IMG/VR virus record: IMGVR_UViG_3300030108_003227
Span: 1 to 58,465 of that record
Direction: 5' to 3' (one strand)
DNA length: 58,465 bases
Source of the DNA: a virus
A program made the translations under genes and the position numbers. The notes below the pieces were generated by a model. The model worked only from the letters and a program-made list of their open reading frames with translations. It made no database searches and had not been told where the DNA came from. Shown here piece after piece: positions 1 to 58,465 of the stretch. Each line of letters starts with the position of its first letter. Position 1 is the stretch's first letter.

Positions 1-71
1 TAATCACTCCAGCTCTCTCGGACGCGGACCACACCGCCATCGTTACTAATATACGAGACTTCTACTCCTAG
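1..71 (+). CDS. C-terminal end of a short tail-fibre-like ORF, cut by window start
   Basis: The frame starting at position 3 is open to a TAG at 69-71 and ends in a segment like TAIVTNIRDFYS. This resembles the end of the tail-fibre-like protein at 57125-58090, which closes with SDLETYYGL. If the window is joined end to end, this frame continues in phase the ORF that starts at 58342 and runs off the right edge, giving one 64-residue protein. The N-terminal part is therefore taken to be at the other end of the window. Function: probably a small tail appendage protein. Confidence 0.5.
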   Translation, partial: ITPALSDADHTAIVTNIRDFYS

Positions 72-98
72 ACCCCACCCAACCCCGATTAGTGAACC

Positions 99-1745
99 AT
101 GCCCATCCAACGCAACCAGCCTTCACCAGAACGCCAGAGCGTCCTCTCGTTTGTATCGCCAAGCGTTGCGGACCTGCTGTTCTACGAAACGGTTGACGCA
201 AAGACCATTGGGGCTGGGGGAGGTAAAACGGTAATTGCTATTTCGTCCGCTACGCAGGCGGTTGAGGTCACCGCTGATGGCACCTATGACGGAGACTACC
301 ATGAATCTGGGTTCCTTGTTCAAGTGACTTCTACGGCTCACGGTTATGAGAAAGGGGATGTGGTCACGGTTGAGAACGCCCCCGATGGCAGTAACGGCTT
401 AAACCCAAATGGAACTTTTGAGATAAGAGATAAGGACACAAACTGGTTCAAATACTTTGTCCGTGGCACAGGTTCGATCAGCACTTGGGGTGATGCTGCC
501 GTCCAATCAGCAAACACTGTCGTCTATAAAGCACACCCACAATACGGAACGGCTCACCCCGACACGGAAAAGTTCCCCAACCACAAGTTGTGCCACGTTA
601 AACAAGCCGACCCTAATGGTTTGTTCTTTCAATACTACTACGCCGCAGAGCGCAACCACCAAGACGATTACAATTTTGAGTTCAGCCAAGCGGACTTAGG
701 GGGGAATAAATACGACACTGTTGTTCGGACCTATGTTACCCTGCGGTCTGACTTTTCAGATGTTGATGGGGAGTATCAAGCGGGTGACCCCATGCCAGAT
801 CCGCTGAACCAGTTCTCTGCGGACAACGCGGTTCTATACAACAGAGATTTGCGTTCTTACGGAGCCACTGACGAAGATGAAACATCCGTCAATTACATCC
901 TGATGACGCGACAACAGAAGCGCATTGGGGATCAGGAACTTGACGGCTTGTTTGTTGTTGAGCAGCGTGTCTACTTTAGACGTATTGATATAGTTACGCA
1001 GAAGTTAGATGACGCCACTGGCGGTATTCTTAAAACGGTCATAAAACTTATCTACAGGGGTGAGGCAACTTTTGTAACCGCTAATGATATTGTAACCACA
1101 GCAGGGTCCGAGAATTGGGATGCTGATGATAGGTGGGGCCTGACTGCCGCTGGTCAGAATATTGAATGCCAGCAACTAAGCCACGACTGGTGGCAGGTTA
1201 CTATTCAGGATGTCATACCACAGTTAGGATTGACCACGCACCTTGGGGGCAAAGTTATCAGGGATTATAACACATGGGAGAACTTTACTTGGCCTGCCGT
1301 TGTTGACGGCTTGCACTTCAACACCGCTAATAGAAAAGATGGGGCAAGCCAAACCACGGTGACTGTGCGTATGAAGGATGGCAAGGATGGTTTTAGTGGT
1401 CCGACTAAAATGAGAGTTCGGCAGATATGGTCAAAAACTATATTCTCAGGATTAAACCTACCCGACCCTGTTATATTTAAAACAGCTAGTGCTACATACC
1501 GAGGGGTTCAATACAATGTTAGTGTTAGTAATGTTCTTACAGAGGCAATCACTCTTATTGACTTTATTGGCACGGAACACCCGACCTATAAACTAGGAGA
1601 TTACGCCTTCCCAAAACCGTGGTGTAAGGCGTCCTCTCCTACTGATTGGGGGAACCTTGCTAATCCTTTTATTGGTTCTGTAACTCAGAAGCCCTTTAGG
1701 GGTGGCTACTTGTTGGAACTTATTGAAGTTTACCACCCAGCTTAA
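99..1745 (+). CDS. putative tail/virion structural protein (548 aa)
   Basis: A 548-residue protein at the start of a chain of tightly packed plus-strand genes. It is rich in beta-strand-like sequence with many Gly, Thr, Asp and aromatic residues, as in phage tail or fibre proteins. No catalytic motif or membrane segment is visible. Near the N-terminus (about residues 75-130) there is a segment like those in ubiquitin-activating-like beta repeats of tail proteins (hydrophobic strand, GYEKGD turn, NGTFEI), also seen at about residue 205 of the protein starting at 2891. The stop overlaps the next start (TAATG at 1743-1747). No Shine-Dalgarno sequence precedes the ATG. A virion role is inferred from position after the fibre genes; specific function unknown. 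Confidence 0.6.
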   Translation: MPIQRNQPSPERQSVLSFVSPSVADLLFYETVDAKTIGAGGGKTVIAISSATQAVEVTADGTYDGDYHESGFLVQVTSTAHGYEKGDVVTVENAPDGSNGLNPNGTFEIRDKDTNWFKYFVRGTGSISTWGDAAVQSANTVVYKAHPQYGTAHPDTEKFPNHKLCHVKQADPNGLFFQYYYAAERNHQDDYNFEFSQADLGGNKYDTVVRTYVTLRSDFSDVDGEYQAGDPMPDPLNQFSADNAVLYNRDLRSYGATDEDETSVNYILMTRQQKRIGDQELDGLFVVEQRVYFRRIDIVTQKLDDATGGILKTVIKLIYRGEATFVTANDIVTTAGSENWDADDRWGLTAAGQNIECQQLSHDWWQVTIQDVIPQLGLTTHLGGKVIRDYNTWENFTWPAVVDGLHFNTANRKDGASQTTVTVRMKDGKDGFSGPTKMRVRQIWSKTIFSGLNLPDPVIFKTASATYRGVQYNVSVSNVLTEAITLIDFIGTEHPTYKLGDYAFPKPWCKASSPTDWGNLANPFIGSVTQKPFRGGYLLELIEVYHPA

Positions 1746-2482
1746 TGGCGCAGGATTTCCAACCCGACCTCACTGCTTCTTTTGATGCGCTGCAAAGGCC
1801 AATACCGACAGGCCCCCACCCTGATGGGTCTGTCATTGGGAATTTTGATGCCGGAACGAACCCTCCTGAAAATCCTGAGATCCTGCACCGCCCTCATGCG
1901 TTTGCGTTGATGCACGGTGACGGCGGGGCGAAGGTTGCTTACGGGCAGTTGCTTTGGAGGATTGATACACTTATAGTGCAGCTTTCTTCGGTATCGGATT
2001 CCGACGACACTCCCACTCTTGAGGGAGCGGGGCAGACCGAAATTGAAGGTCTAAATGTAAGAGTCCCCACGATAGGTTCCGCAGGTGGAGCTTCTATGGT
2101 TGCAGGGTTAAATACAAAATACCATGAGCTGGGCGCGTATGGGGATGTATATCTTTACTGGACTACGGATCTTGACGCCGTAGACGATGGTGCCTCGCAC
2201 GATCCGGCAAACCGTGTAGATGCTTGTTGGGTGCAAGTTGGAGCTACCCCCGCCGAGGACAAGTTGGATGCCGTGTCCGCATCAAGCTCTTTAACTGCGT
2301 TTGATAGAACAGATACTACAACAGGAAATCATTGTCCTACCGAAGCCCAAAAAGTAGGGACTTACCGTGTTAAATTAGGGACCGTAAATGAGGACGAAGA
2401 AATCATACAAAATCATTCGTCAGATGTGTTCTGGTCTATATTCCTTTTGAGGCGGGATGGGGGCCATGCCTGCAATTCGTAG
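1745..2482 (+). CDS. hypothetical virion-associated protein (245 aa)
   Basis: A 245-residue acidic protein, starting at an ATG that shares one base with the preceding stop and ending at a TAG that shares one base with the next start. It has no recognised motif. The middle part (about residues 95-165) is Gly/Ala/Thr rich and ends in alternating hydrophobic residues such as GDVYLYWTTDL, suggesting a beta-structured domain. Its place between two structural-looking genes suggests a tail or baseplate component, but nothing in the sequence proves this. Confidence 0.5.
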   Translation: MAQDFQPDLTASFDALQRPIPTGPHPDGSVIGNFDAGTNPPENPEILHRPHAFALMHGDGGAKVAYGQLLWRIDTLIVQLSSVSDSDDTPTLEGAGQTEIEGLNVRVPTIGSAGGASMVAGLNTKYHELGAYGDVYLYWTTDLDAVDDGASHDPANRVDACWVQVGATPAEDKLDAVSASSSLTAFDRTDTTTGNHCPTEAQKVGTYRVKLGTVNEDEEIIQNHSSDVFWSIFLLRRDGGHACNS

Positions 2483-2868
2483 TGAAGTGTTCACGTAGTT
2501 TATTTCTGTCTGGGTTGTTTATTCACCCACCTAGTTTGTTTTCATTTTCTCCAAATGATTTTCTCCGTTTGGCTTCCTTCCTAAACAGAGAACCTAACTA
2601 TGTAGCACGGCGTGTGTTTAATCAGGGGGGGTCATTTTGTGACATCCCTTTCTTTAGATTGCAGAAAGTTTCTTCTGAATTTTACAGAGTGTGCCATCAC
2701 GATGGCAGGCATCGAGCTATGGTTTTGCGGGATAACGGCTACGAGACCATGCCTGTAAGGTTGCACGTAAATGAGCCGCTAGATTTATCGTTGCGTATAA
2801 AAGCACAGGAAGACGCAAAAGACCCCGATTATTCAATTCCTCTCCCTCCCCGATTCTTGACCACTTAA
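2482..2868 (+). CDS. ParB/sulfiredoxin-like GRHR-motif protein (128 aa)
   Basis: Starts at GTG overlapping the preceding TAG by one base. Residues about 73-92 contain CHHDGRHRAMVLRDNG followed by MPVRL. This resembles the G-x-H-R-x-x-A signature and following strand of the ParB/sulfiredoxin nucleotide-binding fold, a domain often carried by phage and plasmid polyvalent proteins. The protein is too short for a full ParB and lacks a recognisable HTH region. Possible roles are a nucleotide-dependent enzyme or a DNA-binding accessory protein packaged or expressed late. The fold call is by eye only. Confidence 0.45.
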   Translation: MKCSRSLFLSGLFIHPPSLFSFSPNDFLRLASFLNREPNYVARRVFNQGGSFCDIPFFRLQKVSSEFYRVCHHDGRHRAMVLRDNGYETMPVRLHVNEPLDLSLRIKAQEDAKDPDYSIPLPPRFLTT

Positions 2869-2890
2869 ATGATATTTGGTATATTGGGTT

Positions 2891-4147
2891 ATGGCCACGC
2901 TGACCGTAAATGGAGTGGAAGACGCCCTCAAAGAGACTTGTGGTTCTAGGGGTGCAAACTCCGCACAATTCCTTAAAGAATTGAATATGGCCCTGCCCCG
3001 CCTTTATAATATGGGGCTTTGGCGTGATCTGGTTTTTGAATTCACTATCAGCACAACAGACGGGACGTTCACACTGCCCGACCACGCTGAGTCCATTGTG
3101 TCAGCTCTTGTTGATGACGACCCTGAAAAAGTTCACGCACAATTCCATGATTACAGGATTTTAGGGCGCAATGATGACGGTAGCACCTTGGAGTCTTTTG
3201 GGATCGTAGACGATGGATACGTCGCTACGATCAACGAGCTTGATTCGTCTACATCTTATGATGGCTATAAATTGCTGATGCTACCTGTTTTTCCTGACAC
3301 AGCACTACCGTCAGCTTTGTCAGGCAGGACTATTGATGTTGATTACAATGTTGCGGCTGGCGATAAAACAGCAACCTTTACCATGAATGGTGCGGCTGTT
3401 ATTGAGGGGACAGATACAGACATACTAGATGTCAAGGCAGTGAAGTCTGGGACAACTGATCTTTCAGCCGATGTAGATGTTGTAGCCATCCCTTCCTCTG
3501 GACTTACTCTTAGTGATATTCAATTAACCCTGAGTGGCACCACGATTGTTCAATCAGGCACTGTAATCACAGTTCCCGTTACGGATGCATCTAATGTTAG
3601 AGTAGGTGATATCATAACTTTCGCAGGTTGGAATACATCTTCACCGGGCAGTCAAGACCTCGATAATGACGGCAATACTCTGTATCGTGTTACTGGTGTA
3701 GATACGGAGGACAATAAAATATATTTGTATCGGTCAACTGATAGCGAGACATGGACAAGTTCTGGAGCCGCCACCAGTAAAATCTACCACTTCCAAGCTA
3801 CCCACTTAGCCACTGTCCGTGAGCCAAATCAAGTTGCTCGCTATAGACGGTTTCGTATCGCTAACGATAACAATCAAACAGTAACCATGCGGTTGCTGCT
3901 TAAACGAAAATTCAAAAAGCTACTTGATAGCGACGACATTGTTTACCCATCAAGTCTTAATGCAATTAAGCACGCCATGCTTGGCAACATAGCTGAAGAA
4001 AGCGCAGACTTAGAACGCGCAAATTATCATTGGGGTGTGTGCCGCGCCCTCTTGGACGAACAACTTGACGCCCACCGTGGTGCGGCCAAGCCAACCGTTC
4101 AATTTGATCCATCTGGTGTAGGAGCCTACACTGCGAACATGATGTAA
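2891..4147 (+). CDS. putative head-tail junction / tail tubular-like structural protein (418 aa)
   Basis: The reading frame opens at 2876, but the ATG at 2891 (MATLTVNG) is preferred because it gives a normal N-terminus. The N-terminal part has helices followed by LPRLYNMGLWRDL and a TFTLPDHAESI stretch, a pattern I associate with phage neck or tail tubular proteins. The middle is a Thr/Ser/Asp-rich beta domain (about 160-300). The C-terminal helices contain a LERANYHWGVCRALLDEQL stretch. No enzyme motif. It directly precedes the lysis genes. Virion role is likely; exact position is inferred. Confidence 0.55.
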   Translation: MATLTVNGVEDALKETCGSRGANSAQFLKELNMALPRLYNMGLWRDLVFEFTISTTDGTFTLPDHAESIVSALVDDDPEKVHAQFHDYRILGRNDDGSTLESFGIVDDGYVATINELDSSTSYDGYKLLMLPVFPDTALPSALSGRTIDVDYNVAAGDKTATFTMNGAAVIEGTDTDILDVKAVKSGTTDLSADVDVVAIPSSGLTLSDIQLTLSGTTIVQSGTVITVPVTDASNVRVGDIITFAGWNTSSPGSQDLDNDGNTLYRVTGVDTEDNKIYLYRSTDSETWTSSGAATSKIYHFQATHLATVREPNQVARYRRFRIANDNNQTVTMRLLLKRKFKKLLDSDDIVYPSSLNAIKHAMLGNIAEESADLERANYHWGVCRALLDEQLDAHRGAAKPTVQFDPSGVGAYTANMM

Positions 4148-4168
4148 TTTAAACTAACCCCCGACTAA

Positions 4169-4348
4169 ATGATCCAATACATTACCGAGAACGCAGAGCA
4201 ACTTTTGCAAATCGCAGCCAGCGTAATTGCTGTAGCATCTCTTATCGCAACCATGACACCGAACGAGTCGGACAATAAGTGGGTGCAGCGCATTTCGGGC
4301 GTCATTAGCTGGCTCGCCCTGAATGTGGGTAAGGCGAAGTCTAAGTGA
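4169..4348 (+). CDS. putative holin (59 aa)
   Basis: A 59-residue ORF (ATG 4169, TGA 4346-4348). One clear membrane segment follows a short acidic N-terminus (about residues 12-30, LLQIAASVIAVASLIATM). A second amphipathic or hydrophobic stretch (about 41-54, ISGVISWLALNVG) is followed by a lysine-rich tail. Size, topology and position at the head of a lysis cassette fit a small holin. Its stop overlaps the GTG of the next gene (AAGTGAAG), so the two are probably translationally coupled. Confidence 0.6.
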   Translation: MIQYITENAEQLLQIAASVIAVASLIATMTPNESDNKWVQRISGVISWLALNVGKAKSK

Positions 4349-4578
4349 AGGCTTTCTTCCAGTTACTAACTGCTGCTCTTCAAGCCTATGTTGAATATGT
4401 GCGACTGCAAAGAGACAGACATCTCGACGCCTTGGAAGATCGTCTTGATGCTCTCGCATCTATTGGTGATCCCGCTAGCAAGTTGCTCATGGAACGAGTT
4501 GCCCAACGCATCGACCGCGAACGCAAGCGCCTTGTACGATCCGCCGACGATCACTCTGATCGAGGGGAAAACGTATGA
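4345..4578 (+). CDS. putative i-spanin (Rz-like, 77 aa)
   Basis: GTG start at 4345 inside the preceding stop region. The protein has an N-terminal hydrophobic segment (about residues 3-18, FFQLLTAALQAYVEYV) followed by a long charged helix to about residue 65, the layout of an inner-membrane spanin. A second ORF with a lipobox lies within it in another frame and runs past its end, as in Rz/Rz1 pairs. Together they would join inner and outer membranes during lysis of a Gram-negative host. The hydrophobic segment is weak for a transmembrane helix, so the call is tentative. Confidence 0.45.
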   Translation: MKAFFQLLTAALQAYVEYVRLQRDRHLDALEDRLDALASIGDPASKLLMERVAQRIDRERKRLVRSADDHSDRGENV

Positions 4579-4672
4579 GTTCTGTGAGGGTAGTTTGGTA
4601 GGGCGAGAAGACCACAAGTTTCACAGCGACTACTCATATCGTCGTGCGGTTATTATTGGGAGCGACAAATGA
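4448..4672 (+). CDS. putative o-spanin lipoprotein nested in Rz-like gene (74 aa)
   Basis: The frame is open from 4388; the ATG at 4448 gives the best signal peptide, MLSHLLVIPLASC, with a canonical lipobox LASC at residues 10-13. The mature part is short, with proline and polar residues. The first 131 bases overlap the Rz-like gene in a different frame, and the rest covers the interval to the next gene, whose ATG at 4669 overlaps this TGA. That end-to-end fit argues the frame is used. The signal peptide lacks N-terminal positive charge unless translation starts farther upstream (ATG 4388). Confidence 0.45.
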   Translation: MLSHLLVIPLASCSWNELPNASTANASALYDPPTITLIEGKTYEFCEGSLVGREDHKFHSDYSYRRAVIIGSDK

Positions 4673-4833
4673 TCAACACCCGAATATTTGATTCTCTGAT
4701 TGGCATGGCCGCTCCCGTCATCGGGCTGATCACAAGTATGCAGGAGCAGTTTGAATACTGGCTTCGGGTGGGGTCGCTCATCGTGGGCATTGCTGTGGGG
4801 CTGGCTTCACTCTATCGTATCCTCAAAAAATGA
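4669..4833 (+). CDS. small membrane protein, second holin/antiholin candidate (54 aa)
   Basis: A 54-residue ORF (ATG 4669, TGA 4831-4833). It has two hydrophobic segments, residues 8-24 (DSLIGMAAPVIGLITSM) and 33-50 (VGSLIVGIAVGLASLYRI), and ends with two lysines. The start overlaps the o-spanin stop (ATGA) and the stop overlaps the amidase ATG (AAAATGA), so it is embedded in the lysis operon. Two-segment small membrane proteins next to an amidase are usually holins or antiholins. Confidence 0.6.
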   Translation: MINTRIFDSLIGMAAPVIGLITSMQEQFEYWLRVGSLIVGIAVGLASLYRILKK

Positions 4834-5378
4834 TTGGTATCTGTGTAGGGCATAGCCGTAAAGGTGATGAGGGGGCTTACACTACAGGCTCTTATGTCGT
4901 CAGTGAGTGGGACTTTAATAGAGACATTGCCCGAAGAATTGGACAGTTACTGGACGTAGACTTTAAGATTTATTCTGACTACGAATTAAACACTTACTCA
5001 GCGGCCATAAGAAATGTGGCACGTAAGATGAGGTGCGATGGCGTTAAAGCAGCCGTTGAGTTGCATTTTAATGCCGCCAGTCCTGCGGCCAACGGACATG
5101 AGTGGCTTTACTGGCACTCCAGTAAAGGTGGCAAACGTCTTGCTGAAACAATGCGTTCAGAGATGGAAGACACTTACCCAAATATGGTTTCCCGTGGTAG
5201 CAAACCTCGCGTGTCCAGACAGAGAGGCTCTGCGTTCTTGCGAGAGACTTATTGTTATGCCATAATTGCTGAACCTTTTTTTGGGACTAATTCTTCTGAG
5301 TGGGAAATGATTAACCGTAACCGAGGTAAACTGGCTGGTGTTTACGCGAGAGCTTTAACTCAATTTGTAAATGCTTAA
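4830..5378 (+). CDS. N-acetylmuramoyl-L-alanine amidase (Amidase_3-like endolysin, 182 aa)
   Basis: Endolysin that should cleave the amide bond between muramic acid and the stem peptide. The zinc ligands expected for the Amidase_3 family are visible: H8 in VGHSRKGDEG, E26 in SEWDFN, H79 in VELHFN, and catalytic E148 in IIAEPFF. The 182-residue length is a bare catalytic domain with no cell-wall-binding repeat. There is no signal peptide, so export depends on the holin. It overlaps the upstream membrane-protein gene and the downstream zincin gene. Family assignment is confident; the exact bond cleaved is by family analogy. Confidence 0.85.
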   Translation: MIGICVGHSRKGDEGAYTTGSYVVSEWDFNRDIARRIGQLLDVDFKIYSDYELNTYSAAIRNVARKMRCDGVKAAVELHFNAASPAANGHEWLYWHSSKGGKRLAETMRSEMEDTYPNMVSRGSKPRVSRQRGSAFLRETYCYAIIAEPFFGTNSSEWEMINRNRGKLAGVYARALTQFVNA

Positions 5379-5700
5379 TGTTCCTAAAAGCATAACGATG
5401 GCTGGGGTCCGTGTCCTGATAAAGTTCAGGGATCTGGGGGATGATGATTGTTATGGGGCTTACTCCCACAGGAGAAAAGTTATTGAGATAGATAAGACCT
5501 TGAAAGGAAAAGACCTGCACGATACCATAAGACATGAGATGCTCCACGCAGCTCTTGGTATTTCAGGACTAGCTTACTGCGAGTCCTACGAGGAAGAAGC
5601 TATTGTCCGCTGTATGGACGAAATATTTTTCCCTGCATGGGAGCGGTTTAGTAAAAGGTTTAAAGAAAAACCAACTTTAGGTAGTGCCCAAGAAAAATAA
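5371..5700 (+). CDS. small HExxH zinc metallopeptidase-like protein (109 aa)
   Basis: Starts at an ATG overlapping the amidase stop by 8 bases. Contains HEMLH at residues 55-59 within a helix (DTIRHEMLHAALG) and an acidic cluster E74-E76 in the next helix that could give the third zinc ligand, the minimal gluzincin/SprT-like layout. The upstream beta strand (VIEID) fits. Whether it acts on cell wall, host proteins or virion proteins cannot be read. Position directly after the endolysin suggests a late role. Confidence 0.6.
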   Translation: MLNVPKSITMAGVRVLIKFRDLGDDDCYGAYSHRRKVIEIDKTLKGKDLHDTIRHEMLHAALGISGLAYCESYEEEAIVRCMDEIFFPAWERFSKRFKEKPTLGSAQEK

Positions 5701-5866
5701 ATCCAGAGTAAACGAAGCGGGTAATTACACAAAACCAGCAATGCGTAAGCGTCTTTTTGAGCGTATAAAGGCTGGCACAAAAGGGGGTAAGGCAGGGCAG
5801 TGGTCAGCACGTAAAGCACAGATACTGGCCCGTGAATACAAATCCAAAGGAGGAGGATACCGATAA
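5684..5866 (+). CDS. small basic phage protein (60 aa)
   Basis: GTG start at 5684 overlapping the preceding gene, and the stop shares one base with the next ATG. It is highly basic, with an NEAGNYTKP motif and a KGGKAGQWSARKAQ stretch. I recall near-identical small proteins in cyanophages and other marine phages, always uncharacterised. A nucleic-acid-binding or virion-packaged role would fit the charge, but this is inference. Confidence 0.65.
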   Translation: MPKKNKSRVNEAGNYTKPAMRKRLFERIKAGTKGGKAGQWSARKAQILAREYKSKGGGYR

Positions 5867-6117
5867 TGGCCTTGAAGAAGTCGCAGAAGTCCTTGAAGAA
5901 GTGGACGAAGCAAAAGTGGAGAACCAAGAGTGGCAAGAAGTCATCTGAAACTGGAGAACGGTATTTACCAGAGAAAGCTATAAAATCACTTACAGCAGCA
6001 GAGTATGCTGCGGGAACTAGACGAAAAAGAAAAGCATCTGCTAAAGGAAAACAGAGAGCTAAATACACAGCCGCAGAAAGAAAAGCATTGTTAAAGGCAA
6101 CCCGAAGAAAACAATGA
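5866..6117 (+). CDS. small lysine-rich protein, DUF5872-like (83 aa)
   Basis: Basic 83-residue protein. The segment around WRTKSGKKSSETGERYLPE followed by AIKSLTAAEYAA resembles a small domain of marine phage proteins that I recall as DUF5872 (unverified). The tail is Lys/Arg/Ala rich. AGGAGG lies upstream but within the coding end of the previous gene and about 15 bases from the ATG. It is the second of four consecutive lysine-rich genes that overlap by a few bases. Confidence 0.65.
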   Translation: MALKKSQKSLKKWTKQKWRTKSGKKSSETGERYLPEKAIKSLTAAEYAAGTRRKRKASAKGKQRAKYTAAERKALLKATRRKQ

Positions 6118-6338
6118 AAAAATCAGACTTCAAACCACACAATATGTATCACCCGAAGACGGGTAAAGCTGTAGCCGCTAAAACCTACGAGCAACATCTC
6201 GCGCTCAAGAAAAAGGGTTATGGGCATTCAGCCCCGAAGAAAAAAGCCCCGAAGAAAAAAGCCCCGAAGAAAAAAGCGGCTAAGAAGAATGAGTCTTATA
6301 GCGATGCTGTAGAAAGGCGCATGAAAGGTGGCTACTAA
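6114..6338 (+). CDS. lysine-rich protein with PKKKA repeats (74 aa)
   Basis: A 74-residue protein with a short N-terminal domain (HNMYHPKTGKAV, then a YEQHLALKKKGYG helix) and a tail of three PKKKA-type repeats (residues about 40-58) like histone H1 or bacterial Hc1 tails. The repeats are exact at DNA level (15-bp unit at 6231-6275). The start overlaps the preceding stop (ACAATGAAA), and the end overlaps the next gene. A DNA-condensing or nucleic-acid-binding role is suggested by composition only. Confidence 0.6.
   Translation: MKKSDFKPHNMYHPKTGKAVAAKTYEQHLALKKKGYGHSAPKKKAPKKKAPKKKAAKKNESYSDAVERRMKGGY
6231..6275 (+). repeat. three tandem 15-bp repeats encoding PKKKA
   Basis: The unit GCCCCGAAGAAAAAA occurs three times head to tail without mismatch inside the lysine-rich gene. 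Such in-frame repeats can change copy number by slippage or recombination. Confidence 0.85.
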
Positions 6339-6621
6339 AAGATTTAAGCGTCTTCCTTCTGGGAGGATTCAATACCACGGGGAGACCTTTGCTGGCTTTA
6401 ACAAACCCAAACGCGCCCCTAAAGGGAGCAAAAAGAAGTTTGTTGTTCTTGGAAAACAGGGGGACAAAGTTAAGAAGGTGTCTTACGGTCACCGTGATTA
6501 TTCTGATTTTACCAAGCACAAGAACCCTAAACGCCGTGCTAACTTCAGAGCACGACATAATTGTAAGACCGCTAAGGACAAGACAACTGCTCGCTATTGG
6601 GCATGTAAACATCTCTGGTAA
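6328..6621 (+). CDS. small basic protein with RRANFRARHNC motif (97 aa)
   Basis: GTG start at 6328, overlapping the preceding gene by 11 bases; the stop shares one base with the next ATG. The C-terminal half (RRANFRARHNC, then AKDKTTARYWACKHLW) is a motif I remember from small cyanophage and other marine phage proteins. It has two cysteines and a histidine that could bind metal. Biochemical function unknown. Confidence 0.65.
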   Translation: MATKRFKRLPSGRIQYHGETFAGFNKPKRAPKGSKKKFVVLGKQGDKVKKVSYGHRDYSDFTKHKNPKRRANFRARHNCKTAKDKTTARYWACKHLW

Positions 6622-7157
6622 TGGCACGAAAGCTACCTCGCCAGTTTTCAAAGGAGCGGAGTAGCAAGTTCATTGCGTTCACACCCAATTCTGAAAATGT
6701 TAAGCAGGCTTTTGAACGAAGCCAAAAGTTGGGAGTTTTACCTAATTCCTTCACCAAGGGCGGGGGGCGAATGACGGGCTTCCTTGGCGAGATTGCTTTT
6801 GAGTTACTCTATCCGGAATCGACTTATGTGGGGGGTCGTTGTTTTAGCCACGATTATGAGATCGGCAAAAAGACAATAGATATAAAATCCAAGACTTGCA
6901 CCAGTAAGCCCCTCCCACATTACACAGCTTCTGTAAACTGTCCTAAACTCAAAAAGCCACAGGCAGGTTACTATTATTTTGTCCGTGTCCTAAAAGACTA
7001 CTCAAAGGTTTGGATGCTTGGTTGGATCAGCACTAAGAAATTATTGGAGCAAGGAGAATACAAGTTCCGTGGCGACCCTGATGATTATGGGTTTACCTAC
7101 AAGGTGGATGGGTATCATGTCCCCATCAAATGTCTTCGTCCTGCTGCCAGTCTTTGA
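6621..7157 (+). CDS. PD-(D/E)XK nuclease-like protein (178 aa)
   Basis: The layout of a restriction-endonuclease-fold enzyme is visible: helix with GFLGEIAFELL (E57), then D78 in HDYE, then TIDIKSK (D87, K89) followed by alternating hydrophobic strands. This could be a Holliday-junction, nicking or host-DNA-degrading nuclease. No additional DNA-binding domain. Its 3' end overlaps the convergent minus-strand gene at 7126-7335 by 32 bases. The fold call is by eye and moderately sure; substrate unknown. Confidence 0.55.
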   Translation: MARKLPRQFSKERSSKFIAFTPNSENVKQAFERSQKLGVLPNSFTKGGGRMTGFLGEIAFELLYPESTYVGGRCFSHDYEIGKKTIDIKSKTCTSKPLPHYTASVNCPKLKKPQAGYYYFVRVLKDYSKVWMLGWISTKKLLEQGEYKFRGDPDDYGFTYKVDGYHVPIKCLRPAASL

Positions 7158-7335
7158 TTCTCGCTGCACGGGCCTTTAGCTTCCGGAGGACGTTTTCCAT
7201 CCTGCTTCGTTCTCTTGTGTAGTGCTTGATCTTGTTTGTGAGGAGTCGATAGTCGTCTCTGGTGAACTGGATTTGCGCTTCCACGCTATCCAGATCCTCC
7301 TCATCACTGTATTCTTCTTCTGATTTTCCCGTCAT
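7126..7335 (-). CDS. small coiled-coil protein (69 aa)
   Basis: Last gene of the minus-strand replication block, starting 8 bases after the primase-helicase stop. Acidic N-terminus (EEEYSDEEDLD), then a basic helical part with heptad-like spacing (KIKHYTRERSRMENVLRKLKA split over two turns). Its end overlaps the converging nuclease-like gene. No motif; could be an adaptor of the replication proteins. Confidence 0.55.
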   Translation of the reverse strand: MTGKSEEEYSDEEDLDSVEAQIQFTRDDYRLLTNKIKHYTRERSRMENVLRKLKARAARIKDWQQDEDI

Positions 7336-7343
7336 AAGTTTAT

Positions 7344-9497
7344 TTAAGGAGAAGATTTGGAGATGTCAAACTTTTCCTCTATGTTCACAACCCACACCTT
7401 ACCCCCTCCCTTACCCGAAGAGTGCACGGGGCGTATGTTTTTATTAGTTTTCCCTGCCTCTTCCAAGGTGGACATGCCCCGCCTTACAAATTCCAGATTG
7501 TTGCTCATACCCACACTTCTCCCGTTGTTCATGTCGTGGAGCATCACCTGAAATTCTGTCAGGGTGCCCTCCCAATTTACCATATTCGGATTAACGTCTC
7601 GGCAACGCTTGGAGAATATCTCCACCAGTTCCGCTACTGCTGATCTACTGGAGTTGTCGTAAGCCGCAGACGCCACGGATTCGTCTATAAAACTGACCAC
7701 CCCAAATCGTCCGTAGTCCTCTACCTCCTGTGGCGGGGTCCAGTCCATAAGCCACTTGGCCAGAAACGGCAGTTCCTCTTCAATAGTCGCTTCCAGTTTC
7801 ATGTTTGGGGGGAAGTCACTGGTCGCACCATCCCGCACACGTAGTGCCATCAGCTTGTCTCGGTTACTGCTATCGAGGGCGGGTATAACGGATAGGCTAT
7901 TTGCATCCATATTTAAGGATAAGATAACGCGCCCAGACCACGGAATTGAGATCGCGTCCGCATATTTAGCCATGTATTCGATTCTAGGGTTGGCTACGGC
8001 GCGTTTAATTAGCTCTGTTGCCTTTCTTTGGTCCTGAAATGAACTCGCACTGGTTGTATCGTCAATTACCCATGCAGCTACTCGACCTAGATCCTTGTTA
8101 AATTTTGTGTGCCCAGACAGGTAATCCGAAGCGTCAGAGAACCCACCAACCAGTCCGGAGATAACTCTGTTTGATAAAAGTGACTTACCGCGCCCTGTCG
8201 GACCTACCAGAATCAGGGCTTGTCCTTGATACGGTTGCTTCTCCAGCACAGCAGTGTAGAACCGTTTGAGCCACGCAAAGAAATAGTCGCTAGTCGGTTG
8301 GGGTGTTGAGTTCTCAAATAATTGGTGCAGCCAGTCATGGAGGAAGGGCCAGTTTTTTGGGTCACCGTCATCTGCTGGTTCAACAGGTTCGATAGTTGAA
8401 GTATTAAGAATACGGTTACCGTTGCACTCCACAACCCGTTCGTTGGAAAATATCACAGGTGCGATTTCGCTGATCCGATTCTGGTTACTGATGACCAGTA
8501 TAGCAGCTTCCACTTCCGAGAGAGTCTGACCCTTTTTAAGTCTCACAGAAAAACCCATCTGCCTCAGCTCCAAGACTAGTTGCTCCCGTGGGATCTGCAC
8601 TGCTGTGTTAAAGAGTAATTTGAAAAAGGTTCGCCCATTAAACCAGTATTCATCCAACAGGTTACCCATCTTCTGCTGCTCGTATTCCTCTACGAACTTG
8701 GGGCCGAGAATTTCTCTCCAGCTAAGGAACCCTTTACCCGCCCTGTCCGAGTAGCAGAGCATTCCATCCTCTGTTACCTGACACCCTTCACGGTCTACCC
8801 CATCATCCACCCAGAAAAGTGGACCCCTAGCACCGACTTCAAAATCACCGACCCATCTGTTGGGAAATCGCGCTTCGATTTCAGCAGCAACCACATCAAT
8901 AGGGATAGATGTATCACTTGTTTGCGGGGGCCTTTCTGCTGCTGCCTTAAACAAGGCTGTTTGGGCAATGTTTATTGCTATTGGTGTCCCAATCTTTGTC
9001 CAGTCTTCACCTAATTCAAAATACTGCGATGCCTTTAATGATGTAGGGTCAAACCCCGCAAACACCTTGTCTAGCTTAAGGGTAAATTTTATATTCTTCA
9101 TAAAGAGGTCGAACATCTGCGGGGAGATGGGTAAACCTTCTTCAAATTCCCAGACCAGTCGAATGTAACCAGACTGTGTTTTAGAACGCCAAGTTGGTGG
9201 ATACTCTTTGCATTTAACTTGTATGTCTCCATCCACATTGGCCCACTGCACAGGGGCATCATAGTCTGCAACTACACCGTAAATACAATTCGGTGGGTTG
9301 TCCCCCGCCACCCGCTCAGAAGGAGCATCCCCCTCAACCATGCTGTAGAACACATGGTCAGTTGTCTTGTTCGCGCACCATGCCCTGTAATCTGCCTTCT
9401 TTCTAAACTTAGGTTTTACTTTTTTGATTAAGGATAGGTCGTTACTCTTTTGAGTTTTGTTATCTCTAAGGTTCTTAATATATCTATATGTAATCAT
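7344..9497 (-). CDS. primase-helicase (AEP-like primase + SF3-type helicase, 717 aa)
   Basis: Replicative primase fused to a helicase. The N-terminal half has a metal-binding D78-Y79-D80 after hydrophobic strands (GVVADYDAP), as in archaeo-eukaryotic-type primases, then strand IRLVWEF. The C-terminal half has Walker A GPTGRGKS (432-439) and a Walker B-like WVIDD (D479, D480), spaced as in superfamily 3 / D5-like phage helicases. The ATG overlaps the DNA polymerase stop (ATGA). Together with the adjacent polymerase it would form the phage fork. The helicase assignment is firm; the primase assignment rests on the DxD and order of strands. Confidence 0.8.
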   Translation of the reverse strand: MITYRYIKNLRDNKTQKSNDLSLIKKVKPKFRKKADYRAWCANKTTDHVFYSMVEGDAPSERVAGDNPPNCIYGVVADYDAPVQWANVDGDIQVKCKEYPPTWRSKTQSGYIRLVWEFEEGLPISPQMFDLFMKNIKFTLKLDKVFAGFDPTSLKASQYFELGEDWTKIGTPIAINIAQTALFKAAAERPPQTSDTSIPIDVVAAEIEARFPNRWVGDFEVGARGPLFWVDDGVDREGCQVTEDGMLCYSDRAGKGFLSWREILGPKFVEEYEQQKMGNLLDEYWFNGRTFFKLLFNTAVQIPREQLVLELRQMGFSVRLKKGQTLSEVEAAILVISNQNRISEIAPVIFSNERVVECNGNRILNTSTIEPVEPADDGDPKNWPFLHDWLHQLFENSTPQPTSDYFFAWLKRFYTAVLEKQPYQGQALILVGPTGRGKSLLSNRVISGLVGGFSDASDYLSGHTKFNKDLGRVAAWVIDDTTSASSFQDQRKATELIKRAVANPRIEYMAKYADAISIPWSGRVILSLNMDANSLSVIPALDSSNRDKLMALRVRDGATSDFPPNMKLEATIEEELPFLAKWLMDWTPPQEVEDYGRFGVVSFIDESVASAAYDNSSRSAVAELVEIFSKRCRDVNPNMVNWEGTLTEFQVMLHDMNNGRSVGMSNNLEFVRRGMSTLEEAGKTNKNIRPVHSSGKGGGKVWVVNIEEKFDISKSSP

Positions 9498-11242
9498 TTT
9501 TCGTATCTTGTAAGTATTGCTCCTTCAGCATCAAGTGGCAGGTCAATCCACTCAGGGGGTTGCGACATGATATCCACCACCCCCTTGTAAACCTTCTCTG
9601 CGTCCTGCGCGTCAACCTCGATCACCATTTCATCGTGGACATGGAACACGATATTATGCCCCGCACTGCTGACGCGCAGTAGCATGTCACTGAATATATC
9701 TCGCGCCAGTGCTTGAGAAGCATTTTCCGCAACCAGCCCACCCCACAGTTTGATAGGCACCCGTTTTCCGTTTCTTGGCAGCAAAGCCGTTTCCTTAAAA
9801 TCAGCCCCCCGCTTGATTATCCCGTAATCCAAAACCCTGCCACTTGGCAAGGTGACAGAGAACGGTATCTTATGGGCGCAGCTCGCTTTGATGTCTGCGT
9901 TATATTTGGCCCACAGTCTGGTCACCGTAGGCATGTGCGTCCGGTAAATATCGACGGCTGTGTTTGCCTCATGCTGGGTCATACCAGACATTTCCCTGAA
10001 GCGGTTTTTACCTGCTCCGTAACCACAGCCCAAGACCATCTGTTTTACCTTGTGCCTTAGTGCTGGATTTTTCTTCTTCAGAGATCCGGACTCCTCACTC
10101 CACATCTTAAACCGGATGGCGAATGCTTCGTAGATGTCATCCACGTTGGCGATCTCATCCAGCATGCCATCATCCTTTGCCAGCCAGCAAAGGGTGCGGA
10201 CTTCGATCTGACTGAGATCCACCACCACAAGACGTTTACTTTCCTCAGTAGCAATCAGGTGTCGCAGGTTGACACCAAACATTTCACTGCGTGGTAAGTT
10301 CTGGAGATTCAAGTTCCCACCCGATCCACTGAAGCGCCCTGTATGTGCTCCGAAATACATGATGCCTCCGTAGTATCGGTTGTCGGGCATGGTGGCATAA
10401 TCAAAAGATTCTATTTTCTTCTTTAGGGCATTGATACGCCGCCAGTTTTTTACCGCCCCAACCCACGGATGTGCCGCCGAATGGGTATCTATCCATTTTT
10501 GTGATTCCTCGTTACTAGCCGCTAGACTGGCAGGAGGCTCCAGTCCCACCTTGCGGCACTCGTCATTGAATGCCGCCCTGCTTAAAAGTGGACGTTCACC
10601 GTTCCAAGGGATCGACTGTTCCACGTTGAACAGTTCAACCTTAATGGTTTCAAGTTGCTTCTTTAACAGGTCAATGTCGATAGGGATGCCGCCCTGCACA
10701 ATTTTCCTGTTGAGGTGGCTTATAGCCCTTTCCGTCTCAGGCCAGTGCTCGTTGTGTTTTAGCCAGAGTTCAAGGCACAGCTCGGCATCCTTGAGGGCAT
10801 AATCACACACCTCTTTCTGGATTTCCGGTTTCAGCTTGTCCCACCTCTTTCCGGACATCCGGTCGCGGGTGGACTTGCTTACTTCATACCCAAGCGATTC
10901 TTCAGCCGCTCCTTTAAGCGAGCGAGGAAGTTTACAAAATGCCGCCATATCCGCTGTGCAAAACCATGCTTGCGGTTTGGCTTCCGGCCACCACCCTTCT
11001 TTAATTCCATAAAGATGTAGGGTTTCATCGAAGGAGGCATTATGTGCGATTACGATATTCCCGTTTAGGGTGTGCCAATCAAAGAAATCAGGGTGCCCAA
11101 CAAACTTGGTGCCATCCGTCCCCACCACCGAAACCATATATGCTTCAAATTCGGGGTGGGAAAAATAACCAAGAGAACCGAGGTTTTTTATTGAGCAGCT
11201 CTTATCGTAATACGTTTCAAAATCTAGAGCGTAAGTTTCCAC
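9494..11242 (-). CDS. family A DNA polymerase with 3'-5' exonuclease domain
   Basis: The frame is open to a TTG at 11266, but the first eight codons coincide with a T-tract terminator hairpin. The GTG at 11242 is preferred; it begins just before the exonuclease I motif YALDFET (D7, E9). Polymerase motif A is VVVDLSQIEVR (D342), motif B includes KQMVLGCGYGAGK, and motif C is H536-D537-E538 in VHDEMV. Residue numbers are from the GTG. At 582 residues it is the size of a T7-like or small Pol I enzyme without a 5' nuclease. It is the replicative polymerase, coupled to the primase-helicase by a 4-base overlap. Confidence 0.9.
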   Translation of the reverse strand: METYALDFETYYDKSCSIKNLGSLGYFSHPEFEAYMVSVVGTDGTKFVGHPDFFDWHTLNGNIVIAHNASFDETLHLYGIKEGWWPEAKPQAWFCTADMAAFCKLPRSLKGAAEESLGYEVSKSTRDRMSGKRWDKLKPEIQKEVCDYALKDAELCLELWLKHNEHWPETERAISHLNRKIVQGGIPIDIDLLKKQLETIKVELFNVEQSIPWNGERPLLSRAAFNDECRKVGLEPPASLAASNEESQKWIDTHSAAHPWVGAVKNWRRINALKKKIESFDYATMPDNRYYGGIMYFGAHTGRFSGSGGNLNLQNLPRSEMFGVNLRHLIATEESKRLVVVDLSQIEVRTLCWLAKDDGMLDEIANVDDIYEAFAIRFKMWSEESGSLKKKNPALRHKVKQMVLGCGYGAGKNRFREMSGMTQHEANTAVDIYRTHMPTVTRLWAKYNADIKASCAHKIPFSVTLPSGRVLDYGIIKRGADFKETALLPRNGKRVPIKLWGGLVAENASQALARDIFSDMLLRVSSAGHNIVFHVHDEMVIEVDAQDAEKVYKGVVDIMSQPPEWIDLPLDAEGAILTRYEK

Positions 11243-11248
11243 AGGTCT

Positions 11249-11315
11249 AAAAAACCCCCGCCTCAATCAGCAACATAGACACACACCATACAATACTGAA
11301 AGAAGCGGGGGTAGC
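11249..11315 (-). terminator. intrinsic terminator at the DNA polymerase start (minus strand)
   Basis: Read on the minus strand, ACCCCCGC pairs with GCGGGGGT about 45 bases later, with a possible inner TTTCAG/CTGA pairing, followed by a run of six T. It lies directly upstream of the chosen GTG start of the polymerase gene and downstream of the 11427-11711 gene, so it may attenuate polymerase expression. The long loop lowers certainty. Confidence 0.5.
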
Positions 11316-11426
11316 TAATAGAGATGTTGGTTGCCCAGCTTTTATACGGTTACTGGACAGGCGATGAATTAACTAGAGAAAACAAGAAAACCCCGCCGTA
11401 TTACCCTTCCAACACCTCTGTAATTA

Positions 11427-11711
11427 TCAATCGCTTTTAGCTTCAAAGGTGAGTGTTACCTCACCGTCTTCACCCACCGCAATATCGGGGGAGTCCTCAA
11501 AACTTACCTCAGTCTGTTTATGCACTTGGTCGAGACCTAGTTGCATACAGGTTCTGAGGGAATCCAGATTAGTTCGTGCTTCCACAGCCTCACTAATCTT
11601 GGAGTCCAGTTCATCAATCGCTAATGTCAGTTTATCAATCTCGGCATTAACGATCTTGGTCGTAGGGTCTTGCACCTCGACAAGCTCTGGCTTCTTTTTC
11701 TTCTTAGCCAT
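11427..11711 (-). CDS. hypothetical coiled-coil protein (94 aa)
   Basis: Lysine-rich N-terminus (MAKKKKKPELV) followed by a predicted helix from about 20 to 60 with regular hydrophobic spacing (IDKLTLAIDELDSKIS), then an acidic tail. It starts 5 bases after the preceding gene. The 160-bp interval downstream (11267-11426) holds the terminator described separately and no ORF I can support. Function unknown; replication-linked by position. Confidence 0.6.
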   Translation of the reverse strand: MAKKKKKPELVEVQDPTTKIVNAEIDKLTLAIDELDSKISEAVEARTNLDSLRTCMQLGLDQVHKQTEVSFEDSPDIAVGEDGEVTLTFEAKSD

Positions 11712-11716
11712 GCCTA

Positions 11717-12373
11717 CTACTGAGTGAACTGCTTGATGAAGGCTATGACCTCCGGATCGGGCTTCTCTTCCGTATCCTTCTGCCGAAGGCTAGGAGCGTA
11801 GTAAGTCACCTTTCCGTCGATGCTAATCGACTCCAGTTCCCAGAAGACGTTGAACGGAGGATCATCCGGCCCCCTAAGCTGGCCGTAAGTCGCCAGCCGC
11901 TTGAAGGTTTGAGAGTAAGCCATCTTAGCCACGTTCAAGCGACCAAGTGCATAGTTCTTCCCTCCGATGGGAAACGGGTAAGCCCCCGCTCCTTTAGCCT
12001 CTTCAGGCTCCGGAAACATAAGGGTGATATTGGCGAACTCAATGATCGGGTATTCACTATCCTTTTTGAGTTCTGCAAGATCCTCCGGAGTGTAGACAGA
12101 CCGTCCCATCTCTCCGACCCCAAAGGGTTTATCCTCACGGAAACCTTTCACGGCAGAAACCGGAAGAACCGTAACGGGTTGGTTCACCTCTGCGAGAACG
12201 TGACGCTTGTCAATAACGATGCTTCCGTGAGGTGCTTCAATCTGGCTCACTGCTTGCACCACGTTAAGGCGGGGGATGTCGATGTCCTCTGCCGTAATCT
12301 CAAACCCACCAGTGTGGGGGACAATCTCGTTTTGCGGATCGTCTTGTTCAACTAATGCTGATGTATCACTCAT
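11717..12373 (-). CDS. putative ssDNA-binding/recombination accessory protein (218 aa)
   Basis: The frame extends upstream to 12478, but that part overlaps the exonuclease gene; the ATG at 12373 (MSDTSALVEQD) leaves a 22-base gap and is preferred. No textbook motif. The N-terminal half contains IDIPRLNVVQ and alternating strands (QPVTVLPVSAV), and the C-terminal half a TFKRLATYGQL stretch. Proteins of this size and place, between a RecB-like exonuclease and the polymerase, are often ssDNA-binding or annealing proteins. The role here is inferred from context only. Confidence 0.45.
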   Translation of the reverse strand: MSDTSALVEQDDPQNEIVPHTGGFEITAEDIDIPRLNVVQAVSQIEAPHGSIVIDKRHVLAEVNQPVTVLPVSAVKGFREDKPFGVGEMGRSVYTPEDLAELKKDSEYPIIEFANITLMFPEPEEAKGAGAYPFPIGGKNYALGRLNVAKMAYSQTFKRLATYGQLRGPDDPPFNVFWELESISIDGKVTYYAPSLRQKDTEEKPDPEVIAFIKQFTQ

Positions 12374-12395
12374 GTTAATATTTAATGCTACTCTG

Positions 12396-13511
12396 TTACT
12401 TCTCCGAAAGAGTCCATCTCTCCGAAGTGCGGGTGATAATGTCCTTCTCTTCGCAAGCGTCAAGAAATTCTTCCACATTTTTTTCTGGCACCCCGTTTGC
12501 GGCTAGGCACTTGGCAACTTTGGTCACCGTGAGAGAGGCAACTTCCAGCAACTCTTCGTCCGTAACTCCGTAATCTTTGGCTAGTTCAACCAACTTTGTG
12601 TGGTCAGAGATTTTACGCAGTGAGCCAAGTGAGCGTAACTTGAAGTTGTCGTATTCAGCCCCGTCTTTAGCAACAGCGATTGCTTTCTTACGAATCGTTT
12701 CTGCCCACTTGGACAAGGTGCTGCTGACGGCAAACATCTTCTCCAGTTCCACAGGATCATCGACAGCTCCAATTTGGAATTCAGGCAGGGTGTTATCGAG
12801 TTGTGCTGCAACTGAGATAGCGAGTCCTCCCAAAGCAGGGCACCGTTCTTCATGCCGACAGTAGATGCAGTGCGCGGTTGGTTTGAGTGTGTTCATATCG
12901 GGCGTTCCCTTTTCCCACTTGGGCCTAGTGATTGAGGCCGACTTGATGACACTTGTGATGGCGGCTTGCAGCGCCCCGATATCACGCCTCTTGAATGTGT
13001 GGTGCAGGGTTACCTCTCGCTGAGGGACATAGAATACAAAAGTGATCTCAGTAAGGTCTTCAAATGCTTGGAAAGCACCGATGGTGTATGCCCACGCTTG
13101 CCAGTTCGTTTCAGGTGGGTCTATCTTCGACACTCCTGTCTTGTAGTCAGCCATGACCGCAGTGTTGTTGTCGAATATGGTGAGCCGATCACAAGTCCCC
13201 CATGTCAACACACCGTCATTCAACTTGATGTCGAGGGCGATTTCCATGTGGTCCGAACTGTCTTTGTTGTCCCCCCTTGCGGCTAATAGGAAAGCATCTT
13301 CCTCTTCTACAATCTGCTCGTAGATTGCCACCTCGTCAGCGCCTTTCAATCCTGATGGGTCACGCACCTCCAGAGCTTCGTGGATACGGGTGCCTTTCTC
13401 AGCAGCGGGGCTTGTGCCATCCTTGCCGTGGTAACCACTGCATTTTGCGATATACTTCAATGCCGATGGTGAAAACTCGGCGTGGTCTCTGTCAGCGTGT
13501 GGAGAACTCAT
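12396..13511 (-). CDS. RecB/Cas4-like PD-(D/E)XK exonuclease (DUF2800-like, 371 aa)
   Basis: Nuclease motifs in order: GTRIHEALE (H44), GTCDRL (D108), MADYKTG (D122, K124), then QAWAY helix. Cysteines C24 and C215, C218, C224 (HCIYCRHEERC) could hold an iron-sulfur cluster as in Cas4 and AddB. A 5'-3' or 3'-5' exonuclease role in phage recombination or DNA turnover is expected; polarity cannot be read. C-terminal third is helical and ends in an HTH-like SLTVTKVAKCLAANGV segment. It lies next to the putative ssDNA-binding protein. Confidence 0.8.
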   Translation of the reverse strand: MSSPHADRDHAEFSPSALKYIAKCSGYHGKDGTSPAAEKGTRIHEALEVRDPSGLKGADEVAIYEQIVEEEDAFLLAARGDNKDSSDHMEIALDIKLNDGVLTWGTCDRLTIFDNNTAVMADYKTGVSKIDPPETNWQAWAYTIGAFQAFEDLTEITFVFYVPQREVTLHHTFKRRDIGALQAAITSVIKSASITRPKWEKGTPDMNTLKPTAHCIYCRHEERCPALGGLAISVAAQLDNTLPEFQIGAVDDPVELEKMFAVSSTLSKWAETIRKKAIAVAKDGAEYDNFKLRSLGSLRKISDHTKLVELAKDYGVTDEELLEVASLTVTKVAKCLAANGVPEKNVEEFLDACEEKDIITRTSERWTLSEK

Positions 13512-13525
13512 AGTCCTCCCGTCTA

Positions 13526-14017
13526 CTAATTTTTCTGCACGCGAGTCAAATAGTATCTCGCAATAAGAAACGCATCAATCATGCCGTCATGGGGTGTGCG
13601 GCACCTTTTATTCTTCAGCCAGTTCTCTTCGGGGGCAAGTTCCTGTGCCATACCTAAAGCGAATACCTTTGATTTCCCTTTAGCCATCGCGCCAAGCATT
13701 TGTTTCTGCCACTTGTGAACCGAAATACGGGTTGCTTCAAAACCACAACATTCAGCCATGCCCATCAATTTCCCAAAACTAAGAGCCATTGATCGCACAG
13801 CCTGTGAACTTTTGGCAAACCCTAATGGTTCCTCAACAGCAAGGACGAAGGGGGTCTCTAAATCGAGGAGCCATTTTTTTATTTTTGCCGTGTCAATTTC
13901 GGTCTTTTTAGACCTTTGCATGGTGGGCATGGGAATCTTATCTACAATGCCCCCATCAAATTCAGAGACAGCACACAGCCCCCCTTGCAGACCGTTATCT
14001 ACACCTACTATAATCAC
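13526..14017 (-). CDS. RuvC-like Holliday junction resolvase (163 aa)
   Basis: RNase H-fold endonuclease with the four acidic residues in the expected places: D7 in VGVDNG, E62/E63 in LAVEEP, D144 and D148 in HDGMIDAFLIA. Length matches RuvC (about 170). GTG start. It would resolve branched DNA before packaging. The next upstream gene ends one base away, so the replication block is one transcript. Confidence 0.85.
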   Translation of the reverse strand: MIIVGVDNGLQGGLCAVSEFDGGIVDKIPMPTMQRSKKTEIDTAKIKKWLLDLETPFVLAVEEPLGFAKSSQAVRSMALSFGKLMGMAECCGFEATRISVHKWQKQMLGAMAKGKSKVFALGMAQELAPEENWLKNKRCRTPHDGMIDAFLIARYYLTRVQKN

Positions 14018-14018
14018 T

Positions 14019-14261
14019 TTAGTGCGGGATTGCGTGCGCCGATATAATCAATCCGTTGCCTTCGGCTGGAGCAAAGTAGTCGTATCCTTTTTGCAGCGCC
14101 CGTATATACGCCACATCTCTGGCGTTGGCCGGAACTACCCTGTAAAATTTGCCGACCCTTTCTTGCACATTAAACGTAAAATCATTTTTTAAAGGGTCAT
14201 CTTTACGAAGAAGAACCTTCGGGTTTTTTTCCACTCTCCTGTTCTGTAGTAGATTACTCAT
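14019..14261 (-). CDS. hypothetical protein (80 aa)
   Basis: Basic 80-residue protein between the resolvase and a 116-residue hypothetical gene; its ATG overlaps the upstream stop (ATGA). A VGKFYRVVPANARDVAYIRAL stretch, interrupted by no gaps in the frame, looks like a small alpha/beta domain. No recognised family. Confidence 0.6.
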   Translation of the reverse strand: MSNLLQNRRVEKNPKVLLRKDDPLKNDFTFNVQERVGKFYRVVPANARDVAYIRALQKGYDYFAPAEGNGLIISAHAIPH

Positions 14262-14608
14262 TCATCAATGATGCTCGTATCTAAAAAACAAGGAGACTCC
14301 GGACCCAGATCAGTGTCCATTAACTGTTCTAGCGCCAACTTTGCTTGTGGTTCTGTCAGCCCATGTTTGGATTTTAAAATAGAGAGTGTCATGCTGGAGG
14401 AGTAACACGCCACTGATGGGTGGGACGGGTGCTCCACAACTCCAAGAAGAGCCTCTTTAAGCTCAGAGAATAAAACAAGTTTAGGTTTGTATTCCCCCTC
14501 TTCTTTGTCGTCTGCAACAGCGTAGCAATTAAAGCTAAGTTGCCGCTCTGCAAAAGGGTCGTCCATTGGGTCATAATCAAAACCCGACCCATCAAAATCA
14601 CTTATCAT
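14258..14608 (-). CDS. hypothetical acidic protein (116 aa)
   Basis: Acidic N-terminus (DFDGSGFDYDPMDD) then a helical C-terminal part, ILKSKHGLTEPQAKLALEQL, that could be a winged-helix-like or HTH fragment. It overlaps the terminase small-like gene by 11 bases and the 80-residue gene by 4. No family recognised. Confidence 0.6.
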   Translation of the reverse strand: MISDFDGSGFDYDPMDDPFAERQLSFNCYAVADDKEEGEYKPKLVLFSELKEALLGVVEHPSHPSVACYSSSMTLSILKSKHGLTEPQAKLALEQLMDTDLGPESPCFLDTSIIDE

Positions 14609-15212
14609 TTGGTTCGATGTCGATTACTGGTTGCACGCTGCCCTTACCTTTGTCGGCTTTCCCATTATTCAGGATAGAGATGTCAATTTGCATCTTGCTG
14701 TTTCCTCCTGCTTTTGCATTTAGACCAAGGCTTCTGCGTATAATCTGGTCTAGTTGATCAAGATCCTTCACCGTTCTAGGCCCCCTGAGATTTTTAATAT
14801 TATCTCGCATTAGCTTAATACCAGCGGCAGCAATGTAGTGCTGGTATTTTTCTGCTGGGGTGGTCTGACTTTCTGCGATTTCCAAAATGGCTTGGTCCTC
14901 TTCTAGTCGAGCGTCATGCTGCGCTGATAAGATTGCTTCTCTTGTTCTCTTATCTAGGTTGTCTTCTAAGTCTTTAGCTAATTCGTCAGCATCGAATTCA
15001 ACTTCAGCGTCTGGGCTAACCGTTGTTTGTGGTTGCTCATACGACATACCGCTGTTGTTTTTGCGTGGGGGGAGTCCCATTTTTTTGAACCACCTTCGCA
15101 CTGTTCCTGAATGCACTCCCAGCTCCTTAGCGATTGCGACTGTTTTCCAGTCTGCGTTGTAGAGCTTTACCGCCCGTTCTTGCAGGGTCTCTTTAGGTTT
15201 GTCAGCAGCCAC
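14598..15212 (-). CDS. putative terminase small subunit / HTH DNA-binding protein (204 aa)
   Basis: GTG start at 15212. Residues 8-45 form a helix-turn-helix typical of Helix-turn-helix_23-like and small terminases (AVKLYNADWKTVAIAKELG, then TVRRWFKKMG). A long acidic helical region follows (70-125), then a GPRTVKDLDQLDQIIRRSLG helix. That resembles small terminase proteins that bind pac DNA and recruit the large subunit. It is transcribed away from the large terminase gene, whose start is only 26 bp distant, an unusual arrangement. A transcription regulator is the main alternative. Confidence 0.6.
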   Translation of the reverse strand: MAADKPKETLQERAVKLYNADWKTVAIAKELGVHSGTVRRWFKKMGLPPRKNNSGMSYEQPQTTVSPDAEVEFDADELAKDLEDNLDKRTREAILSAQHDARLEEDQAILEIAESQTTPAEKYQHYIAAAGIKLMRDNIKNLRGPRTVKDLDQLDQIIRRSLGLNAKAGGNSKMQIDISILNNGKADKGKGSVQPVIDIEPNDK

Positions 15213-15238
15213 GATCTTTATTACGTTACTCTTTAATT
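15213..15238. promoter_or_regulatory. 26-bp divergent intergenic region between small and large terminase genes
   Basis: Only 26 AT-rich bases separate the two divergent starts, too few for two full promoters, so promoter elements must overlap coding sequence or lie upstream within the opposite gene. No Shine-Dalgarno sequence is present on either strand. No clear -35/-10 pair could be identified. Confidence 0.35.
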
Positions 15239-17026
15239 ATGGCCAAGAAGAAGCGGTCCATCAAGGCGATACTAGAGCCACGAATTGACCCCAAAACAAA
15301 GAAGATGGATGTCGGTGGCTTACTGATACCTCCAACGAGTGTCTTGACAGGGTTGCTGTATGGCTTCGCCCACCATGATTCTGTGCGCGCCAAGGAGTTC
15401 TATTTCTGGCGCATTTGCGATGAGCTTTGGAACAACGCAGACTTACCAGAAAAGTTAATGGTGAAACATCCTTGGGCCACACAAATGATTCGGGCCGCGT
15501 TAAACAACAAATATCTTTCCATTGGGGGGTCAGCTTCTTCCGGAAAATCACATACGATGGCGGCATGGGGAATCGTAAACTGGTTGTCTCAACCGAAGGA
15601 TACCTTAGTCCTGATGACATCAACCACGTTAAGGGAAGCCCGTAAACGTATTTGGGGTTCCGTAATGTCTCTTTTAACCGTCATTGAAGGAGCACCAATT
15701 AAGATTAGGGACTCTATTGGTAACGCGGCTTACATTGATGAAAACGGCACGCTCATCGAAAGAGCAGGTATTTCTTTGATTGCCGCAGAAAAAAGTAAGA
15801 CCCGTGAGGCAGTTGGTAAGTTTATCGGTATTAAACAAAAACGAGTTATCTTGATTGGTGACGAGCTTTCAGAACTATCTGAGGCCATCTTACAAGCGGG
15901 GCTATCGAACTTATCTAAAAACCCCACATTTCAGTTAATAGGGATGTCCAACCCCAACAGCCGATTTGACGCTTTTGGGGTCTGGTCTGAGCCAAAAAAT
16001 GGTTGGGACTCAGTGGAAACAAATGTTGATGATACTTGGAAAACCAAGTGGGGTGGCCGCTACATCCGGTTAGATGGTGAGCGCAGCCCCAACATTCTGG
16101 CGGGGGATGTTATTTATCCGTGGCTCCCCACCCAGCAAAAACTTGACGAGGATAAAGCCCTGCTGGGAGAGGAATCCCGAGGCTACATGCGAATGGTCAG
16201 GGCGGTGTTCTTTGATTCTGATGAAGCCACAGGCATCTACAACGAGAACGAGCTAACCATGAGCGGTGCGCTTCAGCGTGTTGACTGGCAGGGCGGGGTA
16301 ACCAAGGTGGCTGGGGTTGACCCCGCATTTACGAATGGGGGCGACCGCACCATATTATACACAGCCACAGTGGGTTATAATAATAACGGTCATTACGTGC
16401 TAGAGTTCGGGGAAGCAGTCCATCTTAACGATGACGCGACCAATAAAGCAGTGCCACGGACCTACCAGATTGTGCGTCAGATTAAGGAACATTGCGAAAA
16501 GTTAAACATCCTGCCTGAAAATGTAGCCGTTGATGCGACTGGTGCGGGTGCTCCGTTCTGCGATGTGTTGGCAGGAGAATGGTCAAATAGGTTTATGCGG
16601 GTAGGATTCGGGGGCCGAGCCAGCGATAAACGGGTCAGCGCCAGTAGCCAACTCATTGGTGAAGAGTTATATGTGAACAGAGTGTCGGAGCTTTGGTTCG
16701 TTGGCAAAGAATTGATGCGGACTCGACAAGTATTCGGAGTGAGCACTGATCTGGCCAGCGAGATAACGTCCCGCAACTATGATATGGTCAAAAGCGGCAC
16801 CCTCCGTGTTAAGATAGAATCTAAACCTGAGTTTAAGGCCCGTTTCGGACGCAGCCCAGACCTTGCGGACGCTGCGTTTTTGGCCCTTGATTGTGCCCGT
16901 CAGCGGCTTGGGCTTGTGGCGGTGGACCCCCCAAAGGAAGGTGACAAGAATTTCAAGCGACCCCCCAAGACGATCAAGCAGTTAGGGGCCGCATTACAGA
17001 ATTCTGGGGCAGTTTTGCTGGATTGA
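15239..17026 (+). CDS. terL: terminase large subunit (595 aa)
   Basis: Packaging motor ATPase and nuclease. Walker A is G97-SASSGKS (97-104), Walker B VILIGDE with D208-E209, and the coupling region is IGMSNPNSR. The RNase H-like nuclease domain has D361 in GVDPAF, D432 in VDATGAG, and a C-terminal SPDLADAAF with the third acidic site. Length and motif order match phage TerL. No frameshift. It heads the second plus-strand block and is followed by virion genes rather than portal, which lies 31 kb away. Confidence 0.95.
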   Translation: MAKKKRSIKAILEPRIDPKTKKMDVGGLLIPPTSVLTGLLYGFAHHDSVRAKEFYFWRICDELWNNADLPEKLMVKHPWATQMIRAALNNKYLSIGGSASSGKSHTMAAWGIVNWLSQPKDTLVLMTSTTLREARKRIWGSVMSLLTVIEGAPIKIRDSIGNAAYIDENGTLIERAGISLIAAEKSKTREAVGKFIGIKQKRVILIGDELSELSEAILQAGLSNLSKNPTFQLIGMSNPNSRFDAFGVWSEPKNGWDSVETNVDDTWKTKWGGRYIRLDGERSPNILAGDVIYPWLPTQQKLDEDKALLGEESRGYMRMVRAVFFDSDEATGIYNENELTMSGALQRVDWQGGVTKVAGVDPAFTNGGDRTILYTATVGYNNNGHYVLEFGEAVHLNDDATNKAVPRTYQIVRQIKEHCEKLNILPENVAVDATGAGAPFCDVLAGEWSNRFMRVGFGGRASDKRVSASSQLIGEELYVNRVSELWFVGKELMRTRQVFGVSTDLASEITSRNYDMVKSGTLRVKIESKPEFKARFGRSPDLADAAFLALDCARQRLGLVAVDPPKEGDKNFKRPPKTIKQLGAALQNSGAVLLD

Positions 17027-17076
17027 CACGCCCCCCTTAAATACATAATATCTCTAAGCACTTTAGCATTTTTGCT

Positions 17077-17517
17077 ATGTCTTCGCCTCTTTTCCCTGAT
17101 TTTGGTAGTTTTAGTTCCGGAAACCCTTTACTTGATTATTTGTCAGGGTTTGAAGGTAACACTCAAGGGGCGCAATCGCTTCCAGAACCACAGAGCACAA
17201 GTCTTCCTTCTAAGGAGGAAGACAGAAAAAAAGTGTCTGGAGATAAAAGGCGTAAAAAAAGAAGAAGAAGATTGTTGGCCCGTGCCCAACAGCAAGTGCC
17301 GCAAGCACAGCAAGCACAGCAAGCACAGCAAGCACAGCAAAATAGGGGTCTAACTACTGGTGGTCTAACTACTGGTGGTCTAACTACTGGTGGTCTAACT
17401 ACTGGTGGTCTAACTACTGGAACAGTTGGAGAGTCGTCTATTAGCGAAGACTCTCCTATGGCCCCTTACAGGGGGTTGGGTAGGAACCCTAACTCACGAA
17501 TCGGACAAGGAGGATAA
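17077..17517 (+). CDS. low-complexity repeat protein, probable virion component (146 aa)
   Basis: The N-terminal 50 residues are polar (PDFGSFSSGNP). A basic cluster KRRKKRRRR (about 59-67) follows, then four AQQ repeats (about 76-88), then five GLTTG repeats (about 91-115). The C-terminus is GRNPNSRIGQGG. The GGLTTG-(S/T)-VG motif recurs near the end of the following protein. Low-complexity repeats of this sort suggest a flexible linker or nucleic-acid-contact protein ejected or packaged with DNA; that is inference. The alternative frame starting at 17072 is rejected because only this one leads cleanly to the next gene. Confidence 0.6.
   Translation: MSSPLFPDFGSFSSGNPLLDYLSGFEGNTQGAQSLPEPQSTSLPSKEEDRKKVSGDKRRKKRRRRLLARAQQQVPQAQQAQQAQQAQQNRGLTTGGLTTGGLTTGGLTTGGLTTGTVGESSISEDSPMAPYRGLGRNPNSRIGQGG
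17302..17340 (+). repeat. tandem 9-bp CAAGCACAG repeats (AQQ)
   Basis: Four to five head-to-tail copies of CAAGCACAG encode alternating Ala-Gln-Gln in the 146-residue protein. Units are identical except at the edges. Confidence 0.85.
17347..17421 (+). repeat. five tandem 15-bp repeats encoding GLTTG
   Basis: The unit GGTCTAACTACTGGT is repeated five times; the last copy differs only in its final base. The identity at synonymous positions indicates recent expansion or homogenisation. Confidence 0.9.
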
Positions 17518-17528
17518 TTTAGTTAATT

Positions 17529-19382
17529 ATGAGCAGAGGAAGAAGAAACCGCCGCAATAGAAGAAATCTAGGGCCATCAAGAGGACGAGGGCAACGTAGA
17601 AACTTAGGGCCATTAAGAAGGCCCACGACAAGTCCAGCTAGTCCAGTTCGTCCTAGACTAACCCCGCCAGTTAGCAATCCTGTTCATGGCCCCTTCGCCC
17701 CGACCCCTTACAACCCTAGCCCTATGCGGCAAGGTTTACGCCTACCAGCTTCTCATCCAGCCTACGCAGTAGGCAATCGCCCTACGACTTCTCCTCGCGT
17801 CCCTTCTACTAGGGGGCCTATGCATGGACCTAAAGTTCCAAGTAGATACACACAATTCATACATGGTTCAGGTCCATCTAAATTTGCTGCTGCTGGGAAA
17901 TACGCTGCAAGAGCAACACCTTTGTATTTAGGTGTCATGGCGGTAGATGCCGCACAAAGATTTGGTAGCGGGGAACAAGCTCAGATGCGCCGTGAACAAG
18001 ACCTTAGCAGATGGGCTGCGCGGGATTATGGTAATGCCCAATATGATCCCGACACGGGAGAGTTGGTAAAACCATCTACTGCTTTGGGGACCGTTCTTGG
18101 CGGGGCTGGACGTGCTCTTGAGGCACAACTTGACCCTGTTGGAACTTTATCTGCGTTTGGCCAAACTATGGGTCAGGTGGGGGAGCAAATTTTTACTGAT
18201 AAAGGTAAAGGTTACGATCCTATGGCGCACGGGGAGAAAGGCTTGATTGGTGACGAACAAATACAAGCTGGTGAAAAACTTAGAGACTACAGGCAACGCC
18301 GTGTTAGTAAGTTGTTTGAAGGGGTCGAAGGTGTAGGAAAACAATTTTTACCCTCTGCGTTTGTGGCGGAAGGGATGGGATCAGAGAGGGCCTTTTTGGA
18401 AGGCCGTGCAGGAGACCCAGAATTTTCAGCGGCTGAAAAACGGCGGGTGATGGAGATTGAAAAGCTCTCCGCTGAAAGAGCAGGCAGAGATCCTCTTTCT
18501 TATGAAGAGGTGATGAAAAGACGGCAAGGGGCAACGAGCAGCAAGGCTGGAAAATTCTTTGACGCAGAAGACCGAAAGGAGTTTGCAAGATTAGCCAAAG
18601 AAGAGCCTCAAACTCTTATGGCCATGTTTGATGCTGACAAAGATGGCGAACTTTCTAATAGAGAACGAAAGGCTATTTTTGATCCGCAAATTGGATTTAA
18701 GGCTAGACGCCAAGCTGTTCTTGCCCAAGAAGAAGAAGCCAAAGCACAAGCTGCAAGGAGCTACGGAGTTGATGCTACACGCGATGCTTTATCTATGTTC
18801 CCCATGCAAGCAGCAGCCGCTCTTGATAAAAGAAAAGCTCGCAAAGAAAAAAGAGCCGCAAGAGCAGAAAAGAAAGCGCAAGAGAAGTCCGAAAAGAAAG
18901 CAGCTAAGGCCGAACAGCTTAAGAAAGACCGCATAGCTTTTGCTAAAGGACTCGAAAGTGATCTGGGGTATGACGACTCTCCTTCCAGTGCATTTCAAAA
19001 CCCAGAAACTCGGCAACGAATTATGGTGGAAGCCTTTAAGCGTGGGGAAGAACTTGGTGTTTCAAAACCTCAAGTTCGTATGTTCCTTCGCAATAAAGGA
19101 CTTTTGGATAAAGGGTTTAGTGAGTCTTATGCTGATTTCCATAAACGCACCACAAGCGGAGGTGGGCTAACCACAGGATCTGTTGGGGCAAGGAGAACAG
19201 TTGGGAGAGGTCCAAAAACTGAAACTGGTGGGGTAACCACACAAGATGGACGAGCCGCAGATGCTGCTAGAAAAGCATACATGGAGGATCTTATGCGGAG
19301 ACGTATGCTTCCGTATCAAGATGGACCAGCCATAACTAGGGATTTCAAACAAACTAATATCCCATCTACTATACTTAAATGA
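17529..19382 (+). CDS. putative internal virion protein with EF-hand-like loop (617 aa)
   Basis: A 617-residue protein. The N-terminus is an Arg/Asn-rich tract (SRGRRNRRNRRN) followed by a proline-rich stretch to about residue 100. A small apolar segment lies near 120-140 (TPLYLGVMAVDAA). A canonical EF-hand loop, DADKDGELSNRE, lies at residues 368-379. A Lys/Ala/Glu helix with coiled-coil spacing follows (about 433-475), and a GGGLTTGSVG motif shared with the upstream protein is near 545. Position between terminase and the giant gene suggests a core or ejection protein. AGGAGG lies about 17 bases upstream, too far for a usual Shine-Dalgarno. Confidence 0.55.
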   Translation: MSRGRRNRRNRRNLGPSRGRGQRRNLGPLRRPTTSPASPVRPRLTPPVSNPVHGPFAPTPYNPSPMRQGLRLPASHPAYAVGNRPTTSPRVPSTRGPMHGPKVPSRYTQFIHGSGPSKFAAAGKYAARATPLYLGVMAVDAAQRFGSGEQAQMRREQDLSRWAARDYGNAQYDPDTGELVKPSTALGTVLGGAGRALEAQLDPVGTLSAFGQTMGQVGEQIFTDKGKGYDPMAHGEKGLIGDEQIQAGEKLRDYRQRRVSKLFEGVEGVGKQFLPSAFVAEGMGSERAFLEGRAGDPEFSAAEKRRVMEIEKLSAERAGRDPLSYEEVMKRRQGATSSKAGKFFDAEDRKEFARLAKEEPQTLMAMFDADKDGELSNRERKAIFDPQIGFKARRQAVLAQEEEAKAQAARSYGVDATRDALSMFPMQAAAALDKRKARKEKRAARAEKKAQEKSEKKAAKAEQLKKDRIAFAKGLESDLGYDDSPSSAFQNPETRQRIMVEAFKRGEELGVSKPQVRMFLRNKGLLDKGFSESYADFHKRTTSGGGLTTGSVGARRTVGRGPKTETGGVTTQDGRAADAARKAYMEDLMRRRMLPYQDGPAITRDFKQTNIPSTILK

Positions 19383-20491
19383 GCAGGTATAACCCAACCA
19401 CTCCCGATGCTTTATACGGGGAGCTTCAACCAGAAGCTATGACGGCTGGGATGAAAGGCGCATTGTTTGGTCCTGAAACAATCGCTGCCATGATGCCCAC
19501 TGAAGGTATGAGTCAGACTGAGAGGGATCGGATAATGCGCGGTCTTCAGACTGAACTTATACCGATGCAGGATGCATATGAGGCAGCTCAAGCTAGGCGG
19601 GATAAACAAGAGATGGACCGTCAAAGGTTTATGATGGCGCAGGAGTCGCATCGAGCAGCATTACGTGCGTCTCAGATTTCATTTGATAAGTCTAAGTTTG
19701 ATTTAGAAAAATCAATTAAAGACGCCAAAATGGAATCCAGTATTGCAGAGCGTATGCCTGTCGTGGTTAGCCAGTTGGACGCTATTGATAAAGATCCCTC
19801 TCTCAATCCCTTTGAAAAGTCCAGTCAAGCAGCGCGGTTACAGGGGCAGTATGCTTCAGAAATTGCAAGAGTTCCTGCGTTGGGGAATCTTTTCAAATCA
19901 TACCAGACATCTATCGGAGCGCAAAAAGCTCAAGAGTCCCAAGAGTTTAATAGAGCATTTCAGTTTGGGCAACAGGGCTATGGGCCTGATACTACAATTA
20001 CTGATTTTGCTTCGGGTCAAAAAGCAAAGAAAGACGCAGCTCTGGCACAAGCAGGTAGAGATAATCAGATTAAGTATCTGACTGAAGAAACACAATACTT
20101 CGACACGCTACAAAAGCGGATTGATAATCTGGATACCATGTATGCAGCGGCTGATACTGCTGCTAGTTTTGCGGGGGAAGCGGCTGGTCAGTATGGCGAT
20201 GACGCACCAAAAGTTGATCGCACTAAACCAAAGATTTACACGGAAGAAGCCAAGAATGAGGCTATTTTCCTCGCACAAGAAATTGCTCGCCAAGGTAACA
20301 GGACGCCTGAAGAAACGCAGGCACTTACCGCACAAGCAACAGATATGTCTACGTTTATCCCGCTTCTGCGGAGAGAGCTACTTAATTTGAGGCGCGTCAA
20401 TCTTGATAGGTATGGTGTCCTTACAGGAGCAATAGCTTCTGGTGATAATGCACCAACCGCAACCACCAGTGTAGGTAGCTGGGGGGAATAA
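19379..20491 (+). CDS. putative internal virion protein, helical (370 aa)
   Basis: Starts at an ATG overlapping the previous stop (AAATGAGC). Mostly helical and polar with long coiled-coil-like stretches around residues 75-125 and 215-260, and few aromatics. Size and place before the giant gene resemble the T7 internal core set (gp14/gp15/gp16 order), though no sequence match is claimed. No enzymatic motif. Confidence 0.5.
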   Translation: MSRYNPTTPDALYGELQPEAMTAGMKGALFGPETIAAMMPTEGMSQTERDRIMRGLQTELIPMQDAYEAAQARRDKQEMDRQRFMMAQESHRAALRASQISFDKSKFDLEKSIKDAKMESSIAERMPVVVSQLDAIDKDPSLNPFEKSSQAARLQGQYASEIARVPALGNLFKSYQTSIGAQKAQESQEFNRAFQFGQQGYGPDTTITDFASGQKAKKDAALAQAGRDNQIKYLTEETQYFDTLQKRIDNLDTMYAAADTAASFAGEAAGQYGDDAPKVDRTKPKIYTEEAKNEAIFLAQEIARQGNRTPEETQALTAQATDMSTFIPLLRRELLNLRRVNLDRYGVLTGAIASGDNAPTATTSVGSWGE

Positions 20492-20547
20492 ACATAAGTT
20501 TTACATAAGAAGAGTTAGTTAAAATTACATACCCAAGTCTTACTGCT

Positions 20548-23500
20548 ATGTCAGAAGAACAGTTTAATCCATTGGATGTCCTAAAAAGAGCAGAAGATAT
20601 TCTGCCTTCCGAGCCTACCGCAGATCAGAGAATCGAAGTTTCCGGTTACGATGACTGGTTAAAAAATCAAGACATCCAAGACCCTCTTGAGGGGCACCTT
20701 GGGTATGGTGATTATCTCCGTGAAGAGTATGTAAAAGCTGAAGCATACAACGGTGGTATTGAGCGCAAGATCAAAGAAGAGTTGGGGGCTGCGCTTGTTG
20801 GTAAAGGGTTGCTCACTAATGAGAATAAAGATGAGGTAACCAGCCGGATTGACGCTTACGGTAAACCTGATTTTGAGAAACAGGTTAGGGACATGGTTGC
20901 CCATACAGGGCTGGAGCAAGATGATTGGCATAATGGAGCCGCATACCTTGCTAAGAAAGACACAGCCACTCCGGAAGAACTTGAGTCCATTCTGGAGCAG
21001 GCTGAATCTTCAGTAAACAGAACACGCAATGCCGTGTTGCAGTCCAAGCTGGACTCAGGAGAGATAGCTTTTGCTCGATTTACGAGTGAAGACGGACGGA
21101 GCTATGTCAAAGCTGGGGACGCTGCCATGCAAATACCAATGCACGAAGCCCTTCGCAGGTCACGCGAAGCAGGGGGCGGTGTCAACATGGCTGATGCGCT
21201 GGAGATCCAATCTACAGGACTGTTGGACACACCCGAGGGTATGAGCGCACCGCGCTATAAACTTGTCCAACTGAGTGAGCTAGAAAAGCTAATCCATGCA
21301 GAAATAAAAAATGACCCCAAAATTGCTATCCAAGTAGAAGCGTTGGGTAAACGAATGGCTGAGAACGACTATAGTTCCTTTGACCATTTTGAAGAAGGGT
21401 TTCGCAAGCGGGTGTCTTTGCCCGTAAGAAAGTTCTTTGAGAACATGATCGGGACAATATCCGATCCAAAACCTTTGGGGACAGAAAGAGAAGAAGCGGT
21501 TGATCGTGCGATGTCAAAAGACATTGATGAAACCGTTATGGAAATTTCCAATAAATACAATAAAGACCCAGACGCAGTGCGGACTGCTCTTCAAGAGGTG
21601 GTTGTTAATAACGCCCCTATGAAGGTTTTTAAGGATGAGTCTAACGTAGGTGATAATATCAGGTTAGACGGTTATGGACTTCCGTATGTCCCTGCCGCTG
21701 TAAAACTGAATGACGATCTTTTTGAATCTGCGCTTGAAGCTAGGTCAGACATTTCGGCAGCTACCAAGGAAGCTCTGCGGACAGAGCGTGATTCTTTCCT
21801 CACGACTAACTTTGTTGATATAAGTAAAAAACTTACTGAATCAGAGCTATCTAAAGATTGGTTAGACCACCTTAACAAAGGAAGAAAAAGTGGGCTTAAG
21901 GACAGAGACATCCTGTCTGCCTTTACGTCTAACCCAGACAACCGCACTTACGCCGATACTATTTTTGGCGACCTAGACCTTGGCTGGCGCGATCTCTACA
22001 GACCTCTTACTTCTGCGTTCTCCACAGTGTTTGCATTGGGTGGTGCTGATTGGGCTAAAGAACACCTAAAAGATATTGCAGAGGACAATAACCAAAGGCG
22101 GGAACTTGCAGAACTTTTTGGGGGTAAATTGGGGATGGCCCAAGACCTGATTAAACTGGCCCCTGAAGTAACAGTAGATATTGGAGCTACTGCTCTTCTG
22201 TCAAAGTTTGGTGGCCGCGCAGCAGCTACATCACTTGCTGCTACAAAAGCGCCCTTGTATTCCAGCATGACCAAAAAGGGTGTGCTAAAGGCTTTGACCA
22301 CAAATGCCTTTAGGCGTAAGGCGGGGCAAGAAACCGCAGACCTTGCCGAGAACCTTGCAGCCCAGAACCTAATTCGGAACGCAACAAGCAAGACCGCTCT
22401 TGATGCGCTGGAGGCTTACAACAAAGTAAACCTCAGAGCTATCACTGTAAGTTCAATAGGACTCACTGCGGCTAACCGTTCGGCGGGGGCTACTTACGGC
22501 ACTGTTTACAACCAGATGCTCAAGTCGGGAGCCTCAGAAGAAGACGCGCATGATCGAGCACTTGGGACAGGCATGGTAGCAGGGACCGTAACTGGTTTAA
22601 TTACTGGTTCGTTTTCTGCGTTTGGTGTTGGGGGTATGGAAGATGCGCTTCTTAGCGGGATGTCCTACAGGAACCTCAAAGACATTTCTAACCGTATAAT
22701 TCAAAAAGCAGATCATGTCTCTATTGATGGTGTATCGGATGCACTTTTGCAGTCGGCAATTAAAGAGTCAGCCAAGTCTGTTTTGCGTAAAAACTTTTTT
22801 GGCAAAGGGATTTTAAAAGCAGGCAGCGCAGAATTTGCAGAAGAGGCATTGGATGAATTTGTAAATACATTTGTTACTGATGCTGGTCTGGAGCAGGACA
22901 CTCCTATTTTTGACCATATGAAGCACTCACTTTATGCTGGTGTGCTTGGTGGCATCATGGGTTCTGCCGCTCCTGTAATTTCTTCGGCAGCAAGGCGCGT
23001 TCGTCCCGACAGGATGCGGGAGGTTCAAGAAGCCCGTGCGTATGAGCAACGGATTATTACAGATATAACTGATCGCCTTAAGGAAGCTAACAGTGAGGTA
23101 ACCGCCGATGTCGTAAAAGACATACTGGAAGCAGACCTGTATACAATGCCTCAACAAGAGGTTGTAACAGAGAGCGACATTGATGCTGAAACTTTAGCGG
23201 AAACACAAGACGCCCCGCCAGAAACACTAGAAGAGTTTCTTAGTGCATTTAATACTGTATCAGAAGAAGACATACAGGAAGAAATTGAATCTGTGATGGG
23301 TCCGCGACTCGCACAGATGGAAAGAGATGTCACCAAAGAGGATGATCAATCAGTGTTCATTCTTGATGAAGCGGGAGAAGGTATTGTTTACACCAACGAT
23401 TTAGTTCCTGCGGATAAAAATCTAACTCCTGAGCTTAGTGAGAAGTTGGAAACAAAACCACACTTACTGACTATGGATCAGACTTTGTGGGAATCTTATG

Positions 23501-26500
23501 ACCCTGAATTTGCTGCTCTTGTAAAAGACCGCTTTAAGAAAGACAAAGACGGCAAGTTGGCGTCACCTCTTTCTGAGCAGCAACAGGATTTTGTAGATGC
23601 AAAGATACAGGAGTTTGCAGCAGCCCAGCGGAAAATAGTTGAACTGGCTGCCAAGAAGGGGAGGCCGATTAAAACCCCGACTCTTGGTCCGCAGCCGCTT
23701 GAAGACTTAGGCTTAACCAAAGAAGAATATTTTGAATTAGACAGGCTTCGGATGGAAGACCGAGGAGAAGTTGGTGTTGTTGCAGGCACAAGTCTTGGAG
23801 TCGAAAGAATATTTAACACCAAGCCTGTTAGTGAGCAGACAGGTGACGAGGGCATCGAAACGGTGACTAAGTTCCAACTGATCACAAAAGTTACTTATGA
23901 TTCAAATGACACTGCTCCTTTTGTTGTTGCGCCTAATGCAGAAAGAACCGTATCCGATGATGGCAGCATAACGGACATTATTTCTCGCGGTTACTTCAGC
24001 ACTAAAAAAGAAGCTCAAAAAGAAGCTAAGAATGTAGAGGATGTTACAGGATTAAAGGCCGAAATTGTTCCGGTAAGTGTTCCTGTTAAGAAAAGAAAGA
24101 AAGTAGAAGTTGGGGATGTTGAAGTAGCGAAGGTTACTGAGTATCAAGTTTTCATAACTAAAAAAGCAGAACCAGAAGTAGAGGAGGAAGTAGAAGAGGA
24201 AGAGGAAGTGGAGGAGTTGGCCCCGATGCCAGAGGTTGGTGAAACAATTAAGTATCTACCTTATCCTAATGCAAAAGAACTTGAGACCGCAGAAGTCAGA
24301 AAGATAACCGACGAAGGTATTATTCTGGTTGAGGATAAAGAGATGGGCGCAGAAGTTGAGGTCAAGCTATCCGAGATAGTAACTGATAAGAAGGAAGCCA
24401 AGAGAGCAGCTAAGACAACTAGGAAAAGAACCAAGAAGCCCAAGGAACCTAAAGCCGAACTTGTTGCTTCTTTTGGCACACAGGAAGAAGCTAATCAAAA
24501 AGTAGAAGAACTAAGAAAACAGTATACTGTCGAGCAGGCCGATATTGAGATCAAGCCTGTAAAGAAAGATAGAACTGATTTCTCAGGTGTTACTTCTGGT
24601 GGTGTCCCTGTTTTTGAAGAAGGTGGTTTAGAGCAGCGAGCAGAGGCAGAAAGTGCAACGCACAATGACATGCTCAACAGGATCAAAGAACTAGGTAAAA
24701 AACTAAATGATCCTGTTAAAGTCCGCGATGGTAAAAAACCTTTGCTCACTTTCAAAGAAGCGCGTGAAAAACTAATTGAACTCCTAGACAAAAAAAATGA
24801 CAAGGAAGCAAAGGCAGAAAGAAAAGAGCAGCGTGATGCTTTTGAGGAGATTGAAGACACTTACGAGAAAGCTATCCAACAGGCTGAGTTTGACTTTGAG
24901 GTTGGGGATATAAATGCGGCACTTCTTGAGATAGAAAAAAAAGCGGCTCTTACAAGTCGGTATCAGAAACTTGTTAAACTTCGTAGGAACAAAAAAGCGC
25001 AGGATCTTCTTAAAGAAGCACAAAAAAAACAAGCCGAAGGCACTCCTCTTTTAATTAAAGGCAGAGGGAATACGTTAAGAGAAGGGCAGATAATTAAAGA
25101 TAAGAACGGCAACTTGCAGTTAAAACCGCTTCGTGGCAGGGACAAAAACCCAATCACACCCGTTGACGTAAATGGAAACATATATCTGGTTACAAGTAAG
25201 ATTGACCCCATTACAAAACAAAAGGTGTGGCACGAATTTGGGCGGCAGGATGTTGGGGCCAACTACAACACCAAAGAGAAATTTATCCAGTATCTTAAAT
25301 ATGGCCCTAAAGACGCGCCGTCAAAAATGCCTTGGGAGGGCTTACGTTTAAGTGCCGAGGAGAGCGCGGAAGTTGGTGCAATAGCAAATTACGGATTGCC
25401 CCCAGCGGGTTTGTCCCAGACCAAAAGGTTTGGTATTACCAAACAGAGAAAAGCTAAGGGTTTTTACCCATCCCTAAACAGGGCGATAACAAAAAGGATA
25501 TACCAACTGTATCCTGTCTTGCCTGTTAGCAGACCTACGAATGGTAGTGTCATAACAGCAGTGGATAAAGTTACAGGTTATTCACCTTGGGCTGAAGTTA
25601 CTTCTGAAAAAGGAAGAGTAGTTAAGGGTAAGAAAAGAAAAGACCCAAACCTGTTCCCAGCACAACCAACCAGTTACAGGCCAAAAGCATTTGTTTATAA
25701 AAATGGAGTGGGTGTGTTCGACAACGACCCCATTGCCATGTCTGTGTTGTTGGGTAAGCACCCGATAATCATTCCGGATAGTTTTACAGGTCGTATAAAC
25801 AAAGCCTTCCGCTACCAAAGAATAGATGGTGATTTGGTTGTGACTGATATCGTTGGTGTTGGGGCGAATGGCGTAGCCCAATCAATGAAGCGAAAGAAGG
25901 AAACAACCATTCCATTCTCTCGCGTGGCCTTGGATAAGGAGGCTGGGTTTCTTGGGCTTTTCAAATCGTTGTCACTATTCAGAAATGACAAGACTGGCAA
26001 AACAGCAGAAGTAGAAAACCCCAACGGCGCAGGGATCACTACCGTTGAGGATCTTCTTAATGACCTTAACGACATTATTGAAAATGCAGGTAAGGTTAAT
26101 TTGGAAGAAGAAGCGAGGCTTTCTGATAGAAAGCGTATAGCGGGTATGAAACTTGGCGAGGACGCCACGATTGAAGACCAGCAAAATGCTTTAGAGTCTA
26201 TTGGCTATTCCAGCAAACGTGCAGCCGCCGAGATAGAGAGGCTGAGACAGGACATTCGTATTACGCAAGACCAAATCCTTATTGCCGAGACAAGGGAAGA
26301 AAGTGACAGACTTAACGAGGTGTTGTCTGCAAGGCAAGGGGAGCTTGGTGTTGCACTCATTGAGTTTAGTAATTCTGTAATTCCTGCTGCTAAAATTCTG
26401 GCTGTTGCTGATGAGAATGTTAAAGACAATCTTGATAGGTATACAAAAGCAGAAGGAGAAGTTAAAAGTTTACAACGGAGAATTGACGAGCTTGCTGATA

Positions 26501-29500
26501 CCGAGAAAAAGATCAACAAACTTGGCAAAAGTGGTTCGGTCAGTAAGTTTGTTTTTGGTATAGGTGAGCTAAAAGCGGAAATACAAAACGATCCTAACAA
26601 CCAAGACTTGGTTGATAGACTTGCGGCACTGGAAAAAGAAGCGCAAGCAAACAAAAAATATCAGGAATACGAAGCCGCTCGTAAAAAGTATCTCGATCTA
26701 CTCGACGATAAGGCTAATAAAAATATTGCTGATCAAATAGCTAACGCCCAAGAAAGACAGACACTCCAACTTGAAGGTTTGCACCGTGCTGTTCTCGCAA
26801 AAGAAAAAGTTATTGCAGGTGGTTCCGTTGCAGCAACCAGAGATCCTTTTGCTGCTAAGAAATATCTGGACCGCATCCTATCGTCGAGGCGAAGTGGTAA
26901 GATCGAAGAAGAATTCCGTGGTGATGCTGAAGCAGCTTTACGCACAGAATATGAGCTACACGCCTTGATGTTCCAGCTTCGTCAGGACATGCGCCCCTTT
27001 GTTGATTCTGATGGAAACTTTATAGACGGCGAGGCGAAAGCAAATATAAGAAAAGCAATTTCAATCTTACTTAGTAGGATCGACCATCCTCTTATTGCTG
27101 GTCCGACAGCAAAGAAAACGGCTAAGGGAGCCATCGCCAAGGAAGCAAAGCAGGAGTTTGCTGTTGTGCTCAATAACCTTGCCGACTTGGGCATGGATAA
27201 CGCAGATGTAAACCACGTTGAAGTTTATCGTCAGTTTATTGAAAAGCTGTTTATTAACGGACCAACGTATTGGGCAAGGGGGGATACACTCCCATCTTTT
27301 GAGGCTGTGGGCCAACGTGTAGCGAACAATATTCTTAAACAGCAAGCACGCCGTAATGTCCGCAACAGAAACAAAAAACTCTATGGGCAAGATTCAATTC
27401 CGTATCCTGATGTTGAAGAGCGTCTTTCAGAAGAAGAAAGACTGAGTGGTGAAGACAAGGGACAGTCGTTGTTCTTCAGACACTTTATTTCTTACGACCT
27501 AAAACAAGACGAATTGTTGTTCCTTATTGATGACCTTCAGCAAGACGTAATTAACATTCTGGAAAACAACCCAGAAATAAGACGCGCTTTTGACACACTA
27601 CTTAAAGAAGGTCCATTCATAGAAATGCCGGACTTCAATCCCGCAGAACTCAGTGCAGAAAGTGCTTGGGCTGAAATGGTGGCATATGTTCGGCAAGCCA
27701 GCATTGGGGAGACCTTGGGTGTGGAGGGTCCAGAAGGTGCTACTGGTGCGGCTGGCGTAGAGGGCGGTTCCGCTGTGACTATTGATGGACAGTTAGTGCG
27801 CCGAAAAATTGCGACTGGAAATGTCGCGCCGTTGGCATTTCTTAAAAAACTAGAAAAAGGTTCAACTCCAGAAGCGCAGGCAATCAAACGAGCTTTTCGT
27901 ATATATCGAATGGCTGACTTTGAGTTTAGCCGTGACCCATTCAAGATTGCTAACCCAGAAAATATTGCTGGTCTTAAAGAGACCTTGGCCGACCCCACAG
28001 TAAGCGCCGAAGAAAAGTCAGCAGTTACGGAACAACTTAGTGAAGTTGATGATGCACTTGAGTATACTAATTGGCTCAAAGACGAAATACGTTATCAGTT
28101 GGCACATAGGGTAGATGGCAATCTGGACCTGCCCTCTGAACTCAGGGAGACAATCCTTACCTTCCAAGCTCAGAATGTGCATAAGGCGATTAACGAGATG
28201 CAAGCACGCAGCTTTTTCTCCAAGTCTCAATTCGCCAAAGCAATAGACGTAGCTGTTGCGGGGACCGTAAACAACAGGAACATACTAAGGTTAGGGTTGG
28301 ATAACACCTCAGAGTCCGTCTTGAAAGCGATGGACAAAATTTACGCCTCAGAACCAAAGGAATACCAGCGTAAGATGGCAAGGCTGTTTGGTTCTGACCA
28401 ACCGAATGCTGGTTTTGTTCGGGGTGTTCGTTTCCAACTTGGTCTTATTGACAACTCTTACGCGAGCAAAACAGAAGTTCTTGCTGACGGGAGAATTGGG
28501 GTGACCCTCAATGCAAAAGGGTGGAATGGAAGAGGCGTTACAGACACACTGATACGGTCTTTCCTGCACGCTAAATTGCTACACAACCTGAAGAGCGCAG
28601 AGCTTACTGAGAAACAACAAGCGGCAAAGGGGAAGATCGAAGCAACGCTTAAGGCATTAAGAAAGAAGTTTGGCGGTAATACACAACCCGTAATGCGGTC
28701 TGGGACCAAATCACTTAAGGACTTTGTTGATCACATTTTTGACTCCTCTGATTTTCAGTCAGCATTAAAAGTGCGCTTGAGTAAAAAAGGGATGCCGAGC
28801 TTTGACCAGACTCTTAATAGCCTGCTCATTTTAACTGACCAAAGAGCAGAAGTTAATGGGGATGCTAAGTTCAAAAAATCCTTTAAGGATATGGTAGACC
28901 TTGCTGGGTTTACCTACTCGTCCCCCACCACCCCTGCTGGTGTCCGCGACGAAGCTGTAACCCACGCAGGACAGGCTCTTGCAGAGCACGACAATGTTCA
29001 CAGGATTCTTGGTTCAAGACTGAAAAAACAAAACGAAGAAAAAGAATTAAGTGAAGAGGATAAGAAGGAACTAAGCGAGAGAGCAAACCTTCTTGCAGCG
29101 GTGGCCATGTCGAGAGTGCCAGCAGAAATCGAAGTTGTTATGACTTCGATCCCTAATGGAAAAGTAGCCGCTTTCGATATGGTTTCTGGTCAACTTCTTT
29201 TCGACCCTAGAAATGCCGCCATTGCCACACTGGAACGGGGCATGGACAGGGTAAGCTCACAAGGAATGATTGGCCGTGTCATCCGAGAAGAGATGGCACA
29301 CAAGTCAGCCAAGGCCGCGCTTACAGCGGGAATGGTAAAAGCAGTTATGGATGCTTCGTCCGATGTGGATTACCAGAATGACATCGACGCCTACTACGGG
29401 GAAGGAACACCCGAAGCTGAAGCCGCCGCGAGCCGTCTTAAAGATCCTTCCTCTGAAGTAGCGTTTAAGGAGAAAGAACGCCTCGTCCAAGAACGCCTCG

Positions 29501-32500
29501 CAGCTTTGACGCAGAAGATAATGGATGGGCAAACTACTGAGGATGCAGAAGCATTCTTTGCAGCCAACCCCAGCACGTTGTCGATTGCTATCTTTTATAT
29601 AAAGAAATTCATTAACGGTTTCATCAGGGCATTCAGTGACGGCACCAAGGGGCTTAAGCCAGAAGAGCGAATTGCTGTGAACCGTATGCTGGTTGAACTT
29701 CGTGGGTTGGAGATGGGTTACCGTATGCCACGGCGAATGGACCCGAAGGCTGGTCCGGAAGAAACGGCACTCCAGTTTTTGAAGACCGTTGGTGCGGAGC
29801 CAACTGAAGAGGATGACACTATCAAAGTTGACAAAACCACGCTCCCACAAGAAATGCCGTCCGGTCTTGAGTCGGGGGTGGGGGGCACATTTGTTGTCGA
29901 GGGAGATGAGGACGTTGCTTACATGGAAGCAGTTGAGGCAGGGGACACTAAAACAGCTAAGGAAATACTCGTTAAGGCTACAGATAAGATCACTGTTGAT
30001 TCCTTCAGACAGCTCGCACATACCGTGACCTTGCAGCGCATGGGGGTTGGGTCTCTTCTCAGGGCGCAACAGGAGTATGATAAGAAGCAGGAAAAGTTAG
30101 CTGAGTTGGCTACTGAACCCACTGCGCCTACTGAACCTACCACACCCGTAGAGGAGGCAATAGGGGTAGAAGAAGTTCTTACCCCCGAGCAGAAAACTAA
30201 CTTGGATGCAGTCCTTAATGGAACCGCTCAAAAAGCGGCTCCTGTAGTAATCCCAAAAGAACAAGTTAAAGGAAAGATAGACACCTTAAAGGGTAAGACG
30301 TTTAATATACGAGGTGGCTCTTTTAAGTTCGCTGAACTTTCAGTTGGGTTTGAGTCCATAACAGGTAAACGAACCAAAACGGAAGGGGTCTTTTTCTTCG
30401 GAGGGGGGCGATTCTATGTGCAAGTAGAGATAAACGGAGTCCCCGTCACGTTTTACCAGTCCACTGGCAAAGGAGGAAAAGTATTACAGAGTGGCAGGTT
30501 TTACCCGACAATGGGCGTTGGCACTGACAAATTTATCCAAAAAACAGGAAGCAAGGACATGGCTCGCTTTTACGGGTCTCCTGAGATGGCGCAGGTTTCA
30601 GCTTTTCTGGACGCGGAATTTGGCAATTTATCCCATCTGTTACTTGGTGATGGGCGCGTAGCCGACCCCGATGTCGGGGTAGTTGGGACTAACGCCAAGA
30701 TCATGTCCCGCCTTAGTGCGGGTAGGAAAACTTACACCCAAGCAGAAATCAGTAAAGACCCCCGACTGGTCTTGGATCAGATGGATGGAATCCAGCAGAA
30801 GATCCGTGCTGGAGAACCTGCTCCTGCACCAGCGCCCACTCCAAAGCCGTCTAAGGAACACGCAGAACTCAAAAAGTTCTTTGACGATAAAGATGCTCTT
30901 CAACAGCAACTCTTTGATATGTGGGAGGAGAAGACAAAGGTTGGACCCAAGCACCTTGAGATAATCGTCCGCGACAAAGACGGTAACATCATCCCCTTAA
31001 GTCAAAGGTTAGGGTTTGATGTTAATGTGACCAAGGTGGAAGAAACGTCTCAGGTATTGGAGCCGAGGGTGCCAATCCAAGAATTTGATGAAAGCGGAGC
31101 ACCTATTACTGGCTTACCAAAATTCCGTGAAGAACTAAGTTTGTCTGAGCTGCAAAGTTTACTTGAAAATGAGGAGGAAGGTTCAGATAGAATCCCACTG
31201 ATTGAGTCGGCTATAGAACGCATCGAGAGTGAAATGCGGGACAGGGAAAAAACGAGCCGCCCACAGCCTGATGGAGACGCATTACTCAAGATGTTTGCTT
31301 CGGAATTAGGGATTAAAGTTGATGCCACTATCGACAAAGGTGGTGTGCTCTACTCTGGATTTGGTGCAAGACGGAGGCGTGGGGACACGGACTTCAACGC
31401 ATTTAATTTTGATTACGAGCAACTCTTCTCGCAGTTTGAGATGCCCGTGCTTGAGGTTGATGACCTGAAGATTGAAAAAGGATTTAAGGGTCTGATGAAA
31501 AAGCACCTTGTTGGATTGCTTCAACCAGAGATCCACCACTGGATGAAGCATCGTCAGGCTCTTAAGAAGACCGTAGCCACTGAACTTAAAATGGCGCAGG
31601 TTCAACTAAGGGGCCTGATAGAACAGGTCTATCCTGATGGATCAGTGCCTGTTGACCCTGATGGGCTAACCATTATTCAAAAAGCAACTGGATCAACAGA
31701 AGGTGTATTCCTTTCTGACGCTGTGTCAGCCCGACTCGATAAGGATCTAAACGATGCGAAGAAAGCAGCTTGGTTGAACGCACACACGCAATCCCAACAA
31801 GCTGGGGCAGACATAAAGCAGATCCAAAAAGATCAAAGGGATGCGGTAAACGCAGCTAAAGCCAAGTATGAATCAGACATTAAAGCTGAGTTGGTAAACC
31901 GCAGAGCTGAGATCGTGGCCGAGCGGGATGCAGCACGAACACGAATTGCTAAGGACTCGAAAGAGTTGCTGGTTGCTTTGATCAACCTGAGAAAATTAGC
32001 GGACAAGTTTACCAATAAACTAGAAGCAATACATAAAGAGTCTGTCATTAAGGGAACCACTGGTAAGTATGATGTTAAGATCAGCGATAACAATGGCATC
32101 TACCTGACGCGCACATACAAGATATTCTTGGACGTTGGGTATGCCGATGCCGTCCGGAAGAATCCGGAATACCAAGAGGAGCGGGATGCTGCTATCGCTT
32201 TCTTTGAGAAAACCCACCTTGAAAACGAAGAGGGCAAACTTCGTATGGAGCACCCTGCTAAGACGGATGCCGAGATCAAACAAATGGCCAAGGACAACAT
32301 GGTTGGCCGCAAGATTGGTGAGCGTGCGCTTGAAGCCTTCATCAGTTCATACGAAATGAAGGGCAGCGGGGATGCATATATGTCCGCGCAGGAATCAATC
32401 AAGTCGATGGTTGATAACTTGAAGGCCAAGAAGAACATACCGAAACCATTACGGGACATTCTGGGTGAGCAGAAAGATAAGACCACACCAGACAACCTGC

Positions 32501-34590
32501 TCCGCACAATAATGACAGTGGGTTCGATGGCAGCTAATCAATCGTTCTTAAACTCAATAGCAAAAGCTGGGTTAGACAAAGGGTGGCTAGTCACTGAAGA
32601 AGAGTTCAACAGCAACAGGGACAAATACGTTGATCCTGAAACCAACAAAGAGTGGCAGCGTGTTGTGCAGCATACATCTGACAGGCAATACAACCCCCTG
32701 TCAGGATTGTATGGTCGTCCAGAGTTGGCAGGAGCCTTCGCAGAAACCTTCAAGGAATACGGAACATCCTACGCAAATGATTCTGAGAAGCTCATGGCGG
32801 GGTCGTTCAGGTATTTCCAGAAACTGACAGGTTATTCGATGGCCTCCAAGACTCTTGGAAGCACGGGTTTCTACATGAGGAACGCTTTAAGTAACGTCCT
32901 GTTCTTTGGACCCATGCAAATGGGTGGGGTAGGAAACCTGATGTTGAGCAAGGACTATTTCACAAATTTTGTAACAGAGTTGAAACGCGCCCATAAAGGA
33001 GACAGGGCTAAACTTGACGACGAACTAGCTAAGTTACGTTCACTCCGGATAATTGGTGACGAGAGCAGGACCAACACAATGAGGCAGTTGATGCTTGGAG
33101 AAAGGTCACTTGAGGAGGTGGAGCAGGATTTCATCAGTAGACTGGAAGACGCCGAGGGCGCTGTTGGAAAAGCAAAGGAGAAGGCGGGGCAGGGTGTCGA
33201 ATACCTTTCTCGTATGGCGGCAGCAATGGATGCGTTTTTCAAAATCGCATATTATAAAAATGAACTTAAGGTGTTGGAGAAAGCCTACGCCAACGAGCTG
33301 TCTTCTTTAAGTCCGGAAGACCGTGCAACAAGGATGTCTCAGATTGAAAAGGAGGCCGCTTCCAAAGTCCTCCGGACAACGCAGGCTTACTCCGAGGCAC
33401 CACCGTTGGTGCGGGCGCTACAGAGATCCGTGTGGGGTTCCTTCCTTGCACCGTTCGTTCGCTTCAAGGCTGATGTAATCAGGGTGATGTATAATACCGT
33501 CAAGGTTGCGATGGAGGAGCGAGCGAGTGGTAACGCTGTTTTGATAAAACGAGGTAACCAAAGATTGCGTGGGTTCGCATTCACGATTGGTGGCTTGTCG
33601 TTCCTTGTTCCGTTGCTCCTGAGAATGATCTTCGGAGTGGGTGAAGAAGAAGATGAAGCATACAAAGCGGCGGGTCCGAAGTGGGCGAGACACAACACGC
33701 TGTGGTATCGCCGCAAAAAGAATGGTGAGTTGGAAGCGTGGAACCTGACGTTCCTTAATCCGTTCTCCACTGTGATGGACGGGGTGAACAGCGCCGTCTT
33801 GGGTGAGTTCTTCGGTGGGGGCAGCTTGGACAGTGCCATTGAGGTTGGTCTGTCAGCAGTGTTTGTTGACCAGTTTCTTGATGATCAGATATTCTCCAGT
33901 GCCTTGAAGGAAGCATTTGTTAAAGGTGTTGATGATACAACAGGCAAGAGAGTATGGATCGAAGGTGTTGATACGGGGGTCAACAAACTGTTAAAGCAAC
34001 TCCACCATACTTGGAATAAGGGTTTCGAGCCGAGAGTGTGGACGAAGATGGAGGCCGCGTGGAAGGCCAGTAAGGGTGACTACACCGAGTTGGAATACAG
34101 CCCGATGGGTATTATCTTCAACGAGTTCAAGCCAGTGCGTTCACGCACAGTAAAACCTGACCAACTCTTAAAGCAGTATATCTTTAAGATGGAACAAGCT
34201 AGGTCACAGATCCGTGAGAAGTTCAGACCGCTCTACAACAAGAATGTTTCTGTCTCTGAAGACGAGATATTCGATATCTACGACGAAGTGTATGAGGGGT
34301 TGAAGGACATCAACAAGGACATCATTCGTAAGATGGGTGGTTTTGAAGGGTTGGGCTTATCCAAGGCTGATATTTACAAGATATCGAGGGGCACTGGTGG
34401 TGGGCCTAAGATGGGCAAGCGCAGAACAGAACTACTTATGAATGGCTACATGGAGAAGCCTGTTCTGTCAGCCAACAAGGTTGCTATTATGATGAAGGAA
34501 GCTGAGACAGATCCAAAAATGGCCGAGCGACTGAGGATCTTTGTTGAAGCGGCCAAGCGATACGACCGCTTCAGTAAGATCGACGATTGA
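20548..34590 (+). CDS. giant polyvalent/ejected virion protein (4680 aa)
   Basis: One uninterrupted frame of 14 kb, almost a quarter of the window. N-terminal 500 residues are helical and polar. Gly/Ala/Ser-rich hydrophobic segments at about 672-695 and 793-817 could insert in a membrane. A Glu-rich linker lies at about 1210-1226 and a Thr/Pro linker at about 3189-3206. Around 2880-2925 the pattern KVAAFDMVSGQLLFDP followed by VIREEMAHKSAK looks like a zincin fold in which the first His of HExxH is Glu (E2914). Long charged helices cover 3700-3850. GSTGFYMRNALSNVLF (about 4103-4118) and a strong transmembrane helix at 4342-4365 lie in the C-terminal region, which resembles the end of large polyvalent proteins of phages and conjugative elements. 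No lytic transglycosylase or polymerase signature was seen. Probably ejected into the host with DNA. Confidence 0.7.
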   Translation: MSEEQFNPLDVLKRAEDILPSEPTADQRIEVSGYDDWLKNQDIQDPLEGHLGYGDYLREEYVKAEAYNGGIERKIKEELGAALVGKGLLTNENKDEVTSRIDAYGKPDFEKQVRDMVAHTGLEQDDWHNGAAYLAKKDTATPEELESILEQAESSVNRTRNAVLQSKLDSGEIAFARFTSEDGRSYVKAGDAAMQIPMHEALRRSREAGGGVNMADALEIQSTGLLDTPEGMSAPRYKLVQLSELEKLIHAEIKNDPKIAIQVEALGKRMAENDYSSFDHFEEGFRKRVSLPVRKFFENMIGTISDPKPLGTEREEAVDRAMSKDIDETVMEISNKYNKDPDAVRTALQEVVVNNAPMKVFKDESNVGDNIRLDGYGLPYVPAAVKLNDDLFESALEARSDISAATKEALRTERDSFLTTNFVDISKKLTESELSKDWLDHLNKGRKSGLKDRDILSAFTSNPDNRTYADTIFGDLDLGWRDLYRPLTSAFSTVFALGGADWAKEHLKDIAEDNNQRRELAELFGGKLGMAQDLIKLAPEVTVDIGATALLSKFGGRAAATSLAATKAPLYSSMTKKGVLKALTTNAFRRKAGQETADLAENLAAQNLIRNATSKTALDALEAYNKVNLRAITVSSIGLTAANRSAGATYGTVYNQMLKSGASEEDAHDRALGTGMVAGTVTGLITGSFSAFGVGGMEDALLSGMSYRNLKDISNRIIQKADHVSIDGVSDALLQSAIKESAKSVLRKNFFGKGILKAGSAEFAEEALDEFVNTFVTDAGLEQDTPIFDHMKHSLYAGVLGGIMGSAAPVISSAARRVRPDRMREVQEARAYEQRIITDITDRLKEANSEVTADVVKDILEADLYTMPQQEVVTESDIDAETLAETQDAPPETLEEFLSAFNTVSEEDIQEEIESVMGPRLAQMERDVTKEDDQSVFILDEAGEGIVYTNDLVPADKNLTPELSEKLETKPHLLTMDQTLWESYDPEFAALVKDRFKKDKDGKLASPLSEQQQDFVDAKIQEFAAAQRKIVELAAKKGRPIKTPTLGPQPLEDLGLTKEEYFELDRLRMEDRGEVGVVAGTSLGVERIFNTKPVSEQTGDEGIETVTKFQLITKVTYDSNDTAPFVVAPNAERTVSDDGSITDIISRGYFSTKKEAQKEAKNVEDVTGLKAEIVPVSVPVKKRKKVEVGDVEVAKVTEYQVFITKKAEPEVEEEVEEEEEVEELAPMPEVGETIKYLPYPNAKELETAEVRKITDEGIILVEDKEMGAEVEVKLSEIVTDKKEAKRAAKTTRKRTKKPKEPKAELVASFGTQEEANQKVEELRKQYTVEQADIEIKPVKKDRTDFSGVTSGGVPVFEEGGLEQRAEAESATHNDMLNRIKELGKKLNDPVKVRDGKKPLLTFKEAREKLIELLDKKNDKEAKAERKEQRDAFEEIEDTYEKAIQQAEFDFEVGDINAALLEIEKKAALTSRYQKLVKLRRNKKAQDLLKEAQKKQAEGTPLLIKGRGNTLREGQIIKDKNGNLQLKPLRGRDKNPITPVDVNGNIYLVTSKIDPITKQKVWHEFGRQDVGANYNTKEKFIQYLKYGPKDAPSKMPWEGLRLSAEESAEVGAIANYGLPPAGLSQTKRFGITKQRKAKGFYPSLNRAITKRIYQLYPVLPVSRPTNGSVITAVDKVTGYSPWAEVTSEKGRVVKGKKRKDPNLFPAQPTSYRPKAFVYKNGVGVFDNDPIAMSVLLGKHPIIIPDSFTGRINKAFRYQRIDGDLVVTDIVGVGANGVAQSMKRKKETTIPFSRVALDKEAGFLGLFKSLSLFRNDKTGKTAEVENPNGAGITTVEDLLNDLNDIIENAGKVNLEEEARLSDRKRIAGMKLGEDATIEDQQNALESIGYSSKRAAAEIERLRQDIRITQDQILIAETREESDRLNEVLSARQGELGVALIEFSNSVIPAAKILAVADENVKDNLDRYTKAEGEVKSLQRRIDELADTEKKINKLGKSGSVSKFVFGIGELKAEIQNDPNNQDLVDRLAALEKEAQANKKYQEYEAARKKYLDLLDDKANKNIADQIANAQERQTLQLEGLHRAVLAKEKVIAGGSVAATRDPFAAKKYLDRILSSRRSGKIEEEFRGDAEAALRTEYELHALMFQLRQDMRPFVDSDGNFIDGEAKANIRKAISILLSRIDHPLIAGPTAKKTAKGAIAKEAKQEFAVVLNNLADLGMDNADVNHVEVYRQFIEKLFINGPTYWARGDTLPSFEAVGQRVANNILKQQARRNVRNRNKKLYGQDSIPYPDVEERLSEEERLSGEDKGQSLFFRHFISYDLKQDELLFLIDDLQQDVINILENNPEIRRAFDTLLKEGPFIEMPDFNPAELSAESAWAEMVAYVRQASIGETLGVEGPEGATGAAGVEGGSAVTIDGQLVRRKIATGNVAPLAFLKKLEKGSTPEAQAIKRAFRIYRMADFEFSRDPFKIANPENIAGLKETLADPTVSAEEKSAVTEQLSEVDDALEYTNWLKDEIRYQLAHRVDGNLDLPSELRETILTFQAQNVHKAINEMQARSFFSKSQFAKAIDVAVAGTVNNRNILRLGLDNTSESVLKAMDKIYASEPKEYQRKMARLFGSDQPNAGFVRGVRFQLGLIDNSYASKTEVLADGRIGVTLNAKGWNGRGVTDTLIRSFLHAKLLHNLKSAELTEKQQAAKGKIEATLKALRKKFGGNTQPVMRSGTKSLKDFVDHIFDSSDFQSALKVRLSKKGMPSFDQTLNSLLILTDQRAEVNGDAKFKKSFKDMVDLAGFTYSSPTTPAGVRDEAVTHAGQALAEHDNVHRILGSRLKKQNEEKELSEEDKKELSERANLLAAVAMSRVPAEIEVVMTSIPNGKVAAFDMVSGQLLFDPRNAAIATLERGMDRVSSQGMIGRVIREEMAHKSAKAALTAGMVKAVMDASSDVDYQNDIDAYYGEGTPEAEAAASRLKDPSSEVAFKEKERLVQERLAALTQKIMDGQTTEDAEAFFAANPSTLSIAIFYIKKFINGFIRAFSDGTKGLKPEERIAVNRMLVELRGLEMGYRMPRRMDPKAGPEETALQFLKTVGAEPTEEDDTIKVDKTTLPQEMPSGLESGVGGTFVVEGDEDVAYMEAVEAGDTKTAKEILVKATDKITVDSFRQLAHTVTLQRMGVGSLLRAQQEYDKKQEKLAELATEPTAPTEPTTPVEEAIGVEEVLTPEQKTNLDAVLNGTAQKAAPVVIPKEQVKGKIDTLKGKTFNIRGGSFKFAELSVGFESITGKRTKTEGVFFFGGGRFYVQVEINGVPVTFYQSTGKGGKVLQSGRFYPTMGVGTDKFIQKTGSKDMARFYGSPEMAQVSAFLDAEFGNLSHLLLGDGRVADPDVGVVGTNAKIMSRLSAGRKTYTQAEISKDPRLVLDQMDGIQQKIRAGEPAPAPAPTPKPSKEHAELKKFFDDKDALQQQLFDMWEEKTKVGPKHLEIIVRDKDGNIIPLSQRLGFDVNVTKVEETSQVLEPRVPIQEFDESGAPITGLPKFREELSLSELQSLLENEEEGSDRIPLIESAIERIESEMRDREKTSRPQPDGDALLKMFASELGIKVDATIDKGGVLYSGFGARRRRGDTDFNAFNFDYEQLFSQFEMPVLEVDDLKIEKGFKGLMKKHLVGLLQPEIHHWMKHRQALKKTVATELKMAQVQLRGLIEQVYPDGSVPVDPDGLTIIQKATGSTEGVFLSDAVSARLDKDLNDAKKAAWLNAHTQSQQAGADIKQIQKDQRDAVNAAKAKYESDIKAELVNRRAEIVAERDAARTRIAKDSKELLVALINLRKLADKFTNKLEAIHKESVIKGTTGKYDVKISDNNGIYLTRTYKIFLDVGYADAVRKNPEYQEERDAAIAFFEKTHLENEEGKLRMEHPAKTDAEIKQMAKDNMVGRKIGERALEAFISSYEMKGSGDAYMSAQESIKSMVDNLKAKKNIPKPLRDILGEQKDKTTPDNLLRTIMTVGSMAANQSFLNSIAKAGLDKGWLVTEEEFNSNRDKYVDPETNKEWQRVVQHTSDRQYNPLSGLYGRPELAGAFAETFKEYGTSYANDSEKLMAGSFRYFQKLTGYSMASKTLGSTGFYMRNALSNVLFFGPMQMGGVGNLMLSKDYFTNFVTELKRAHKGDRAKLDDELAKLRSLRIIGDESRTNTMRQLMLGERSLEEVEQDFISRLEDAEGAVGKAKEKAGQGVEYLSRMAAAMDAFFKIAYYKNELKVLEKAYANELSSLSPEDRATRMSQIEKEAASKVLRTTQAYSEAPPLVRALQRSVWGSFLAPFVRFKADVIRVMYNTVKVAMEERASGNAVLIKRGNQRLRGFAFTIGGLSFLVPLLLRMIFGVGEEEDEAYKAAGPKWARHNTLWYRRKKNGELEAWNLTFLNPFSTVMDGVNSAVLGEFFGGGSLDSAIEVGLSAVFVDQFLDDQIFSSALKEAFVKGVDDTTGKRVWIEGVDTGVNKLLKQLHHTWNKGFEPRVWTKMEAAWKASKGDYTELEYSPMGIIFNEFKPVRSRTVKPDQLLKQYIFKMEQARSQIREKFRPLYNKNVSVSEDEIFDIYDEVYEGLKDINKDIIRKMGGFEGLGLSKADIYKISRGTGGGPKMGKRRTELLMNGYMEKPVLSANKVAIMMKEAETDPKMAERLRIFVEAAKRYDRFSKIDD

Positions 34591-34593
34591 TTA

Positions 34594-34788
34594 TTATTGT
34601 TTCGTCACATCTGACTTAAGGTTGCTCACATCCGTAAGGAAGTGTCGGTAACCCATGAGGTATAATCTATCGAGTGCCGTTTCTAACTGATCTTTAGTCC
34701 ACTTTCTATCGGCTACATTGCTCACGATCTCTTTAACAAGATTGGCGTGTTCAGTAGCGTTGTTTGGTTTCCGTTTAGTCTTGCTCAT
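34594..34788 (-). CDS. hypothetical small basic protein (64 aa)
   Basis: Last gene of the minus accessory operon, ending 3 bases from the end of the giant gene, which converges on it; no terminator hairpin is visible between them. The protein has a basic N-terminus (MSKTKRKPNN) and a helix DRKWTKDQLETALDRLYLMG. Its ATG overlaps the preceding gene by 14 bases. Function unknown. Confidence 0.55.
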   Translation of the reverse strand: MSKTKRKPNNATEHANLVKEIVSNVADRKWTKDQLETALDRLYLMGYRHFLTDVSNLKSDVTKQ

Positions 34789-35002
34789 CTTTAAGTGATT
34801 TATGGTATAGCTTAGTTAAGCGAGTTGCTACGCTCTCTCCGAGATGGTGCATGAGGTGTTCTGGGATGGGTGCGCCGATGAACCCACCAATGATGGGATA
34901 CATACGGGTGGATGACGGGGCGACCACATCATCGTCCATGATCTCTCCTTGCAGGATTATCGGCGCACCCTTCGGTTGGTATTCTCTTATCAGGTGTCGC
35001 AC
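34775..35002 (-). CDS. hypothetical protein (75 aa)
   Basis: GTG start at 35002 overlapping the cysteine-peptidase-like gene by 13 bases. Short central hydrophobic stretch (MYPIIGGFIGAPIPE) flanked by charged residues, then a helix. Not clearly membrane-bound. No family recognised. Confidence 0.5.
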   Translation of the reverse strand: MRHLIREYQPKGAPIILQGEIMDDDVVAPSSTRMYPIIGGFIGAPIPEHLMHHLGESVATRLTKLYHKSLKDEQD

Positions 35003-35448
35003 CCCAACTGCCCCCCGATGTTCTTGATGCTGGCAGCAGCCAATGATTCCGCTTCGATCCTTGTGATCTCATCGTAAGCATCACCCCAAGGGCCGTAGGT
35101 TTCATGCTTAAGCATGTTCTCCCTAACTTGTTTTAGGTCATACTCGTAGTAAGGGAATTGGTCAGGGTCCACACCGCCGAGGGCGAAGTAGGTAAGGGCG
35201 GGGATCAACCCACCCTTACCATTCGCAATGTCGAGGACGATGCGGAGTTCCTTGTTCAGAAGGAAGGCGTGTCCAAAGCGCACCCCTTCGATTGGCCCCT
35301 GTCCGAGACACATGGTATGCACTAGCCTCCAGTCTTGTGGGTCCGCGTAGGGTGTGTAGTCCACCCACTTGCGGTCCACCAGAGCGTGCAGCGAAGACTC
35401 GTAACAATCTCCGTTACCCTCGTTTGTATATTCTACGTTAATGCTCAT
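34990..35448 (-). CDS. putative papain/transglutaminase-like cysteine hydrolase (152 aa)
   Basis: The frame opens at 35466, but ATG 35448 (MSINVEYT) overlaps the upstream stop (ATGA) and is preferred. A plausible Cys-His-Asp triad is present: C15 in NGDCYESS, H60 in GVRFGHAFLL, D73 in RIVLDIANG. The order and spacing match small NlpC/P60- or transglutaminase-like domains. I recall phage proteins with a GDCYE...GQGP...GHAW...D layout and no known role. Could modify host proteins or peptides. Catalysis is inferred from motif order. Confidence 0.5.
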   Translation of the reverse strand: MSINVEYTNEGNGDCYESSLHALVDRKWVDYTPYADPQDWRLVHTMCLGQGPIEGVRFGHAFLLNKELRIVLDIANGKGGLIPALTYFALGGVDPDQFPYYEYDLKQVRENMLKHETYGPWGDAYDEITRIEAESLAAASIKNIGGQLGCDT

Positions 35449-35777
35449 TGTTCTAATAGGGGCCAACTGTTTCTAGGCGCATCCATGTATTCGTGCATCC
35501 CTTCGATACTGAAGAGTTCGTTGTTAGTCACCTTGTGGACGGCGTTGATAAGCGGGAGGTAAGCCGTGCCACTCCCTTCAGGCCCCCAAAGTTTACCAAG
35601 CACCGCAGATGCCTCGATGAATGTTGTGAATGCTTCGATGTCATTCAAGTGCATCGTGCGGATTGATCCCACTGAGGTGAACACACAGATTGACCAGCGG
35701 CACCGTGCGCTCTCTTCGCGCACGGCGGTGACAGTGATCGTGGTGTCCTTGTCCAGTTTGATTTGTTCTTTGTTCAT
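35445..35777 (-). CDS. hypothetical protein (110 aa)
   Basis: Starts with MNKEQIKLDKDTTITVTAV, followed by alternating strands and a helix around DIEAFTTFIEASAVL. The start overlaps the preceding stop by one base; its stop overlaps the next start by 4. No family recognised. No Shine-Dalgarno; upstream bases are part of the previous coding region. Confidence 0.6.
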   Translation of the reverse strand: MNKEQIKLDKDTTITVTAVREESARCRWSICVFTSVGSIRTMHLNDIEAFTTFIEASAVLGKLWGPEGSGTAYLPLINAVHKVTNNELFSIEGMHEYMDAPRNSWPLLEQ

Positions 35778-36241
35778 TATACTGTTTCGGTAGATTTTAT
35801 TTTAGCCATGTGGTCAGCGAGGATCAGCGACTCGTTCAAGTGCCTCTCGTATGATTCAAGCGAATCCAGTTTCTCAACGATCCTGTCGAACAGATCCACC
35901 AGTGTCACGGCAGACACGGTGACCTCACCCTCCAGCCAAATCGGAGGTCGTTGGTCCTCATGCTTGTTCCAGTGGATCGAATCCATCCGGTAGGTGAACG
36001 TGCATTCCCACGGCTCATACGAATCGTCACCGCAGTAGTAAGGCGGCTTGTCATACTCCAGCGTCCACTTTCTGGCGCGGGAATCAAATATCTTGCCGAT
36101 GACTTTCCTTGCCTCATCACGCATTTGATGGAAGGAGTAGCTTCCAGAGGTAGGGTAGTCCTTTTCAGGAAGCTCCCCCTCTTTTTCGACCACGGTGCGG
36201 TAAGCCTTGGTCCGCTTGTTGTATTTTACTTTGTTGCTCAT
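35777..36241 (-). CDS. hypothetical protein (154 aa)
   Basis: Lysine/tyrosine-rich N-terminus, a central strand region with PPYYCGDDSYEPWECTF and a helical C-terminus. The two cysteines could be structural. It is preceded by an A/C-rich leader (ACAACAAACCAAACCAAT) lacking a Shine-Dalgarno sequence, with a family-2 hairpin just upstream at 36268-36316. Function unknown. Confidence 0.6.
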   Translation of the reverse strand: MSNKVKYNKRTKAYRTVVEKEGELPEKDYPTSGSYSFHQMRDEARKVIGKIFDSRARKWTLEYDKPPYYCGDDSYEPWECTFTYRMDSIHWNKHEDQRPPIWLEGEVTVSAVTLVDLFDRIVEKLDSLESYERHLNESLILADHMAKIKSTETV

Positions 36242-36319
36242 TTGTTTATTGGTTTGGTTTGTTGTTGTTTGGTTTGGTTGCCGCTTTTCTCAGGCAAGCG
36301 GCCAGCCGTCAACTCTTTT

Positions 36320-36511
36320 CTAAAGTTTATGGACTAACTTCTGCAACTCCTCCACTTGGGCAAGTGCTTCATGAAGGACCGCATCCTTGTCAACCTTGGG
36401 TTGGTGTAACCCGATCAGCTTGTCATGCAAGCTGTCGAGTTCCTGCTTGATGACCATCTGTGCAGACTTGCGTTGCATAGCTGGGAGATATTTCCTTACG
36501 TCGATAATCAT
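36320..36511 (-). CDS. hypothetical helical protein (63 aa)
   Basis: The long frame opens at 36628 but overlaps another small gene; the ATG at 36511 (MIIDVRKYLP) is preferred. It is almost wholly helical and ends in QVEELQKLVHKL. A family-2 hairpin lies a few bases after its stop. No family recognised. Confidence 0.55.
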   Translation of the reverse strand: MIIDVRKYLPAMQRKSAQMVIKQELDSLHDKLIGLHQPKVDKDAVLHEALAQVEELQKLVHKL

Positions 36512-36515
36512 TTTT

Positions 36516-36686
36516 CTACTTAAGTGAGGTTGCCGCATCTTGTGCAGCCCACCGAGTTGACCACGCTCTCCGTGAGCCGTTGGTTGTTCGCCAGAACTTG
36601 CCATCTTCAAAGATGGAATAAGTCCCATGCCGCCACGGTTCTGTCGGACTCCATGAGAACTTAACTATTCTTCGTGTGGTAATCAT
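36516..36686 (-). CDS. hypothetical small Trp/Arg-rich protein (56 aa)
   Basis: ATG at 36686 overlaps the upstream stop (ATGA) and TAG is at 36516-36518. The product begins MITTRRIVKFSW and is rich in Trp, Arg and Thr (five Trp in 56 residues), suggesting a small beta domain binding nucleic acid or carbohydrate. It fills an otherwise empty interval with tight coupling on both sides, which is the main support. Confidence 0.5.
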   Translation of the reverse strand: MITTRRIVKFSWSPTEPWRHGTYSIFEDGKFWRTTNGSRRAWSTRWAAQDAATSLK

Positions 36687-36901
36687 TTTTCCAGTTTATG
36701 TTGGGCGGCTGCGTCATCTAATAGCTTTCGCCAAGCCTTGACTCCGACATTGCGGTAGCGAAAGAATGCTCTGCGGAGTTCTTCCGCTTCCCATACGGAC
36801 TTAACTTGCATTGCCGCTTGAATAAAAGCTGCCCTATATTCGCTAGTCATCGTCCTGCTATACCATGAACGGCGTGTTATTTCTTCTAAGTCTTTAATCA
36901 T
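36683..36901 (-). CDS. hypothetical helical protein (72 aa)
   Basis: Starts MIKDLEEITRRSW; charged helices throughout, with AEELRRAFFRYRNVG then KAWRKLLDD. The short interval to the next upstream gene (36902-36918) leaves little room for a leader. No family recognised. Confidence 0.55.
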   Translation of the reverse strand: MIKDLEEITRRSWYSRTMTSEYRAAFIQAAMQVKSVWEAEELRRAFFRYRNVGVKAWRKLLDDAAAQHKLEK

Positions 36902-36918
36902 TGTTCTGTTGGTTCGGG

Positions 36919-37278
36919 TTAGTGGTATTCAGGGTTAGCGGGGTCCATGATGTGGTTAGCATATCGCTCCGCATCTTCCTCCTCCCATGCGGGAGAACCG
37001 TAGACAGGATAATCGCGGGTCCAATACTTAAGTTGGATCACACCACGCGCAATGATCTTGTCGCAGAGTGCTTGTGCTTTCTCCTCTTCACTCGATTCAA
37101 AGCCCACATCCATCAGGCAGAAGCGTTCACCACGCTCTGTTGTAGCCTTGATGAATATCTGCTTTCCCCACACAGCACCACGCGGGTTCGTCATGTCGGC
37201 GTGCTCATGGTGGAAGCACCGGATGTATTCATCCTCGAAAGGATATGCATTGACGATTTTGATTTTGTTTTTGTCCAT
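36919..37278 (-). CDS. hypothetical protein (119 aa)
   Basis: Alpha/beta-looking 119-residue protein with CFHHEHADM near residue 21 (several His and Cys that could bind metal) and a C-terminal DAERYANHIMDP. The leader just upstream of the ATG, AAAACAAATAAGACA, is the operon's typical A-rich type. Function unknown. Confidence 0.6.
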   Translation of the reverse strand: MDKNKIKIVNAYPFEDEYIRCFHHEHADMTNPRGAVWGKQIFIKATTERGERFCLMDVGFESSEEEKAQALCDKIIARGVIQLKYWTRDYPVYGSPAWEEEDAERYANHIMDPANPEYH

Positions 37279-37291
37279 TGTCTTATTTGTT

Positions 37292-37465
37292 TTACTCTTC
37301 TAAATACTGGTCAAAACTACGGTAACCCGTCACTGCATACAGGACGCTTTCCATAGTTTCTAAACTCCATCCGTTTATCGCGGTGACTACTTTAAGGGTG
37401 TCTTCAGAAACCCCTGCGTGTTCGATTAAGCAATCCCATGCTTCGTTTACTATAGTGTTACTCAT
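37292..37465 (-). CDS. small conserved-looking phage protein (57 aa)
   Basis: ATG at 37465 and TAA at 37292-37294. It contains AWDCLIEHAGVSEDTL, then AINGWSLETME and VTGYRSFDQYL, a helical segment pattern I recall from many unrelated lytic phages, always uncharacterised. Preceded by the A-rich leader (AAAAAACAAATAAGACA). Small but well supported by leader, start and composition. Confidence 0.6.
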   Translation of the reverse strand: MSNTIVNEAWDCLIEHAGVSEDTLKVVTAINGWSLETMESVLYAVTGYRSFDQYLEE

Positions 37466-37537
37466 TGTCTTATTTGTTTTTTAGTTTTTGGTTTTAAGGT
37501 TGCCCCTTTTATCAGGCAAGGGGCCAGCCTTTGGGTT

Positions 37538-38869
37538 CTATTCGTGCATGTCGCTATGGTTAGCGATCTTCCGGTTGATGCTTGTCATCACCTTCTCCTC
37601 GATGGAGTTGGCGGCAACCAGCACCTCCTGCAAAGCGTCCGACTTGGCACCGTTGCGGTGAATCCTGCCGAGCACCTGCTGGTATTCCTTCGCGTTGAAG
37701 GTTGGGCAGATCAGGGATGACCGTGGGCGTTTACCTTGCACATCGTGTAGTGAGATACCCGTGCCCCCAGCAGAGATGTTGCACACCACGCAATGGGATT
37801 CATCACGTTGGAAGCTGTCGATGATAGCTTGCCGTTGTGCTGGTGTCTGCGAACCATCAATCGAGTCACACTTCAGACTGACCTTCAGTGCTTCGACCGT
37901 ATCCGAGAAGTTCACAAACACGACAACACTCTTGCCAGCCGCCATTGAATTCTTTGCCATCTCTGCAATGTCCACCGCCTTGTAACTCTCAGCCAACTGG
38001 CGAGCCTTGAGCAAGCGGACAAGGACATGCTCACTATCAGTGACGGTCCCCTTCTGGATGAAGTCGTCAATGATCTTAGGTGTAATGCCAAGGTCGTCAT
38101 ATGCCTTGATGATCTTGTCATTGCTGCGGAAGTTGATCGGTCGCACAAACACACGGTTGTTGCGGAAGGCATCAGGGAAGTCAGCCGAGGTCAGCCTGTT
38201 AGTATTGACCCCATACATGAGCGCACGAAGTCTGCTAAGTGCCGTGCGGTCAGTCATCTTGTAACTACCCCACTGATCCTGAGTCACACCGAAGTTCCGC
38301 ATGAACCTCCAGAAGTGATCCAGTCCACCCTTGGCGAACTTGCCAGAGTGCAGCCCGAGCATCAGCCCGAGTGCGTTCATCTCCGTTGCGTCCTCACAGG
38401 GTGTTCCGGACATGCCGTGGATGCGGTAGCCTTGAGTCACCAAGGCAATCAGCATCTTGCTGTTAGCTGTGTTCAGCCCTTTACACTTATGGATCTCGTC
38501 CACAAGGATGAGGGTATCAGTGGGGAGTGAGTTCACGTTCCACTGAAAGGCATGTGCCTTCCTGCTACCACGTTGCGTGGTGATCTTGTCGAGGTAGGGT
38601 GTGCTCCCTGTCTTCAACTTCTCAAGGTTGGAGACAAAGATAGGTGTGATGCCAACCTCTTCCAGCTCGCGTTCCCATGCGGGGATTACTGCCTTGGGGC
38701 AGATTACCGCAACGGGTTTGCCGTAGTCACGGGCAAGGTGGCAAGCCACCACCGTCTTGCCCGTCCCCATCTCAGATGAGTCGAGCGTGTTCTTTCCAGA
38801 CAGCAGCACCTTCAAGAAGAAGAGCAGCGCCTGAACCTGCACAGGGAATAGTGTTTTAACTATCTTCAT
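37538..38869 (-). CDS. SNF2-like superfamily 2 helicase/translocase (443 aa)
   Basis: All main SF2 motifs are present: Walker A MGTGKT (K38), DEIH box ILVDEIHKCKG (124-127), SGTP (154-157), GGTGISLHD, and motif VI QVLGRIHR (398-405). The order and short length match phage SNF2-type helicases, such as UvsW-like or T4-like DNA translocases, without accessory domains. It could remodel protein-DNA complexes or recombination intermediates. It follows the VWA gene on the minus strand, separated by a family-2 hairpin and an ACAACAAAAGACAAA leader. Confidence 0.85.
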   Translation of the reverse strand: MKIVKTLFPVQVQALLFFLKVLLSGKNTLDSSEMGTGKTVVACHLARDYGKPVAVICPKAVIPAWERELEEVGITPIFVSNLEKLKTGSTPYLDKITTQRGSRKAHAFQWNVNSLPTDTLILVDEIHKCKGLNTANSKMLIALVTQGYRIHGMSGTPCEDATEMNALGLMLGLHSGKFAKGGLDHFWRFMRNFGVTQDQWGSYKMTDRTALSRLRALMYGVNTNRLTSADFPDAFRNNRVFVRPINFRSNDKIIKAYDDLGITPKIIDDFIQKGTVTDSEHVLVRLLKARQLAESYKAVDIAEMAKNSMAAGKSVVVFVNFSDTVEALKVSLKCDSIDGSQTPAQRQAIIDSFQRDESHCVVCNISAGGTGISLHDVQGKRPRSSLICPTFNAKEYQQVLGRIHRNGAKSDALQEVLVAANSIEEKVMTSINRKIANHSDMHE

Positions 38870-38937
38870 TTTGTCTTTTGTTGTTTAGGTTGGGTGCCCC
38901 TTTTATCAGGCAAGGGGCCAGCCGTCAATTCTTTTCG

Positions 38938-40428
<1,491 letters not shown>

Positions 40429-40505
40429 AATGTTTATGTTCTTTCTACTGTTTGTTGTTAAGGTGGGGCAAGGTATAGTCGGTTATACCTTGCCCCCTTG
40501 GTTGG

Positions 40506-41501
40506 TTAGATCACAAGCAGATCGTCTGCCGCCGCAAGAACGAGGTCAGACTTCTTACTGAGATCCTCAAGGAGTTCCTCCCTTTCAGGTGGGTCCATCT
40601 TGGGAAGCTCCAACGACTCATAGTCGGACAGGATGGTGTTGCAGATATTGCGAACAAGATCAGCAACGGGTCCAGCAGTCACACCGAAACGATCCTGCTT
40701 GTCCTTGATCGAGTCCACCCTGTTAAGGATGTTACGCATGTTCTCGTTACGCCACCGTCCATTCTTCTTATTGTGAGACTCATCCAGCTTGCCGATGTTT
40801 TGCCTGATCAGCTTGCCGAGTCCGTCCAGTTCATTGGCGAATGCTTTCTCCTCCAATGTGGCTTGGCGTTGTGCTGCTTGCATCGCAGCAGCAATGCCTC
40901 GATTCATTGCCTCATCAGCAATAGCACTGACTGCGCTAAGGTTTCCAGTAACCAATGGTTTCTCCATGAAAACCACGGAGACTTGGAACTCATTGGCGAA
41001 CTCCTCTGCATCCGTGGGATACTTGGGCAACGCTTCCTTAAGCAGTTCCCTGCCATTGTAGTTAGGGTTGCCCTCCAAGTCATCCTTGCCCTGCCTCATA
41101 AGGAAATCGAATTCCTTAATGACTTCGGCCTTGGCCTTGGTGAGTTCGCTCTGGGTCCGGTCATAGATGACCTGCACCTTAGCCTTGTCCTTGTTGGAGA
41201 TGATGTGTGTTCCCTTGTCGAACTGTAACGATTCGCCAAGGCCGACTGTCTTATCGCCATCGCGGATAGACTTACTGAAGCTGGAAAGAATCTTCCTGAC
41301 TTTAGATATAGAGTTATCCTTGGTGCGATAGAGTGAGGCATTGATTCGGACATTCTTCTTGCCCTCCTCAATACCATTGGCACGCCGCAACTTCGCCGCC
41401 GCCGCCTTAAGGGAGGTGTTCGGGTTGGCTTGCTTAACGTGAGGACGCACCATGCTGGTGCCCCTGATCTCTTCGATGCCCATGTTATTTAGTCCATTCA
41501 T
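40506..41501 (-). CDS. hypothetical protein of the MoxR-VWA module (331 aa)
   Basis: Mostly helical, basic N-terminus (HVKQANPNTSLKAAAAKLRRA), long coiled-coil-like helices (about 100-130, 205-250) and an acidic C-terminus. It sits between the MoxR ATPase and the VWA gene, each flanked by the same leader and hairpin elements. It recalls DUF3150-type proteins found near such ATPases (from memory, unverified). Probably the third component of the complex. The leader AGTAGAAAGAACATAAGAGA is identical to that of the MoxR gene. Confidence 0.55.
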   Translation of the reverse strand: MNGLNNMGIEEIRGTSMVRPHVKQANPNTSLKAAAAKLRRANGIEEGKKNVRINASLYRTKDNSISKVRKILSSFSKSIRDGDKTVGLGESLQFDKGTHIISNKDKAKVQVIYDRTQSELTKAKAEVIKEFDFLMRQGKDDLEGNPNYNGRELLKEALPKYPTDAEEFANEFQVSVVFMEKPLVTGNLSAVSAIADEAMNRGIAAAMQAAQRQATLEEKAFANELDGLGKLIRQNIGKLDESHNKKNGRWRNENMRNILNRVDSIKDKQDRFGVTAGPVADLVRNICNTILSDYESLELPKMDPPEREELLEDLSKKSDLVLAAADDLLVI

Positions 41502-41648
41502 TTCTCTTATGTTCTTTCTACTGTTTGTTGTTTGGGTGCTCCTTCTTTGAACGGTGAGAAGCTAACCGTCAATTCTTTTCTGATCTTATCTTGTCTGATG
41601 TTAAAAGGGGGCAAGGTATAGTCGGTTATACCCTGCCCCCTTGCTTGG

Positions 41649-41732
41649 TTAGTTAAGGTCGCGGATCACCTTGTCACCCTGCTCCTCAAGAGCGGTGAGC
41701 GTATCCGGATCAAGGAACTGCTCGTCACCCAT
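41649..41732 (-). CDS. possible tiny ORF coupled to MoxR gene (27 aa)
   Basis: ATG overlaps the MoxR stop (TAATG); the product begins MGDEQFLDPDTLTALEEQG and ends in VIRDLN. A hairpin of the operon family follows its stop by about 8 bases, as for recognised genes. These two features are the only support; it could be untranslated. Confidence 0.35.
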   Translation of the reverse strand: MGDEQFLDPDTLTALEEQGDKVIRDLN

Positions 41733-43012
41733 TACTTGAAGGTGACGAGAGATTCTACCTGCTCCACATCAATGCCGCGCAACTGGCAGAGATCGAATGA
41801 CCACTTGCCAATCTCACGATCAACATTGAGCAGCAACCTCTTGGTGAACCATCCAGTCGCCTCCTGAATGTGGAGGGCGGCATCCAGATTCTCAGTCTCC
41901 TGCAACACTGCAACAGCAGCGAGGCAGAACTGATACTGTTCAGCAGGTGACGAGGGAAGAACCGCATCATCACCATTGATGTATTTCTTAACCTCGTTCT
42001 TCGATTTGCGGATAACCTTGATGTATTGGATAGCACGATCTGCCATCTTGTGTCCGAGGTATCCACGAAGCATGATCTCGAAACCATCAGGGTCGCTACT
42101 CCAATCGAGGAGGGCTTCCTTCATGGCATACGCGGAAGATCGGAATGAACATATCTGCTGACCACGATGCCCATCATTCTGATCGAAGATGGAACACTTA
42201 GCGAGTTGCTCACTGGCAATCCCTTTGGCCTTGGCTTCAATGTTATGTTCAAACTGCACCCAACCGAAGAGGGGTGACCGCGCCATCAACTCACCACCCT
42301 TGGGGCCAGCCAACTCTTTCTTCAACGCAAGAACATTCTTGAGTGTGAAGGGTGCGTTAGCCAACAGGTATTCCGGTGATGCCTTATGACTGCGAGACAG
42401 AACATGGAGGTAATCATTCACGTTACCATTAGACGTAATGTTTTTAGCCCTGTTGACGAACGGAGTCCTCAACCGTTGGGATGAAGAACCGTCAATGCCA
42501 GCACGGTTAGCTGTCATGTAGATTGCGAGGTTCGGCATACACACCCTTGACAGTGCGCTATCCGGATCGGACAGATCAAGGATAGTGTCCTGTGTCTGCT
42601 GCGTTGCCGTGCCGATCTCATCTACATGCCACAATATTGTAGCATCCAGTCCAATGGCCTTACCATTCCGCTTCACCTTAGACCAGTGATGACGGATAGG
42701 CACACACTCATGGTCTTGCAGATAAACCTTCACCTCTTTCGAGTCAGGGTTTGCGTGGTCCGGTGCTCGCATCCCTTTCAGAACGGAGGTCGGAATGTCA
42801 GTCGCATTCAGCGTGACCCTGCCAAGGGCACCGACCAGACCAGCGAAGAGCTTCGCCCTGTATGTCTTGCCAGTTCCACATGGTCCGGTGCTCACCATAG
42901 GCACATTGTTGTCATGGACCTGCATTGCGACTGCTTGATTCGCAAACTGCTGGTCCGTGTCAACGGGGTTGCCCTGCTCATACTCTGCCTGTGCTTCATT
43001 TGTTTTACTCAT
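41732..43012 (-). CDS. MoxR-type AAA+ ATPase (426 aa)
   Basis: The frame opens at 43054, but the ATG at 43012 (MSKTNEAQ) follows the conserved leader and is preferred. Walker A is GPCGTGKT (43-50), Walker B ILWHVDEIG (D131, E132), sensor 1 region IYMTANRAG, and an arginine-rich segment RLRTPFVNR follows. The C-terminal 200 residues are a helical extension. MoxR ATPases work with VWA proteins to remodel or activate target complexes; the VWA protein lies two genes downstream. Confidence 0.8.
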   Translation of the reverse strand: MSKTNEAQAEYEQGNPVDTDQQFANQAVAMQVHDNNVPMVSTGPCGTGKTYRAKLFAGLVGALGRVTLNATDIPTSVLKGMRAPDHANPDSKEVKVYLQDHECVPIRHHWSKVKRNGKAIGLDATILWHVDEIGTATQQTQDTILDLSDPDSALSRVCMPNLAIYMTANRAGIDGSSSQRLRTPFVNRAKNITSNGNVNDYLHVLSRSHKASPEYLLANAPFTLKNVLALKKELAGPKGGELMARSPLFGWVQFEHNIEAKAKGIASEQLAKCSIFDQNDGHRGQQICSFRSSAYAMKEALLDWSSDPDGFEIMLRGYLGHKMADRAIQYIKVIRKSKNEVKKYINGDDAVLPSSPAEQYQFCLAAVAVLQETENLDAALHIQEATGWFTKRLLLNVDREIGKWSFDLCQLRGIDVEQVESLVTFK

Positions 43013-43152
43013 TTCTCTTATGTTCTTTCTACTGTTTGTTGTTTGGGTGCTCATCCTTTACATGGCGATGAGCCTTCCGTCCATTCAATTCTTTTCTTTT
43101 GAAGTTAAAAGGGGGCAAGGTATAGTCGGTTATACCCTGCCCCCTGTTGGGG

Positions 43153-43512
43153 TTAGAGACGCTCCGCTACCAGTTCAAGTTTCTGGATAACGGATCGCAG
43201 GGCTACATGAGCATCTTCATAGGCCGAGTTTTTCTGGGCCTCGATGCGTTCAGCTTGTGCCTTAGCCTTGCACACAATGTCTTGCGCTTCCGCTTCAGCA
43301 TTGGCAAAGATGTCCTTCGCTTCCTGCACCATCTCACGGTGGTATTCTTTCACCGTCTTGCCATAAACATCAGGGGATACATCCAATCGGATAGCCTGCC
43401 TGATGTATGGCAGTTGGTTAGCGAAGTAATCTCCGCAGTAAGTTGTGTCCCCATCTCTAGTGAGGGAGGCCACGAACTCTTCCAGCAATTTAATCTCTTC
43501 TTCTTTTGTCAT
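43153..43512 (-). CDS. hypothetical coiled-coil protein (119 aa)
   Basis: Helical throughout. Residues about 65-105 have Ala/Glu/Lys heptads (AEAEAQDIVCKAKAQAERIE) typical of coiled coil. Short leader GGGATTCAACAAATAAGAACA, no Shine-Dalgarno. A family-1 hairpin follows the stop within about 10 bases. Function unknown. Confidence 0.6.
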   Translation of the reverse strand: MTKEEEIKLLEEFVASLTRDGDTTYCGDYFANQLPYIRQAIRLDVSPDVYGKTVKEYHREMVQEAKDIFANAEAEAQDIVCKAKAQAERIEAQKNSAYEDAHVALRSVIQKLELVAERL

Positions 43513-43517
43513 TGTTC

Positions 43518-43958
43518 TTATTTGTTGAATCCCTTTTCACCTTTGCGAATGAGACGAGCAAGATACTGGAGGTCTTTCGCCAACCGTTCATCCCTTTCTG
43601 CTCTGGCACCTTCTGTTATGGCTCCACGCCACACCTCTTTCGATTCCGGACTGAGGTTAGGAGAGTCTTGCAGGAATGCTGTTACCTCCTCATCAATCTC
43701 TTCATTGGTTTGGGGCCTGCGTCGGTTCACTAATGGATGCTTAGGGTTGACGAGAACCTCAGTCTTTGCACGGATCTTGCAATCATCCACCATGATGGAT
43801 GCGAATCCGGTGCAGACTATTCCTCCTGTAGCCAGAAGGATAGACAACAACTGGAAGCTACCGAGTTGGTAGTCCAGTGCAAGGTTGGCCAGTCCGATGA
43901 GGAACAGGACAACCCCGAGTGCCACAAGGACACGGTATGCTATTATCATTTTCTTCAT
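43518..43958 (-). CDS. two-helix membrane protein (146 aa)
   Basis: The frame opens at 44024 across a hairpin; the ATG at 43958 (MKKMIIAYRV) follows the operon leader and is preferred. Two transmembrane segments are clear: about residues 8-28 (YRVLVALGVVLFLIGLANLAL) is given here as positions only beyond its first 20 letters, and about 35-57 (LLSILLATGGIVCTGFASI). The C-terminal 85 residues are soluble, charged and helical. A role in superinfection exclusion or host-envelope takeover is possible but unproven. Confidence 0.6.
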   Translation of the reverse strand: MKKMIIAYRVLVALGVVLFLIGLANLALDYQLGSFQLLSILLATGGIVCTGFASIMVDDCKIRAKTEVLVNPKHPLVNRRRPQTNEEIDEEVTAFLQDSPNLSPESKEVWRGAITEGARAERDERLAKDLQYLARLIRKGEKGFNK

Positions 43959-44044
43959 TTGTCTTATCTCGTTTGTTTGTTTTTGGTTTAAGGCAGCAGG
44001 GTATAGTTGGTTATACCCTGCCACCAGATTGGTTAGCGGAATGG

Positions 44045-44230
44045 TTAAGGGTTGAAGGGCAGTCCCATCTTGCGACCAAGATGGTAACTGATTTCGTCGA
44101 TCTTACGCGACAGTTGCTGCCGCGTAGCCGGTGTGAGGACATGCCCGCTATCGGCCAGCCTCATCTTATAGTTTGCAAGGAGCGCTTTGAGATCGTCCTT
44201 GCTCATCTCTTCCAGTTGTTGTCTAGCCAT
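44045..44230 (-). CDS. hypothetical helical protein (61 aa)
   Basis: Charged helical product, LEEMSKDDLKALLANYKMR then RQQLSRKIDEISYHLGRK. Leader GCAGTAGAAAGAACATAAG is nearly the same as before the MoxR gene. The hairpin copy at 43994-44022 follows its stop. Function unknown. Confidence 0.55.
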   Translation of the reverse strand: MARQQLEEMSKDDLKALLANYKMRLADSGHVLTPATRQQLSRKIDEISYHLGRKMGLPFNP

Positions 44231-44304
44231 TGTCTTATGTTCTTTCTACTGCTTTTTGTTAAGGGCGGCAGGGTATAGTTGGTTATACCCTGCCACCAGA
44301 TTGG

Positions 44305-44685
44305 TTAGTCCCCGATAACGAGGTTTCCGGTGGACGGGTTGTAGTATCCGACCTGCTTCCAGCAGACATGTCCGAGAGGCTTGTCCTCACTGTGTCCGAT
44401 CCGCTCCCAGATCGGGAGATGCTTGTAGGTGGGGGAACGCTCCGGCGTGAGTTTATCCTCCACCCATGCGACCTCCACCCATGTGACTCCGCTCCAGCTT
44501 AACAGGAGCCACTCGCCCACCTTCACCTTGTCGGCATCCTGCATGAATTCGTCGAGGGTGAATTCGCTCTCCCACTCAGCGTTCTTGGGATACCACGCGA
44601 AGTGGACCCGCTTATCGTGCCTCTCGGTAGCCAGCTCCAGTGCTCGCTCCTGAGTCTCGGTAAGTTCAATGTTTCTGTGTTTCAT
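44305..44685 (-). CDS. hypothetical protein (126 aa)
   Basis: Trp-rich alpha/beta protein (WLLLSWSGVTWVEVAWVED) with an N-terminal helix ETQERALELATERHD. Its stop lies 10 bases before the hairpin at 44266-44294. Preceded by an A-rich leader. No family recognised. Confidence 0.6.
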   Translation of the reverse strand: MKHRNIELTETQERALELATERHDKRVHFAWYPKNAEWESEFTLDEFMQDADKVKVGEWLLLSWSGVTWVEVAWVEDKLTPERSPTYKHLPIWERIGHSEDKPLGHVCWKQVGYYNPSTGNLVIGD

Positions 44686-44760
44686 TTTACTACTTTGTGT
44701 TTGTTGTTTTTGGTTTAAGGTAGCAGGGTATAGTTGGTTATACCCTGCTACCTAGATTGG

Positions 44761-45006
44761 TTAGTCCCACTTATTGAAGATCACCTTGTTTCCCTTGGTG
44801 AAGGTGCGCTCTTGCAGAACAGGCACCCCGTCCACACCTTCAAACTTTCTAGTGAAGGTGCCTTCCTCCATAGCGAGAGCTTTCTTCGGGGAGGTGGAGA
44901 TACACACTCTGGTGTAGGTGCCGGTCTCCCAATTACCACCGCAGGAGGGTGGGTTCTGCTGATGCTCTACGATCTTGTATTTGTAGAGGTTGGATTGTCT
45001 AGCCAT
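44761..45006 (-). CDS. hypothetical protein (81 aa)
   Basis: Small basic beta-rich product (SNLYKYKIVEHQQN, GNWETGTYTRVCIS). Hairpins lie within ten bases of its stop (44718-44753) and upstream of its leader (45041-45070). No motif. Confidence 0.55.
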   Translation of the reverse strand: MARQSNLYKYKIVEHQQNPPSCGGNWETGTYTRVCISTSPKKALAMEEGTFTRKFEGVDGVPVLQERTFTKGNKVIFNKWD

Positions 45007-45076
45007 TTGTCTTTCTGTGTTTGTTGTTTTTGGTTTAAGGTAGCAGGGTATAGTTGGTTATACCCTGCTAAAATCT

Positions 45077-45376
45077 TTACCCTTCCAGCGCATGGGCAAG
45101 GGCAGCGAGGTCATGGATTGCCAAGTAATCTTCCAGCTTCAGTTGGACTGCATCATAGAATGTTTCGGTGGCGATCACCTTGCCCCCTTCAGTTGCATTG
45201 ACAGTCTGGGGATGGATAGCGTGGTTTGCGATGTGGGTAATGTTACCGCAATCATCTACAGTGAAGATGTCTTCCCGCTTCTGAATCAGATACTGGAATA
45301 CTTCTTCATTCACTCTGCCGCCAAACACATCATGCACTATGCAGAAGTTTGTGTCGGAATCGTTTACTTTGCTCAT
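45077..45376 (-). CDS. hypothetical protein (99 aa)
   Basis: Acidic alpha/beta protein; IFTVDDCGNITHIANH looks like a beta hairpin and the C-terminus is helical (LEDYLAIHDLAALAHAL). Leader ACACAGAAAGACAAATAACA. A hairpin copy follows the stop by 6 bases. Function unknown. Confidence 0.55.
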   Translation of the reverse strand: MSKVNDSDTNFCIVHDVFGGRVNEEVFQYLIQKREDIFTVDDCGNITHIANHAIHPQTVNATEGGKVIATETFYDAVQLKLEDYLAIHDLAALAHALEG

Positions 45377-45448
45377 TGTTATTTGTCTTTCTGTGTTTAG
45401 GGTTAAGGTAGCAGGGTATAGTTGGTTATACCCTGCTACCAGTATCTA

Positions 45449-45691
45449 CTAGAATTCCATCGCCGTGTTGCACTCATAATTGAGAGCACGACAGACTTCT
45501 GCCTTGGTCCGTCCGAAGGAAAACGAGGCGTAGGATGCACTAGTCTGGATTGCATACCAGTCATCCATGTCATCCTTTCCCGCCTCAATAGCTGCCTCGT
45601 TCACGGCGAGCTTGGCCTCGTCAAGAGTGGGGAAGTATTTGGAACGGGTATCCCCATTGGCATTGGTGTATGTTGCAATAGTAACATTCAT
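45449..45691 (-). CDS. hypothetical protein (80 aa)
   Basis: A TIATYTNANGDTRSKYFPT strand-turn start followed by helix TLDEAKLAVNEAAIEAG, then WYAIQTSASY, a ferredoxin-like or dsRBD-like order of elements. Leader AACACAGAAAGACAAATACA. Hairpin 8 bases past the stop. No family recognised. Confidence 0.55.
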   Translation of the reverse strand: MNVTIATYTNANGDTRSKYFPTLDEAKLAVNEAAIEAGKDDMDDWYAIQTSASYASFSFGRTKAEVCRALNYECNTAMEF

Positions 45692-45767
45692 TGTATTTGT
45701 CTTTCTGTGTTTGTTGTTTTTGGTTTTAGGTAGCAGGGTATAGTTGGTTATACCCTGCTAAGATTGG

Positions 45768-45986
45768 TTACTTGGTTCTGGAGTATCCACACTTAGGACA
45801 CTTGCATACAGGAGTAGGTGAGATGATGCCAACGGAGCGGGTGTTGCAGGTATAATTGGTGGTTTCGGATGTCTTTTTGTAGAGGGGCGTGTTACCTGCA
45901 AAGGTAACTCTCTTCAGGGCAAGGCCATCTTGGAGAGGGACATTGCAACGGGGACACGTGGAAGCGGGATTGGTAGTAGTGTTCAT
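45768..45986 (-). CDS. zinc-ribbon protein (72 aa)
   Basis: Two CxxC pairs, CPRC near the N-terminus (STCPRCNVPLQ) and CPKC near the C-terminus (VCKCPKCGYSRTK), about 50 residues apart, form a zinc ribbon like those of transcription factors or RNA-binding proteins. ATG 45986 (MNTTTNP) follows an A-rich leader; an in-frame ATG at 46019 is an alternative. Could interact with host RNA polymerase or RNA. Confidence 0.6.
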   Translation of the reverse strand: MNTTTNPASTCPRCNVPLQDGLALKRVTFAGNTPLYKKTSETTNYTCNTRSVGIISPTPVCKCPKCGYSRTK

Positions 45987-46125
45987 TTTGTATTTTCGGT
46001 TTAAGGTCTGCTCTATCATGGCAAACTCATCTCTGCCAAGGGGCAGCAAGGTATAGTTGGTTATACCTTGCCGCCGCCTTAGCAGGGCATGAATTGGCTA
46101 TGGTGAGGGTATAGTTGGTTATACC

Positions 46126-46650
46126 TTACGCGGCGTTCTCAGCCGCATTCACAACCGCTTCCAAGCCATGCTGCTTCACAAGGCTGGCCACGATCTGCTC
46201 CATCGTGCGGGGCTTGCGCTTGCCCTTCTTATCGCCATCCCAGATAGGCTTAAGGGTATTGTTATTATCCTGCTTTGTGAGATAGGCGCTCTTCCGGCGA
46301 ACCGAGGGAGCGGGCTTGATGCAATAGCCAGCATCTTCCATCATCTTCAACCCCGCGTTCCATGCTCGGAAGAAACCTTTCCGAGATACCCCAGACTCCT
46401 TGGCACGGGTAGCAAAGTCAAGGTGATTGGGCGCATGCCCTTCACTGGCGACCACTCCAGCGACGACGCTGGAGATGGCATCCTCTTCATTCCCGTTGTT
46501 GATCTTACCGGACCCAAAAGCGTGGATGGTGTCCACGATATTGTCGCAGGACCGATGGTGCTCTATTCCGGCAATGGCGCATGCTTTGTCGAACTTGGCA
46601 TTGTTCGATGCGAAGATTGCGGTCAGTTTAGCTGTGGTTGTATTGTTCAT
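46126..46650 (-). CDS. hypothetical DNA-binding-like protein, first gene of accessory operon (174 aa)
   Basis: The frame opens at 46836, but the ATG at 46650 (MNNTTTAKLT) after the A-rich leader is preferred; the longer version would cover the hairpin and operator-like DNA. The middle contains an HTH-like DFATRAKESGVSRKGFFRAW segment and the tail is basic (GDKKGKRKPRTMEQIVASL). Being first in the operon and possibly DNA-binding, it may regulate the operon. Its stop is inside hairpin copy 46101-46130. Confidence 0.5.
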   Translation of the reverse strand: MNNTTTAKLTAIFASNNAKFDKACAIAGIEHHRSCDNIVDTIHAFGSGKINNGNEEDAISSVVAGVVASEGHAPNHLDFATRAKESGVSRKGFFRAWNAGLKMMEDAGYCIKPAPSVRRKSAYLTKQDNNNTLKPIWDGDKKGKRKPRTMEQIVASLVKQHGLEAVVNAAENAA

Positions 46651-47073
46651 CTTATCTTGTTTTCTGTTTTTGTGTTTGTTGGTGAGGGAGGGGGTATAAT
46701 TGGTTATACCTTTTCTCTCCCTCTTCACCTCTGAATGGGGGGCAAGCAAAGCAAAGTCTGGAAAACAGGGGGAAGGGGAAGAGAAAAACCGTTGCACCTT
46801 TCCTGCTAGGTTCAAGTGAACCGTGCAACCGTGCACCTCCTCCAGATGCCCTTTGACTGGCCCTATATAGTCCTGTTAAATCAATTCGTCATATTCCACT
46901 TACCTAAGTCACTGAGAATGAGGGAGTTAGGTTATAAGTTCTGACAAGATGTGTAATGCTGACTAGACGCCACGGGGGGGGTGGGGGTTTTTTATGCACG
47001 CACGCATGTATATATATCTAGGCGTGTGAAAAAATTTGACTCTCCTTATTTTGCACGCATTATGCACGCACCT
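46651..47073. promoter_or_regulatory. divergent control region between accessory operon and the 47-kb genes
   Basis: 423 bp without a supported gene. It holds hairpin copy 46685-46720, a nested palindrome (46791-46829), a plus-strand sigma70-like pair TTGACT (46853-46858) and TTAAAT (46876-46881) with 17-bp spacing, a G-run followed by T6 (46974-46993), four GCACGCA motifs (46995-47073) and a TATATATAT tract. The region can plausibly drive transcription to both sides. Confidence 0.5.
46791..46829. promoter_or_regulatory. nested palindrome, operator candidate
   Basis: GTTGCAC (46791-46797) and GTGCAAC (46823-46829) are inverted repeats enclosing a second perfect palindrome, GGTTCA-AG-TGAACC (46809-46822). 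It lies just upstream of the TTGACT/TTAAAT pair. The nesting suits two dimer-binding sites. No tRNA structure can be built around it. Confidence 0.5.
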
Positions 47074-47313
47074 ATGGCAACGAGGGCATATTACCTGAAG
47101 AACAAAGCGGCACGGCTAAAATACCAGCGGGAATACTACCAAGCGAACAAGGACAGAATCGCTAGAAAACGTGAGGTTGCGGAGACTGTAGACCCAGAAC
47201 TGCGCGAAAAACGTAAGCGGTATCAACGTGCATATTACCGTAAAAACCGTGCACGGATTCTGGCAAAGCGTGCAAAACAGTATGCGCTTAAGAAGTCCGC
47301 AAAATCGAAATGA
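47074..47313 (+). CDS. small very basic protein with YYRKNR repeats (79 aa)
   Basis: The frame is open from 46981, but ATG 47074 (MATRAYYLKN) excludes the repeat region and is preferred. Three imperfect repeats of the type (A/E)YYxxNxxRI (about residues 4, 17, 47) in an Arg/Lys-rich helix suggest nucleic-acid binding, like domains beside HNH endonucleases in phages. The TGA stop is the first base pair region of the 73-bp hairpin. First gene of a short plus-strand unit. Confidence 0.55.
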   Translation: MATRAYYLKNKAARLKYQREYYQANKDRIARKREVAETVDPELREKRKRYQRAYYRKNRARILAKRAKQYALKKSAKSK

Positions 47314-47384
47314 AAAGTTTTCCTAGATGTATATATAATAGTATAATGATTATACTGTTATATATAGCATAGGAAAAACTTTTC
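47312..47384. repeat. 73-bp near-perfect AT-rich inverted repeat
   Basis: GAAAAGTTTT...ATATATA on the left pairs with TATATAT...AAAACTTTTC on the right; the centre is AGTATAAT-G-ATTATACT. Mismatches are few and include G-T type pairs. It sits between two plus-strand genes, overlapping the stop of the first. A shorter related motif, TGTATATATATCTAGG, occurs inverted at 47006-47021. Could be a terminator, a protein-binding site or part of an origin. Confidence 0.85.
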
Positions 47385-47393
47385 AAACCACTC

Positions 47394-47867
47394 ATGCAAA
47401 TCCCAGACGGATTCAAACCTGTTCCGAACACAGATTGCTATGCGCTCTCCCCCTCGGGGCACGTTTACAATGTAAAGACACGCAAGCGGCTCAAGCGGTT
47501 CTTTGACGGCTACAAGATCCGAACTGCGGTCTACGACGCCAACGGTAATCAATTTCTTTTCGCGCATTGTGACATCGACAAGGGGCCACCCCCCGAGGTC
47601 ACGCTTGAATACGTTTTGAAGGACGCCCGTATAATCTCAGATTATCCGGACTACGCGGTCACAGCACTAGGCGTGGTGTGGCGCATCAAGCCCCGCAAGA
47701 AGGGACCGAACGCAGGGCGCATCCACGTTCTGGAGGAGCATGTGCATCAAGGCAAGAGGCATGTCATGCTGGTGCACCCTGACAATTCTTTGCTCCGTAA
47801 GAGGTTTCAGACATACCTGCTTACCAAGGAGGTCTGGGGGGACGATTGTGAGTGCACGCAGGACTAG
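47394..47867 (+). CDS. NUMOD4-like repeat protein, possibly a nuclease remnant (157 aa)
   Basis: Two segments look like NUMOD4-type DNA-binding modules of homing endonucleases. They are residues 3-40 (IPDGFKPVPNTDCYALSPSG, then HVYNVK) and 80-115 (ISDYPDYAVTALGVVWRIK). Each is followed by basic and aromatic residues. A complete HNH catalytic motif is not visible; HVHQGKRHVML near residue 117 is the only histidine cluster. It could be a DNA-binding relative or a degenerated mobile endonuclease. Confidence 0.5.
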   Translation: MQIPDGFKPVPNTDCYALSPSGHVYNVKTRKRLKRFFDGYKIRTAVYDANGNQFLFAHCDIDKGPPPEVTLEYVLKDARIISDYPDYAVTALGVVWRIKPRKKGPNAGRIHVLEEHVHQGKRHVMLVHPDNSLLRKRFQTYLLTKEVWGDDCECTQD

Positions 47868-47870
47868 GCT

Positions 47871-47963
47871 ATGGGGCAGCAGTTTCTGACATTGGCCTTT
47901 TACTTCCTGCTGGGTTTTTTAGGTGCCACTCTTGCTGTCTGCTTCTTCGACATATTCTGGTGA
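47871..47963 (+). CDS. possible 30-residue membrane peptide
   Basis: ATG 47871, three bases after the preceding stop, TGA at 47961-47963. Apart from MGQQ at the start the product is one hydrophobic helix (LAFYFLLGFLGATLAVCFF). Followed by a strong terminator. Short, so supported only by spacing and composition. Confidence 0.4.
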   Translation: MGQQFLTLAFYFLLGFLGATLAVCFFDIFW

Positions 47964-47997
47964 TGTGTCGATTTGGCCCTGAAATTTCGACACAAAA

Positions 47998-48032
47998 AAC
48001 CCGCTTCGGGTTGCGCTCCCCCGAAGCGGGTT
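47998..48032. terminator. strong bidirectional intrinsic terminator
   Basis: AACCCGCTTCGGG pairs perfectly with CCCGAAGCGGGTT over 13 bp with a 9-base loop. On the minus strand it is followed by six T; on the plus strand by a T-rich stretch. It separates the plus-strand 47-kb genes from the converging minus-strand lipoprotein gene. Confidence 0.85.
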
Positions 48033-48057
48033 GAATTCTTTTCTTGTTTCTTGCCCC

Positions 48058-48261
48058 TTATTCTCCCTCTTCCTCAGTGGGAACAAGGTCCAACCCGATA
48101 CAGAACTTCGGCGGGATTGGCCTAAGTTCAAGGTCGAGTTTAGCACTGGTAGCGGGTTCAGTGAATGGGAGCGGGACTGAGCTTCCCAAGTCTGCTGTGG
48201 AGCAGGAGACGCCCATCAGGGCGAAGGCTGCACCGATTAGTGGATACAATGACCATTTCAT
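48058..48261 (-). CDS. small lipoprotein (67 aa)
   Basis: Lys at residue 2, hydrophobic stretch 4-17 (SLYPLIGAAFALMG) then VSC with C20 as the likely lipid site; the -3 position is Gly rather than Leu, so the lipobox is imperfect. The mature part is short, proline-rich and ends in an acidic EEEGE. Candidates: superinfection-exclusion lipoprotein or a second o-spanin. It is on the opposite strand from the structural genes around it. Confidence 0.55.
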   Translation of the reverse strand: MKWSLYPLIGAAFALMGVSCSTADLGSSVPLPFTEPATSAKLDLELRPIPPKFCIGLDLVPTEEEGE

Positions 48262-48299
48262 GGTCCCCGCTTTTAAAAGTCTTTTCGTGCCTCGTCCAG

Positions 48300-48386
48300 T
48301 TAATTCTTAAGAATCTTAAAAAGAATGACTACTGCTGCGTGGGCCATAATCAACAGCATCAGTATTGTTGGGTCATCGAGGACCAT
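48300..48386 (-). CDS. possible 28-residue membrane peptide upstream of lipoprotein
   Basis: ATG at 48386 and TAA at 48300-48302 on the minus strand. The product MVLDDPTILMLLIMAH continues as AAVVILFKILKN and is one hydrophobic helix with a positive end. It would be co-transcribed with the lipoprotein 38 bases downstream. A membrane-peptide/lipoprotein pair is plausible for exclusion or lysis control. Evidence is composition only. Confidence 0.35.
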   Translation of the reverse strand: MVLDDPTILMLLIMAHAAVVILFKILKN

Positions 48387-48447
48387 ACCTTAAGTGTAAA
48401 TATACATAATTGACTAATGGAGGTCAAAAAGGTATCACTTTCTTTCA
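48387..48447 (+). promoter_or_regulatory. leader of the structural operon
   Basis: AT-rich sequence ACCTTAAGTGTAAATATACA, then TAATTGAC, a GGAGG about 25 bases before the portal ATG and a pyrimidine-rich CACTTTCTTTCA directly before it. The GGAGG is too far for a normal Shine-Dalgarno. A promoter for the portal-capsid block is expected here or just upstream, but no convincing -35/-10 pair can be fixed. Confidence 0.3.
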
Positions 48448-50715
48448 ATGAGCCAGCGCCCACTTGACATTGATGGCTTGGATCTCGGCTCCCTAGACGA
48501 AAAGGGACAACCAGTAAAGACCCGCCTGAAGGACGTAAAAAGCGCCCTTTCTATTTTTAACACCTTACAAAAGGCTGACGAGCGGTCTTCCGTGAACCGT
48601 GCGCGTGTAGACGCCATGTTCGACGGAGCCGCCCCTTACGATCAGAGTAGTTTGGTTACCAGTGGGCAGGGGCTGAAAACAAACCTTAATTTTGGAGATG
48701 CTCAACGACTCCTCGATGTGGCTCTTTCTGCTTATGTTGACCTGTATAGTTCTCTGGAGAGACTTGTCGAAGTGCGAGGAACGCAAGGCGAAACAGCGGA
48801 AATCAAACCGGCGGAAGAAATCGTCGCGGAAGAACTGACCCACCTCATCAGGGGTTGGCCAGAGTTCCACAGCGCGTATCTTCGTCTCTGCACTACCTTC
48901 ATTAAGCACGGTGTATCCGTTGCTTATTTTGACACGCCTGACGACTGGCGGTTCCGTGTTGGTGGGTTCAACGATATCTTGATCCCACGGCAGACCCCCG
49001 CGAATGAACAGCATATTGATATCGCTGTTGGCAGGCGGCAATATTTATTGCATGAGCTGTATTCGTATATTCGCAACCCCAAAGCTGCTGAAAAAGTGGG
49101 TTGGAATGTTGACGAAGTGAAGCGAGTGATTACCAAAAACGCCACGACTGATGGCCGCAGGGGTTACAGCAACCACGCTTCTGAATACGAGTCATTGCAG
49201 GCCGAGATGAAGAACAACGACCTCTTCACCGGAATCCAGAACCCATCCGTATCCGTTTTGCATTTTTGGGTCCGCGAGATGGACGGCAGCGTTAGCCATT
49301 ACATTAGTGCGGAGAATGACCCTAAAGACTTTTTGTATAAGAAGGTTAGCCGTTACCCCAGCGTGGAACAGGCTTACATTCTTTTCTCGTATGGTGTCGG
49401 CAGCAACGGCACCTACCATTCGATTCGGGGCTTAGGTCAGAGGATCTTTGCCCATGTCCAGACCAGTAACCGATTGCGTTGCCAGCAGATTGATGGAGCC
49501 ATGCTCGCCTCTGCGGTGATGATCCAACCCGAAAACCAAAGGTCTCTGGACGAATTGCAGTTCACCTACTACGGCGCGTATGCGGTGATGTCCCCCAACG
49601 TAAAAATTGTTGAGAAGGCAATACCCAACTTGGGCACTGCTGTCCAACCAGCGTTGCAGGATCTCAACAATCAGTTGAGGATGAACACCGACACGGTAAG
49701 CACTTATGGTCCGGACCAGAGTTCCCCGTATCGGAATCAGATGCAGGTAGTCGCAGACATGGACGTAACGACCCGACTGTCTGGTGCTAGCTTGAATTTG
49801 TTCTATGCAAGTTGGACCCGCTTGTTGCGCGAGGTTGTGCGGCGTATTGTTACCACCAAGAAACCAGATTCTGCGATCAAGGATTTTTACGCTAGGTGCG
49901 CGGCTAAAGGTGTCCCGAAGGAATTTATCAAGACACTGGATGTTGACCGGACCAAGGCTGTGCGTTCCATTGGTAATGGTAGCCACGCCAACCGGATGGT
50001 GGCCTTGAAAGAATTGCAGGGTATCAGCGGTCAGTTTGACGATGTGGGTCGCCGTAACCTGACACGGGACATTGTATCTACACGGGTGGGGCACGATCTT
50101 GCCGACCGTTATGTTCCTGCTGAAGTGGAGAAGCGCCCAACGGTTGACCTTAAGATTGCCTACTTTGAGAACCAGCAACTTATGGCAGGGCAGCAGGTTC
50201 CTGTTGTTGGGAATGAACTGCATGGGGCACATCTGGGAGTGCATGTCCCGGCCCTTAACCAGATTATCGAACAACTAAATACGGGGGAGGTTGACCCCAT
50301 GCAATCACTGCCTGTGTTGCAGTCTTTTTACGAGCACATCAGTCAGACTGTCCAGTTCGCCGCAGGAGACCCTGCATTACAAGGCCCTGTTGGGCAGGCG
50401 AAGCAGGTGTTGCAGTTTGCTGAAGAAGCCATCAACAATGCAACTAAGGCGGCACAAAAAATTCAGCGCGACCAAGCAAAAGCCCAGCAACAGGAAGCAG
50501 AGATGGCCGCGATGGGTGAGCAGCCAGAACAGCCAGAGATGTCACCTTCTGATGCGAAGATGATGGAGCATCAGGTCAAGATGCGTATAGCGCAGGAGAA
50601 AGCACAGGTAGACATGGCTATCAAGCAGCAGAAACATGACCAAGAAATGGCTATGCGGGATGCAAAAGCTGCCCTAGAGTTCAGGGAGAACAGTGACCTC
50701 GGAGCAACTCCTTAA
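48448..50715 (+). CDS. portal protein (755 aa)
   Basis: Dodecameric channel at the capsid vertex. Length is typical of podovirus portals (500-800). The N-terminal half shows alternating helices and strands (WPEFHSAYLRLCTTFIKHGV, then VAYFDTPDDW). A long helix region in the middle and an LSGASLNLFYASWTRLLREV segment match the portal wing/stem pattern. The C-terminus is a Gln/Ala/Lys coiled coil (about 660-745), as in many portals. Position before scaffold and capsid genes supports the call. Confidence 0.8.
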   Translation: MSQRPLDIDGLDLGSLDEKGQPVKTRLKDVKSALSIFNTLQKADERSSVNRARVDAMFDGAAPYDQSSLVTSGQGLKTNLNFGDAQRLLDVALSAYVDLYSSLERLVEVRGTQGETAEIKPAEEIVAEELTHLIRGWPEFHSAYLRLCTTFIKHGVSVAYFDTPDDWRFRVGGFNDILIPRQTPANEQHIDIAVGRRQYLLHELYSYIRNPKAAEKVGWNVDEVKRVITKNATTDGRRGYSNHASEYESLQAEMKNNDLFTGIQNPSVSVLHFWVREMDGSVSHYISAENDPKDFLYKKVSRYPSVEQAYILFSYGVGSNGTYHSIRGLGQRIFAHVQTSNRLRCQQIDGAMLASAVMIQPENQRSLDELQFTYYGAYAVMSPNVKIVEKAIPNLGTAVQPALQDLNNQLRMNTDTVSTYGPDQSSPYRNQMQVVADMDVTTRLSGASLNLFYASWTRLLREVVRRIVTTKKPDSAIKDFYARCAAKGVPKEFIKTLDVDRTKAVRSIGNGSHANRMVALKELQGISGQFDDVGRRNLTRDIVSTRVGHDLADRYVPAEVEKRPTVDLKIAYFENQQLMAGQQVPVVGNELHGAHLGVHVPALNQIIEQLNTGEVDPMQSLPVLQSFYEHISQTVQFAAGDPALQGPVGQAKQVLQFAEEAINNATKAAQKIQRDQAKAQQQEAEMAAMGEQPEQPEMSPSDAKMMEHQVKMRIAQEKAQVDMAIKQQKHDQEMAMRDAKAALEFRENSDLGATP

Positions 50716-51010
50716 ACTCCACGATGATACTTGCAAGACCTGCAAGGACATCATGGAGAAAAAAAATTCTGACTACACCGGAGGCAGGGGAGCCACAGAC
50801 CCTTTTGCAAATTTCAGGTGCAGCACCGTTTTGGATATCCACCCTGTCCACGGAATAATGTTGCGTGTCATGGATAAGATTAAGCGCATCCATTCATTTG
50901 TGAATGATAAGGAATTACAGGTTCCTGACGAGAGCGTGGACGATGCCTGTGATGACATTGTAAATTACGCTATTCTTGCCAAGGCCATGCTCAAGGAAGA
51001 GCGGGGTTAA
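50693..51010 (+). CDS. DUF1599-like nucleotide-modification/MazG-type protein (105 aa)
   Basis: GTG start within the portal end (23-base overlap). Residues K23-NSDYTGG, then DPFANFR, MDKIKRI and ESVDDACDDIVNYA follow the pattern of the small all-alpha DUF1599 / nucleotide modification-associated domain 1 family of phages. Related MazG-like folds bind metal with Glu/Asp residues such as those in ESVDDACDD. Its place between portal and scaffold is not structural, so it is likely an inserted accessory gene for nucleotide metabolism. Confidence 0.7.
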   Translation: MTSEQLLKLHDDTCKTCKDIMEKKNSDYTGGRGATDPFANFRCSTVLDIHPVHGIMLRVMDKIKRIHSFVNDKELQVPDESVDDACDDIVNYAILAKAMLKEERG

Positions 51011-51076
51011 TTTTTTCATATTTCTTTTGTCAGTTCTTCTCTTGTGTGATATTTCGGTCTTAACCAAGTAAATACA

Positions 51077-51274
51077 ATGGAGCGACCGTCATCACCCTCC
51101 CCAAAAAGAGGGCCATACAAAAAAACCAAGTCTTCTTCTGAAGTTCGTTCTTTCGATCCTTTCAGGGGTTTATCCAAGGAAGTCAACGAGGCTTGTGATG
51201 CTTGGCTTCGGAAAAAAGGCATGCTTTCCAAGCAATGGACAAGCGGAGGCTTCAGCAATAAATCAGGTGCCTAA
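51077..51274 (+). CDS. hypothetical basic protein (65 aa)
   Basis: Ser/Pro/Lys-rich N-terminus (SPSPKRGPYKKTKSSS) and a short helix LSKEVNEACDAWLRKKGM. Probably disordered at the start. The 66-bp gap before it is AT-rich and may hold a promoter or leader. The stop overlaps the GTG of the next gene. Function unknown. Confidence 0.5.
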   Translation: MERPSSPSPKRGPYKKTKSSSEVRSFDPFRGLSKEVNEACDAWLRKKGMLSKQWTSGGFSNKSGA

Positions 51275-51560
51275 GAAAGTAACACCCCCTGTCCCACTCA
51301 ATCGGTGGTTTAATGACTCCAAGTCAGTTCAGGAGTTACGTGATCTCTTGGATAAGGAATGTTTCCAAAAGGCGGTAGCCATCCTTAAGGAAGTAGCTGG
51401 GCCATCGTTTGGCACCTTACAGGATAATGAAACAAATAATTTAAGGCACGCATGGTATGCTGGCTACCGCGATGCCTTTAACGACCTTCACAAATTGACC
51501 AAACTACAGAACAACCAAACCAAAACCGCTCACCCTGACGAGTGGACCCATATACAGTAA
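51267..51560 (+). CDS. hypothetical phage protein (97 aa)
   Basis: The frame opens at 51195 inside the previous gene; the GTG at 51267 (VPKKVTPPVP) just before the previous stop is preferred. Helical product with FQKAVAILKEVAGPSFGTLQ and RHAWYAGYRDAFNDLHKL, a sequence I remember from phage genes next to scaffolds. Stop overlaps the scaffold ATG (TAATG). Function unknown. Confidence 0.6.
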   Translation: MPKKVTPPVPLNRWFNDSKSVQELRDLLDKECFQKAVAILKEVAGPSFGTLQDNETNNLRHAWYAGYRDAFNDLHKLTKLQNNQTKTAHPDEWTHIQ

Positions 51561-52747
51561 TGAGCGAAGAAGCCGCCCCAGCCCCAGAAGCACCAGTTGA
51601 AGCTGCCCCAGAAGCACCAGTTGAAGCCAGCCCCGCAGTAGAGCAACTCCCTGACGCCAGTGAAAGCGGAGCCGAAGAGTCCTTCATGGACGCGCTTGAT
51701 ACCGCGTTTGAACAACTCGACGTTTCTGCTACACCCTCTACTGAAACGGTTGAAGCAACGGATGCAACTGAAACGGCGGCTGTAACTGAAGCGGAGCCGC
51801 AACAGTCCTTTGACCCTACGGATGATCTTTCTGATTCCTTGGATGACGGTTGGACCCCTAAAGCCGCAAACAGGTTTAAGCAGTTAAAGGCCGAGCTGAA
51901 GGAATCAACAACAGAAATTGATCGCTACAAGCAGCTCTACGAGGAGAACCAGCAGAAGCTAAAAGAGCTTGCTGGCATGACAGATAGCAATGATGTTGAA
52001 GCCCTACAGGAAAAAATCCGTGCCTACGAGCAAGCTGAGACATTCAACAATCTTGAAGAGACGGAAGCATACCAGAATGCCATTACCCGTCCTTTGAATG
52101 CCTTGCTTGATCAAGCCAACCAGATTGCGGACAAGTATGATCTGGACCGCGACGAAGTGACGGACCTTCTCTCTCTGACGGATCAGGAAGAGCAGGACGC
52201 CAAAATGCTTGAGTTGATGGAGACCGCATCAGACAGGGACAAGGCAACAATTTACCAGATCATAAACTCTATTGACCCGATTCTGGAACATCGACAAACC
52301 CTCTACGATAATGCGGAGGTTGCGATGCAGGAGGCCCAATACCTCCAAGAACAGCGAGACAACCAACAAGCCGCTGAAAATCTGGCACTCAGGCAGAATG
52401 TGGCCCGTAATGTTGTTGAGCGCGTGCAGCAAAAGCTCCCGTTTCTTTCTGGAATTGAAGGTCTGGATATGGATGCGATTCAGGCTAAGGCAGCAGAAAC
52501 GGACCCTGCTGTGATTCATCCGGTGGATTACGCATATAATTCCGTATCCGCCCAGCTCCTGCCTTCAGTAGTGCGGGAGTATATGTCAATGCGTGCTGAA
52601 GTAGAGGCTCTGACGGACAGGCTTGCGGAATACGAGGGGGCAGAACCCACCATGTCTGGTTCCTCCCCAACCATGAAGACTTCACCCGCAGGGGAGGACG
52701 CTACATTTGAAGATACTGTAAACGCAGCTTTCGCGGCAATGGGGTGA
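51560..52747 (+). CDS. putative capsid scaffolding protein (395 aa)
   Basis: ATG 51560 is preferred over the in-frame GTG at 51542. The N-terminal 100 residues are Ala/Pro/Glu/Thr-rich and acidic (EEAAPAPEAPVEAAPEAPVE), the middle is coiled coil (about 120-250), and the C-terminus is polar. Acidic, helical, low-complexity proteins directly before the capsid gene are normally scaffolds. No protease motif was seen. Confidence 0.75.
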   Translation: MSEEAAPAPEAPVEAAPEAPVEASPAVEQLPDASESGAEESFMDALDTAFEQLDVSATPSTETVEATDATETAAVTEAEPQQSFDPTDDLSDSLDDGWTPKAANRFKQLKAELKESTTEIDRYKQLYEENQQKLKELAGMTDSNDVEALQEKIRAYEQAETFNNLEETEAYQNAITRPLNALLDQANQIADKYDLDRDEVTDLLSLTDQEEQDAKMLELMETASDRDKATIYQIINSIDPILEHRQTLYDNAEVAMQEAQYLQEQRDNQQAAENLALRQNVARNVVERVQQKLPFLSGIEGLDMDAIQAKAAETDPAVIHPVDYAYNSVSAQLLPSVVREYMSMRAEVEALTDRLAEYEGAEPTMSGSSPTMKTSPAGEDATFEDTVNAAFAAMG

Positions 52748-52779
52748 CCTGTTATCCACAGGCAATCCAGAGTCACCCC
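52741..52779 (+). repeat. inverted repeat at the scaffold stop
   Basis: GGGGTGAC at 52741-52748 pairs with GTCACCCC at 52772-52779. It overlaps the scaffold TGA and precedes the main terminator, so it could act with it in 3'-end stability. Confidence 0.65.
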
Positions 52780-52795
52780 GTTGTTTAGTAGCGAA

Positions 52796-52850
52796 AAACC
52801 CCCACCAGATAAGTCGCTTCAATCTTGTTCTGGTGGGGGTTTATTTTCCC
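52796..52850 (+). terminator. intrinsic terminator after scaffold gene
   Basis: AACCCCCACCAGA pairs with TCTGGTGGGGGTT over 13 bp with a 20-base loop, followed by TTATTTTCC. It separates the portal-scaffold unit from the capsid unit, so the capsid gene probably has its own promoter. Confidence 0.8.
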
Positions 52851-52852
52851 TA

Positions 52853-52881
52853 TTGACATTTTTTACATTCTACTTAAGAAT
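52853..52881 (+). promoter_or_regulatory. sigma70-like promoter candidate upstream of capsid gene
   Basis: TTGACA at 52853-52858, then 17 bp, then AAGAAT at 52876-52881. The -35 is perfect, the -10 weak. It lies right after the terminator and about 190 bases before the capsid ATG. Confidence 0.45.
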
Positions 52882-52898
52882 GCCCCTTATAGCAGCGC

Positions 52899-52997
52899 GG
52901 TTGCTCTAGCCACAAATAGTTCTACAAGTTGCTCCCCCCTTGGGCTGTGTTCCAAACAATAGATTCGGTCTGGTTGCTCTAGCCATAAATAGTTCTA
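52899..52997 (+). repeat. two 26-bp direct repeats upstream of capsid gene
   Basis: GGTTGCTCTAGCCACAAATA plus GTTCTA at 52899-52924 recurs at 52972-52997 with one difference (CA to TA), 73 bp apart. They lie in the otherwise empty 327-bp interval between scaffold and capsid genes, downstream of the promoter candidate. They could be regulator sites or promoters. Confidence 0.75.
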
Positions 52998-53074
52998 AAT
53001 AAAAGGCCCGATCACCCACAACTTCTTTTGTTAATTGCCCCGCTCGTAGCGGAGGCACAACCTTTTATTGACTC

Positions 53075-54475
53075 ATGGCAATTCAAAACTTCAATCTTCA
53101 GGATGGCACGCAAGCCATCAATACGATCTTGGCCGAAGAAGCTAATCGCATCGGGCAGGATATTTATAAGCGGACTCTCCACACTTCCCCGTGGATTGAC
53201 CTTGTGAAACAGTCGGCCTTCCCAGACGGGATGGGTTATCAACTTACCACACTGGTTTACGACCGTGCTATCCCAACGTCTGACGCGAACGGGGCAGGGA
53301 ACGTAGCGGGTGTTACGTGGAGGAATCTTGGTGTTCTTAACAGTGGAGCTAACAGCTTCTCTACTTCGGACCTGAGCCAACCCCTTAAGGATGCCGCTGA
53401 TAGTACCCAAGGTGGCCGTGGCGGTGTAGCCGCAGACGGCTCGGTTTCTGATAACGATTCGCGTTCCTTCATCCAGTTCAGCAAACAGCTCAAGGAATAC
53501 TCTATCCAACGCGCTGTTGTGGAATCCCCACGCATCTCTCTTGAGGATCTTCGGTTCGCCGCACATCGTCAGGAGCAGCTCCGTGCTGTGATGGATCTGA
53601 TGACGGAGGCAACTCGTTACACTTGGGAGAACCGTTACCGTGATGAGTTTGACCGTCTCGCAGCCAATGTTGCATTCTGTCGGACTTCTTCCTCCACGGT
53701 ATCCTCCTACAAATCGGCTTCCACGACCTTTGAAGGCACTGCTACGGTGGACATCGACACTACTTCTGTCGATTACACCGATGACGGAGCTTCTAATGCA
53801 GGAACGGAGACCCCGAACGCGAATATCTCCAACGCTGTTCTGGACAAGATTTACTACCAGCTTATCCGCAAGGGTGCCGGAAGTAATGCTTATGGCCGTG
53901 AGAATGGTCGTCCAGTATTTGGCTTGGTGCTTTCGTCCGAGGCTTCCTACCAGTTGATGACTGAGGCAGGATTCCGCGACGATGTTCGTTACAACAACGC
54001 GAAGGTTTCCGACCTCATCGCACCGTTGGGCATCGAGAAGTCCTTCCGTGGTTTCTACCACTTGGTGGACGACCTCGCTCCTCGGTTTGAGTTGGATACG
54101 GATACTGATGGTGGTGGTTCGGACACTGCGGACGGAACCCTTAACGCGGTCCTTCCCTACACCACTTCTTCTGGTATCACCTCCCCGAATGCATCTTACG
54201 AGACCGCAACTTACGAAGCGGCCTACGTGATCCACCCCGAAGTTATGGAGTCGCAGATCCCTAACCCCTTCAGTGGAGTTAGCGGTATCAAGTTCGACCC
54301 CGTTAATTATCGCGGAAAGTTTGACTTCAAGAATATCTTGAACGAGGACACGAATCCAGATGGCCAAATCGGGTTCTTCCGTGGGGTTCTTGCTTCGGCC
54401 TCCAAGCCGATTAAGACCGACTTCGGTTACGTCATTCTGTTCGACCGGACCAGCACTACTCCTGCTGCGGTCTAG
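53075..54475 (+). CDS. major capsid protein (466 aa)
   Basis: ATG 53075 about 19 bases after a GGAGG, too far for a usual Shine-Dalgarno. N-terminus MAIQNFNLQDGTQ is followed by helices, then alternating strands (AAYVIHPEVMESQIPNP) and Gly/Asp-rich loops. Length, the scaffold upstream, a strong own leader and a hairpin downstream fit the major capsid protein, presumably HK97 fold. No direct motif exists for this family, so the call is by context and composition. It should be the most abundant protein. Confidence 0.8.
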   Translation: MAIQNFNLQDGTQAINTILAEEANRIGQDIYKRTLHTSPWIDLVKQSAFPDGMGYQLTTLVYDRAIPTSDANGAGNVAGVTWRNLGVLNSGANSFSTSDLSQPLKDAADSTQGGRGGVAADGSVSDNDSRSFIQFSKQLKEYSIQRAVVESPRISLEDLRFAAHRQEQLRAVMDLMTEATRYTWENRYRDEFDRLAANVAFCRTSSSTVSSYKSASTTFEGTATVDIDTTSVDYTDDGASNAGTETPNANISNAVLDKIYYQLIRKGAGSNAYGRENGRPVFGLVLSSEASYQLMTEAGFRDDVRYNNAKVSDLIAPLGIEKSFRGFYHLVDDLAPRFELDTDTDGGGSDTADGTLNAVLPYTTSSGITSPNASYETATYEAAYVIHPEVMESQIPNPFSGVSGIKFDPVNYRGKFDFKNILNEDTNPDGQIGFFRGVLASASKPIKTDFGYVILFDRTSTTPAAV

Positions 54476-54489
54476 GTTTCATAGCTAGT

Positions 54490-54520
54490 GCGGGGCGGTA
54501 GCTTAATACTGCCGCCCCGC
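54490..54520 (+). terminator. GC-rich hairpin after capsid gene
   Basis: GCGGGGCGGTAG pairs with CTGCCGCCCCGC (one G-T pair) around a 7-base loop, 14 bases after the capsid stop. No T-run follows, so it may be a partial terminator or an mRNA-stabilising element. Confidence 0.6.
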
Positions 54521-54539
54521 GCATAACCAACTACATATC

Positions 54540-54752
54540 ATGCCTACTCTTGGAGACGCCCCAACCCTTGCTGTTAATACAGCTCTCGCTAACGACGACT
54601 TGATTCAAATCTATGACGTTTCTGCTAACGAGCCACGGGTGATGACCGTTCAGCAATTCGTTAAACTTCTCGGAGCACTTCTTCCTACTTCTGAAGGAGC
54701 CACTGGAGAAATCTGGAACGACAGTGATGCTGTTAAAGTTTCTAGTCCTTAA
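54540..54752 (+). CDS. small putative structural protein (70 aa)
   Basis: A 70-residue protein, MPTLGDAPTLAV, then DDLIQIYDVSANEPRVM and a helix VQQFVKLLGAL. It resembles small proteins that decorate or join phage heads, but no family is recognised. It is followed by a good terminator. Confidence 0.5.
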   Translation: MPTLGDAPTLAVNTALANDDLIQIYDVSANEPRVMTVQQFVKLLGALLPTSEGATGEIWNDSDAVKVSSP

Positions 54753-54780
54753 TATTACCCACTCTCAACCCTAACCAGTT

Positions 54781-54824
54781 ATCCCGAACCCTGAATGACC
54801 CTTCGGGGTTCGGGATTTCTTTTA
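54781..54824 (+). terminator. intrinsic terminator after the 54.5-kb gene
   Basis: ATCCCGAACCC pairs with GGGTTCGGGAT over 11 bp with a 14-base loop containing its own CCCTTCGGGG mini-hairpin, followed by TTTCTTTT. It ends the capsid transcription unit just before the 264-residue gene. Confidence 0.75.
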
Positions 54825-54837
54825 ACCACTTATAATC

Positions 54838-55632
54838 ATGGCTACTTTTTCAAAAGCCGCAGCATCCATCCAATCACAGATAGCTGCTTTGCAAGCACAA
54901 CTACAGGAAGTCTTGGCCCAAGAAGGCTTGGCCCCCGCACCAGAACCAGAGGTTGACGCTGAAGCTGCCCTCGCTCGCGGGGATGCTGCCACAATGCAGG
55001 AAGCTGTTGAACAAAGACTTCTTTCAGAGCTTCCAGTAGAAGAACAAGCTGCAATCGAATACGACAAACCTTCTATTTCTCCGCGCAGACTTGCAGCGCA
55101 CCGAGAGCGCAAAAAACAAGGCTACCCCAAAAGCCGCGAAGAGTCGTATGACGATCCAGACCCGACAGGCGAGGAATACGATTCTGCTTTCGACGGCTCC
55201 GCTGATAGCGAGGGTCGCTCTACATACGCCCCTTCTGAGTTCCCTTTGGTGGGGGACACTGGAGAAGACGAACCTGCACCAGAAGAAGGTGCTGATATGT
55301 CAGCCCCTGATATGGATGGGATGCTTTCCTCAATAGTGGAAAGTTCCGCAACTGAGATGCCGGAACCTGAACCATTAGACACTGCCCCCTCTGCCTACTC
55401 CAATCCGGAATTTCCTGAAGCACCGGAACCCGCAGCAAAAGCTGTAGTTGTTCCAGCCGAAGAAGATGAAGTAGCACTTCGTCTTTTTAAGAACGCGCAT
55501 AATAGCTCCTTTGATCCCAAGTCCAGCATGGATAAGAAGAAAATGGCTAAACTTCGCAAACTTCTTGCTGACCAAGGCGGTTTGGGGGATATGACTGATA
55601 ACCAATTTGCACTTAAACTTTACCGCCAGTAA
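54838..55632 (+). CDS. acidic low-complexity virion protein (264 aa)
   Basis: Helical start (SIQSQIAALQAQLQEVLAQE), then a long acidic, proline-rich, probably disordered part (about 35-205), then a conserved-looking C-terminal helix region (LRLFKNAHNSSFDPKSSM). This layout suits a linker or a scaffold-like or packaged protein. Stop overlaps the next ATG by one base. Confidence 0.55.
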   Translation: MATFSKAAASIQSQIAALQAQLQEVLAQEGLAPAPEPEVDAEAALARGDAATMQEAVEQRLLSELPVEEQAAIEYDKPSISPRRLAAHRERKKQGYPKSREESYDDPDPTGEEYDSAFDGSADSEGRSTYAPSEFPLVGDTGEDEPAPEEGADMSAPDMDGMLSSIVESSATEMPEPEPLDTAPSAYSNPEFPEAPEPAAKAVVVPAEEDEVALRLFKNAHNSSFDPKSSMDKKKMAKLRKLLADQGGLGDMTDNQFALKLYRQ

Positions 55633-55970
55633 TGGATTACGAGGGCGAAAAAAACATGGTTCCGGTGGATGCCCCTGAGAACAAGGGGCTGAAACCGGAA
55701 GGGGGCAAGGTTGGAAGCGCCCATAAGATGGTCATGCACCAACTTAATAACCTGCACCAGAATGCCTGTGATCTACTTGAGCACCTGTCTGGGTGTTCAA
55801 CCCCCCACCTTGAAGAAGAGTGGGTTAAAAAAAAGATAACCCTCGCAACCGACTATCTCGATTCTGTTCGCGACTACGTTATGAGCGGTCACGGAGGGAA
55901 GATGAAACCCGATAAAGGCGATGGGTTTTTGGTCATGGTCGAGCAGCAGATGTCTAAGCCTAAGTATTGA
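55632..55970 (+). CDS. hypothetical structural protein (112 aa)
   Basis: MDYEGEKNMVPV, then HKMVMHQLNNLHQNACDLL and EEWVKKKITLATDYLDSV. The helical core and its histidines suggest a small head or neck protein; I recall similar sequences next to capsid genes of marine phages. A hairpin with the stop codon in its loop follows (GCCTAAG/CTTAGGC). Confidence 0.5.
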   Translation: MDYEGEKNMVPVDAPENKGLKPEGGKVGSAHKMVMHQLNNLHQNACDLLEHLSGCSTPHLEEEWVKKKITLATDYLDSVRDYVMSGHGGKMKPDKGDGFLVMVEQQMSKPKY

Positions 55971-55985
55971 GCTTAGGCATTTAAC
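55958..55985 (+). terminator. weak terminator at the 112-residue gene stop
   Basis: GCCTAAG (55958-55964) pairs with CTTAGGC (55972-55978), loop TATTGAG includes the TGA stop, followed by ATTTAACTTT. Short stem, weak T-run. Confidence 0.45.
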
Positions 55986-56001
55986 TTTGTAAACTACTGA
56001 T

Positions 56002-56412
56002 ATGGCAGCCTCCACGATAAGTTCTTCTGTTACTCTTGGTGTAGGCAACATATTCAAAACGGGGTCGTATTCAACAACTGGCCCCGATCCTTCAGATTAC
56101 ATATTTGGGACGGGACAAGTTGGTAGTGGTGCAAATTCTTATATTGGAGGCGACGCTACCTCACAGTCATCTATGGGCGACGTTGACGGAACATCTTGCG
56201 ATGTCCTGTTATTTTTACGCAATGACAACACATCTGGTGCGTATAATCTTTTAGTAGATTTAACAGCCGCAGCATCCGGCCAGAAGATAAAAATACCTAA
56301 CGGTCACTGTAATCTTTTGTCTGTGCAAACCTTAGCTAATGTTCGTTTAGAAGGAGACGGAGGCACTGTAAACTATACCTTCATGGCTGTTCAAGTCGGG
56401 GCTAATTCTTAA
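56002..56412 (+). CDS. putative decoration/structural protein, paralog A (136 aa)
   Basis: Beta-rich protein, Gly/Ser/Thr-rich. It contains DVDGTSCDVLLFLRNDNTSG at residues about 56-75. The following gene carries a matching stretch and a similar order of strands and ends in QVG, so the two are paralogs. An immunoglobulin-like or jelly-roll head or tail decoration protein is likely; this is inference. Confidence 0.6.
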   Translation: MAASTISSSVTLGVGNIFKTGSYSTTGPDPSDYIFGTGQVGSGANSYIGGDATSQSSMGDVDGTSCDVLLFLRNDNTSGAYNLLVDLTAAASGQKIKIPNGHCNLLSVQTLANVRLEGDGGTVNYTFMAVQVGANS

Positions 56413-56415
56413 AAT

Positions 56416-56820
56416 ATGGCAACAATCGCAGCGACAGTTTCTTTGTCTGTTGGGGATACATCCGTCAACGGAACAGTGTCCCTTACTGGCCCCGTCAATG
56501 CGGGGTCGGATCAGACAGACTTTATTACGGGAACCCAGACAGTAGATGCTGACGATAACGCTTATCTTGTTGTTGCGGGGTCACAGAATAAACTGGGGGG
56601 TGTTGACGGAACTTCTTGCAATGTTTTGGTTTTTTTACGCAACGACAATACTACTGGGGGCGACCTCAAAGTGAGTGTAGACAACGACGACAATTACTAT
56701 ATTTTTATAAAACCAGAACAAACCAACATAATTACTGTTACAGACGCACAAGATCTTCGGGTTGAGTCAAGCACGGGGAACGTAACTTTTACTTATTTGT
56801 TAGTTCAAGTAGGCACGTAA
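56416..56820 (+). CDS. putative decoration/structural protein, paralog B (134 aa)
   Basis: Starts 3 bases after paralog A's stop. GVDGTSCNVLVFLRNDNTTG matches the paralog's core at most positions; the C-terminus is TYLLVQVG. Divergence outside the core suggests an old duplication with separate roles or trimer partners. Confidence 0.6.
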   Translation: MATIAATVSLSVGDTSVNGTVSLTGPVNAGSDQTDFITGTQTVDADDNAYLVVAGSQNKLGGVDGTSCNVLVFLRNDNTTGGDLKVSVDNDDNYYIFIKPEQTNIITVTDAQDLRVESSTGNVTFTYLLVQVGT

Positions 56821-56846
56821 AGACAGTAATTTAACAACAACCAATC

Positions 56847-57125
56847 ATGGCAACATCAAACATTGACAAACAATCCTTCGGTCAGGCGGGGGCAACCATG
56901 CGTAGTGGGACTGAATCAATCGAAAAAGATATATGTGCAATCCTTATCATCGAGGATGCCGTCTTGGATTCTTCAGGCACTATTTGGGATGAACTTACCG
57001 ATACCAGTGTTGGGGGCAAAGCTCTAAAGGGCGGCGTTACCCTCCCTGCTGGAATTACTATATACGGTCAGTTTTCCAAGGTCACCCTAGATAGTGGAAC
57101 CGTCCTTTGTTACCACGCAGCCTAA
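56847..57125 (+). CDS. small structural protein (92 aa)
   Basis: Beta-structured product with SIEKDICAILIIEDAVLD and LPAGITIYGQFSKVTLDSG, a strand-turn pattern found in phage head fibre or stopper proteins. It ends at TAA 57123-57125, overlapping the next ATG by one base. Family not recognised. Confidence 0.55.
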   Translation: MATSNIDKQSFGQAGATMRSGTESIEKDICAILIIEDAVLDSSGTIWDELTDTSVGGKALKGGVTLPAGITIYGQFSKVTLDSGTVLCYHAA

Positions 57126-58090
57126 TGCGCTTAGGGCTATCACAGGGCTTGTCTACAAGCGGCTTTGTGCCTTCTGCTGCGGCAACGCCCATGCTGCTGG
57201 ACAGGGACGGGATGCCGACAGCTACTCTTGCGTATAGCCTAAGAAAGCTACGGGCAGATTACTCAAGCTATGCAGTCAGGGTCCGAAAAGGGACCGGAGG
57301 TTCTGCGGTCGAAGTAGATGTCTCTTTTGACGATGATAATAAGGTCAGCGCATCTTCTGCTATATCGGTTGCTTCAGGATCTTACAGCGGAACAATGACT
57401 TTGACCGCGTTCGCTGGTGGAGCTTCTGTTTATGTGACCACATGGTATGACCAAGTCGGGACGGCACAAAGTGCTTACCAAACATCTGCGAGTTTACAGC
57501 CTCCTCTGTTGGCAGACTTTACTGCGTTAGACTTCAGCGCAACCGAATACCTGCAAACAACCCATGTTCCCGCCGAAGGAGGAGACGGAACAGACGTTGG
57601 AGACTCAAACACATGGTTGACGGCATCTAAGTATATCGACACCGATAACGACAGGCATGAGATAATCTCCGCTCTGTATTATTATCCTGCGTATGGCCGC
57701 TCTCTGTATGTTGAGGGAGACACATACCGCTTTGATGTGGGTGGTGGTGGTGGCATTACCGATATTGATACTTTGAATAGCACGGTTTCTGCTAGCACCA
57801 GTAGCATTGATGTAAACATCGCTTCTTATATGCCCGCCGAGTCAGGCAATGAGATTCAAATGAAGGTGAATGGATCCGATAGGTCGCCAATGAGTTCTTC
57901 GCACAACGTAAACTCGTTTGGTTACGGTCACTTCCATATTGGATATTGCAACTACCCTTACTTTACAACCGACCAGTGGGACGGGCAAATTTATGAGGTA
58001 GTCTGTTGGGAGAACACCGCAGCCTTCGCCGCATCAAGCGCAACTGCCGGAACTGTTTGGAGCGATCTGGAAACCTACTACGGACTGTAA
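57125..58090 (+). CDS. tail fibre protein with arabinofuranosidase-like/lectin domain (321 aa)
   Basis: The frame opens at TTG 57107, but the ATG at 57125 overlaps the previous stop and begins MRLGLSQGLSTSGFVPS, a module repeated at 58342. Residues about 35-100 contain AYSLRKLRADYSSYAVRVRK and VTTWYDQVG, the pattern of the AbfB-type arabinofuranosidase/concanavalin-like domain common in phage tail fibres that bind glycans. The rest is a Gly-rich beta domain. Catalysis is not assured. Likely a receptor-binding protein. Confidence 0.7.
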   Translation: MRLGLSQGLSTSGFVPSAAATPMLLDRDGMPTATLAYSLRKLRADYSSYAVRVRKGTGGSAVEVDVSFDDDNKVSASSAISVASGSYSGTMTLTAFAGGASVYVTTWYDQVGTAQSAYQTSASLQPPLLADFTALDFSATEYLQTTHVPAEGGDGTDVGDSNTWLTASKYIDTDNDRHEIISALYYYPAYGRSLYVEGDTYRFDVGGGGGITDIDTLNSTVSASTSSIDVNIASYMPAESGNEIQMKVNGSDRSPMSSSHNVNSFGYGHFHIGYCNYPYFTTDQWDGQIYEVVCWENTAAFAASSATAGTVWSDLETYYGL

Positions 58091-58335
58091 TGGCCAAATA
58101 CTTACATTTTGAAACAAAGGCGGGGGCCGCAAACCGTAGCAAAGAACTGTGGGGCGGCGATGAAGACGCTGTTACCCAGCATCTCTATGGTTTTGTAGAA
58201 AGCAGAAAGACAACAGGAGGAAGTTTTCTAATCGTTCCAGATGACGGTGGAGAGCTGAATAGCGACGAAAAAAGTAATTTGCAAGACCACGCATCCTATC
58301 TTGAGTGGGTTGAACAATTCCTTGCCCCCGAATAG
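58090..58335 (+). CDS. small tail-associated protein (81 aa)
   Basis: ATG overlaps the fibre stop by one base (TAATG at 58088-58092). MAKYLHFETKAGAANRSKEL and QHLYGFVESRKT indicate a small alpha/beta protein. Coupled to the fibre gene, so probably a chaperone or cap protein. Unknown family. Confidence 0.55.
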   Translation: MAKYLHFETKAGAANRSKELWGGDEDAVTQHLYGFVESRKTTGGSFLIVPDDGGELNSDEKSNLQDHASYLEWVEQFLAPE

Positions 58336-58341
58336 TGAACC

Positions 58342-58465
58342 ATGCGCCTAGGACTATCACAGGGATTAGCCACAGGCGGCTTTGTGCCGTCTGAGAGTGC
58401 CATTTTGACCAAACTTGGCATCACGCCGGAACTTGCCGTCTCGATGGCCCGCAAACTTGTTGGGA
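58342..58465 (+). CDS. second MRLGLSQG-module ORF, cut by window end
   Basis: Starts six bases after the preceding stop with MRLGLSQGLATGGFVPSES, nearly the N-terminus of the fibre protein at 57125, then a helix TPELAVSMARKLVG, and runs off the end. Joined to position 1 of the window it stays in frame and stops at 71, giving 64 residues. It may be a truncated duplicate of the fibre gene. Confidence 0.55.
   Translation, partial: MRLGLSQGLATGGFVPSESAILTKLGITPELAVSMARKLVG

Follow-up and report, generated by a model that had tools for sequence, protein, structure and literature searches.

The window analysed here, 58,465 nucleotides of an uncultivated marine phage, carries on its minus strand an accessory operon punctuated by a repeated hairpin. 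The first gene of the series, gene 1 (46126–46650), encodes a protein of 174 amino acids, has hairpins on both flanks and, among the genomes searched, is found only in phages with the hairpin type of the window (type A). It is followed by exchangeable cassettes at 43153–45987, which comprise the ORFs 45768–45987, 45449–45691, 45077–45376, 44761–45006, 44305–44685 and 44045–44230, and a two-gene cassette, 43518–43958 with 43153–43512. A MoxR-like AAA ATPase gene (41732–42997; PHROG 1297, ATPase, E = 2e-4) belongs to the portion of the array that varies less; in two relatives, G009 and G010, the corresponding position is occupied by a homologue with 28% identity. Its partner gene (38938–40428) encodes a VWA-like protein of the DUF2201 type (Pfam PF09967, E = 1.7e-10), and the two minus-strand genes form a phage-borne VWA/MoxR pair. 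A lambda-exonuclease-like PD-(D/E)XK gene is also present. Searches of the phage collection gave no match for the terminase, the VWA protein or the gene 1 product. Ahead of gene 1, the block CAGGACTATATAGGGCC (46859–46875, minus strand) occurs once in the window and is identical in G009, where it has the same place upstream of the array; it is probably the operon promoter.

The hairpin has an 18-nt core, GGTATAACCRAYTATACC, present in 12 copies between 40472 and 46710. A search with the pattern GGTATAACCRACTATACC, allowing up to three mismatches, yields 12 matches, 11 exact and one with a single change, compared with a mean of 0.02 in shuffled sequence. All are on the minus strand, and the rest of the window genome has none. 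This agrees with a sequence-only reading of the region, which had described twelve like hairpins in one orientation and none in the structural operons. Every copy is intergenic or at a stop codon, and stems are 6–16 bp long. Copies are referred to below by the coordinate of the core.

In the order of transcription, the first core (46693–46710) lies in the 5′ untranslated region of gene 1 and has an offset outer stem, GAGGGAG/CUCCCUC, with a fold of −17.8 kcal/mol. Two hairpins follow gene 1: the first (46108–46125) consists of the core alone, a 6-bp stem immediately after the stop codon, and the second (46042–46075) has a 14-bp stem. Five single copies are then found 3′ of successive ORFs, at 45731–45760 (after 45768–45987), 45407–45440 (after 45449–45691), 45041–45070 (after 45077–45376), 44718–44753 (after 44761–45006) and 44264–44297 (after 44305–44685). 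The next (43992–44025) follows ORF 44045–44230. The last three copies have the loop ACCGAC: one is 3′ of the two-gene cassette (43110–43145), one is 3′ of the ATPase gene and a 27-aa ORF (41605–41642), and one lies between a 331-aa ORF, which is upstream, and the VWA gene (40465–40496). Three of the 12 deviate in form, i.e. 46125 with its core stem only, 46710 with its offset outer stem and 43136, which is terminator-like.

The stem follows a stop codon by 0–19 nt in 10 of the 12 copies, and 22–103 nt separate the stem end from the next ATG. A spacing of 6–12 bases after the stop had been described; it holds for eight copies, at 6–9 nt, but 46125 is directly at the stop, 44017 is 19 nt from it, the core of 46067 is 58 nt away and 46710 precedes gene 1. 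Similarly, most small genes do have one hairpin after them as was proposed, but gene 1 has two, and hairpins are missing from the gap that separates genes 43518 and 43153 and from the 3′ side of the VWA gene. With a hairpin ahead of the first gene, the array is of the n+1 kind and not a plain series of elements placed after genes.

Stem changes had been called compensatory and the RNA structure selected, and the alignment of copies upholds this. Five pairs of the outer stems have changed on both sides, and there are 18 double-change cells compared with 4.6 in shuffles (0 of 500 shuffles as high), although the copies are related, so that these cells, like the wobble counts below, are not independent and the figures overstate independence. 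Stem cells are paired in 87% of cases, versus 27–46% when the helix is slid. One stem pair, for example, is represented by UA 8, GC 5, UG 3 and CG 2, and another by AU 7, GC 6 and GU 5. On the mRNA strand G.U wobbles number 19 versus two A.C (10 versus 0 in type A; 9 versus 2 in type B, the form found in G009 and G010). Since a G.U on the mRNA strand is an A.C mismatch on the other strand, the transcript is favoured as the unit of selection, and judged from these alignments it is likely to be so. Fold z-scores were obtained for six window copies: 46710 has −5.45, 46125 has −0.94, and the remaining four range from −6.1 to −7.0, the last value being that of 46067. The type A core itself is invariant within the lineage, whereas the outer stems vary.

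A structural-covariance search, suggested together with the sequence-only reading, was carried out with a model built from 19 hairpin copies and run on the window and ~1.4 Mb of relatives. On the sense strand it matches the arrays of the window, G001 and G002, with no extra copies. The weaker matches on the opposite strand are the known sites read backwards, except for one chance-level match in locus L140. The type A core, at up to three mismatches, is absent from 50 terminase or polymerase relatives, many of which are fragments. Rfam has no match to the window above the gathering score; a permissive scan gives let-7 and others at the hairpins, at chance level. Core matches in G003 were dismissed as a coding collagen-like repeat (GYTGSQGDQG), and a single match in G004, as well as nine single matches in bacterial genomes, each of one copy, were presumed to be chance.

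The hairpin is part of a repeated unit that consists of a stop codon (TAACCAATC...), the hairpin and an A-rich leader. The 25 nt 5′ of the cassette ORFs contain 63% A and 8% T, compared with 32% A and 30% T for plus-strand genes, which confirms the A-rich leader reported earlier. Shine-Dalgarno motifs are not found in these 25-nt leaders. A-rich leaders are present in the remaining minus-strand operon as well (52% A). Promoter-like sites in the region number 10 versus 12.9 in shuffles, and none is in the hairpin module on the operon strand.

Comparison with the near-identical phage G002 provides a direct picture of exchange. The two genomes are ~98% identical on both flanks of the array, but gene content and order differ between the hairpins. 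ORFs 45077–45376 and 44761–45006 are common to both phages (93–94% identical DNA) and have different neighbours, whereas ORFs 45768–45987, 45449–45691, 44305–44685 and 44045–44230 are replaced by others in G002. Seven of the eight block ends coincide with a gene boundary or are at most 7 nt from one, although intergenic sequence makes up only 18% of the stretch. Repeat similarity itself draws block ends into repeats, which makes the exact joints uncertain; that whole ORFs have been exchanged is nevertheless clear. Left hairpin arms stay attached to the gene before them and right arms to the gene after them, and the resulting mosaics still pair (in G002 at 10360, GGTGGC with GCTACC). Reshuffled genes between the same hairpins, and block ends at boundaries, indicate that the stop-hairpin-leader unit acts as a cassette boundary, and the cassette organisation of leader, ORF and hairpin that had been postulated is thereby seen in the exchanges themselves. 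The remaining joint (43760) is inside gene 43518–43958. That minus-strand gene is a chimera, with its first 66 residues 95% identical to G002 and the remainder unrelated.

G009 and G010, whose terminases are 87–88% identical to that of the window, have hairpins at the same locus, ten and seven, respectively. These have a different core, GGTTAACNNNNGTTAACC (type B). Positions correspond to those of the window: before gene 1, after the gene at the 43518 position, after the MoxR gene and after the 331-aa gene, and G009 also has a double hairpin 3′ of gene 1. The MoxR and 331-aa genes are only 25–28% identical between the lineages. Among the type B copies, roughly half are limited to a 7-bp core stem, several have a core that overlaps the stop codon, and some have U-rich tails. 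Their double-change pair count is not above that of shuffles, and covariation is weaker than in type A. ORF 44045–44230 is 91% identical to a G009 homologue that is followed by a type B hairpin, which suggests, on sequence comparison, an exchange across lineages in which the resident hairpin type was retained. In the window the stop codon of this ORF comes shortly before a leftover stop context, CTAACCAATC, situated between that stop and the stem, and the ORF looks as if it had been set into a pre-existing module.

The sequence-only reading missed three features: that a hairpin also stands ahead of gene 1, that near-identical phages have exchanged entire cassettes, and that relatives carry another hairpin or promoter-like motifs in place of this core. 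Taken together, with joints at the boundaries, they point to a boundary or recombination-joint role in addition to a role in the mRNA.

Among the relatives searched, hairpin arrays are found in two lineages only. When the relatives were scanned de novo for hairpins and 12-mer repeats, type B was found in G009 and G010 alone; a type B pattern scan of IMG/VR adds just two further contigs with a single match each, and protein searches with VWA, MoxR and helicase reveal no new lineage. The corresponding region of two other relatives, G012 and G015, has ORFs whose starts directly follow copies of a TTGACA-N17-TATACT-like motif (G012 has six, G015 four), and both have additional TTGACT-type copies. 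On the operon strand of G012 (locus L147, C1:40001–60000), ~7 nt separate the −10-like box in the repeated promoters from the ATG that follows, a spacing that leaderless messages would show. Looser promoter-like repeats were seen by eye in G034, G018 and G042. Other relatives, several of which are fragments, have no repeat at the locus. One group of uncultivated marine phages thus displays type A hairpins, type B hairpins, promoter-like repeats or none found in corresponding regions, and this allows comparison within a family. How phages swap accessory genes with expression intact is an old question, discussed mostly for T4-like phages. A cassette protein at L029:9645–9986 (minus strand), with homologues in G009, G010 and G044 contigs, weakly resembles Gp96 of Kyanoviridae (E 4e-5, which falls short of the cut-off).

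Several known systems offer partial parallels. The intergenic RNase III hairpins of T7 and the REP elements at 3′ ends of bacterial mRNAs process or protect polycistronic mRNA. The window hairpins are likewise intergenic in what, from the sequence, is a putative polycistronic mRNA, but stems of 6–16 bp are short for RNase III and the sequence is not that of REP. PeSLs (promoter early stem-loops) of T4-like phages combine a promoter and a terminator stem-loop (Arbiol 2010; Comeau 2014, via PMC4503421). As characterized in that citing description, they are repeated stem-loop elements between small accessory genes and are tied to gene shuffling among related phages (PMC4503421), and such shuffling is seen between the window and G002. 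Compared on the same description, the window differs: no early promoter is detected within the module, the stem-loop is not terminator-like (one of 12 copies excepted) and the phage itself falls outside the T4-like group. What corresponds to the promoter half of the PeSL occurs instead at this locus in G012 and G015.

The stoperators of Cluster A mycobacteriophages are asymmetric 13-mers, bound as DNA by the repressor and found also in promoters (PMC9283540). They share with the window hairpins the many copies, the short intergenic gaps and the single orientation relative to transcription (12 of 12 minus in the window). The window site, however, is an 18-nt inverted-repeat core with covarying RNA stems, it is confined to one operon, and no repressor was recognised among the proteins scanned. 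In Cluster K, SAS are located at translation starts and ESAS just upstream; these elements include inverted repeats whose consensus differs by subcluster (PMC3203893). Here the likeness is in the non-structural location, the nearly uniform orientation and the lineage-specific inverted repeats, as with the window core versus GGTTAACNNNNGTTAACC. Unlike these start-site elements, the window hairpins are just past stops, with the stem 22–103 nt before the ATG, and the leader has no Shine-Dalgarno-like repeat. Cluster O mycobacteriophages have a 17-bp palindromic repeat, invariant with a variable centre; its copies show little orientation, about one-third of them are inside genes, and recombination between copies has been proposed to lead to gene loss (PMC4351075). 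The window array has in common with it an invariant palindrome with a variable centre, many intergenic copies and probable recombination between copies, but its hairpins all lie between genes or abut a stop codon, and they share one orientation. None of these systems corresponds in full, the closest being the T4 PeSLs, the Cluster A stoperators and the Cluster K ESAS. The array belongs with the repeated boundary elements of phages, a known kind.

The interpretation favoured here, with a probability of about 0.5, is that the hairpin serves as a boundary element in the RNA, by which each ORF is expressed as an independent unit, and that it provides homology for exchange. It would be the centre of a boundary module, made up of stop codon, hairpin and an unstructured A-rich leader without Shine-Dalgarno sequence, within one long accessory transcript. 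Most likely, the hairpin after each stop would be a barrier that shields the 3′ end formed by a cut in the single-stranded leader. The sequence-only reading had proposed mRNA processing or 3′-end protection that evens out expression, roles that are conjectural when judged from sequence alone. It may also stop the next leader from pairing with the upstream coding sequence, and in these ways each ORF would become self-contained in its expression. An identical core at every boundary would supply short homology through which whole ORFs could be replaced by recombination with expression signals kept, and the lambda-exonuclease-like PD-(D/E)XK gene counts in support of such exchange. From the sequence we infer the transcript itself, the 3′ protection or insulation and the recombination via the hairpin. 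Several observations weigh against the boundary-element interpretation. The 7-bp core stems of about half the type B copies are weak for protection from exonucleases, and the hairpin before gene 1 is unnecessary for 3′ protection. In addition, one joint (43760) is within a gene, joints inside the module are uncertain, and only two lineages have the arrays.

A second possibility, more tentative, is that the core is the recognition site of a lineage-specific phage protein, perhaps the gene 1 product; a binding site for a phage protein had also been put forward in the sequence-only reading. It would act on RNA in processing or antitermination, or the site would be a DNA operator that blocks elongation in the manner of stoperators, and the core would change as a set with the protein. 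The invariance of the core within each lineage beside variable outer stems is consistent with this, as is the replacement of every copy in G009 and G010 even next to conserved genes. Moreover, in the genomes searched each lineage has its own gene 1, that of the window being confined to type A phages and that of G009 to type B phages, and a palindrome of 18 bp would fit binding by a dimer. For the gene 1 product, AlphaFold predicts a winged-helix-like stretch at low confidence (pLDDT ~57–72 over residues 81–110), but the model as a whole is poor (mean pLDDT 50.6; 41.8 for gene 1 of G009). Foldseek finds no PDB fold match for gene 1 (none below 0.001), and there is no Pfam or NCBIfam match. The restriction to two lineages also counts against recognition, no hairpin site overlaps the putative promoter at 46859–46875, and covarying outer stems with G.U on the mRNA strand would be unexpected of a double-stranded DNA operator. 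A uniform core is expected from copy-and-paste spread as well. No hairpin-binding protein was identified among the proteins scanned; gene 1 as a lineage-specific reader is attractive but weakly supported. An elaboration, which appears rather unlikely, is a punctuation of phage mRNA: a lineage-specific hairpin code and a cognate phage factor, perhaps again the gene 1 product, would yield single-gene messages from one transcript, code and reader would change together, and new genes would have to sit between hairpins of the resident type.

That the hairpins are partial transcription terminators which grade expression along the operon seems slightly less probable still. Stems are strong and GC-rich, some type B copies have U-rich tails, and T4 PeSLs contain a terminator, as indicated by the title of Comeau 2014 (via PMC4503421). 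The sequence-only reading had argued against intrinsic termination from the lack of a T-run. The argument stands, although the premise needs qualification: the 10-nt tails of 11 of the 12 copies contain 1–3 T, but TTTT follows the GC stem at 43136 and 41632. By a sequence test, only 43136 conforms to the terminator rule of a GC stem followed by a U run and scores as terminator-like. The region has 11 terminator-like sites versus 14.3 in shuffles, fewer than by chance. A terminator ahead of gene 1 would make little sense, and termination does not require a conserved loop and inner stem. The least probable explanation is an element without expression role, a selfish or passive short repeat spread with genes by recombination, which would account for near-identical cores at recombination joints and for the many relatives that lack a repeat at the locus, but not for outer stems that keep pairing despite changes on both arms and in mosaics, nor for hairpins kept at corresponding places beside genes only 25–28% identical between lineages.

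A second repeated leader element, GAAAAGAATTGACGG followed by CTGGCCCCTTGCCTGAYAAAAGGGGC or variants, is present 5′ of five minus-strand genes, at ~43020–43098, 41510–41582, 38870–38938, 37460–37545 and ~36260–36320, and also in G001, G007, G009 and G010. Its 5′ part resembles a −35 box. The aligned sequences suggest a stem that covaries and, possibly, a pseudoknot in which GG pairs with CC; RNAalifold recovers only three pairs from an alignment with two rows out of register. On the plus strand, 20548–34590 of the window is a single ORF of 4680 amino acids that has no Pfam or PHROG match and is in parts conserved in relatives.
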